Made by a program: the position numbers and the translations under genes. Shown in pieces: positions 1 through 30,419 of a DNA stretch of 30,419 bases. Positions within the stretch are counted from its first letter, which is position 1; each line of letters starts with the position of its first letter. Origin of the DNA: a virus. The DNA is taken from the IMG/VR virus record IMGVR_UViG_3300021959_000245, positions 1 through 30,419 of that record, one strand, 5' to 3'. The notes below the pieces were generated by a model that was not told where the DNA came from, ran no database searches, and saw only the letters and a list, made by a program, of their open reading frames with translations.

Positions 1-2
1 CA

Positions 3-314
3 CCTACCCCAGACGGAAGTTATACAGTACAATTAACCTACTACGGAAAGATAGATGCGTTAAGCGATTCTAATACGAGTAACTTTTTATCCACAGGATA
101 TCCAGATGCTTACCTTTACGGATCACTAAAACACGCTTCTATCTATTTAATGGAAGATGAACGAGTGCCACTATTTACAGCACAGTTCGAGAAGGCTTTA
201 GAAGAAATGAGACTAGAGCAAGAAAAAGCTGAGTTTGCAAAAGGTTCTTTAATGCAAAGAAGAAGAACATATGGCAAACGCAGAAAAGACATTTATTATT
301 TTGGTAATAACTAG
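3..314 (+). CDS. Head-tail adaptor protein, C-terminal part (partial)
   Basis: The open frame enters from the left edge and stops at a TAG at 312-314, giving 103 visible residues. The segment with LTYYGKIDALSD, then SNFLSTGYPDAYLYGSL and a helix-rich stretch containing LMEDERVPLFTAQFEKALEEMR, is the pattern I associate with SU10-type phage adaptor proteins, which form the ring between portal and tail nozzle. The tail is strongly basic (RRRTYGKRRKD). An SU10-like portal at 23132-25321 agrees with this. The start codon and N-terminus lie outside the window. The family assignment comes from recalled sequence resemblance, not from a search. Confidence 0.72.
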   Translation, partial: PTPDGSYTVQLTYYGKIDALSDSNTSNFLSTGYPDAYLYGSLKHASIYLMEDERVPLFTAQFEKALEEMRLEQEKAEFAKGSLMQRRRTYGKRRKDIYYFGNN

Positions 315-325
315 GAGTATAGAAA

Positions 326-718
326 ATGGCTGGATTTAGTGATTATTTAGAAGACAAGGTACTTGACCATGTATTTGGCGGTACTGCTTATACAGCACCT
401 GCAACATTGTATGTTGCTTTGTATACAGTAGCACCTGACGATACTGGTGGCGGTACTGAAGTAACAGGCGGTTCTTATGTAAGACAAACTGGAACTTTTA
501 CTGTCTCAGGCACATCCCCCACAACAGCAACAAACTCTGCTGCAATCGAATACCCAACAGCTACAGCCGATTACGGAACAGTGGTTGCAGTTGGTATTTT
601 AGATGCTTCATCTGGTGGTAATTTACTTGCATATGCAGATTTAACTACCTCAAAAACTGTATCAACAGGAGATGTATTCAGATTTGATGCTGGTGATTTA
701 GACATCACATTAGCTTAA
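326..718 (+). CDS. Gp80-like phage tail-fibre/structural protein
   Basis: A 130-residue protein that begins MAGFSDYLEDKVLDHVFGG and continues with PATLYVALYTVAP and GGSYVRQ. This is a widespread small phage structural family, usually labelled tail-fibre protein or Gp80-like; its exact virion position is not settled. The body is rich in Thr, Gly and beta-prone residues, with no signal peptide or membrane segment. GGAG sits about nine bases before the ATG, which supports this start. It begins 11 bases after the adaptor gene and is followed four bases later by a repeat protein, so it is part of the late tail operon. Confidence 0.7.
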   Translation: MAGFSDYLEDKVLDHVFGGTAYTAPATLYVALYTVAPDDTGGGTEVTGGSYVRQTGTFTVSGTSPTTATNSAAIEYPTATADYGTVVAVGILDASSGGNLLAYADLTTSKTVSTGDVFRFDAGDLDITLA

Positions 719-722
719 TACC

Positions 723-1442
723 ATGGCCTCAGTAGGCTACGGGTTATACACATACGGGAAGTCCGACTATGGAACTCCCGTTTATCATTTTGGTGTAGCT
801 ACATCCGCCCAAACATCAGGCTTTACTGCTGAAGCATCAGTTATACGCTATGGTGCATCTGTTATACCAGGCGTATCTGACTTTGATGCTGTTAGCACAG
901 TTATTAAATTAGGGTCATCCACCCTTGCACAAACATCAAACTTTACTGGTGATGGCGTAGTCCTCAAGTTTGGTGCATCAGTTATATCAGCAGTTTCAAG
1001 CGGTTCAGCTACAGGCAGACAAATAGATCGTGGATCAGCGACTATAGCTGAGACATCTGGAATGTCTGCAACAGGTAGACAAATAAACAGAGGTGTTGCA
1101 ACCATTGCTGCGATATCAGACTTTAGTGCAGTAGGTACGCAAATTGATAGGGGTGTTGCAACCATATCATCAACCAGTGATATGACATCTGCTGGGGTCT
1201 TAATTAAATTAGGATCTTCAACATTACCAGAAACATCTGGTATGACGGCCCTAGGCAGACAAATAGATCGTGGTGTTTCTTCTATAGCAGCTATCTCTGA
1301 TATGACTGCTACAGGTCGATTCACCATCAGTGCAAATGCAACTTTACCAGCAGTCTCAGATTTTGAGGCGACTGGTAGACAAATTGATCGTGGTTCAGCA
1401 ACCATTCAACAAACAAGTGGTTTTTCTGCTGTTGGTGGTTTA
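723..1442 (+). repeat. Tandem 60-bp coding repeats (11 units)
   Basis: From codon 21 (783) to codon 240 (1442) the coding sequence consists of eleven contiguous 60-bp units, each starting near an ATA/ATT (Ile) codon. The most similar units share the stretch GGYAGACAAATWGATCGTGG (around 1014, 1254 and 1374), so units have duplicated fairly recently or are kept alike by recombination. The listed span also includes the 60-base unique N-terminal region. The regularity leaves a long open frame on the opposite strand (848-1405), which is a by-product. Confidence 0.8.
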
Positions 1443-1568
1443 AAATGGAATGACATTATAGTTCCAGCAGAGACATGGACAGATCAAACTGCACCTAGCG
1501 GTACATGGACAGAAGAATCTGTACCACCTTCAGACTGGACAACATTAGGCAAACAAGAAGCAGCTTAA
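723..1568 (+). CDS. Tail protein built of eleven 20-residue repeats
   Basis: A 281-residue protein. Residues 21-240 divide exactly into eleven 20-residue units, for example IDRGSATIAETSGMSATGRQ and INRGVATIAAISDFSAVGTQ. Conserved positions are Ile1, Gly4, Ala/Ser6, Thr7, a hydrophobic residue 8, Ser12, Phe/Met14 and Gly18. At DNA level this is a 60-bp period. The last 41 residues contain a different, Trp-rich motif (TWTDQTAPSGTWTEESVPPS). Regular beta-prone repeats between tail and fibre genes suggest a beta-solenoid-like fibre or tail appendage. I do not recognise a named family. No clear Shine-Dalgarno is visible, so coupling to the gene four bases upstream is likely. Confidence 0.75.
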   Translation: MASVGYGLYTYGKSDYGTPVYHFGVATSAQTSGFTAEASVIRYGASVIPGVSDFDAVSTVIKLGSSTLAQTSNFTGDGVVLKFGASVISAVSSGSATGRQIDRGSATIAETSGMSATGRQINRGVATIAAISDFSAVGTQIDRGVATISSTSDMTSAGVLIKLGSSTLPETSGMTALGRQIDRGVSSIAAISDMTATGRFTISANATLPAVSDFEATGRQIDRGSATIQQTSGFSAVGGLKWNDIIVPAETWTDQTAPSGTWTEESVPPSDWTTLGKQEAA

Positions 1569-1580
1569 AGGAATTTTTTT

Positions 1581-2729
1581 ATGGCAGATACATTTACTAC
1601 TAATTTAAACCTTACCAAACCAGAGGTTGGTGCATCCACCGATACCTGGGGAACTAAATTAAACAATGACTTAGATGACCTAGATGCAATCTTTAGTGCT
1701 ACTGGTACATCGGTAGCAATTAACTTAGACGGAGCAGTCATTGATAGCTCTGTCATTGGTGGCACAACTCCAGCAGCAGGTACTTTTACTACTGGTACAT
1801 TTACAGGCTTGGTTGATGCAGCCATTATTGACGGAGATAACTTTAAAGTAGCTGGTGGTCAAGGAACAGACGGACAAGTTCTTACTTCAACAGGAAGTGG
1901 AGTAGCTTGGGAAGATGCAAGTGGTGGTGCTACAGACATTAATGGCTTATCTGATGCTAAGAGCGGTGGAACAAATTTTACCAATTCTTTAATTTTAGGA
2001 CATCAAACAACAGGAACCCTTAGTAATGCAAATCAAAATACAGGTGTAGGTTATGGAGTAATAGATGCGATTACTTCAGGGGATGGAAATTCTGGATTAG
2101 GTTATAACTCACTTGGAGCTATTACAACTGGAAGTTTTAATGCGGCTATAGGTTATGAGGCTTTTGATGCGGTAACTTCAGGCAGTTCAAACACTGCTAT
2201 TGGTACACAAGCTGGTCAAAGTTTAACGACTGGGGTTGAAAGTTTTTATGGTGGAAGATTAACAACAGCATCAAGTGGTGGTGTTAATGGTGAAATAGTT
2301 ATAGGTTACAACATAACAGGAAAAGGTAATTTTACTGCTTTTATAGGTGGCTCAAGTGGAGCTTACAATGAAGCCAATTCATCTTCATGGTCTACAACTT
2401 CTGACAGAAGAATTAAGAAAAACATTGTAGAAAACAGTGTTGGTTTAGAAAAAATAAATCAAATTCAAGTTAAAAACTTTGAATATAAGTTAAAAGATGA
2501 AATAGAAGGTTTACCATCTCATACAGCAATTAATAAACAAGGACAGCAATTAGGTGTTATAGCCCAAGAAATTCAAGAAATATTACCTGAGGTTGTTAAA
2601 GAAGAGTCGACAGGATGTTTAACTGTAAATCCTGATAATATTACTTGGCATCTTGTAAACGCTGTAAAAGAGTTATCAGCTAAAGTTGATAGCCTACATA
2701 ACGAAATTAATATTCTTAAAGGAGAATGA
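1581..2729 (+). CDS. Tail fibre with C-terminal S74 intramolecular chaperone
   Basis: A 382-residue fibre. The N-terminus ([19 protein letters not shown], then [17 protein letters not shown]) is common in phage fibres that dock on the tail. Residues about 125-255 contain repeats of the type [43 protein letters not shown], resembling beta-roll heads of trimeric adhesins. The C-terminal 109 residues form a peptidase S74 domain: Ser274 and Lys279 in [11 protein letters not shown] match the Ser-Lys dyad of this family, and [16 protein letters not shown] is its conserved core. S74 domains trimerise the fibre and then cut themselves off. The end is coiled-coil-like. AAAGGAA precedes the ATG. Confidence 0.88.
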
Positions 2730-2731
2730 AT

Positions 2732-2995
2732 ATGACTCAAACTGTAGCAGAAGTCTTAGCATCAGCAGATGATTCAGTAACACTTATTAATGATATAAAT
2801 GCAAACAACAGTGATTCAAATTATGTGCCAAGTAGTTATAGCCAAAATGAAATAAATAATATGGTTCAGCGTAATGTTGACCATTTAGAAATAATCTTGA
2901 ATTATACAGAGCCAGATGTAGCAGGAAGCTCAGAAGATAAATCATCTTACACTTCAGCGATTGCGACTGGTAAAGCATATATTGCAGCGAACTAA
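2732..2995 (+). CDS. Small conserved phage protein after the fibre gene
   Basis: An 87-residue protein starting MTQTVAEVLASADDSVTLIND. An in-frame ATG six bases earlier (2726) is also possible, but AAAGGAG at 2718-2724 is spaced seven bases from ATG 2732 and only one from 2726, so the later start is preferred. The second half, NMVQRNVDHLEIILNY then DKSSYTSAIATGKAYI, is a helical pattern seen in small proteins beside tail-fibre genes of marine phages. It may be a fibre assembly or connector protein; no function is established. No membrane segment or signal peptide is seen. Confidence 0.6.
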   Translation: MTQTVAEVLASADDSVTLINDINANNSDSNYVPSSYSQNEINNMVQRNVDHLEIILNYTEPDVAGSSEDKSSYTSAIATGKAYIAAN

Positions 2996-2999
2996 GTGA

Positions 3000-4511
3000 A
3001 TGGCATTATTCCCAATTACTCCACCCGCAGGCATAGTCAAGAACGGAACTGATTATGGCAACAAAGGTCGTTGGGTTGACGGGAATTTAGTTCGCTTTGA
3101 AAATGGCTACCTCAAACCTATAGGTGGCTGGACAAAACTTAGAGCTACAGCACTAGATGGCGCACCCATTGGGATGTACGCCTATAACGATAACTTGGGC
3201 CAACCAGTATTAGCAGTTGGTACAAGAGAAAAGGTGTATGTTTTATACGACAACACTTGGACTGATATCACACCAGTCGGTTTTGTTAATGATGAAAGTA
3301 ATGACCCTCTTGGTTTTGGTGCATACCATTACAATGTTGAAGATTATGGTGATGCTCGTTCAGAATCAGGTTTACCTTTAGATACAGGTCATTTTTCTTT
3401 TGACAACTGGGGTGAACATTTAAACTTCTGTTTTTCTGGCGATGGTAAGATTTACCAATGGCGACCAGATTCAGCAGGTGGATCACCTGATACCATAGCC
3501 ACAGTCGTATCTAACGCACCCACAGGGTGTCAAGCCATTATCGTTACCAACGAAAGACACTTGGTAGCCATTGGTTCAGGCGGAGATCCAAGAAGGATTC
3601 AATGGTCAAACAGAGAGGATAATACCAACTGGACATCTAAAGCTACTAACACCGCAGGTGATTTACAAATCCCTACAGGTGGTAGAGCTATCATGGCAGC
3701 ATCATTTGGTAATGACATTATTATCTTTAGTGATACAGGTATCAGCAGAATGTTCTATGCAGGTTCACCCTTTGTTTATGGTATTGCTGATGCTGGAACT
3801 AACTGTAAAGCAGTCAGCAGAAGATCCATTGTTTCTACTGGTAACTTCCTAGCATGGATGGGTGAAAACTCTTTCTTTGTTTACGATGGTACTGTTAGAG
3901 AAATACCATGCGAAGTGCATGATTATGTTTACGATTTACTCAATGTACCAGGTAGAAAGGCTTGTTGGGGTGGACACAACTCTAACTTCAATGAAATATG
4001 GTGGGGATTCCCAAGCGGTGAATTACAATACGCACCAAACAAATATGTGATTTGGAACTATGGTGAAAATGTTTGGTCTATTGGTGAACTAGACAGAGGT
4101 TGTTGGGTTGACCAAGGTGTCTTTGATTTCCCAACTTCAGCAGATAACGCTGGGTTTGTGTATCAGCACGAATCAACTGTATTAGGTAACTCACCTAACT
4201 TAGGCTCTGCTGTTCCATATGCGACCTCTGGGCCTATCGAAATAGGCAATGGTGACAATTATGTCCAATGCAATCAAATCATTCCAGACGAAGAGGCTAA
4301 CACGCTTCCAGGTGTCACCCTTAGTTTCAAAGGTAAATTTACTCCACTCGGTGCAGAAACCGACTTTGGCAGTTTTACTTTTGAAAGTGATGGTTATACC
4401 GATGCTAGGTTTACTGCACGACAAGTCTCATTGACAGTTACAGGCAGTACCACACAAGACTTTCAAGTAGGAAAAATTAGATTAAACATTAGACCAAGGG
4501 GTAAAAGATAA
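3000..4511 (+). CDS. Tail hub/nozzle-like structural protein
   Basis: A 503-residue protein beginning MALFPITPPAGIVKNGTDYG and GRWVDGNLVRFENGYLKPIGGW. This start is characteristic of large structural proteins in many marine phages and fits the place of P22 gp10 or T7 gp12-like tail nozzle proteins. The body alternates short beta segments with Trp and Gly (for example NERHLVAIGSGGDPRRIQWS, GNFLAWMGENSFFVYDG, GGHNSNFNEIWWGFPSG), compatible with a beta-propeller. The C-terminal domain (about 400-503) looks like a beta-sandwich. It begins four bases after the preceding gene and overlaps the next by one base. The role as nozzle or hub is inferred from position and fold impression. Confidence 0.62.
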   Translation: MALFPITPPAGIVKNGTDYGNKGRWVDGNLVRFENGYLKPIGGWTKLRATALDGAPIGMYAYNDNLGQPVLAVGTREKVYVLYDNTWTDITPVGFVNDESNDPLGFGAYHYNVEDYGDARSESGLPLDTGHFSFDNWGEHLNFCFSGDGKIYQWRPDSAGGSPDTIATVVSNAPTGCQAIIVTNERHLVAIGSGGDPRRIQWSNREDNTNWTSKATNTAGDLQIPTGGRAIMAASFGNDIIIFSDTGISRMFYAGSPFVYGIADAGTNCKAVSRRSIVSTGNFLAWMGENSFFVYDGTVREIPCEVHDYVYDLLNVPGRKACWGGHNSNFNEIWWGFPSGELQYAPNKYVIWNYGENVWSIGELDRGCWVDQGVFDFPTSADNAGFVYQHESTVLGNSPNLGSAVPYATSGPIEIGNGDNYVQCNQIIPDEEANTLPGVTLSFKGKFTPLGAETDFGSFTFESDGYTDARFTARQVSLTVTGSTTQDFQVGKIRLNIRPRGKR

Positions 4512-4876
4512 TGGATTTATCCTCACAAAGACAGTACATACAAAGGGCCGTTAATGCAACAGTTGATTTAACAACAACAAGTGCGACTTTAATTTATACA
4601 GCACCTAGCGGTGGTGATTTTGACTTTGCAATTATTGAATCAATTTTAGTAACAGAGGATGGCGGTCAACAAACAGATTTTACTTTAACCATGACAAGTG
4701 ATGACTCTGTGGTGCATACGCTATGGTCACAATACAATATAGGCGCACATAATACAGTTGAATTATTAACGAGAAGTTTAATATTAACAGCAGGAGAAAT
4801 TATAAATTGCACAGCTTCTCATGCAAACAAATTAAGTGTAATTATGAGTATCGTTGAATATGGAAAAGGCGATTAA
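4511..4876 (+). CDS. Small beta-rich structural protein
   Basis: A 121-residue protein beginning MDLSSQRQYIQRAVNATVDL. It is rich in Thr, Ser and Ile with beta-strand patterns (TSATLIYTAPSGGDFDFAII, FTLTMTSDDSVVHTLW, ELLTRSLILTAGEII). No enzyme motif, signal peptide or membrane helix is present. The ATG shares its A with the TAA of the preceding tail gene, so translation is probably coupled. Its place between the nozzle candidate and the ejection proteins suggests a minor virion protein. I do not recognise a specific family. Confidence 0.6.
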   Translation: MDLSSQRQYIQRAVNATVDLTTTSATLIYTAPSGGDFDFAIIESILVTEDGGQQTDFTLTMTSDDSVVHTLWSQYNIGAHNTVELLTRSLILTAGEIINCTASHANKLSVIMSIVEYGKGD

Positions 4877-5264
4877 TAAAGTCACACCCATTAAAAAAGA
4901 ACCCGAAGAATGGGAAGTTCAATGGGAACGCTGTAAGCCTTTAATTGAAAAAGCTATAGAATACCAAGACTCCTATACAATTGACGATGTAGAAGCTAAA
5001 ATAGGGAATGGAATAGCCTTGTTATGGCCAGGAAAACAAACAGCTATTGTTACAGAATTTGTAGTTTTTCCTAACAAGAAAGTATTACACATTCTCTGCA
5101 TAGCTGGTAAATATGAAGAAGTGGAAGAAATTTATAAAAGTATAGAAAACTACGCAAGAGAAATAGGTATAGATAAAATTACCGGAAGTGGTCGTAAAGG
5201 TTGGTTAAGAAAGGTTAAACATCTTGGATTTAAACAAGAATACATGATAAGCAAAGAATTATAG
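4860..5264 (+). CDS. GNAT-like phage internal virion-associated protein
   Basis: A 134-residue protein. Starting at ATG 4860 gives MEKAINKVTPIKKEPEEWEV; a TTG at 4854 would add two residues. The order of a central beta-rich segment (GIALLWPGKQTAIVTEFVVF, KVLHILCIAG), a helix (YEEVEEIYKSIENYAREIG) and then GSGRKGWLRKVKHLGFKQ (residues 109-126) is that of the GNAT-like acyltransferase fold in phage internal or ejection proteins. GRKGWLRK is the most diagnostic string. The gene overlaps the preceding one by 17 bases and precedes the ejection genes. Whether it acylates anything is unknown; it may only use the fold structurally. Confidence 0.62.
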   Translation: MEKAINKVTPIKKEPEEWEVQWERCKPLIEKAIEYQDSYTIDDVEAKIGNGIALLWPGKQTAIVTEFVVFPNKKVLHILCIAGKYEEVEEIYKSIENYAREIGIDKITGSGRKGWLRKVKHLGFKQEYMISKEL

Positions 5265-5273
5265 GATAAATAT

Positions 5274-6242
5274 ATGGCAGATCCATTAACAATAGCAGCA
5301 GTAGTTGGTGCAGGTGCAGCAGCTAAATCTGCATTTGATCCCGAAACAGGAAAGCAAACTACACAAATAGATCCGGCTCAACAAGCCATGTATGAAGATC
5401 TTTATTCAAGATCTAAAGGCATAGCCGCACAACCATTTGTACCTTACACAGGCAAAAGAGTTGCTGGATTTTCTCCGGATCAACTTAGAGCCTTTCAAGC
5501 TACCCGTGGTATGTTTGAAGCTGGTCAACAATACGATCCGCTTGGAACACTTAGTCAATTAGGTCAACAGCCAACACCAGGTTTATTACAAGCAGATATT
5601 GGTGCATATCAATCACCTTATCAACAACAAGTGATCGATCAAACCATGGCTGATATTCAGAGACAATCTGATATTGCACAGCAATTAGCACAATCAAGAG
5701 CAATTAAAGCTGGTGCATTTGGTGGTTCTCGATCTGCTTTACTTGAAACTGAAGCAACCAGACCTTATATAGAACAACAAGCAAGAACTTCAGCCGCATT
5801 ACGACAAGCTGGTTTTGAACAGGCACAAAGGGCCGCAGAATCAGACATTGAAAGACAGATGCGAGACAGACAATTCCAGGCTGGTATCCAACAACAACTC
5901 TTAGGCGAACAATACAGAAGCCTTGGATTACTTGGTGGTATCGGTGGCCAACAACAACTCTTACAACAAAGAGCGTTGGATGTTCCTTACCAAGAATTTG
6001 GCAGGGCATTGGATTATCCAAAACAACAACTTGGTTTATTGGCTCAAGGTCTTAGTGGTCAACCTCAATTTGGTCAAACATCTGGTTATCAACCATCTGG
6101 TATAGAAGGCGTAACAACTGCAATGAACATTCTTGGTTCTCCATTTATGCAAAGTGCTTTTCAGGGTGCATCAATACCCAAATTTAGCGGAGCAAGTACA
6201 GGCACCGGAAGTGCAGGAATAGATTATTTAATTGGTCCTTAA
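5274..6242 (+). CDS. Ejection/internal virion protein candidate (Gln/Ala-rich)
   Basis: A 322-residue protein with a short hydrophobic Ala/Gly-rich N-terminus (LTIAAVVGAGAAAKSAF) and a long Gln-, Ala- and Arg-rich helical centre (about 105-235, for example QQVIDQTMADIQRQSDIAQQ and RQMRDRQFQAGIQQQLLGEQ). The motif KAGAFGGSRSALLETEATRP is shared by phage proteins taken to be parts of the DNA-ejection machinery, analogous to T7 gp14. The C-terminus is Gly/Ser-rich. Its neighbours, a GNAT-like protein and two more ejection candidates, support that role. No peptidoglycan-hydrolase motif is seen. Confidence 0.65.
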   Translation: MADPLTIAAVVGAGAAAKSAFDPETGKQTTQIDPAQQAMYEDLYSRSKGIAAQPFVPYTGKRVAGFSPDQLRAFQATRGMFEAGQQYDPLGTLSQLGQQPTPGLLQADIGAYQSPYQQQVIDQTMADIQRQSDIAQQLAQSRAIKAGAFGGSRSALLETEATRPYIEQQARTSAALRQAGFEQAQRAAESDIERQMRDRQFQAGIQQQLLGEQYRSLGLLGGIGGQQQLLQQRALDVPYQEFGRALDYPKQQLGLLAQGLSGQPQFGQTSGYQPSGIEGVTTAMNILGSPFMQSAFQGASIPKFSGASTGTGSAGIDYLIGP

Positions 6243-6244
6243 TT

Positions 6245-6850
6245 ATGGCAAATTCATTTCAAAAACTAGCAGACATTCTTAACATAGAAACCGCAAGACT
6301 ATCCGGTGATCCTAGAAGATTACAAGTTGCATCGCAGATGCAAGAAACAAAAGAATTAAAACAAGCAACCGCACAGAGTGAGGCTGAGATCAACAAAGCG
6401 ATTGACGAGTCTAACTTGCCCGAAAGTCAAAAGAGATTATTAAAGGCTTTAAGTCTAAGAGAGAAAGCTGCCTTGTTCCTAGAAACACAAAAGCCTGAGA
6501 AAAAATTAACCCCGAATGAAATGGTTAAAATGGAAGAGGCTAAAGTTTTACAAAAATTACAAATAGTTGATGGAGATGTAACAAAATTAACTCCATATGA
6601 AAAAAATATTTATGACAACTACATTAAAGGCGGAGGCATAAATCCGTTTATGGAAGCTCTTGCCAAACAAATAAATGGCAGCACCGCAACTCCTCCACCT
6701 GTATCCAAAACATATACTGTAACAAGCGGTATATATAAAGGAGATTCAGCAGATAACATTATTAGCAATGCTAAAAATTTAAACCCACAATTAACTAGAG
6801 AAGAAGTTATAAAAAATTTAATATCTCAGGGTATTATAGCCGAGGGATAA
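6245..6850 (+). CDS. Ejection-module helical protein
   Basis: A 201-residue protein with mostly charged, alpha-helical composition (residues 20-100, including QMQETKELKQATAQSEAEIN and LPESQKRLLKALSLREKAAL). A short Pro-rich linker (STATPPPVSK) leads to a C-terminal segment, YTVTSGIYKGDSADNIISNA, with a helix NPQLTREEVIKNLISQGII. No catalytic motif or membrane segment is visible. It lies two bases after the previous candidate ejection gene and three bases before the giant one, so it probably belongs to the same virion complex, perhaps like the middle internal protein of T7-type phages. The family is not recognised. Confidence 0.58.
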   Translation: MANSFQKLADILNIETARLSGDPRRLQVASQMQETKELKQATAQSEAEINKAIDESNLPESQKRLLKALSLREKAALFLETQKPEKKLTPNEMVKMEEAKVLQKLQIVDGDVTKLTPYEKNIYDNYIKGGGINPFMEALAKQINGSTATPPPVSKTYTVTSGIYKGDSADNIISNAKNLNPQLTREEVIKNLISQGIIAEG

Positions 6851-6853
6851 AAC

Positions 6854-9800
6854 ATGGCCGAATTCATAGTTCCGCCTCCGTCTAAAAAAGAATCAGAAAA
6901 TACAAAAAGCGGATTTGTATTACCAAAACCAACACCAACACCAGAAACTGCTGGTTTTGTTTTGCCCGAACCAACTCAAGAAGGAACATCTTTCTTTGGC
7001 GATATCCCGGAAGCAGAATTAAGAAAAGATCCTGAATTTATTAAAGCCGCAAAAAGCATTTATGAATGGAATGAGGGTAGAACTTTTGGTTTTAAAAACA
7101 AAGAACCAAAAAAATTAAACTCAGACGAACAGTATGCTGATTACGCTCTTAGATACATGGGATGGTTTAATTACAACATACCTAAAATGAGTAAAGAAGC
7201 TGCAGATTTATACCATGATGCAACAGATCAACAAAAAATTGATTTTGTAACTTTGATGGATAAATACGATCAAAAGAAAGTTAGTTTAGCTGGTACAGGT
7301 AGATTTGCCGCAGGTGTGCTTTTAGATCCCAGCACCTATGTTGGCATAGGAACTTTTGGTGCTGGATTAGCCGCAAGACAAACAGCAAAAGCGGCCGCCA
7401 AAAGATCTATAAGAGAAATGGTTAAATCTGGTTTGAAAGTTGGTGGAACTATTGGTGCATTGGAAGGTGCAACTTATACAGTTGCCGATGATGCTTTGCG
7501 TCAATCAGCAAGAATACAATCTGGTCAACAAGAAGGATTTGATTTTGGGCAATCAGCTAAAGCAGCATCTTTGGGATCTGTATTAGGCGGCACTTTGGGT
7601 GGATCTGCTGGTGCTGTATCAGGAAGATTTAAAGGTAAAAAAGTTGTTCAATTTGAAGATAGTGTAGATAAAGAACTTGTTGATCTAGGGTTGGATCCAC
7701 AAAAAGCAAGACAAGCTGAAACATATGATCCTTGGGCGGATCCAATAGAAACGCAAGATCCAGTTAAAAGAGCAAAACAAATAGAAAAAAATGTTAAATA
7801 CCAGGAGCAATATAAAGATTATAGAGCCGGTAAACTCCAAGATATTAAGATTGACACAAAGCCAAAAGAAATAAACATAAAGCCTGGAACTTTGGGAGAG
7901 CTAGTCATAAATGATCCGCAAGGATTTATTAAAGAAGTTTACAATGTTGATGCTCCAGATGTTTCTTATCCAAAATTAAAAATAATTAAAATTGATGATG
8001 GCCAAACTGGTGAGCCTAGATTTAACTTGGTTCAAAATCTTTCTTTAAAAGATGCCTATGATGAACAAGATCTATTTAATATAGCAAGAGCAAATAAATT
8101 ATCTGAAGAAGATCTTATTAATAAAAAAGAAGATGTAATTATCGAAAGAGATTTCAACACTCTTGATGATGCAAAAATATTTGCAAGTGAAATAGTTGAA
8201 GAAATTAAATTGCAACAACCAAAAATAGAGGCTCCGAAACCAAAAACCAAAAGCAATGCACTTCCAGAAAGTTTAAAGATACCGCCCAAGCCAAAACTAA
8301 GAACTGCCAGACAATATCTTAAAGGAGCAATTGGAAAAGACTCAGGAGATATGGGTGATTTTTTACAAGCACTGGAAGGCAAGAGCGGTCAATTACCACC
8401 AGCTTACAGGGCCAAACCTGGAACTACTGGAATTGGTGCAGATGGTGTTATTGCTCGTATGCAAGAAGATGGTTTTTATCCGAGAGCGACCATAGAAGGA
8501 GATCGTGGAACAACTGCCGGAGAAGCTGAATCTTTTTATGACGATATAGCTATAGATAAAACACATCCAGACGATCAATTAGCATTGGATCTTTACAACC
8601 AACAAGTTAATGAAATACAGGCAAAAAAAGAATTGCTTAATGAGTATGGTGTAGATCCCAGGGGAATGAGCGATGAAGATGTTGCAAAAGTCTTGCAAGA
8701 AATAGACGAACAAAAAATACCACCAGCACGAATAAAAGAAACTCCTCCAATGGAAATTTATGAACAAGCTATTAGGCAAACAGACGAACCTATGCTTGGC
8801 ACTACAGATTTTCAACAAGATACTACAGTTGCTTTAAACCAAAAGGTTATAGATGTTGGAACGCAAATTATGGATGAGTTGGATATACCAAGAAATCCAA
8901 AAGTTTTAATATCAGACCAAATAAAAGAAGCTATCTTATTGGCAAACGAAAACAAAATTTATAGAGATAAGTTTGCCGAAGTTTTGTCAAGAAACAATTT
9001 AACTGTAAATCAATTAAGTGATTTCTTTAGGGAAAGCGTTGCCGATTCGGCAAGAAGGATGCAGCAACTTTCTGTCATAAAACAATCGTTAAAAAAAGTT
9101 GGTCAAGACCTTGGTGAGATTGAAAAACAAGAAGGTTTTTATTCTAATTTTATTGAAAATTATTCAGACATAATTAGATCCCTGGACAACATAAGAAGGG
9201 GTTTATTAGTTAGTCAGATTGCTACAGCCATGCGTAATAATACTGCACAAATTGGCCGGGTAATGTTAAATACTTTGGTCCAAGCGTTTGATGGTGCTTT
9301 AAATCAAACATTTAATCCAGTAAGAAGGGCGTTTGGAGCAAAAGAACAATTAGTAGATCACACCAAATCTTTTAGATTAATGATGAATCTAACCAAAGAT
9401 AAATCCAAGGCAAAAGACTTAACTGAATTTTTAACCAAATATTATGTGAATGAGGGAGATAAATTATTTACCAAATATGCGTCTGAGGTTGCTGATTCAT
9501 CTAAAGCAAAAGTATTTAAAGCTGCACAAAAAGCAGTAGATGGTCTTAACTTCCTTAACAGGATGCAGGAGTTTTATTATCGAAGAGGTATGTTTGCAAC
9601 ATCAATACAAAACACTCTGGCAGAAAAAGGCATTGATATAAACAAAATTGGTATTGGTGATGATCTATTAGATTATATTTCTGCTGATGATGTGTCAAAA
9701 GCGGTAGATGATGCTTTGTATTTTACTTATGCCAAGACTCCAGATAATACATTTCTTAAAAAGTTTGTAGAAATTTCTAATTCAATACCATTTATTACAA

Positions 9801-10921
9801 CGGGAGTTTTGCCTTTTGCAAGATTTATGGCTAACGCAGTAGAGTTTCAATTTAAACATAGTCCAATTGGTTTTGGTTTGTTATTAAGGCCAAATGAAAT
9901 TAAAAAAATAGCTGCTGGAGATACTTCCGCAATAAGCCAAGCAATAGTTGGAACAACCCTCTTGCTTGCAACAATTGAGGCAAAAAGAAAAGGTCCAGAA
10001 GATCAAAAGTGGTATGAATTACAAACCTCTACAGGAAAAACAGTTGATATGCGTCCATATTTTCCGCTCACTCCTTATATGTTTGTTGCTGATGTAATTA
10101 CAAGACTCGAATCAGGAAGAAACTGGGGTGATGCTAAAGATATATTACAAGCATTAACCGGTGCACAGTTTAGAGCGGGTGCTGCATTAGGATTTGTAAA
10201 TAATTTATTGAATGGCTTATCTGGTTTAGATACTCAAGAAAAAATTAATAGATATATGTCTGATTTTGTGGGAGATGTTATTGGTGGCTTTGCAACACCC
10301 TTTAGAATGTTTAATGATTTCTTAGATCAAGAGCAAGAATTTAGAAGACCGGAAATAACCGGTGAATTTTGGCCTGACTTAGGAAATAAGTTACTAATGA
10401 GTGTTCCTATCGCAAGAGAAAGGTTCCCGGAAGTAGAGTCTCCAACAAGAGCAGCTACACCAGGAAGACCTGAAACAGTAAAACTTCCATTTACTGATGT
10501 AGATTTACCAGGCCCATTAACAAGACAGCTAACTGGTATAACAGTAAGAGAAGAAAAAAACGATGCTGAAAGAGAATTTGATAGACTTGGTTTTAAGATG
10601 CGTGATATTTTGCCATATTCTGGAAATGAAAAAGTAGATCAAACCAGAGCAAAATACATGGGTCCATTGGTTGAATCTACAATTCCAAAAATTGTAAATA
10701 CTCCGGAATATTTAAACCTAGATAATGAAACTAAAGGATATTACCTAAGGCTTGCTTTAAAGGGAATAAGAGATGCGGCCAATGACTACATAAAAGAAAA
10801 TAGAATTAATGAAATTGAATTTCAAAAAGCATCTTTTAATAGGCAACCAAAATATATTAAAAAATTATTACAAAAAAATAATATTACCTGGGAAACCCTA
10901 AGGACTGATTTAGAAGAATAA
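6854..10921 (+). CDS. Large internal virion (ejection) protein, 1355 residues
   Basis: This is the largest gene of the window. The N-terminus is Pro/Lys-rich and repeats GFVLPKPTPTPE / GFVLPEPTQ (residues about 22-42). Two Gly/Ala-rich segments follow (about 148-205 and 233-258, with GRFAAGVLLDPSTYVGIGTF and GSVLGGTLGGSAGAVSG), which could insert into membranes. A charged linker region (about 265-500) and long helical parts lead to hydrophobic segments (about 975-1050, IPFITTGVLPFARFMANAV and AIVGTTLLLATIEAKRK). Size, late position and these segments match large ejection proteins of podoviruses. I see no lytic transglycosylase motif, so peptidoglycan cutting may be done elsewhere or not at all. 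Confidence 0.7.
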   Translation: MAEFIVPPPSKKESENTKSGFVLPKPTPTPETAGFVLPEPTQEGTSFFGDIPEAELRKDPEFIKAAKSIYEWNEGRTFGFKNKEPKKLNSDEQYADYALRYMGWFNYNIPKMSKEAADLYHDATDQQKIDFVTLMDKYDQKKVSLAGTGRFAAGVLLDPSTYVGIGTFGAGLAARQTAKAAAKRSIREMVKSGLKVGGTIGALEGATYTVADDALRQSARIQSGQQEGFDFGQSAKAASLGSVLGGTLGGSAGAVSGRFKGKKVVQFEDSVDKELVDLGLDPQKARQAETYDPWADPIETQDPVKRAKQIEKNVKYQEQYKDYRAGKLQDIKIDTKPKEINIKPGTLGELVINDPQGFIKEVYNVDAPDVSYPKLKIIKIDDGQTGEPRFNLVQNLSLKDAYDEQDLFNIARANKLSEEDLINKKEDVIIERDFNTLDDAKIFASEIVEEIKLQQPKIEAPKPKTKSNALPESLKIPPKPKLRTARQYLKGAIGKDSGDMGDFLQALEGKSGQLPPAYRAKPGTTGIGADGVIARMQEDGFYPRATIEGDRGTTAGEAESFYDDIAIDKTHPDDQLALDLYNQQVNEIQAKKELLNEYGVDPRGMSDEDVAKVLQEIDEQKIPPARIKETPPMEIYEQAIRQTDEPMLGTTDFQQDTTVALNQKVIDVGTQIMDELDIPRNPKVLISDQIKEAILLANENKIYRDKFAEVLSRNNLTVNQLSDFFRESVADSARRMQQLSVIKQSLKKVGQDLGEIEKQEGFYSNFIENYSDIIRSLDNIRRGLLVSQIATAMRNNTAQIGRVMLNTLVQAFDGALNQTFNPVRRAFGAKEQLVDHTKSFRLMMNLTKDKSKAKDLTEFLTKYYVNEGDKLFTKYASEVADSSKAKVFKAAQKAVDGLNFLNRMQEFYYRRGMFATSIQNTLAEKGIDINKIGIGDDLLDYISADDVSKAVDDALYFTYAKTPDNTFLKKFVEISNSIPFITTGVLPFARFMANAVEFQFKHSPIGFGLLLRPNEIKKIAAGDTSAISQAIVGTTLLLATIEAKRKGPEDQKWYELQTSTGKTVDMRPYFPLTPYMFVADVITRLESGRNWGDAKDILQALTGAQFRAGAALGFVNNLLNGLSGLDTQEKINRYMSDFVGDVIGGFATPFRMFNDFLDQEQEFRRPEITGEFWPDLGNKLLMSVPIARERFPEVESPTRAATPGRPETVKLPFTDVDLPGPLTRQLTGITVREEKNDAEREFDRLGFKMRDILPYSGNEKVDQTRAKYMGPLVESTIPKIVNTPEYLNLDNETKGYYLRLALKGIRDAANDYIKENRINEIEFQKASFNRQPKYIKKLLQKNNITWETLRTDLEE

Positions 10922-10922
10922 A

Positions 10923-11321
10923 ATGCCCCTAGCAACAGAACGAGTTGGTCGTTTTGGTGAATATCTCACAGCAGCAATACTCTCTCAAGTTTGTGACACA
11001 GTAGCAGTTGTACCCCACAACGCATCCGCAGACATCATCTTTGAACATAATTTAAAACTGTATAAGTGCCAAGTTAAAACTCAATCAAAGATAGAAGAAC
11101 ATAGAGGCAACTGGCGTTTTGATATGCGTAAAGGCCAAAGAGTTGCTCATAGAAAATATAAAGACAATGAGATAGATGTATTTGCTTTTGTTTCTGTAAC
11201 CCACAGGAATGTGGTTTTTTCTAAACCTTTAGACCAGGCTCAACTAACAATTAATGATGAGCACATGAAGAACAATGATGCTATCAAAAACATCAAAGAC
11301 ATATTAAAAGATCTTAATTAA
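10923..11321 (+). CDS. PD-(D/E)XK endonuclease-like protein
   Basis: A 132-residue protein with the layout of the small PD-(D/E)XK nuclease fold: ERVGRFGEYLTAAILSQ (Glu13 on the first helix), ASADIIFE (Asp37), then KLYKCQVKTQSK (Gln50-Val-Lys52) and a last strand plus helix, EIDVFAFVSVTHRNVVF. Similar proteins are annotated as group I intron-type or Hjc-like endonucleases. Such an enzyme would cut phosphodiester bonds with Mg2+; a role in resolving or trimming phage DNA is inferred. The gene follows the ejection protein by one base and overlaps the convergent minus-strand gene at its 3' end by four bases, with no terminator between. Confidence 0.75.
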   Translation: MPLATERVGRFGEYLTAAILSQVCDTVAVVPHNASADIIFEHNLKLYKCQVKTQSKIEEHRGNWRFDMRKGQRVAHRKYKDNEIDVFAFVSVTHRNVVFSKPLDQAQLTINDEHMKNNDAIKNIKDILKDLN

Positions 11322-11533
11322 AGACTTTCAATATCAAATTTAACTTCTTGATCCTTGTAATGCTTAACGGAGTTTATTCCTATTTGTAGGAAATACTCCG
11401 CTAACGCTTGAGGATCTTTATTTTTTGATCCAGCTACATCAATCAAAGAACGAGCAATGTATCTGTTTATATAAACAGGTGTATTGTTATTCCTTTCATT
11501 TAATACCGGATCATCAAAATCAGATAAGTTCAT
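11318..11533 (-). CDS. Small protein of unknown function, 71 residues
   Basis: Starts MNLSDFDDPVLNERNNNTPV and contains a helical core, INRYIARSLIDVAGSKNKDP then ALAEYFLQIGINSVKHYKDQ, with an acidic end. AGGAG lies five bases before the ATG. It is the second gene of a two-gene minus-strand unit with the DUF3310 gene upstream (start 11847) and converges on the nuclease gene, overlapping it by four bases. I do not recognise the family; no metal-binding or membrane features are seen. Confidence 0.62.
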   Translation of the reverse strand: MNLSDFDDPVLNERNNNTPVYINRYIARSLIDVAGSKNKDPQALAEYFLQIGINSVKHYKDQEVKFDIESL

Positions 11534-11541
11534 TATTACTC

Positions 11542-11847
11542 CTATAAGGATTTTTTTAATAGCTCCTCTGGTATCTTATTACCATCACTATCTAACCCGT
11601 AAACCTTTTCAAGTTCTAGGTCTATGTAATGCTTGGCCTTCATAAGATCTTCAATCTTGTCATGCTTATCTCTGGTCACAAGTTTAATTACATTCCCCAA
11701 ACACCAACCAATATTGTTTGCGACTATGTAATCTATCGGCTCAATATTGGTTCCCTTATTGTAGTGATCTCCACCTACCTGGTTGTTGGAAGCCAAGCGA
11801 TCTCTTGCTTGATCCCAGTCCTGTGGTGTAGCTTTGTCTATTGACAT
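11542..11847 (-). CDS. DUF3310 family phage protein
   Basis: A 101-residue protein. NNQVGGDHYNKGTNIEPIDY (residues 21-40) followed by IVANNIGWCLGNVIKLVTR and KIEDLMKAKHYIDLELEK is the full signature of DUF3310, a small family found in very many phages and sometimes labelled nucleotide kinase-like. The biochemical role is not established; its frequent place among phage nucleotide and DNA genes suggests a role in DNA metabolism. AAGGAG is spaced well before the ATG. The promoter region is shared, divergently, with the HTH gene at 11932, and a perfect inverted repeat lies close to the predicted start point. Confidence 0.88.
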   Translation of the reverse strand: MSIDKATPQDWDQARDRLASNNQVGGDHYNKGTNIEPIDYIVANNIGWCLGNVIKLVTRDKHDKIEDLMKAKHYIDLELEKVYGLDSDGNKIPEELLKKSL

Positions 11848-11870
11848 AAATACTCCTTATTTTTTATATA

Positions 11871-11894
11871 AATATTACCATTATTAGTAATATT
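11871..11894. promoter_or_regulatory. Perfect inverted repeat in divergent promoter region (operator candidate)
   Basis: Arms AATATTAC (11871-11878) and GTAATATT (11887-11894) are exact inverted complements around an 8-base spacer. The element is central to the 84-base gap between the divergent DUF3310 and HTH genes, and overlaps where transcription from the minus-strand TATAAT at 11905-11900 would begin. A dimeric regulator, perhaps the HTH protein encoded at 11932, could bind here. AT-rich arms raise the chance that it is fortuitous. Confidence 0.5.
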
Positions 11895-11899
11895 GAGGT

Positions 11900-11928
11900 A
11901 TTATAGGTGAAATCTGAGAAAAGGGAAA
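11900..11928 (-). promoter_or_regulatory. Candidate promoter for the DUF3310 unit
   Basis: On the minus strand a consensus -10 TATAAT occupies 11905-11900. At 17 bases upstream the hexamer is TTTCCC (11928-11923), only a weak -35. Transcription would start near 11893, inside the inverted repeat at 11871-11894, and run into ATG 11847 behind AAGGAG. The -10 is seen directly; its use is an inference. Confidence 0.4.
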
Positions 11929-11931
11929 TTT

Positions 11932-12144
11932 ATGGAAATAAAAGATCTGAAAGAATTTGACATCAATAACACTATAGATGCTGACGAACTATCCAAACGC
12001 TGGGGTGTTAGCAAAAAAACAATAGACAACAAAAGATCAAAAGGTATTGGACCTGGTTATTGGAAAATAACCGGCACCATTTTGTATGATCTTGATGATG
12101 TTAAAAGAATAGAAAAAGAATCTTACATTTCCAACAATGCCTAG
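11932..12144 (+). CDS. Small helix-turn-helix DNA-binding protein
   Basis: A 70-residue protein. Residues 16-46 (DADELSKRWGVSKKTIDNKR then GIGPGYWKITG) form the helix-turn-helix and wing of the MerR/excisionase-like HTH_17 type, and YDLDDVKRIEKES is the usual following segment. These small proteins act as excisionases, transcription regulators or DNA-bending factors. As first gene of the replication operon, divergent from DUF3310, it is best placed to be an early regulator; the inverted repeat 40-60 bases upstream is a candidate site. The SD is weak (AAGGG). It overlaps the nuclease gene by eight bases. Confidence 0.75.
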   Translation: MEIKDLKEFDINNTIDADELSKRWGVSKKTIDNKRSKGIGPGYWKITGTILYDLDDVKRIEKESYISNNA

Positions 12145-12874
12145 TAAACACGCACTACTATCTCCTTCAGCTTCAGACAAATGGACTGTCTGTCCTGGTA
12201 TGCCTAAGTTGGCGGCACAAGTTCCGTACACCACAAGCATCCCGGCCGTGACTGGAACTTTGGTTCACCAAATGTCTGAGATATTAATGAAAGGCCACTT
12301 AGATGGTGATATATCTTTAGAAGATTATTGGCTTGGCAAGGTTGAGATGGTTGAAGACTTTGAGATAGAGATAGATCAGGAGATGATTGATTGTGCAAAG
12401 ATCTATACAGACTATGTGGAGGCAAGAACAAAAGAACTCAATGGTAAGTTGCTGATTGAAGAGCAAGTATCAATGGAAGAGATAAGCGAAAACATATGGG
12501 GTACTGCTGATGCAATTATTCTTTCAGAAGGTCGCATATGTGTAATAGATTTAAAATCTGGTAAATGGCAAGTCTCACCGGAATATAACAAACAGCTAAT
12601 GATCTATGGCCTGGGTGCATTAACCAGGTATGGCAATGCTGAAACAATTATGGAACTAACGATAGTTCAACCTAGAGGAGTGAAGAAAGAACGGGCGGTT
12701 AAGACATGGGAAACCACCGGAGAAAATCTTGCTAACTGGGGATTCGATTTTCTGAAACCACGGGCGGATGCTTGTATGGATGAAAACCCTGAATATGTAT
12801 TTGGGGGTCACTGCAAATTCTGTAACGGACGCAGTATTTGTGAAACTTTTAAAAATAATACGGGAGAAAAATAA
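12137..12874 (+). CDS. DUF2800 family Cas4/RecB-like nuclease
   Basis: A 245-residue protein. Signatures are LSPSASDKWTVCPGMPKL (residues 8-25), GTLVH (40-44), GTADAIIL with Asp125, ICVIDLKSGK with Asp138 and Lys140, and QLMIYGLGA (Gln153, Tyr157), the motif order of a RecB/Cas4-type PD-(D/E)XK exonuclease. Cys19 plus Cys226, Cys229 and Cys235 (HCKFCNGRSIC) could hold a 4Fe-4S cluster as in Cas4 and AddB. This matches phage DUF2800 proteins, which accompany single-strand annealing systems. The Sak4-like ATPase and SSB-like protein downstream fit: end resection, then strand annealing. Confidence 0.85.
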   Translation: MPSKHALLSPSASDKWTVCPGMPKLAAQVPYTTSIPAVTGTLVHQMSEILMKGHLDGDISLEDYWLGKVEMVEDFEIEIDQEMIDCAKIYTDYVEARTKELNGKLLIEEQVSMEEISENIWGTADAIILSEGRICVIDLKSGKWQVSPEYNKQLMIYGLGALTRYGNAETIMELTIVQPRGVKKERAVKTWETTGENLANWGFDFLKPRADACMDENPEYVFGGHCKFCNGRSICETFKNNTGEK

Positions 12875-13122
12875 TGTCTGAAGAAAAAAATGAACTAACT
12901 TTTACCTTTGATGAAGATGGTAAAGAATACAAAGTAGAAGACTTATCAGATGAAAATAAGATTCTATATAACAAAGTTACGCTTGTTAATAAACAAAGAC
13001 AAGATGTGATTGCTAACGCTAACTTTGAAGTTGAGAAGTTAGAGATACTTGGAAGGCACTACAGCAATGCTTTAAAAGAAGCTGTTGAAGGTGATGATAC
13101 TGAAGTCGAGGTGGTTGAATGA
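12874..13122 (+). CDS. DUF6447-like small acidic protein
   Basis: An 82-residue, strongly acidic protein. FTFDEDGKEYKVEDLSDENK then LYNKVTLVNKQRQDVIANAN and a helix up to the acidic end EGDDTEVEVVE resemble phage proteins with a GKEY-x-x-EDLS-(D/E) core followed by one coiled-coil helix (DUF6447). No enzymatic residues are seen. The ATG overlaps the nuclease stop (TAATG), and its own stop overlaps the ATPase gene, so it is translationally coupled within the recombination genes. A role as partner of the nuclease or ATPase is only inferred. Confidence 0.6.
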   Translation: MSEEKNELTFTFDEDGKEYKVEDLSDENKILYNKVTLVNKQRQDVIANANFEVEKLEILGRHYSNALKEAVEGDDTEVEVVE

Positions 13123-13865
13123 GTTTAGCTGACATAAGAACTAAATCTAAAAAGAAACCACCAAGAATTGTTGCTTATGGTGGGGCCGGAGTGGGTAAAA
13201 CTTACTTTGGTTCGCAAATGCCAAATCCAATCTTCATATTAACTGAAGATGGTATGGGTACGATTGATGCACCGCAATTTGATTTATGTAAATCTTTTGA
13301 TGAAGTCATGGGCCATTTACAAAGCCTTATTGACGAAGATCACGAATTCAAAACTGTGGTTATTGATTCATTAGATTGGTTAGAACCACTGATATGGGAT
13401 AAAGCCTGTCAAGACAATGGTTGGAAATCGATTGAACAACCTGGATATGGTAAAGGTTATGTTGAGGTGTTGAGATATTGGCGTCAATACATAGATCTAT
13501 TAAATATCTTGCGTGAAGATAAGGGCATGATTATTTTGCAGATTGCACATAATCAGATTAAAAGATTTGAGTCTCCAGAGATAGAGGCTTTTGATAGACA
13601 TGAATTAAAACTGCACCGCAAGGCCGCAGATTTGATTTTAGAACACAGCGATTGTTGTTTCTTTGCAAACTATAAACTTGGAACTGTTAAGGTCCAAGGG
13701 AAAGGTGGAACAATGACAACAAAAGCGGTGGCCGGGGATGTGGTTGCTTACTGTCGTGAGAAACCTGCCTATCTTGCAAAAAATAGGTACGCATTACCGG
13801 ATGTTCTTCCCTTCTCATGGCCGGAAATTAGAAAGGCTATGTTGGGGGAAGATAAAGGTGAGTAA
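13119..13865 (+). CDS. Sak4-like RecA-family ATPase (AAA_24)
   Basis: A 248-residue protein. Walker A is GGAGVGKT (21-28) after PPRIVAY; Walker B is KTVVIDSLDWLEP (78-90), followed by a RecA-like core with IILQIAHNQIKRF (about 147-159). Single-domain ATPases of this kind (PF13479) include Sak4, the Rad51-related single-strand annealing recombinases of phages, which work with phage SSB. The neighbourhood of a DUF2800 exonuclease upstream and an SSB-like gene downstream is the expected one. It probably promotes DNA annealing in replication-linked recombination. The stop overlaps the GTG of the next gene. Confidence 0.82.
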   Translation: MSLADIRTKSKKKPPRIVAYGGAGVGKTYFGSQMPNPIFILTEDGMGTIDAPQFDLCKSFDEVMGHLQSLIDEDHEFKTVVIDSLDWLEPLIWDKACQDNGWKSIEQPGYGKGYVEVLRYWRQYIDLLNILREDKGMIILQIAHNQIKRFESPEIEAFDRHELKLHRKAADLILEHSDCCFFANYKLGTVKVQGKGGTMTTKAVAGDVVAYCREKPAYLAKNRYALPDVLPFSWPEIRKAMLGEDKGE

Positions 13866-14058
13866 GTTGGGGGAAGTCGAAAGAACAAAGCGTGTTATGG
13901 CTAAGATCCAAAAGTTATTAAATCCTTTGATTGATAGCATGGATCCGGATAACAACGATTTGCCTCTCGATGGCTTACATCAACTTATTTGTATTAACCA
14001 AGACTGTGAAGAGTTCGTGGAATATATCTCGGACTATCACAGCTACGATCCAGGATAA
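13858..14058 (+). CDS. Small protein of unknown function, 66 residues
   Basis: GTG 13858 is preceded by GGGGGAA about eight bases upstream and gives a 66-residue product overlapping the ATPase gene by eight bases. The sequence has a basic helix (EVERTKRVMAKIQKLLNPLI) and an acidic second half (DNNDLPLDGLHQLICINQDC, EEFVEYISDYHSYDPG). A later in-frame ATG at 13897 would give a 53-residue form. The frame is open far into the ATPase gene, but the upstream part is a shadow. No family is recognised; the position between Sak4-like and SSB-like genes suggests recombination or replication. Confidence 0.58.
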   Translation: MSKLGEVERTKRVMAKIQKLLNPLIDSMDPDNNDLPLDGLHQLICINQDCEEFVEYISDYHSYDPG

Positions 14059-14067
14059 GGAGTATAT

Positions 14068-14523
14068 ATGGATTTAAGTAAGTATAAGGCTCAGGCCGAA
14101 AGTAGTATTTTGGAAGAACTCGAACCAGGAACATATGATTTTGAATATGTTTCTGATGAGGAAATCCAGGGTAAGAATGGATGGGTGGCTTTAAAGGTTC
14201 TCTTTAGAGTCGTTGATAAACCTAACTTTATGATTGGTCATGCTTTTACAGTAGACCATGATACAAGTGAAGGTGCGATTAACCTTGGTCTATCATCATT
14301 GCATGGATTGGCACTAGCCTGTGGATTTCCGGATGGTTTTCCGGATGATAGTTCCGCTATGGTTGGTTCAAGAGTAAGAGCACACGCAGTTAAAGATGCA
14401 AAAGGCTACATTGCTATTGATGATATGAAAGGCAAGGGGTGGTCAGCACCTAAGTCAACAAAAGAAGTAAAGGTGGATGAGCCTGTTTCCAACAGTCAAG
14501 TCGAAGAAAACATCCCATTTTAA
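14068..14523 (+). CDS. SSB-like protein (DUF669-like)
   Basis: A 151-residue protein. It begins MDLSKYKAQAESSILEELEP, with GTYDFEYVSDEE, GWVALKVLFRVVDKPNF, GHAFTVDHDT and a beta-rich middle as in DUF669/OB-fold phage proteins. It ends in an acidic linker and VEENIPF, the acidic-hydrophobic tail typical of bacterial and phage single-stranded DNA-binding proteins, which recruits other replication proteins. Binding of ssDNA is inferred from tail, size and neighbours (Sak4-like ATPase before, primase-helicase after). AAGGAGT is spaced well before the ATG. Its last 47 bases also encode the start of the next gene. Confidence 0.75.
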   Translation: MDLSKYKAQAESSILEELEPGTYDFEYVSDEEIQGKNGWVALKVLFRVVDKPNFMIGHAFTVDHDTSEGAINLGLSSLHGLALACGFPDGFPDDSSAMVGSRVRAHAVKDAKGYIAIDDMKGKGWSAPKSTKEVKVDEPVSNSQVEENIPF

Positions 14524-14899
14524 CTTTTTAAAATCAGATAGGCCCTCACTATGCGGTTGCTGTGGCGATCCAGTAGGGCCTCTTCTGGTCGAGGTTGATG
14601 GTAAATGGTTTGGAGCCTGTAGCATGGAACATCAAGAAGAGATTAAGAAAGGCAATAGATCGCCTAAGGTGGCACAAGTATCAAGAGCCGGTGTTCTTCA
14701 TGCTAAATCTAAACTGAAAGAAAGATATAAGGAATTTTCTGTTAAAAATAAAAGTTGGGCGTTTCGTGATTGGAGTGAGGACGATAGGGTCAATTTTTTT
14801 GAGAGTTATACCAGGGAATATTTAAAACACGCCAACGAAAGGGCAAGGAACGGGGTAGATGGATCTTACGAAATACAAGATAAGACACGGACTGAATAA
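14477..14899 (+). CDS. Small zinc-finger protein between SSB and primase
   Basis: A 140-residue frame from ATG 14477. Cys26, Cys28, Cys29 (SLCGCCGDPVG) and Cys48, His52 (GKWFGACSMEHQEEI) form a C-x2-C plus C-x3-H set that fits a treble-clef zinc site. The rest is basic and helical (VLHAKSKLKERYKEFSVKNK, SWAFRDWSEDDRVNFFESYT). It overlaps the SSB-like gene by 47 bases and the primase by 41. No start codon lies between 14477 and the cysteines apart from rarer alternatives such as CTG 14483. Given the neighbours it may bind DNA or the replisome. The family is not recognised. Confidence 0.65.
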   Translation: MSLFPTVKSKKTSHFNFLKSDRPSLCGCCGDPVGPLLVEVDGKWFGACSMEHQEEIKKGNRSPKVAQVSRAGVLHAKSKLKERYKEFSVKNKSWAFRDWSEDDRVNFFESYTREYLKHANERARNGVDGSYEIQDKTRTE

Positions 14900-16694
14900 A
14901 GATAAGAGTTATTTAGAAAAAAATAGAGGCAATGAAGCTGATCTTATTGCAGAAATGCAGACAATAGGATTAAATGTCGGCTTTTTAAATACAAGCGGGG
15001 ATCTAGTAAGGATCCCAGTACAAGCAACTCCGGGAGTGAGGCCGGATAAAGGTAATGAGAAATCAGGTTGGTATGTTATTAATGTTGTTCATAATCATAT
15101 ATTCGCAACTTACGGAAATTGGAGAACGGGGGCGGAATACAAATGGAGTTCTGTCCAGATCAATACACTTACTCCAAATGAAAGACAAGATCTACAGTTA
15201 AAGATGCAACAGGCCCAGGAAGAGGCCAAGAAACAAAAGCTACAAAGGTATGAGGAAGTCGCAAAAGATTGTCAGAATCGTTTTAAGACTTACTCAGAGG
15301 TTATCAAGCATCCTTACCTGGAAGCTAAAAAAATCAAAAGTTATTCTTTAAAACTACACAATAAATCTTTGGTCGTGCCTATCTATAATTTAGATGGTGA
15401 GATTAGATCATTGCAATATATCCAGGAAGATGGATCCAAAAGGTTTGTCTCTGCCGGACAAGTTAAAGGCAACATCTTTTTAATTGGTACTGATTTTAAT
15501 TCTTTAAACAAAGTTGAATCTTTGGTCGTGGTTGAAGGCATGGCTACAGGTGTAAGCGTATGGGATGCAACGCAAATACCCGTGGCTTGTGTTTTTTCTG
15601 CTAACTTTGGTAATGATGCAGTAGAAAACATAAGAAAAAAAACGGACGCCAGGATCTATTTAGCCTTTGATAATGATAAAACTGATATCGGACGCAAGAA
15701 AGCGGAAGAAATAGCCACCAGATATTACAATTGTTTGGTTCGAATCCCATCCATTGAGGGTGATTTCAATGATTTGGCTATTAAACAAGGCCTAGATGCA
15801 GTCAAGTTAGAGATAAGCGATCAAGGTTTAGGCATTAGAAGTTTCTCTATTAAACAACTAAAGGGTGAACCACCGCCTCGTTCCTGGTTGGTTGAAGGAT
15901 TGTTAGAAAAATCTAAACCTAGTTTATTGGCGGCAGTCGGTGGTGTTGGTAAAAGTATGTTGGCCTTAGATCTAGCGATCAAAGTATCACAAGGGCAAGG
16001 CACCTGGTTAAATAAACCAATTAAAAATGCCGGTAATGTTTTAATGTTAATGGCCGAGGATGATAGAAGTGAAGTCTTCAGACGGACCAAAGCGTTAGAT
16101 AAAGGCGATAAAAGATTTGATGCGGAGTATGACGTTTTTGCCTATACAGTTCCGGATGCACCTAAACCATTAATATTATTAAAAGATGATGCCAGGGGAT
16201 TAGATCTAACACCCGAGGCCCATGAGTTAATCAATGAGATCTCAACGATTCCAGATTTATCTTTGGTGGTCATAGATCCAATACAATCTTTTGTTGCAGC
16301 ACCTATTACAACGAGCCAGGAAGCGGCTCAATTGTATTGTCAGTTCTGTTCTTCCATTGCATCAAAGTTTGAGTGTTCCGTTTTATCTATCCATCATATG
16401 AGCAAGGCCGGATTGCAGACCCAGGAATCAAGCTGGGATTCTCGTTCGTCAATAAGGGGATCCGCCGCTATCGTGGATGGTATGAGGATGGCCGCCACTA
16501 TTTCTTTGGCAGATGAAAAGACTGCTGAAAATATTTGTGCAGATGAGGGATTAGAGTTTGATAGAACCAGGGTTGTAAATTTCCAGGTGGTTAAAGCTAA
16601 CTCTAGTGAAATGGATACCAATGCCATGACATTGATAAGGCGTGAGGCAGTCCTGGAAGTTTATGAAAAGAAAAACATTAACTTTGATTTTTAA
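14859..16694 (+). CDS. TOPRIM primase-helicase
   Basis: A 611-residue protein. After a helical N-terminal part, residues 165-205 (LVVPIYNLDGEIRSLQYIQE) lead into a TOPRIM domain with VVVEGMATG (Glu226) and IYLAFDNDKTD (Asp271, Asp273). From about 328 there is a RecA-fold helicase part: Walker A AAVGGVGKS (358-366), Walker B LVVIDP (Asp473) and VLSIHHMSK. This is the toprim/AAA_25 (RepA-like) primase-helicase type. It would unwind DNA and make primers at the phage fork. No CHC2 zinc finger is present at the N-terminus. No DNA polymerase gene is in the window, so host polymerase is presumably recruited. Confidence 0.88.
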   Translation: MDLTKYKIRHGLNKDKSYLEKNRGNEADLIAEMQTIGLNVGFLNTSGDLVRIPVQATPGVRPDKGNEKSGWYVINVVHNHIFATYGNWRTGAEYKWSSVQINTLTPNERQDLQLKMQQAQEEAKKQKLQRYEEVAKDCQNRFKTYSEVIKHPYLEAKKIKSYSLKLHNKSLVVPIYNLDGEIRSLQYIQEDGSKRFVSAGQVKGNIFLIGTDFNSLNKVESLVVVEGMATGVSVWDATQIPVACVFSANFGNDAVENIRKKTDARIYLAFDNDKTDIGRKKAEEIATRYYNCLVRIPSIEGDFNDLAIKQGLDAVKLEISDQGLGIRSFSIKQLKGEPPPRSWLVEGLLEKSKPSLLAAVGGVGKSMLALDLAIKVSQGQGTWLNKPIKNAGNVLMLMAEDDRSEVFRRTKALDKGDKRFDAEYDVFAYTVPDAPKPLILLKDDARGLDLTPEAHELINEISTIPDLSLVVIDPIQSFVAAPITTSQEAAQLYCQFCSSIASKFECSVLSIHHMSKAGLQTQESSWDSRSSIRGSAAIVDGMRMAATISLADEKTAENICADEGLEFDRTRVVNFQVVKANSSEMDTNAMTLIRREAVLEVYEKKNINFDF

Positions 16695-16695
16695 T

Positions 16696-16812
16696 ATGAG
16701 TAAAGAATTAGAAATGCCCACAAACGTGATAACTTCGTTAAGGGTAAACCATGGAACAGGTAAAGAAAAGCTCACCACGGGCCTCTCAGAGCCTCGGTTT
16801 TTTAAGAAATGA
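16696..16812 (+). CDS. Possible 38-residue protein
   Basis: ATG 16696, one base after the primase stop, opens a frame of MSKELEMPTNVITSLRVNHG then TGKEKLTTGLSEPRFFKK. The stop TGA overlaps the ATG of the next ORF (ATGA). In favour are coupling on both sides. Against it: the last third runs through a hairpin followed by six Ts that looks like a terminator (16774-16803), and there is no recognisable family. It may be a leader or a decayed gene. Confidence 0.35.
   Translation: MSKELEMPTNVITSLRVNHGTGKEKLTTGLSEPRFFKK
16774..16803 (+). terminator. Candidate intrinsic terminator after primase gene
   Basis: ACGGGC and GCCTCG can pair with a one-base bulge around a CTCTCAGA loop, and the stem is followed directly by six Ts (16798-16803). 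It lies about 80 bases after the primase-helicase stop, at the natural end of the replication operon. It is inside a short frame (16696-16812) and just before further small ORFs, so termination could be partial. Confidence 0.4.
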
Positions 16813-16967
16813 GCAAAATTAACCAGGATACAGTCAAGGCAGTCATTTACATGGATGGTGCCATAGATCTAAACCAGGATGAGTTAAAGGAAAAGTTTAA
16901 ACAGGCGATTGAGGATAACACCCTCAATCATTTTGAAATAATAACCGGGAGAAAAGATAATGATTAA
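16809..16967 (+). CDS. Small acidic protein, 52 residues
   Basis: MSKINQDTVKAVIYMDGAID is followed by a charged amphipathic helix (LNQDELKEKFKQAIEDNTLN) and HFEIITGRKDND. The ATG overlaps the previous frame's stop, and its end overlaps a following 21-codon frame (16960-17025, starting MINYPCGWFD), which I do not call separately. Composition and coupling look like a real small phage gene. The function is unknown. Confidence 0.5.
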   Translation: MSKINQDTVKAVIYMDGAIDLNQDELKEKFKQAIEDNTLNHFEIITGRKDND

Positions 16968-17014
16968 TTACCCATGCGGATGGTTTGATGTTGAACAATT
17001 ACCAGGGGGATCTC

Positions 17015-17143
17015 GTGAGCGGTAAAGGAGATAAACCAAGGGATCTAATTTATACAAAAGAATATCGAGACAACTTCGATAGAATATTTAATAAGAAAAA
17101 GAAAAAGGAAAACAAAAATGCTAGTAAAGATTCAAGCAAGTGA
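17015..17143 (+). CDS. Small basic conserved phage protein (GKGDKPR type)
   Basis: GTG 17015 is preceded by AGGGGGA at a proper distance. The 42-residue product begins VSGKGDKPRDLIYTKEYRDN (Met in place of Val at initiation) and continues FDRIFNKKKKKENKN. The pattern of a Gly-Lys-Pro-Arg start, a tyrosine, then (D/E)NxDRIFxKK recurs in tiny proteins of many unrelated phages. The role of that family is unknown. It overlaps the next small ORF by 26 bases in another frame. Confidence 0.6.
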   Translation: MSGKGDKPRDLIYTKEYRDNFDRIFNKKKKKENKNASKDSSK

Positions 17144-17288
17144 TAAAGAAGTGCAGTTAATTATTAATGCCTTAGCTGAACATGGTAAACCTATCATTAA
17201 AAAGGCCAAGCAAACCATGGAAGATAAGCGAAACCTTAAATCGATTGAGAATATTATTCATCAATTAGCCTTCGGGAATCATAAGTAA
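17118..17288 (+). CDS. Small protein of unknown function, 56 residues
   Basis: ATG 17118 follows AAGGAA at a good distance. The product, MLVKIQASDKEVQLIINALA then a basic helix (KPIIKKAKQTMEDKRNLKSI) and ENIIHQLAFGNHK, is helical and shaped like many small phage helical-bundle proteins. It is the last gene of the replication operon before the structured noncoding region. No family can be named with certainty. Confidence 0.6.
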   Translation: MLVKIQASDKEVQLIINALAEHGKPIIKKAKQTMEDKRNLKSIENIIHQLAFGNHK

Positions 17289-17302
17289 TAATGTTAAACT
17301 TT

Positions 17303-17403
17303 GATTGTGCAATCGGGATTCTACTCTCCTTAATTAATGATGAGAATTGCCCCGGAACTACCCCCCTAAGAGGGGCAATTTCTCCATGCCTGGTTGCACA
17401 ATC
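17303..17403. repeat. Nested inverted repeats (cruciform or structured RNA)
   Basis: Outer arms GATTGTGCAA (17303-17312) and TTGCACAATC (17394-17403) are exact inverted complements, extendable by two pairs inward (one T-G wobble). Inside lies a second perfect pair, AATTGCCCC (17345-17353) and GGGGCAATT (17372-17380). The whole forms a 101-base two-level stem. A 58-codon frame (17291-17467) runs through it but has no familiar sequence or SD, so this reads better as noncoding. Confidence 0.65.
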
Positions 17404-17413
17404 TTCTCGTTTA

Positions 17414-17474
17414 ATGGCACTAGTAGTACCATACTATGGCACTAGTAGTACCTATGAAGGGTACTAGATGTACC
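17414..17474. repeat. Three dyad-symmetric repeats at 22-bp spacing (operator or iteron array)
   Basis: ATGGCACTAGTAGTACC occurs identically at 17414-17430 and 17436-17452, and a 13/17 match, AGGGTACTAGATGTACC, at 17458-17474. The ACTAG cores start at 17419, 17441 and 17463, exactly 22 bases apart, about two helical turns. Each unit is itself an imperfect palindrome (GGCACTA-G-TAGTACC; GGTAC-TAGAT-GTACC in the third). This suits cooperative binding of a dimeric protein, perhaps the winged-helix protein encoded 67 bases downstream. Confidence 0.75.
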
Positions 17475-17496
17475 ATATATCCCAAACAATACAAAT

Positions 17497-17522
17497 AGGA
17501 AGGCCCCTGGAAGGGCCTCCCT
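17497..17522. repeat. GC-rich hairpin
   Basis: AGGAAGGCCC and GGGCCTCCCT pair over ten positions with one mismatch around the loop CTGGAA. No T run follows on the plus strand; on the minus strand a mildly T-rich ATTTGTATTGTTT follows. It could be a terminator reading leftwards or part of an origin or control structure with the repeats just upstream. Confidence 0.55.
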
Positions 17523-17541
17523 ATATTCAGCGAGTGTATGA

Positions 17542-17985
17542 ATGAACGATCAGTTCTGGTGGATTGAAAATTCCATACCGGATAAAGAGAGTGAATCCGG
17601 ATGCGTTCGTGCGTCCGTGCTGAGTAAGTATAAGAGTTATTCAAAATTGAAATCGTGCGTGTGGAAGTGGTTTCGTTCCCGTGCGGGAGATACATCCTTG
17701 CGTCCGGCAACCAAGCTCGTTTTATGGTCCATCTGCGAAAGACATAGGATCGATACGTTCAGTTCGCATGATGCCTATGTTTATTATGGCAAGATGACCG
17801 GGTTAAACAGACGTACAGTCGGGCGTTGCGTGGATGAGTTGGTCGAGGCGGGGATCTTATGGATTGCGGTCGAGGGTGAGCGTAGGATCGTTAAACAAGC
17901 AAAACCGGGCGTGCGGAAACATTTGTTGCTCGTTGGCCTGGGCGTCGTAATGATCGAGGAATTGTCTGAGCAAGGGGATCGCTGA
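17542..17985 (+). CDS. GC-rich winged-helix DNA-binding protein, possible initiator or regulator
   Basis: A 147-residue protein. Residues about 52-112 form a winged helix: SLRPATKLVLWSICERHRID, then YVYYGKMTGLNRRTVGRCVD with recognition helix about 89-104, then ELVEAGILWIAVEGERRI as the wing. This is like the HTH_36 type of phage and plasmid replication initiators and also of transcription regulators. The N-terminus is Trp/Ser-rich with no known domain. The gene is visibly more GC-rich than its neighbours and contains copies of the CGTTCGTGCG repeat. It lies just after a dyad-repeat array and hairpins. The SD is weak, and an ATG four bases earlier is in another frame. Confidence 0.68.
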   Translation: MNDQFWWIENSIPDKESESGCVRASVLSKYKSYSKLKSCVWKWFRSRAGDTSLRPATKLVLWSICERHRIDTFSSHDAYVYYGKMTGLNRRTVGRCVDELVEAGILWIAVEGERRIVKQAKPGVRKHLLLVGLGVVMIEELSEQGDR

Positions 17986-18104
17986 AGGTATAGTTTTCTG
18001 CCTGTTGTAGGATGGCCGGATCGATTGGGTATTCGTCGTATCCGTTCGTGCAGACGGGGTGGTGGAGATCTTCGTTCGTGCGTGGGGATTTATCGTTCGT
18101 GCGT
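17604..18104. repeat. CGTTCGTGCG repeat cluster, left island
   Basis: Exact CGTTCGTGCGT occurs at 17604-17614, 18073-18083 and 18094-18104. Related copies are CGTTCGTGC at 18043-18051, TCGTGCGT at 17653-17660 and CGTTCCCGTGCG at 17674-17685. Between 17986 and 18126 there is no convincing gene: a 36-codon plus frame from 18013 and a 72-codon minus frame (17891-18109) both owe much of their sequence to the repeat. The same words recur near 21335-21535. Confidence 0.7.
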
Positions 18105-18126
18105 TGCATGGTTAAATATTAAAGGT

Positions 18127-18177
18127 GGGGCGAGATGCGTTCAAGGGGATTGGAGAAAAACCCTAAACATTCGCCCC
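18127..18177 (-). terminator. Candidate terminator of the minus-strand cassette
   Basis: GGGGCGA (18127-18133) and TCGCCCC (18171-18177) are perfect complements, with a further AGGG/CCCT pairing inside the loop. Read on the minus strand the stem is followed by ACCTTTAATATTT. It lies ten bases beyond the stop of the last cassette gene (18187). The long loop and broken T run make it a moderate candidate. Confidence 0.42.
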
Positions 18178-18186
18178 GGGTATTGA

Positions 18187-18288
18187 TTATCTGTTCTCGT
18201 AATGCTTGAGTACCGCATAAAGAATGATAACTGCGATAAGCCATATAAGAAAACCAATACCAAAAATGTAGCCTATTATCTCAATCAC
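18187..18288 (-). CDS. 33-residue single-pass membrane protein
   Basis: GTG 18288 starts inside the end of the preceding gene (overlap eight bases). The product begins with residues IEIIGYIFGIGFLIWLIAVI after the initiator and ends ILYAVLKHYENR. Nearly the whole length is one hydrophobic helix with a basic C-terminal end. Small membrane peptides of phages often alter host membrane proteins or act in lysis; nothing more specific can be said. It is the last gene of the minus cassette, just before the terminator candidate. Confidence 0.55.
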   Translation of the reverse strand: MIEIIGYIFGIGFLIWLIAVIILYAVLKHYENR

Positions 18289-18403
18289 GCCCGGACCCCC
18301 AACAATCCCGGCAAGTTGTTCCGTCCGGCATAGTGCCAAAGCCTTTGCAACTCGGACACTTACCCATAAATTGTTTAATGCGTTGTATTAGATTAACTAT
18401 CAT
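18281..18403 (-). CDS. 40-residue DnaJ-type zinc-finger protein
   Basis: The product MIVNLIQRIKQFMGKC opens with a short amphipathic helix, then carries CPSCKGFGTM (Cys16, Cys19) and CRDCWGSGRD (Cys31, Cys34). Two C-x2-C-x-G-x-G type knuckles 12 residues apart are the zinc module of DnaJ co-chaperones, here without a J domain. Such mini-proteins occur in phages and could bind protein or RNA. An internal Met13 could serve as an alternative start. The stop overlaps the next gene's GTG. Confidence 0.62.
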   Translation of the reverse strand: MIVNLIQRIKQFMGKCPSCKGFGTMPDGTTCRDCWGSGRD

Positions 18404-18415
18404 CTTCGGTTTCCC

Positions 18416-18604
18416 CTAATCATACTTACATTCAAAAATTCTATTAGTAATTATTTCAAGTATCTCATATCTATCGTTATAAATATCTAGTCCTTGCTCT
18501 CGTGCTATATCTTTAATCTCATCATCTAGCAAACCTTTTTTGTCTTGGTCTAAAACATTGTCAAATAAGTTTTCTAGTATCATAGTGTTGATTGTATTAC
18601 TCAT
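18416..18604 (-). CDS. 62-residue acidic helical protein
   Basis: Preferred start ATG 18604 (MSNTINTMILENLFDNVLDQ), because GAGG lies upstream and the start overlaps the previous gene's end by eight bases; an in-frame ATG at 18631 would add nine residues. The sequence is acidic and helical (LLDDEIKDIAREQGLDIYND, ILEIITNRIFECKYD). No known motif is seen. It belongs to the overlapping minus-strand cassette. Confidence 0.58.
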   Translation of the reverse strand: MSNTINTMILENLFDNVLDQDKKGLLDDEIKDIAREQGLDIYNDRYEILEIITNRIFECKYD

Positions 18605-18749
18605 CTTCGCTATCCTCATAACATACGCCACAAAGCATTTTATCTTTAGGCACTTGGTTTAAATCTTCATAGCCATTATCTGCATAATTATTATTATCAA
18701 TAATATAATCAGCTTTATAGCCGCACTCATTACAACATCCTCTGCTCAT
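18597..18749 (-). CDS. 50-residue zinc-ribbon protein
   Basis: MSRGCCNECGYKADYIIDNN has Cys5, Cys6 and Cys9; the C-terminal half has LCGVCYEDSEDE with Cys40 and Cys43. Two C-x2-C knuckles about 30 residues apart suggest a small zinc ribbon, and the linker is Asn/Asp/Tyr-rich. The ATG overlaps the preceding stop as ATGA, and its own end overlaps the next start. Zinc-ribbon micro-proteins in phages can bind host transcription or translation factors; that is only a possibility here. Confidence 0.62.
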   Translation of the reverse strand: MSRGCCNECGYKADYIIDNNNYADNGYEDLNQVPKDKMLCGVCYEDSEDE

Positions 18750-18946
18750 AATTCACCCCCGCTATATGATTCCTGGATAACGATATCCCTTTTGCGTTTA
18801 TCCTGGTAAGTTTTAACAATCTTCCCGCATGGATAAGTTAAAATCCAATAGTCCTTGCTGAAGTCTTTACTCATGCTTGGGATGTTTTCCCGTTCCGTTC
18901 TCAGCAATTGCCGGGCCTGGTCTATCATGTCTTTATATTGAGTCAT
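18746..18946 (-). CDS. 66-residue basic protein of unknown function
   Basis: AGAGGT precedes ATG 18946. The product is MTQYKDMIDQARQLLRTERE, then a Tyr/Trp-containing centre (DFSKDYWILTYPCGKIVKTY) and a basic stretch (QDKRKRDIVIQES) with end YSGGEL. A helix plus short beta hairpin is likely. It overlaps both neighbours by four bases (ATGA junctions), so translation is coupled. No family is recognised. Confidence 0.6.
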   Translation of the reverse strand: MTQYKDMIDQARQLLRTERENIPSMSKDFSKDYWILTYPCGKIVKTYQDKRKRDIVIQESYSGGEL

Positions 18947-19098
18947 AGTTTTACCTCTTTTAAATATGGTTCTCTTAAATCTTCCGTAAATTGAAAAGCA
19001 TCTTCAAGATCGCAGTCATCATCCGGAATCGAATATTTGTTTTTCAATTCTTGTAATGCACAATGTAGGCTTTCTAATTTTATATATTTAATATTCAT
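18943..19098 (-). CDS. 51-residue protein of unknown function
   Basis: MNIKYIKLESLHCALQELKN begins a helix, followed by the acidic KYSIPDDDCDLEDAFQFTED and LREPYLKEVKL. It starts within an ATGA overlap with the gene before (stop 19095) and ends in one with the gene after. GGGGGAAG lies close upstream. The size and coupling support a real gene; the function is unknown. Confidence 0.58.
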   Translation of the reverse strand: MNIKYIKLESLHCALQELKNKYSIPDDDCDLEDAFQFTEDLREPYLKEVKL

Positions 19099-19283
19099 TC
19101 TTCCCCCTTGGTTAATTGAATTAATTTATCCTGGTTAAATATTAATACCTGGTGAATCTTGTTAATTTTCTCCAGGGCGGTTTGGATAGATGGTTCACCG
19201 GTGGTGATATCTTCCTTTAAATCCAGGGCGGTATAACTTAGGTCCGCCAAGTCCTGGATGACTTCGTTGAGTGTATCGTTCAT
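19095..19283 (-). CDS. 62-residue helical protein of unknown function
   Basis: AAGGAGT lies at a proper distance from ATG 19283, a clear ribosome site. The product MNDTLNEVIQDLADLSYTAL then DLKEDITTGEPSIQTALEKI and NKIHQVLIFNQDKLIQLTKG is helical and could form a two-helix coiled coil. It is separated from the preceding gene by 16 bases and overlaps the next by four. No known domain is seen. Confidence 0.62.
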   Translation of the reverse strand: MNDTLNEVIQDLADLSYTALDLKEDITTGEPSIQTALEKINKIHQVLIFNQDKLIQLTKGEE

Positions 19284-19299
19284 TATGTTTTACTCCTTA

Positions 19300-19686
19300 T
19301 TAAAATAATGATGGTTGGTTTGCCTTTGCCCCTGGTTTCGTCAGAGGCTCAGAGTTAAAAGTTTTTATATTCTTGATAGTTTCATCCTGTTTAATGCTTT
19401 CCGTTGCGTGTGGCTCATGTGAGACGCTAGAAAAGAAGTCGTCCTGGAATCCGTTGGAATCTTTCTTTCCGTTCTCCTGGTAAAACCATTCAATGGCCTG
19501 GTCCATGGTAAAAGTTCCGGACATATGGCAAAAGTGGGATCTGTACCCGGTTTCAGTTAGTGGGATCGGGTGATCGTCCAGGGTTTGAACTTCGATATGG
19601 TCAATGCCTTCAAAGTAGTTCCTGGTAATAGTTAGATCGACCGCAACGCCTCGGTAATTAATACGGGTTGTTTCTTCTTGTTTCAT
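19300..19686 (-). CDS. 128-residue protein with TETGYRSHF motif and C-terminal QPSLF
   Basis: The first 75 residues (INYRGVAVDLTITRNYFEGI, HIEVQTLDDHPIPLTETGYR, then SHFCHMSG and MDQAIEWFYQEN) resemble a small domain of unknown function found in phages and integrative elements, where PIPxTETGYRSHF is conserved. The rest is polar and probably disordered, ending KANQPSLF. QPSLF at the extreme C-terminus resembles the QLxLF peptide that docks on the bacterial beta sliding clamp. Its start overlaps the preceding gene by four bases. The function is unknown; a clamp-associated replication or anti-host role is a hypothesis. Confidence 0.62.
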   Translation of the reverse strand: MKQEETTRINYRGVAVDLTITRNYFEGIDHIEVQTLDDHPIPLTETGYRSHFCHMSGTFTMDQAIEWFYQENGKKDSNGFQDDFFSSVSHEPHATESIKQDETIKNIKTFNSEPLTKPGAKANQPSLF

Positions 19687-19871
19687 AATACTTTGCCCGT
19701 ATCAGCGTCAATGATTGCAATGGTTTCATAATCGTCATTTCTAAGAACCCATAATGGATATTCTTCTAAAACTGTTGATTTATCCCGGCTCGGAATATCC
19801 AACTCGCCAACTAATCCCAGGACATCCCGGGCATGGCAGTTGTACTTATATTTGGCTTGTTCAAAAGTCAT
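19683..19871 (-). CDS. 62-residue protein of unknown function
   Basis: GAGGG lies eight bases before ATG 19871. The product, MTFEQAKYKYNCHARDVLGL then VGELDIPSRDKSTVLEEYPL and WVLRNDDYETIAIIDADTGK, mixes a first helix with a C-terminal beta hairpin. It overlaps both neighbours in ATGA junctions. No recognised domain; the single Cys and His are not arranged as a metal site. Confidence 0.6.
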   Translation of the reverse strand: MTFEQAKYKYNCHARDVLGLVGELDIPSRDKSTVLEEYPLWVLRNDDYETIAIIDADTGKVL

Positions 19872-20011
19872 TTTTTAACCCTCGCTATAAAACAATCTAA
19901 ATGCCCGGCCTGGATTAATCTTTTTTGTTTATCCAGGCACTTGCTCAGATCTTGGGACCGCATCACAACGACCGGCCCCTGGTTATCATATTCAATTATT
20001 ACTTCGTACAT
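19868..20011 (-). CDS. 47-residue protein of unknown function
   Basis: MYEVIIEYDNQGPVVVMRSQ then DLSKCLDKQKRLIQAGHLDC and FIARVKK suggests beta-beta-helix-beta. The ATG shares a base with the preceding TAA (TAATG), with GAGGT upstream, and its TGA overlaps the following ATG. Coupling on both sides supports a real gene despite its size. Function not recognised. Confidence 0.58.
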   Translation of the reverse strand: MYEVIIEYDNQGPVVVMRSQDLSKCLDKQKRLIQAGHLDCFIARVKK

Positions 20012-20457
20012 TAGGACCACCTCTCACACTCTAGGAACTGATCGCATATGTTCCAGGACTCGGAGTCTTTAGGAACCAGGACATGGGCACCATCGAACCA
20101 ATCCATGTACCAATATTCGATAATGTCTATTTCTTTATCTTGGGTGATATAAATGCGGAACTCGTCAGATGGTCCGCCCCAGGATAATTGAAGCCGATAA
20201 TATCCGGCCTTTCTGCCCTCGCCCTCGACATAATCCCAAGATTGGGCGGTTTGGTTTACATAGTCATATAGATCTTCGTATTCGTGGAAATAATCGCCCC
20301 GCTTTTTGTCTATAACTTCCAAGGCAATTTGTTCGCCCTCGGTTGCGTCCTGGTATTCCTCGAAGAATTCCCGGGCCTTTTTATAATCGGCCTCGGTTTC
20401 GTTAAATTTGCTTTCCACCAGGTCAGCACATTTTGGATCTTGGTTTGCGTTTATCAT
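20011..20457 (-). CDS. Conserved phage protein of unknown function, 148 residues
   Basis: AGGAG precedes ATG 20457. The N-terminal half is acidic and helical (ADYKKAREFFEEYQDATEGE). The C-terminal half is a beta domain with GYYRLQLSWGGPSDEFRIYI, then IDIIEYWYMDWFDGAHVLVP and WNICDQFLE. Strings like LQLSWGGPSDEF and IEYWYxDWFDGA recur in phage proteins of unknown function, so the family is real though unnamed. It is the largest cassette gene, first after the hairpin at 20492-20529, and overlaps the next gene by one base. Confidence 0.68.
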   Translation of the reverse strand: MINANQDPKCADLVESKFNETEADYKKAREFFEEYQDATEGEQIALEVIDKKRGDYFHEYEDLYDYVNQTAQSWDYVEGEGRKAGYYRLQLSWGGPSDEFRIYITQDKEIDIIEYWYMDWFDGAHVLVPKDSESWNICDQFLECERWS

Positions 20458-20491
20458 TCTTTTTATCTCCTATAAAAATAAATTGGTTATA

Positions 20492-20529
20492 CCACGAAAG
20501 CCCCAAATAATCGGGGCCTGGTTTCGTGG
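20492..20529. terminator. Hairpin between minus-strand genes (bidirectional terminator candidate)
   Basis: CCACGAAA (20492-20499) and TTTCGTGG (20522-20529) pair perfectly, and GCCCC with GGGGC extend the stem inside with small bulges. On the minus strand the stem is followed by TATAACCAATTTATTTTTA; on the plus strand by GTTCTTGTTTT. It separates the 85-residue gene (20539-20796) from the rest of the cassette and could end that transcript. Confidence 0.6.
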
Positions 20530-20538
20530 GTTCTTGTT

Positions 20539-20796
20539 TTAACTTGCGTAAAACTTCCTTACATATTGCGAGCTGTAGATTGGCTCTCCGGAATGACTCC
20601 ATGGTTGATGTTTGCCCAGGGATTTATAAATTGATAATCCGGCTTTTATGATTGGCTCTCCGTAATTATCCTCTTTGTAAAAGTTATACTTTAACAATCT
20701 AGCTATCGCAGAAAATAAAGATGTAGTTTCTATAACATCACATACACTGCTTCGGATATCTGCATTACTATCAAAACAAATTACTCTATATATCAT
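20539..20796 (-). CDS. 85-residue protein of unknown function
   Basis: The frame could start at TTG 20871 (110 residues), but ATG 20796 has AAGGAG nine bases upstream and is preferred. The product begins MIYRVICFDSNADIRSSVCD and continues VIETTSLFSAIARLLKYNFY, GEPIIKAGLSIYKSLGKHQP and SHSGEPIYSSQYVRKFYAS. It is beta/alpha mixed with a basic C-terminus. The first segment resembles small phage proteins with a MxYRVxCF start. It is divergent from terS and isolated from the rest of the cassette by a hairpin. Confidence 0.58.
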   Translation of the reverse strand: MIYRVICFDSNADIRSSVCDVIETTSLFSAIARLLKYNFYKEDNYGEPIIKAGLSIYKSLGKHQPWSHSGEPIYSSQYVRKFYAS

Positions 20797-20924
20797 CCTT
20801 TCTATCTCCTTAAAATGCCCAGGTATTCCCCTAGGTTCCTTAAATATCTCATATCTAATATTAGATTGCAACTTATTTATAAAAAAAGATGATTAACTTA
20901 CTCAAAACTGCATTAAAATAAACC
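20797..20924. other. Divergent gap before terS
   Basis: 128 bases between the minus-strand cassette and terS. If the TTG start at 20871 were used, part of this would be coding. It is AT-rich with short A runs (around 20880-20887), but I find no convincing -35/-10 pair or inverted repeat. No SD precedes the terS ATG (TTAAAATAAACC-ATG). Confidence 0.4.
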
Positions 20925-21419
20925 ATGCCAAAGAAACCAGGAAGGAAAAAAATCAAGCTGAATGATCCGGACACTCTTAATAAAATAATTGCTCTCGGAT
21001 CCCAGGGCCTAACCTCGGGCCAAATTGCTCGTTGTCTTGGTGTCTCCTGGTCAACCATTGATAGACGCAGAAAAGAAAATGCGGAAATTGAGGAAGCTAT
21101 AAAAAAAGGGGAAGCATTAGGCGTAGAAAAAATATCTAACGCATTAATGACTTCCGCACGGGATGGCAATGTTACAGCACAAATCTTTTACCTCAAGAAC
21201 CGGGCACCGGATCAATGGGCAGACAGACAGGAAATGAATCATAACCTGGACCTGGCCGGGATCTTATCCAACGCTAACTCCAGGATCCTCGACGTACGCC
21301 CGGACGAACCGGCCGAGCAACTCAACCTCCAGGACGCACGGGAACGAACGAACGTTCGCACGAACGCCCAGGGCGACCAGGACGACCATAACGAACAATC
21401 GGACGGGGTTTCCTCTTAG
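20925..21419 (+). CDS. terS: Terminase small subunit
   Basis: A 164-residue protein. Residues 26-50 (SQGLTSGQIARCLGVSWSTI then DRRRK) form the HTH of small terminases; ENAEIEEAIKKGEALGVEKI and NALMTSARDGNVTAQIFYLK with NRAPDQW follow, the family's central oligomerisation helices. TerS binds the packaging site and presents DNA to TerL. The tail (about 110-164) is GC-rich, charged and low-complexity (DVRPDEPAEQLNLQDARERT, NVRTNAQGDQDDHNEQSDG), and its codons include copies of the CGTTCGTGCG repeat in reverse. TerL follows after a 173-base spacer. Confidence 0.85.
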   Translation: MPKKPGRKKIKLNDPDTLNKIIALGSQGLTSGQIARCLGVSWSTIDRRRKENAEIEEAIKKGEALGVEKISNALMTSARDGNVTAQIFYLKNRAPDQWADRQEMNHNLDLAGILSNANSRILDVRPDEPAEQLNLQDARERTNVRTNAQGDQDDHNEQSDGVSS

Positions 21420-21535
21420 TGGATCCCCTTTTCTCCCCAATGAAGCCGAGAGAATATAGGCCCCGTCCGTTCGTGCGTGTGTGCGTGTGTGTAATAAATA
21501 GAGGATTAACGATTTGACCCCCCCCTTTCGTGCGT
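21335..21535. repeat. CGTTCGTGCG repeat cluster, right island (terS end and terS-terL spacer)
   Basis: Reverse-orientation copies lie in the terS tail: CGCACGGGAACG at 21335-21346 (matching CGTTCCCGTGCG at 17674) and CGCACGAACG at 21357-21366. Forward copies follow in the spacer: CGTTCGTGCGT at 21468-21478 and TTTCGTGCGT at 21526-21535. The words are those of the left island at 17604-18104. Position at the terS gene makes a packaging-recognition role possible. Confidence 0.68.
21472..21493. other. Alternating purine-pyrimidine tract (Z-DNA-prone)
   Basis: From 21472 to 21493 every base alternates pyrimidine and purine in a CG/TG/TA run of 22 bases, composed of CGTG and GTGTG steps, beginning within a CGTTCGTGCGT copy. 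Such tracts can adopt left-handed DNA under negative supercoiling. It lies in the noncoding terS-terL spacer. Confidence 0.6.
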
Positions 21536-21553
21536 GGGGGGGGCGTATATACG
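21518..21553. repeat. C8/G8 hairpin with repeat-unit loop, plus palindrome
   Basis: Eight Cs (21518-21525) and eight Gs (21536-21543) form a perfect stem; the ten-base loop is TTTCGTGCGT, the repeat word found elsewhere. Immediately after it, CGTATATACG (21544-21553) is a perfect ten-base palindrome. An A/T-run segment (about 21570-21588) and then the terL ATG follow. It could be a protein-binding packaging signal or a terminator; the T run is some 25 bases away, which is unusual for an intrinsic terminator. Confidence 0.7.
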
Positions 21554-21592
21554 TATAACTGTTGAACTAAAATTTTTTAATTTTTTTGAAAT

Positions 21593-23125
21593 ATGAAATA
21601 TCCAATTAACCAAGAAAGAGAATTAATGACCGCAGTTTGGTCACTTAACATCAAAGATGATCCATTAAACTTTGTTAAATTTGTCTTCCCCTGGGGTGAA
21701 AAGGATACCCCCCTCGAACATTTTACTGGTCCTCGTAAGTGGCAGGAAAAAATTTTGCGAGATATTGCAAACCATATTAGAAAAAACGAAGCCATTGATT
21801 TACCAGAGATGTTTAGATTGGCAGTTGGTTCAGGCCGGGGTATTGGAAAGTCTGCATTAGTCTCTTGGATTATTTTATGGATGCTTTCTACCAGGTTAGG
21901 AGCAACCATTATTGTTACAGCAAATACAGAACAACAGCTTAGAACTAGAACATGGGCGGAATTAGGTAAATGGCTAACTTTATCCATAAATTCTCACTGG
22001 TTTAACAAGACTGCTACCGCAATAAAACCAGCACAATGGTTCGAAAATGCCCTCGTTGAGGACCTAAAAATCGATACTGGTTACTATTACGCACAAGCAC
22101 AGCTATGGAGCGAAGAAAACCCGGATGCGTTCGCTGGTATTCACTCATCATACGGAGTTTGTTTAATTATGGACGAGGCTTCCGGTATACCAGCACCGAT
22201 ATATTCCGTATCCGAAGGATTCTTTTCCGAACCCACGAAAAATCGCTTTTGGTTTACCTTCTCTAACCCACGCAGGAACTCAGGACCTTTCTATGACTCC
22301 TTTCACTCTAAGCGCAAGTTCTGGAAAACCGAACAAATAGACTCCCGCACGGTCGAGGGCACGGACAAAGAACTATTCCAACGCATGATCGAACAATATG
22401 GCGAAGATTCTACTGTTGCCAGGGTCGAAGTTATGGGCGAATTTCCGTCCGCAGACGATGATACTGTCATACCTATGGAACTTGTCCGCACAGCCATGGG
22501 CAGAGATGTGTCTCTGACCGCATCTGAGCCTATTTTATGGGGATTAGATGTTGCGAGGTTTGGTGGTGATAATTCTGCTCTGTGCATACGCCAGGGAAAT
22601 ACTGTTTTTGAAATCATTACTTTTCCGTCCATGGATTTAATGCAATTGTGCGGAGCGGTAAAAAATAGATTTGACGATGCTACTGTGATGGAACAACCGC
22701 AAGAAATATTAATTGATGTGATTGGTTTAGGTTCCGGAGTGGTTGATCGTTTGCGTGAGCAAAACCTTCCCGTGCGTGGCGTAAATGTTGCCGAGTCACC
22801 GAGTACCAAAAAAAATTATTTGAACCTTCGTGCGGAACTTTGGTTTGCAGTTAAAGACTGGTTGGCCCAAAGAGATTGTCGTTTACCAGAGGATGATGAA
22901 TTAGCATCTGAACTTGCATCACCGCAATACAAATATACTTCTAGCGGAAAAATAAAAATTGAATCGAAAGATGAAATGCGAAAGCGTGGTATAAAATCTC
23001 CGGACAAAGCAGATGCACTTGCATTGACCATGGCAAGTTCTGCCGCAAGTTTTAGTGGAAGCGAGAGTTATTTCGGTTATAATTTCAAAAAACCTTTAAA
23101 ATCTCGAATCATACGAGTGGGATAG
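21593..23125 (+). CDS. terL: Terminase large subunit
   Basis: A 510-residue protein. ATPase motifs: RLAVGSGRGIGKSALVSW (Walker A about 79-87) and GVCLIMDEAS (Walker B, Asp194-Glu195). The C-terminal RNase H-like nuclease shows WGLDVARFGGD (Asp319), ILIDVIGLGSG (Asp375) and SPDKADALALT (Asp474). The enzyme pumps DNA into the prohead through the portal and cuts the concatemer. Length and motif spacing are normal. No clear Shine-Dalgarno precedes the ATG; an alternative is the internal Met at residue 12. The portal gene follows after six bases. Confidence 0.93.
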   Translation: MKYPINQERELMTAVWSLNIKDDPLNFVKFVFPWGEKDTPLEHFTGPRKWQEKILRDIANHIRKNEAIDLPEMFRLAVGSGRGIGKSALVSWIILWMLSTRLGATIIVTANTEQQLRTRTWAELGKWLTLSINSHWFNKTATAIKPAQWFENALVEDLKIDTGYYYAQAQLWSEENPDAFAGIHSSYGVCLIMDEASGIPAPIYSVSEGFFSEPTKNRFWFTFSNPRRNSGPFYDSFHSKRKFWKTEQIDSRTVEGTDKELFQRMIEQYGEDSTVARVEVMGEFPSADDDTVIPMELVRTAMGRDVSLTASEPILWGLDVARFGGDNSALCIRQGNTVFEIITFPSMDLMQLCGAVKNRFDDATVMEQPQEILIDVIGLGSGVVDRLREQNLPVRGVNVAESPSTKKNYLNLRAELWFAVKDWLAQRDCRLPEDDELASELASPQYKYTSSGKIKIESKDEMRKRGIKSPDKADALALTMASSAASFSGSESYFGYNFKKPLKSRIIRVG

Positions 23126-23131
23126 TTTTAC

Positions 23132-25321
23132 ATGGCAAAAGATTACGAAGACAAAATGGAAGATATGCTTGAGAAAGAAGAGATGGAATCTTCTGAAGTA
23201 GAAGTCGAAGTTAATGAAGAAGTTGATATGGAACACCTTGCTGGTGTTATCAAATCCGAGATGGATGATGCAAAAGATTTCATTCATCAAGTCGGTGCAG
23301 AACGAGCAGAATCAACTGAGTATTATCTTGGTGAACAACCACAAGCACAATCTAGTATGCAGTCTGAATTTGTTTCAACTGATGTTAGAGACACTGTACT
23401 TTTTATGTTGCCATCTATCATGCGTACATTCTTTGGTACTAAAAAGATTGTCGAATTTGTACCGCATGGCCCGGAAGATATCCCTGTTGCAGAGCAACAA
23501 ACCAATTATGTTAATTACATCATTCAAGAAAAAAATCCTGGCTTCCAAGTTTTATACGATGCGTTTAAAGATGCCTTGGTTAGAAAGAGTGGTTTTGTCA
23601 AAGTCTTTTGGGATGATTCTATTACCTCAACAACGAGCGAATACACAGACTTAGATCCTATTTCATATCAAGCCTTAGTTCTTGATCCTAATGTAGAGAT
23701 TGTCAAAGAATCTGTCACCATGGAAACCATTACACAAATGGATCCTTTGACTGGTGAAGAGGTCACACAAGAAATTCCTACTAAGTATGATCTCACTATT
23801 CGTAGAATTAAATCTAAAGATCAAGTGTGTATTGAATCAATACCACCGGAAGAAGTTTTAATTTCCAGGAACGCTAGAGATTTAGAATCTGCATCTTATG
23901 TTGCACATAGAATGATTAAATCTGTTTCTGATTTGGTTGCTATGGGTTATGACCAAGATGAGATTGAGCAATATGCAACACAAAGTTCAAGTGCGGTTGA
24001 CCCAGAAGCCTATGATGAAATCGAAGCAAGAAATCCATTTGACAACATGATATACCCGGATCGAAGTGATACCGGAGCAAAAGAAGTTTTATATGTAGAA
24101 CATTATTTATTTTATGACTTCGATGGTGATGGCATCGATGAAAGAATTAGAGTTTGTACTGCGGGTGAAGGCGTAAATGTGCTGAATGTAGAACAATGGG
24201 ATGATCTTCCTATTACTATGTTCTGCCCAGATCCTGAACCACATACTGCAATCGGTTCGTGTCCAGCAGATTATCTCAAGCCTATCCAGGCCGCAAAATC
24301 ACAGATTATGCGAGATACTCTTGATTCATTAGGACACTCTATCTTTCCTCGTATGGCTGTCGTTGAAGGTCAAGTCAATATTGATGATGTTCTCAATACT
24401 GATATCGGACAACCTATTCGAGTTCGTGCCCCTGGGATGGTTCAACCCTTTACAGTACCCTTCGCTGGTAAAGAGGCTTTTCCTGTTCTTGGATACTTAG
24501 ATGAGGCAAAAGAGAATAGGACTGGTGTGTCTAAAGCATCTGCCGGTTTAAATGCAGACGCCTTGCAATCAAGCACCAGTGCAGCAGTATCCGCTACCAT
24601 GTCAGGAGCACAAGGCCGAATTGAAATTATTTGTAGACATTTTGCAGAAGGTGGACTCAAGCAACTATTTAAAGTTGTTAATAACTTAATTATCAAGCAT
24701 CAAAACGCACAAGATGTCTTTAGACTTGAAGGTCAATTTATTCCTGTTGATCCTAGATACTGGGAATCAGATAAAGACATGGTGGTCAATGTAGCTATCT
24801 CTAAATCTTCCGATCAAGAGAAGTTCGGCATACTTGCACAAATGGCACAAAAACAAGAACAAATATTACAAACACTTGGAGTAAACAATCCATTGGTATC
24901 TTTACAGCAATACTCTAATACGCTCACACGCATGATTGAACTTGCTGGATTCAAAGATGCTAATAGCTTTATTAATACTCAAGTACCACCTATGCCACCC
25001 GCGCCCCCAGAGCAACAACAACCTGATGCAGCTACCATGCTCGCACAAGCAGAAGCTATGAAAGCTCAAAACCAAGCGCAGAAAGCTATCATTGATGCTG
25101 AGACTGATCGCATGAAAATTATCATGGATGATGACAGACAGCGTGATGAGACAGAAGCACAGATTAGACTAAAAGCAGCAGAATTAACCGCTAAATACGG
25201 AGCGCAAGTCAACATAGCAGAAATCAATGCTATCATGGAGCGTGACCGAGAAAACATTAGGCAAACTGCAAAGGATCAAGCTCAAGGACTATTTACTGGC
25301 AATGGCAATCAAGTTATATAA
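23132..25321 (+). CDS. Portal protein (SU10/P22-like)
   Basis: A 729-residue protein. After a Glu-rich N-terminus, DDAKDFIHQVGAERAESTEY and FVSTDVRDTVLFMLPSIMRT followed by FFGTKKIVEFVP are hallmark portal segments; KDALVRKSGFVKVFWDD, PPEEVLISRNARDLESASYV and SYVAHRMIKSVSDLV follow. The C-terminal barrel is Gln/Ala-rich, ending in a coiled coil (about 650-725, AQAEAMKAQNQAQKAIIDAE). It would form the dodecameric vertex ring for DNA packaging and tail attachment. Length is typical of SU10/P22-type portals, agreeing with the SU10-like adaptor at the left edge. Its end overlaps the next small gene by 20 bases. Confidence 0.9.
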   Translation: MAKDYEDKMEDMLEKEEMESSEVEVEVNEEVDMEHLAGVIKSEMDDAKDFIHQVGAERAESTEYYLGEQPQAQSSMQSEFVSTDVRDTVLFMLPSIMRTFFGTKKIVEFVPHGPEDIPVAEQQTNYVNYIIQEKNPGFQVLYDAFKDALVRKSGFVKVFWDDSITSTTSEYTDLDPISYQALVLDPNVEIVKESVTMETITQMDPLTGEEVTQEIPTKYDLTIRRIKSKDQVCIESIPPEEVLISRNARDLESASYVAHRMIKSVSDLVAMGYDQDEIEQYATQSSSAVDPEAYDEIEARNPFDNMIYPDRSDTGAKEVLYVEHYLFYDFDGDGIDERIRVCTAGEGVNVLNVEQWDDLPITMFCPDPEPHTAIGSCPADYLKPIQAAKSQIMRDTLDSLGHSIFPRMAVVEGQVNIDDVLNTDIGQPIRVRAPGMVQPFTVPFAGKEAFPVLGYLDEAKENRTGVSKASAGLNADALQSSTSAAVSATMSGAQGRIEIICRHFAEGGLKQLFKVVNNLIIKHQNAQDVFRLEGQFIPVDPRYWESDKDMVVNVAISKSSDQEKFGILAQMAQKQEQILQTLGVNNPLVSLQQYSNTLTRMIELAGFKDANSFINTQVPPMPPAPPEQQQPDAATMLAQAEAMKAQNQAQKAIIDAETDRMKIIMDDDRQRDETEAQIRLKAAELTAKYGAQVNIAEINAIMERDRENIRQTAKDQAQGLFTGNGNQVI

Positions 25322-25475
25322 CCTAGAAGTTTTAGTTGACGACCTAGTTTATGTCGGTAGTGATATTAGAGCCAAAAGCCAAGAGGATGCAGTCAGAATA
25401 CTTGGTATTATTTCTGGTGGTGAAGTAACCGAGGATTCAGAAGTATTAAGCTGTGAGGAGAAAACTTTACACTAA
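25302..25475 (+). CDS. 57-residue protein after the portal
   Basis: ATG 25302 lies in the last codons of the portal gene. The product, MAIKLYNLEVLVDDLVYVGS then DIRAKSQEDAVRILGIISGG and acidic EVTEDSEVLSCEE, looks like a small beta-alpha fold. The open frame extends further upstream but only as a shadow of the portal gene. It ends overlapping the ATG of the next tiny gene. The function is unknown. Confidence 0.58.
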   Translation: MAIKLYNLEVLVDDLVYVGSDIRAKSQEDAVRILGIISGGEVTEDSEVLSCEEKTLH

Positions 25476-25597
25476 TGAAATGCTTAAAAATAACATGGGA
25501 ATGGATTAAAAAGATTGCCCTAAAGATTGTAGGCTGGATTAAATATGCCTATAACAAGGTTACAGATTGGTTAAATAACTTACTAGAACCTAAATAA
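25475..25597 (+). CDS. 40-residue Trp-rich amphipathic protein
   Basis: ATG 25475 shares its A with the preceding TAA. The product, MKCLKITWEWIKKIALKIVG then WIKYAYNKVTDWLNNLLEPK, is one basic amphipathic helix with four tryptophans regularly placed with lysines. It would be expected to lie on a membrane surface. This could be a membrane-active or virion-associated peptide; no family is recognised. AGGAG is present but 14 bases before the ATG, so coupling is likely. Confidence 0.5.
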   Translation: MKCLKITWEWIKKIALKIVGWIKYAYNKVTDWLNNLLEPK

Positions 25598-25634
25598 ATT
25601 ATTCAAAAAAAAGCAGGCTGAGGAAAAAGAAATA

Positions 25635-26540
25635 ATGGCAACAAAAATTAGTAAAAAATTTTTAGATGCTATGGGTGTATTCCCAGCCGATATGGTTAGG
25701 TATTTACCATTATCCACGCAAGAGGTTTTTCGCGAAAATTTTGAACAAATCAATGGCGGTTATTTATTGCCTCAAAAAGAGGTAGTTGGTTTATTGGCTG
25801 AAGCAAAAGCATCAAAAATGAGCCAAGAAGCATTAAGAAACGATCCACATGGCAGAGGATTTCATGGTGGCGATCCAGAATTAGGATCACCATTAACGCC
25901 ACTAGAACCAGAAATAAAAGGTAGAGAATTTAGAGGGCCAAGCGATCTTTATGGTTCAAAACCCAAAGTTTTTAGAAGCGTATTACCATACACAGAAGAA
26001 GAGGCATCGCCTTTATTTTACGGAAAATATGGCTCTAAAGGCATAGGATTTACAGATTCAAAAGATCAATACAAGCCAATAACACCAAAAGATGATAGGT
26101 TTTTTGGTGCATACGATGCTAACTATGATGAATTATTGTTGATGGGGCAAAAAGGACAAATGGAATCAAAATACCCTGGTGTTTTTAAAAATCGTGCTGC
26201 TGAAACTGAAGCACATGAATATATACATAGGTATGGTACTAATGTACCAAACTTGATGAACTTATTAAAAGGCTTAGTTGCTAATGTTACTGCACCAAAG
26301 AAATTAAGAAAATTAGCAACTGAATTATCTTTTGGATATAAAGGCCCTAAATATCAACATAAATATATAGATGAGGCTTTTAGAGGTTTAGATCCCGCAA
26401 CTCAGGTTGAAGTATTTTTAGGTAATTTTTTAAAAACAAAAGAAGCCAAGGACATTATGGCAGGTATGGATAGTTTTGCTAAAAATCAATATATTCAACA
26501 AAAAAGAAATGAAATGTATCAACAATTAGGACTTAATTAA
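25635..26540 (+). CDS. Putative zinc metallopeptidase-like protein (HEYIH motif)
   Basis: A 301-residue protein. AAETEAHEYIHRYGTNVPN places an HExxH motif at residues 194-198; Glu195 would be the catalytic base and His194/His198 zinc ligands. Candidate third ligands are in the following helices (YIDEAFRGL, Glu246; TQVEVFLGN, Glu259). The N-terminal half is Gly/Pro-rich, with KISKKFLDAMGVFPADM first. Short HExxH strings can arise by chance, but the surrounding helix (TEAHEYIHRYG) is typical of true zincins. Position after the portal, where a head protease may be found, allows a maturation or virion role. Family not recognised. Confidence 0.55.
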   Translation: MATKISKKFLDAMGVFPADMVRYLPLSTQEVFRENFEQINGGYLLPQKEVVGLLAEAKASKMSQEALRNDPHGRGFHGGDPELGSPLTPLEPEIKGREFRGPSDLYGSKPKVFRSVLPYTEEEASPLFYGKYGSKGIGFTDSKDQYKPITPKDDRFFGAYDANYDELLLMGQKGQMESKYPGVFKNRAAETEAHEYIHRYGTNVPNLMNLLKGLVANVTAPKKLRKLATELSFGYKGPKYQHKYIDEAFRGLDPATQVEVFLGNFLKTKEAKDIMAGMDSFAKNQYIQQKRNEMYQQLGLN

Positions 26541-26812
26541 TGGCGATTACATACAGAGGCGAAAAGTTTGCAGGTTTTAACAAACCTAAAAGAACACCTA
26601 ATCACAAAACAAAATCACACGCAGTTTTAGCCAAAGTTGGCGAAACTATTAAACTTATTCGCTTTGGTCAACAAGGCGTGAGCGGTGCTGGTAAAAATCC
26701 TCAATCTGTAAAAGACAAAGCTCGAAGAAAATCATTCAAAGCTAGACACGCTAAGAACATAGCCAAAGGAAAGTTGTCAGCAGCTTATTGGGCTGATAAA
26801 GTAAAGTGGTAA
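26540..26812 (+). CDS. Conserved basic phage protein (DUF6321-like)
   Basis: A 90-residue, very basic protein: ITYRGEKFAGFNKPKRTPNH then HAVLAKVGETIKLIRFGQQG and a Lys/Arg-rich second half, KDKARRKSFKARHAKNIAKG, ending KLSAAYWADKVKW. This pattern is widespread and highly conserved in marine phages. It is probably a DNA-binding or virion protein, though its function is not established. Its ATG overlaps the stop of the HEYIH protein (TAATG), and two more basic mini-genes follow. Confidence 0.75.
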   Translation: MAITYRGEKFAGFNKPKRTPNHKTKSHAVLAKVGETIKLIRFGQQGVSGAGKNPQSVKDKARRKSFKARHAKNIAKGKLSAAYWADKVKW

Positions 26813-26822
26813 GGAGATAATT

Positions 26823-26972
26823 ATGCCAAAAGGACTATACGCAAATATTCATGCTAAACGCAAAAGGATAAAAGCTGGATCAAAGGAAACAATGAGAAAG
26901 CCAGGTACTAAAGGTGCGCCAACTGCTAAAGCATTTAAACAAGCAGCTAAGACTGCAAAGAAAAGGAAGTAA
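26823..26972 (+). CDS. 49-residue basic conserved phage protein
   Basis: AAGGAG stands eight bases before ATG 26823. The product MPKGLYANIHAKRKRIKAGS then KETMRKPGTKGAPTAKAFKQ and AAKTAKKRK is typical of a tiny Lys/Arg-rich protein encoded beside DUF6321-like genes in many phages of aquatic bacteria. More than a third of residues are Lys or Arg, so DNA or RNA binding is likely; a DNA-condensing virion role is inferred only. Confidence 0.72.
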   Translation: MPKGLYANIHAKRKRIKAGSKETMRKPGTKGAPTAKAFKQAAKTAKKRK

Positions 26973-26974
26973 CC

Positions 26975-27088
26975 ATGCCAAAAGTAGGGAAAAAACATTA
27001 CTCATATACACCTAAAGGAATGGCACAAGCTAAAGCTGCTGCCAAGAAAAAAGGTGTAAAAGTTTCGTACAAAAAAAAGAAAAAATAA
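26975..27088 (+). CDS. 37-residue Lys-rich phage protein
   Basis: MPKVGKKHYSYTPKGMAQAK then AAAKKKGVKVSYKKKKK. It starts two bases after the previous gene, which itself ends in AAAGGAAGTAA, providing a ribosome site. MPxVGKKxYxYTxKG(M/I) is a recurrent start of tiny phage proteins. Nearly half the residues are Lys. It forms a set of three basic mini-proteins with the two preceding genes. A 13-codon frame follows from 27088 but is not called. Confidence 0.7.
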   Translation: MPKVGKKHYSYTPKGMAQAKAAAKKKGVKVSYKKKKK

Positions 27089-27131
27089 TGGATAACCCCG
27101 CCAGTAACAAAGATTGGACTCAGGTTTAAAT

Positions 27132-27731
27132 ATGATTAAGTTTCCAAATAAAAAATACAATATAATTTATGCTGACCCTCCTTGGCAGTTTAAATATCAG
27201 TCAAAAAAAAGAACAGAGGGGACATCGGTAGATGAAAATATAAGAGACCCACAAAAAGAATATAGCTGCATGAACATACAAGACATCTATGATTTACCAG
27301 TACAAGATATTGCAGATGATAATTGTGTTCTTATGTTATGGGTCACATATCCTTTACTAAAAGAGGGACTAAAAACTATAGAAGAGTGGGGCTTTACATA
27401 TAAGACTTGTGGTTTTAGTTGGGTTAAAAAGAATAAAAACGTAGATAGTTTCTTTTGGGGTTTAGGTTACTGGACAAGAGCAAACAATGAAATATGTTTA
27501 CTAGCTACAAAGGGTAAGCCAAAACGTGTATCAAAGTCAGTGCATCAAATAATATATGAGCCAATAAGTAAACACTCAAAAAAGCCTTACATAGTCCGAG
27601 ACAAGATTGTTGAACTTTGTGGAGACCTTCCACGCATAGAACTCTTTGCTAGAACTGGAGACGATATGTTTACTAAAGATAATTTTGTTGGTTGGGATGT
27701 TTGGGGTAATGAAGTATCAGACCTTAATTAA
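27132..27731 (+). CDS. MT-A70 family adenine-N6 methyltransferase
   Basis: A 199-residue protein; ATG 27132 was chosen over a TTG at 27114. KKYNIIYADPPWQFKYQ carries the catalytic DPPW at 15-18; DNCVLMLWVTYPLLKEGLKT, YKTCGFSWVKKNK, FWGLGYWTRANNEICLLATK and HSKKPYIVRDKIVELCG with RIELFAR are the further MT-A70 blocks, ending GWDVWGNEV. It would transfer a methyl group from SAM to adenine in DNA; phage copies often protect against host restriction or alter regulation. The target site cannot be read from the sequence. No restriction partner is visible. No strong SD is seen. Confidence 0.9.
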   Translation: MIKFPNKKYNIIYADPPWQFKYQSKKRTEGTSVDENIRDPQKEYSCMNIQDIYDLPVQDIADDNCVLMLWVTYPLLKEGLKTIEEWGFTYKTCGFSWVKKNKNVDSFFWGLGYWTRANNEICLLATKGKPKRVSKSVHQIIYEPISKHSKKPYIVRDKIVELCGDLPRIELFARTGDDMFTKDNFVGWDVWGNEVSDLN

Positions 27732-27759
27732 CAAAACTAATAAAAAAAAGGAAAAATAA

Positions 27760-28101
27760 GTGCGACCATCCTCGGCAAAAGCCAAGGGTCGAAAACTACA
27801 GCAATGGGTTGTTGATAAACTTGTTGCTTTACTTGGTTTTGATCCTGAAGATTTAGAATCAAGACCTATGGGATCTTCTGGTGAAGATGTCATTATGGGC
27901 GTTCAATCACGCAAACAATTCCCCTACTCAATCGAGTGCAAAAACCAACAAGCAGTTAATGTTTGGAAAGCCTACGAGCAATCTTGTACTAACTGTAAAG
28001 ATTACGAACCTTTGGTTATAATAAAGCGAAACAATACTAAACCATTGGCATTAGTCGATGCAGAGTATTTTATTAAACTGCATAAAAAAGAAAATGATTG
28101 A
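27760..28101 (+). CDS. PD-(D/E)XK (Holliday-junction resolvase-like) nuclease
   Basis: GTG 27760 has AAAGGAAAAA upstream. The 113-residue product has a basic N-terminal helix (KAKGRKLQQWVVDKLVALLG), SRPMGSSGEDVIMG (Asp43), PYSIECKNQQAVNVWKAYEQ (Glu59, Lys61) and a final LVIIKRNNTKPLALVDAEYF. This is the small PD-(D/E)XK arrangement of archaeal-type resolvases and related phage endonucleases. It may resolve branched replication intermediates before packaging. Its neighbours are an MTase and the lysis genes; its stop overlaps the holin start. Confidence 0.75.
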   Translation: MRPSSAKAKGRKLQQWVVDKLVALLGFDPEDLESRPMGSSGEDVIMGVQSRKQFPYSIECKNQQAVNVWKAYEQSCTNCKDYEPLVIIKRNNTKPLALVDAEYFIKLHKKEND

Positions 28102-28465
28102 AAAACTTATAAAACCTGTGGGGGATATCTTAGACAAATTTGTTGCTGATAAAGACTTAAAACTTAAATTATCTCACGAATTAGAAAAAGAAATTGTTTC
28201 TTTAAACAGAGCGCAAATAGAACTTAATAAAGTAGAAGCTGCACATGAAAATGTTTTTGTTTCTGGGTGGCGACCTTTTATTGGTTGGGCTTGTGGAATA
28301 GCACTCGTCTATCACTTTCTTATTGAGCCTATCATTCAATATATTCTAATTATTAATGGCTCTAATTTTGCAACTCCAGAATTTGATTTTAGCCAGCTTT
28401 CAACAATTGTCATGGCAATGCTTGGTATGAGTGGTTTAAGAACTTACGAAAAAACAAAAAAATAA
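28094..28465 (+). CDS. Holin (3-TM type)
   Basis: ATG 28094 gives 123 residues; the longer frame upstream overlaps the nuclease and is a shadow. The N-terminal 50 residues are helical and charged. HENVFVSGWRPFIGWACGIA starts the membrane part (about 57-88), with YHFLIEPIIQYILII, and a last hydrophobic segment at about 102-116 (LSTIVMAMLGMSGLRTYEK). WRPFIGW and the closing MLGMSGLRTYEK are typical of the three-TM phage/GTA holin family (PF11351). It sits directly before the endolysin, as expected. Confidence 0.85.
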   Translation: MIEKLIKPVGDILDKFVADKDLKLKLSHELEKEIVSLNRAQIELNKVEAAHENVFVSGWRPFIGWACGIALVYHFLIEPIIQYILIINGSNFATPEFDFSQLSTIVMAMLGMSGLRTYEKTKK

Positions 28466-28466
28466 A

Positions 28467-28841
28467 ATGAGCAATTGGAAAAATTTTAAGCTAGATGAGT
28501 TTAAATGTAAGCATTGTGGTGAAAATGAGATTGAATATGAGCTTATAGATAAGCTACAATTACTTAGAGAGGATTTAGGTTTTCCATTTATTATTTCTTC
28601 TGGTTATCGATGTGAACATCATCCAATAGAAAAAAAGAAAAGTAAGCCAGGTACTCACAATTTAGGAATTGCAGTCGATATAGCCTGTAGTCACAAAGAA
28701 GCATTACAAATAGTATCCGCAGCAGAAGGTTACGGATTCACAGGAATTGGAGTCAATCAAAAAGGCAATGGAAGATTTATACACCTCGATATCGCAAAAG
28801 CTACGCATGATCGTCCAAGGCCTCATATCTGGAGCTATTGA
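28467..28841 (+). CDS. Endolysin, peptidase M15 (D-Ala-D-Ala carboxypeptidase type)
   Basis: A 124-residue protein. FKLDEFKCKHCGENEI is the N-terminal CxxC lead of the M15A family; IISSGYRCEHHP, THNLGIAVDIA (His64, Asp71) and GRFIHLDIA (His106, Asp108) carry the zinc ligands and active-site residues, and RPRPHIWSY is the usual end. It would cut peptide bonds of the peptidoglycan stem peptide at lysis. No signal peptide, so release through the upstream holin is expected. It starts one base after the holin stop. Confidence 0.93.
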   Translation: MSNWKNFKLDEFKCKHCGENEIEYELIDKLQLLREDLGFPFIISSGYRCEHHPIEKKKSKPGTHNLGIAVDIACSHKEALQIVSAAEGYGFTGIGVNQKGNGRFIHLDIAKATHDRPRPHIWSY

Positions 28842-28847
28842 TTTCTA

Positions 28848-29084
28848 ATGGGTGATATGGAGCTAATCTTCGATATCATCATTCCATTGGTAATCATTCC
28901 AATCTTTTACTTCATTAAAAGCCATGGCTCAGAAATACAAAGACAAGGTATTTTACTTAACAAAACTAGAGAAGAGATTGCAAAAGAATATGTAAGCAAA
29001 AAAGACTTCAGTATTGAGTTAGAAAGAATTTTCGACAAATTAGACAAACTTGATGCTAAAATAGATAAACTAATAACTGATTAA
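28848..29084 (+). CDS. Small membrane-anchored coiled-coil protein (lysis accessory candidate)
   Basis: A 78-residue protein with an N-terminal hydrophobic helix (ELIFDIIIPLVIIPIFYFIK, about residues 5-24) and a charged helical remainder ending in a heptad-like coiled coil (IELERIFDKLDKLDAKIDKL). The layout of one TM helix plus a long helix, directly after holin and endolysin, suits a spanin-like or holin-associated protein, but no lipobox or known spanin motif is visible. ATG 28857 is an alternative start. Confidence 0.6.
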   Translation: MGDMELIFDIIIPLVIIPIFYFIKSHGSEIQRQGILLNKTREEIAKEYVSKKDFSIELERIFDKLDKLDAKIDKLITD

Positions 29085-29085
29085 T

Positions 29086-30309
29086 ATGGCTAATTTAAAC
29101 CAAGTAGAGCTAGAAGAACTAAAAGATCAATATAGAGAGTTGATGCGTCAATATGGCGGCACTAACTTGGCTGGTCAACAAACCCCCGACGGAACATACG
29201 GATATTACACCCCAGACTTTTCATATGGAAGTTATAAAATTCCATACCAAGATCCAACCTATTCATCCGGATACGAATACGCACGAACAATAGCTGGTGG
29301 TATGCCATTTGAAGATGTGGTTGCACCTGGTATGAGTTTTTCCCCGGATCAACCAATGGGGTATACCCAAGCAGACTTAAGAAAAAAAGAAATATATGGT
29401 GACTTTAATGGCGTTATGCCAACTGCACCTACCAAAGGAACACCGGTAGAAGCATCTTACGAAACAATGCCTGATGCTCCAGTTGGTACTCCAGCACCAG
29501 AGCGTTATGTACCAGGTCAAACTCCTTTTCCAGGAATACCAGATTTTTTAAAAGATTTAGATTTTAGTAATTTACCAGGAGTGCAAGAACCATCAGAGCC
29601 ACAGTTTGGATCATCTGCACCAGCAGGTTTTATACCGCCACCCCCAGGCTCTTTCAATACTATGGCTTTTGTAGATTACTATAATCCTACAACTGGAGAA
29701 ACTTGGTCAGCACCTAGTGGTGGATGGACTGCACCAGAGGGATGGGTTATAGGCAGACCAGATGGCGGTTTAAAATTAACTTTTGACGAAGTAGATCCAT
29801 CTGTTTCTGGCAGACCAGACTATGATCCTTATTTAGCCGCTTTAGAAGCTGCTGCACAAACGCAAAGAGATGTTGCAATAAATCCAAATCCTTATAATCA
29901 ATTGACTGGGAATGATTACTCAGGTTTATTTAAACTAGATGAAAACCTTACAAACTTTGAAGAGATTGCTGACAAGATTGATATGGGTGAAGTTGCTAAA
30001 ATAGATATAGAAAAAATAGATATTCCAGAATCAGTTAGTTTATTTAGCGACATATTTAAAGAACCAGTATCAGCAGAACCAACACTACCATCTATATTCG
30101 ATCAACCTACCGCACCGGTGATGCCAACCATGTTTATGGAACCTATGGTACAACCAATCGTGCCACAACCGATACCCCCAATGAATCTTACTAGATTATC
30201 TAACCTACCAGTTTCTAATTTTGTCCAGCCTAGCGTTGAAGAAATCGTATCTCCAATAAGAATAGGCAGAACATTACCACCAACACCAAGAGGATTATTT
30301 AGTTTATAA
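29086..30309 (+). CDS. Proline-rich virion protein candidate, 407 residues
   Basis: The N-terminal helix (NLNQVELEELKDQYRELMRQ) is followed by a Tyr/Gly/Pro-rich region (GYYTPDFSYGSYKIPYQDPT), a Pro-rich low-complexity centre (about 110-190), a short folded-looking segment with FVDYYNPTTGETWSAPSGGW (about 203-222) and another Pro/Met-rich C-terminus (QPTAPVMPTMFMEPMVQPIV). No catalytic motif, TM helix or known domain is seen. It lies between lysis and head genes, so it could be a scaffold-like or head/tail accessory protein, but this is not shown. Confidence 0.6.
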   Translation: MANLNQVELEELKDQYRELMRQYGGTNLAGQQTPDGTYGYYTPDFSYGSYKIPYQDPTYSSGYEYARTIAGGMPFEDVVAPGMSFSPDQPMGYTQADLRKKEIYGDFNGVMPTAPTKGTPVEASYETMPDAPVGTPAPERYVPGQTPFPGIPDFLKDLDFSNLPGVQEPSEPQFGSSAPAGFIPPPPGSFNTMAFVDYYNPTTGETWSAPSGGWTAPEGWVIGRPDGGLKLTFDEVDPSVSGRPDYDPYLAALEAAAQTQRDVAINPNPYNQLTGNDYSGLFKLDENLTNFEEIADKIDMGEVAKIDIEKIDIPESVSLFSDIFKEPVSAEPTLPSIFDQPTAPVMPTMFMEPMVQPIVPQPIPPMNLTRLSNLPVSNFVQPSVEEIVSPIRIGRTLPPTPRGLFSL

Positions 30310-30419
30310 ATGTCAATCACACACGAAGAAGTAGTTAAAGCAGCAGAAGCTGAAAGAATTTTAAATTCTGATGTCTTTAAAGAAGCAATAGAAAATCTTA
30401 AAAACGAATACATAACTCA
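30310..30419 (+). CDS. Conserved small phage protein, truncated by window end
   Basis: ATG 30310 directly follows the previous TAA. The visible 36 residues, MSITHEEVVKAAEAERILNS then DVFKEAIENLKNEYIT, form a helix of the AExxLNxxxFxEAxxxL type found in a small phage family often encoded close to scaffold and capsid genes. The frame continues beyond the window. If this holds, the major capsid gene should lie a short distance to the right. Confidence 0.55.
   Translation, partial: MSITHEEVVKAAEAERILNSDVFKEAIENLKNEYIT

Follow-up and report, generated by a model that had tools for sequence, protein, structure and literature searches.

The minus-strand block of small genes at positions 18187-20796 of the window, meaning the whole 30,419-nt stretch of viral DNA analyzed here, is by comparison with the sequences of its relatives an accessory cassette found in a phage clade that is uncultured and probably marine, and host takeover or anti-defence is its most likely role. 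In the explanation that we favor, at about even odds (roughly 0.5), the block is an accessory operon of this kind in which one protein, a6, is tethered to the sliding clamp and either shields phage DNA or obstructs one of the host's clamp partners. The steps best grounded in sequence are that the block appears to be a leftward coupled operon, that its position between the replication and packaging modules is fixed, and that its content turns over rapidly. Host RNA polymerase would read the cassette early from a sigma70-like promoter, and the small proteins would then adjust the host for infection. The conserved architecture of a6 strongly suggests that a folded domain carrying the motif TGYRSHF is followed by a flexible tail whose terminal QPSLF docks in the pocket where the host sliding clamp (DnaN) binds its protein partners. 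Such docking would keep the TGYRSHF domain on replicating DNA, where a6 could keep host defence off the phage genome as it enters or replicates, or else block a host clamp partner. Homologues in plasmids and other phages, which occur near ardC and are probably relatives of KlcB, would serve their own elements in the same way. Proteins of the window match an exonuclease, a Sak4-like protein, a primase/helicase and repO, whereas no DNA polymerase was recognized in the window, so the phage probably uses the host polymerase and clamp.

Layout and coding content of the leftward block

ORF calling recovered exactly what the original prediction had listed, namely twelve minus-strand ORFs of 33-148 aa filling 18187-20796 and running opposite to the neighboring genes. 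The proposed translational coupling of these genes is likewise supported by the junctions of 44 homologous cassettes, where overlaps of 1, 4 and 8 nt prevail (exactly 4 nt at 161, 1 nt at 72 and 8 nt at 41 of 433 junctions). GC skew and AT skew are both inverted across the block, and ORFs of at least 40 aa take up 92% of this interval on the minus strand and 41% on the plus strand. Relative to homologues, substitutions are enriched at third codon positions in a3, a4, a6, a7, a9, a10 and a12, and those in a13 fall 49/35/103 on positions 1/2/3 in a comparison with 10 relatives; a1, a5 and a11, which have no near relatives of the same length, were left out of this test, and a8 had too few changes. 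Read as a signature of protein-level constraint, this bias shows selection on several cassette proteins.

The first gene of the cassette, a1 (20539-20796, 85 aa), occurs only in this phage and a near-identical twin contig (singleton family F60). An intervening ORF, a2 (20423-20602, 59 aa), had rightly been omitted from the original prediction, as it heavily overlaps both a1 and a3 and is probably not a gene; a stem-loop sequence that lies downstream of a1 falls within it. Next come a3 (20011-20457, 148 aa), of a WGGPSDEFR family matching PHROG 36747, which is annotated as of unknown function, and a4 (19868-20011, 47 aa), whose start overlaps the a3 stop codon (TAATG) and which would reach 50 aa from a GTG start at 20020. 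The series continues with a5 (19683-19871, 62 aa), a6 (19300-19686, 128 aa), a7 (19095-19283, 62 aa; 17/44 cassettes), the accessory a8 (18943-19098, 51 aa; 4/44), a9 (18746-18946, 66 aa), a10 (18597-18749, 50 aa; 7/44), a11 (18416-18604, 62 aa; weak matches to PHROG 9309 and 28469; 4/44), a12 (18281-18403, 40 aa; 11/44) and a13 (18187-18288, 33 aa), a single-TM peptide with a GTG start and an 8-nt overlap with a12. The two zinc knuckles proposed earlier correspond to a10, a putative zinc ribbon (CxxC...CxxC, motif identified by eye), and a12, a putative DnaJ-like half zinc knuckle (CPSCKGFG...CRDCWGSG; PHROG 3931, E=3e-4), and both are ribbon- or knuckle-like by CxxC spacing only. During gene selection, an ORF at 18119-18244 on the minus strand that had been chosen by tiling was dropped in favor of a13, as its substitutions lack third-position bias.

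The cassette probably extends leftward past 18187, because 15 near relatives keep open the 72-aa minus-strand ORF of 17891-18109, which lies antisense to the 3' end of repO and has a conserved GYDEYPIDPAIL segment. An iteron-type origin at 18039-18110, suggested by CGTTCGTGCG repeats, was not adopted, as the repeats lie inside this conserved antisense ORF and are absent from several relatives.

At the opposite end, a probable sigma70-like leftward promoter lies at 20843-20871 (minus strand, TTGCAA-17-GATATT). The window copy matches 8/12 consensus positions, which by itself is not above shuffled sequences; the counterpart in near relatives (TTGACA-GAGAAT) usually matches 10/12, and in most groups, despite a differing first gene, a similar element precedes the first start codon by 42-47 nt. 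Between the expected transcription start and the Shine-Dalgarno sequence is a possible 5' leader hairpin (20818-20835, minus strand, CCTAGG-GGAATA-CCTGGG), which folds in the window and in near relatives with apparently compensating changes (CTCGGG/CCCGGG), and many distant cassettes have a hairpin of unrelated sequence in the same place. An operon transcribed against its surroundings between replication and packaging modules might also be a leftward immunity operon serving lysogeny; we consider this very improbable, as scans of cassette proteins found no repressor-type or integrase match, and scans of further window proteins found none beyond the helix-turn-helix of terS.

Rapid gene turnover between fixed borders

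The borders of the cassette are repO on the left (17542-17985, plus strand; replication-initiation-like, PHROG 6643, E=6e-5) and the terminase small subunit gene terS on the right (20925-21419, plus strand; PHROG 309, E=2e-29). A minus-strand block of small ORFs sits between these two genes in all 44 distinct relatives that have both flanks, and it is within these borders that gene content changes, as had been anticipated. The roughly 477 cassette ORFs of the 44 contigs group into 176 families, of which 117 are singletons. Content shifts even at 97-100% terminase identity: Jaccard similarity to the window is 0.26-0.67 at a TerL identity of at least 96%, and at 83-89% it is 0-0.18 in nearly every contig, the one exception being contig L079 at 0.38. 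Conservation in order, of the kind shown by core replication or virion genes, did not occur, with only a5 (37/44 cassettes) and a9 (34/44) persisting, and relatives of a5 were found solely in viral contigs of this kind. The idea that the block holds one undescribed multi-gene machine finds no support here, since the cassette genes turn over independently.

The cargo of related cassettes includes a DNA methyltransferase (PHROG 757, E=2e-53; a family present in four cassettes), an MT-A70-type methyltransferase in one cassette (PHROG 359, E=2e-70) and, in the slot of contig L048, a ParB-N/methyltransferase-like ORF. It is the fixed site, the fast turnover of content and these methyltransferases that together identify the block as an accessory cassette. 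A PHROG match annotated as a decoy of host sigma70 was not taken as a takeover factor, as the protein (contig L030) is of HNH/endonuclease VII type. That gene, the 117 singletons and cargo fragments resembling recombination genes (F27 and F43) would suit a recombination-prone slot that gathers orphan ORFs and mobile cargo with no shared purpose. Such neutral or selfish turnover is nonetheless improbable, as strand, borders, coupling and the a5/a9 pair are kept over deep divergence and the third-position bias points to selection on several of the proteins.

Single-sequence scans of the cassette proteins against Pfam, PHROG and NCBIfam returned almost nothing (a11-a13 of the window were scanned against PHROGs only), and no Pfam match to ArdA, ArdB/KlcA or ArdC was found in a1-a10 or among 133 ORFs from relatives' cassettes. 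Searches of cultured phages found no DNA similar to 17500-25400, and no match to a6, to a9 or to the family member from L164.

The a6 family and its clamp-binding-like terminus

The clamp-binding-like C-terminus recognized earlier in a6 proves to be a well-supported, conserved family feature. The protein comprises a TGYRSHF domain (approximately residues 1-80), a linker (87-123) that is disordered in the AF2 model, and QPSLF at residues 124-128, whose codons and stop codon occupy 19300-19317 on the minus strand. The domain has homologues among small alphaproteobacterial proteins of plasmid, genomic and phage origin (hhalign against the plasmid proteins, probability 98.1%, P=6.7e-14). QPSLF is invariant in 17/17 phage members, C-termini across the family read QPSLF, QLSLF, QISLF or QMSLF, and a6 and the plasmid proteins share Q[LP][ST]LF; members found afterwards end in QMSLF and QMSLL. 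Thus the linkers are unrelated, yet a beta-clamp-binding peptide, of the C-terminal Q-x-[STD]-L-F type, almost always ends the protein. In the fetched loci, 35 of 2,502 ORFs have a C-terminal QxSLF-type peptide and 33 of these 35 belong to the TGYRSHF family. The published beta-clamp-binding consensus is Q-L-x-L-F, usually C-terminal (PMC4549789); a6 places a motif of this kind at the very end of its disordered tail, deviating from the consensus by P in place of L. We conclude from these alignments that a6 likely binds the host sliding clamp and that the TGYRSHF clamp-peptide family, which has no Pfam or NCBIfam model, is a previously unnamed family, named here, common to phages and plasmids. 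PDB searches by sequence and fold returned no usable match for a6 or a3, and no known fold was found for either.

What clamp binding would accomplish admits several answers. One possibility, which we regard as unlikely, is that repO and the primase/helicase open the phage forks and a6 brings the host clamp and polymerase III to them, while the other small proteins tune host replication. The cassette adjoins repO, no polymerase was recognized in the window, the clamp peptide is conserved, and the family gene of phage contig L170 comes after a CHC2 zinc-finger (DnaG-like) gene, all as such a helper would predict. However, a6 is present in 17/44 cassettes, and so appears dispensable or replaceable; its absence from the other 27 would be unexpected for a replication essential, the record may be a fragment, so that a polymerase could lie outside it, and the association with ardC and probable relation to KlcB point elsewhere. 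Alternatively, a6 could compete with host DnaN partners and shut off host replication, as known phage clamp inhibitors do. Its small size, flexible tail and consensus-like peptide would fit such a blocker, but we judge this quite unlikely, given that the same family occurs on plasmids, which blocked host replication would harm, and that the phage itself probably needs the clamp.

The protective reading of a clamp-tethered a6 gains from its genomic neighborhoods. In contig L170, ardC lies 13 nt downstream of the family gene (ArdcN, E=1.8e-29), and in a bacterial genome (L187) it lies approximately 1.4 kb upstream (ArdcN, 2.5e-41). KlcB probably shares the TGYRSHF domain, with a similarity at probability 92.5 (P=5e-7) over a short stretch of 35 columns, and at probability 77 for the phage-only a6 profile; the full-length KlcB architecture of approximately 350 aa is not that of a6 (128 aa). 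BLAST between a6 and a KlcB-like protein of Afipia detects the motif only, such that profiles are needed. The clamp peptide is missing from both KlcB and the Afipia protein, so the domain may have its own role apart from it. A published restriction test saw no significant effect when klcB was deleted from pB10 (PMC11602122). In Afipia a homologue of a3 abuts the KlcB-like gene, with a umuC homologue a few kb away, and plasmid anti-defence islands are often bounded by umuCD (PMC11541004). The a3 family spans 49 viral loci and also occurs in Vibrio phages, Afipia and Maricaulis, with no match in plasmids; a3 itself is modeled with an AF2 pLDDT of 91.8 and has two significant matches in BFVD, both uncharacterized phage proteins. 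The host-takeover or anti-defence role first proposed thus draws indirect support from the methyltransferases in relatives' slots, the a6 family members beside ardC, and the a3/KlcB-like neighborhood. A tentative extension is that a6 represents an undescribed clamp-tethered protection family of plasmids and phages, working alongside ArdC- or KlcA-type anti-restriction on newly replicated foreign DNA.

The repO-terS slot is a locatable, mineable site, having yielded 176 small-protein families from 44 contigs, and the a6 family offers a testable handle, as its members, common to phages and mobile plasmids, may carry their own address label directing them to the host replication clamp. The favored reading, if true, would point to the replication fork as a place from which mobile elements protect or control their own DNA, and the same pathway may include KlcB, whose gene neighbors a known antirestriction gene in IncP plasmids.

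Comparison with known systems

Like the anti-defence islands of plasmid leading regions (PMC11541004), the cassette class combines small, mostly uncharacterized genes with orphan methyltransferases, and a6 family members and an a3 homologue occur in plasmid or element regions near relaxase, ardC or umuC genes. In contrast to those islands, it resides in a phage, is bounded by repO and terS, and has no oriT, SSB or recognized anti-restriction gene. The neighborhoods of ArdC and polyvalent proteins (PMC5512222) are similar in that a6 family members lie next to or near ArdcN-MPTase genes (L170, L187); a6, however, is a free small protein, no ArdC was recognized in the window cassette, and a text search of that report found mention of neither "clamp" nor KlcB. 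KlcB of IncP plasmids (klcA-klcB-korC operon) resembles a6 in a segment centered on SETGYRSHF and is encoded next to the antirestriction gene klcA, but it is 344-358 aa long, with extra N- and C-terminal regions and no C-terminal clamp peptide, and approximately 35-41 columns align.

Phage inhibitors that bind the clamp, such as Twort Gp168, are small phage proteins, as is a6, for which clamp binding is proposed; a6 differs in carrying a canonical linear peptide common to plasmid proteins. T4- and T7-like phages have early accessory regions of many tiny, fast-changing, coupled genes, and from these the present cassette is set apart by its leftward orientation, its constant location between the genes for replication and those for packaging, and its uncultured clade.

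The leftward block and its surroundings

The window is a 30.4 kb virus record from an uncultured tailed phage whose portal shares 33-44% identity with its counterparts in Manatee Spring phages, Sinorhizobium phage phiM5, Pelagibacter phage HTVC106P and Methylophilales phage Venkman; a DNA search of a cultured phage collection with the cassette-to-portal region gave no match. ORF calling recovered the twelve leftward ORFs (18187-20796, minus strand) as the original prediction had described them. The block is genuine, since the skew inverts across it, ORFs cover 92% of its minus strand versus 41% of its plus strand, and third-position bias is found in several of its genes. Its left-hand neighbours are a RecB-like exonuclease, a Sak4-like annealing protein, a primase/helicase and the replication-initiation-like gene repO (17542-17985, plus strand); terS (terminase small subunit, 20925-21419, plus strand), terL and the portal gene follow on its right. 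No DNA polymerase was recognised among the window proteins scanned.

Overlaps of 4, 1 and 8 nt predominate at cassette ORF junctions, which indicates translational coupling. Most cassette groups, including those with unrelated first genes, carry a sigma70-like element ~45 nt 5' of the first start codon and a short hairpin 5' of the Shine-Dalgarno sequence, and we infer that these are candidate signals; the window's own sigma70-like promoter scored no higher than shuffled sequence.

Several further features were observed. A 72-aa ORF (17891-18109, minus strand) that runs antisense to repO's 3' end stays open in 15 near relatives and includes a conserved GYDEYPIDPAIL segment, to which the VDPNILRQAEEY segment of one cassette family (F30) is similar. 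Three CGTTCGTGCG-type repeats stand just right of repO, with related copies within it (18039-18110 and 17600-17617); they are kept in most near relatives and missing in others. Upstream of the replication module, a single leftward gene (11542-11847, minus strand) matches nucleotide kinase PHROG families. In L143 (MW202711), a Manatee Spring phage whose portal is related, seven tiny leftward genes stand in a row (1405-2813, minus strand) beside a repA-annotated gene; one of the seven is annotated as MqsA-like.

A fixed slot with changing cargo

Related contigs were retrieved with terL, a3 (20011-20457, minus strand, 148 aa) and a6 as queries; both repO and terS are present on 44 distinct contigs, one of which is the window. 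In all 44, these two genes flank a minus-strand block of 1.2-3.9 kb, with 65-92% of that strand covered by ORFs of at least 40 aa. Simple tiling yielded ~477 cassette ORFs with a median length of 64 aa; they group into 176 families, of which 117 are singletons, and these counts depend on the tiling rules used. Contigs with 96-100% TerL identity have 26-67% of cassette families in common with the window (Jaccard); at 83-89% identity, sharing is at most 18% in nearly all contigs, the exception being L079 at 38%. Two genes persist, a5 (19683-19871, minus strand; 37/44) and a9 (18746-18946, minus strand; 34/44). The data support the existence of the operon, its fixed slot and the turnover of its content. 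Because the cassette genes turn over independently of one another, we do not view them as parts of one machine, and an undescribed system in the sense of a single multi-gene assembly is not supported.

Most cassette families match nothing. The matching minority comprises a DNA methyltransferase family (PHROG 757, four cassettes), an MT-A70-type methyltransferase, a deoxyribonucleotidase and an HNH/endonuclease VII-type protein; orphan methyltransferases are typical content of anti-defence regions (PMC11541004). Between cassette and terS, one contig encodes a 413-aa protein (L048:2122-3363, plus strand) that reads, by eye, as ParB-N plus DNA methyltransferase. Families F27 and F43 (L013:5366-5551, minus strand, and the L003 and L005 cassettes) resemble fragments from the N-terminus of the RecB-like exonuclease that the phage itself encodes; in F43 such a fragment is joined to part of a Sak4/AAA ATPase (AAA_24, E=9e-6).

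The a6 family and its C-terminal peptide

AF2 models a6 (19300-19686, minus strand, 128 aa) as a folded N-terminal domain of ~80 residues (pLDDT about 85) with a disordered tail ending QPSLF, a peptide unchanged in 17/17 phage members. A permissive plasmid search found small proteins on Sulfitobacter, Salipiger and Sinorhizobium plasmids that align across the entire domain, have no recognisable common linker and end QLSLF, QPSLF or QLTLF; profile comparison of phage and plasmid sets gave P=6.7e-14. Further members in alphaproteobacterial genomes and other viral contigs end QLSLF, QISLF, QLDLFG, QQSLF, QMSLF or QMSLL, and one genomic copy (L161) has not kept the peptide. Among 2,502 distinct ORFs of at least 60 aa in the fetched loci, a sample biased by loci fetched partly for holding this family, 35 carry a C-terminal Q-x-[STDG]-L-F (up to two residues allowed after it); 33 are family members, many phage ones near-identical, leaving roughly a dozen independent cases. 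The homology and peptide conservation of a6 are supported by the sequence data. Since the family-kept peptide matches the published beta-clamp consensus Q-L-x-L-F, which is mostly C-terminal (PMC4549789), a6 is predicted with good likelihood to bind the sliding clamp.

Similar peptides occur elsewhere. On Salipiger plasmid pPABY8 (L156), a second, unrelated 122-aa protein, probably at 6625-6993 (plus strand; coordinates inferred from protein length), ends QASLF in the same stretch as a gene of the TGYRSHF family, the a6-like proteins named by their domain motif. Two longer phage proteins with the TGYRSHF segment (L171:1698-2444 and L176:5548-6276) both have clamp-like motifs close to the C-terminus; the former joins the segment to a ParB N-terminal domain, and the gene for the latter comes after a ParB gene.

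Neighbourhoods, proposed function and possible relation to KlcB

On one phage contig (L170), an a6-family gene follows a CHC2 zinc-finger gene and is itself followed, 13 nt past its end, by an ArdC gene (ArdcN, E=1.8e-29). The a6-family gene of genome locus L187 has an ArdC gene (2.5e-41) ~1.4 kb upstream on the same strand. In Afipia clevelandensis, an a3 homologue stands immediately ahead of a KlcB-like gene; a umuC homologue is ~2 kb off. Given these neighbourhoods, relatives of both a3 and a6 occur in similar mobile-element surroundings. Counting against the neighbourhood argument, klcB deletion on plasmid pB10 did not detectably alter restriction (PMC11602122).

We propose that a6 would be a clamp-tethered protein working on replicating DNA. 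Clamp binding is taken from the motif, and protection of phage DNA by a6 would follow from the neighbourhood, the weakest step of the proposal. The main rival would give a6, or the cassette, a replication-helper role. Our best reading is that the block is a host-takeover and anti-defence operon of this phage clade.

One genomic family member (L162:892-1752), which ends QQSLF and has an N-terminal extension resembling a KlcB-like GQ-x-G-S-F segment, possibly bridges KlcB and a6. KlcB of IncP plasmids, encoded beside the antirestriction gene klcA, has the TGYRSHF segment in common with a6 (moderate support); it differs in having no C-terminal clamp peptide, whereas a6 carries QPSLF.
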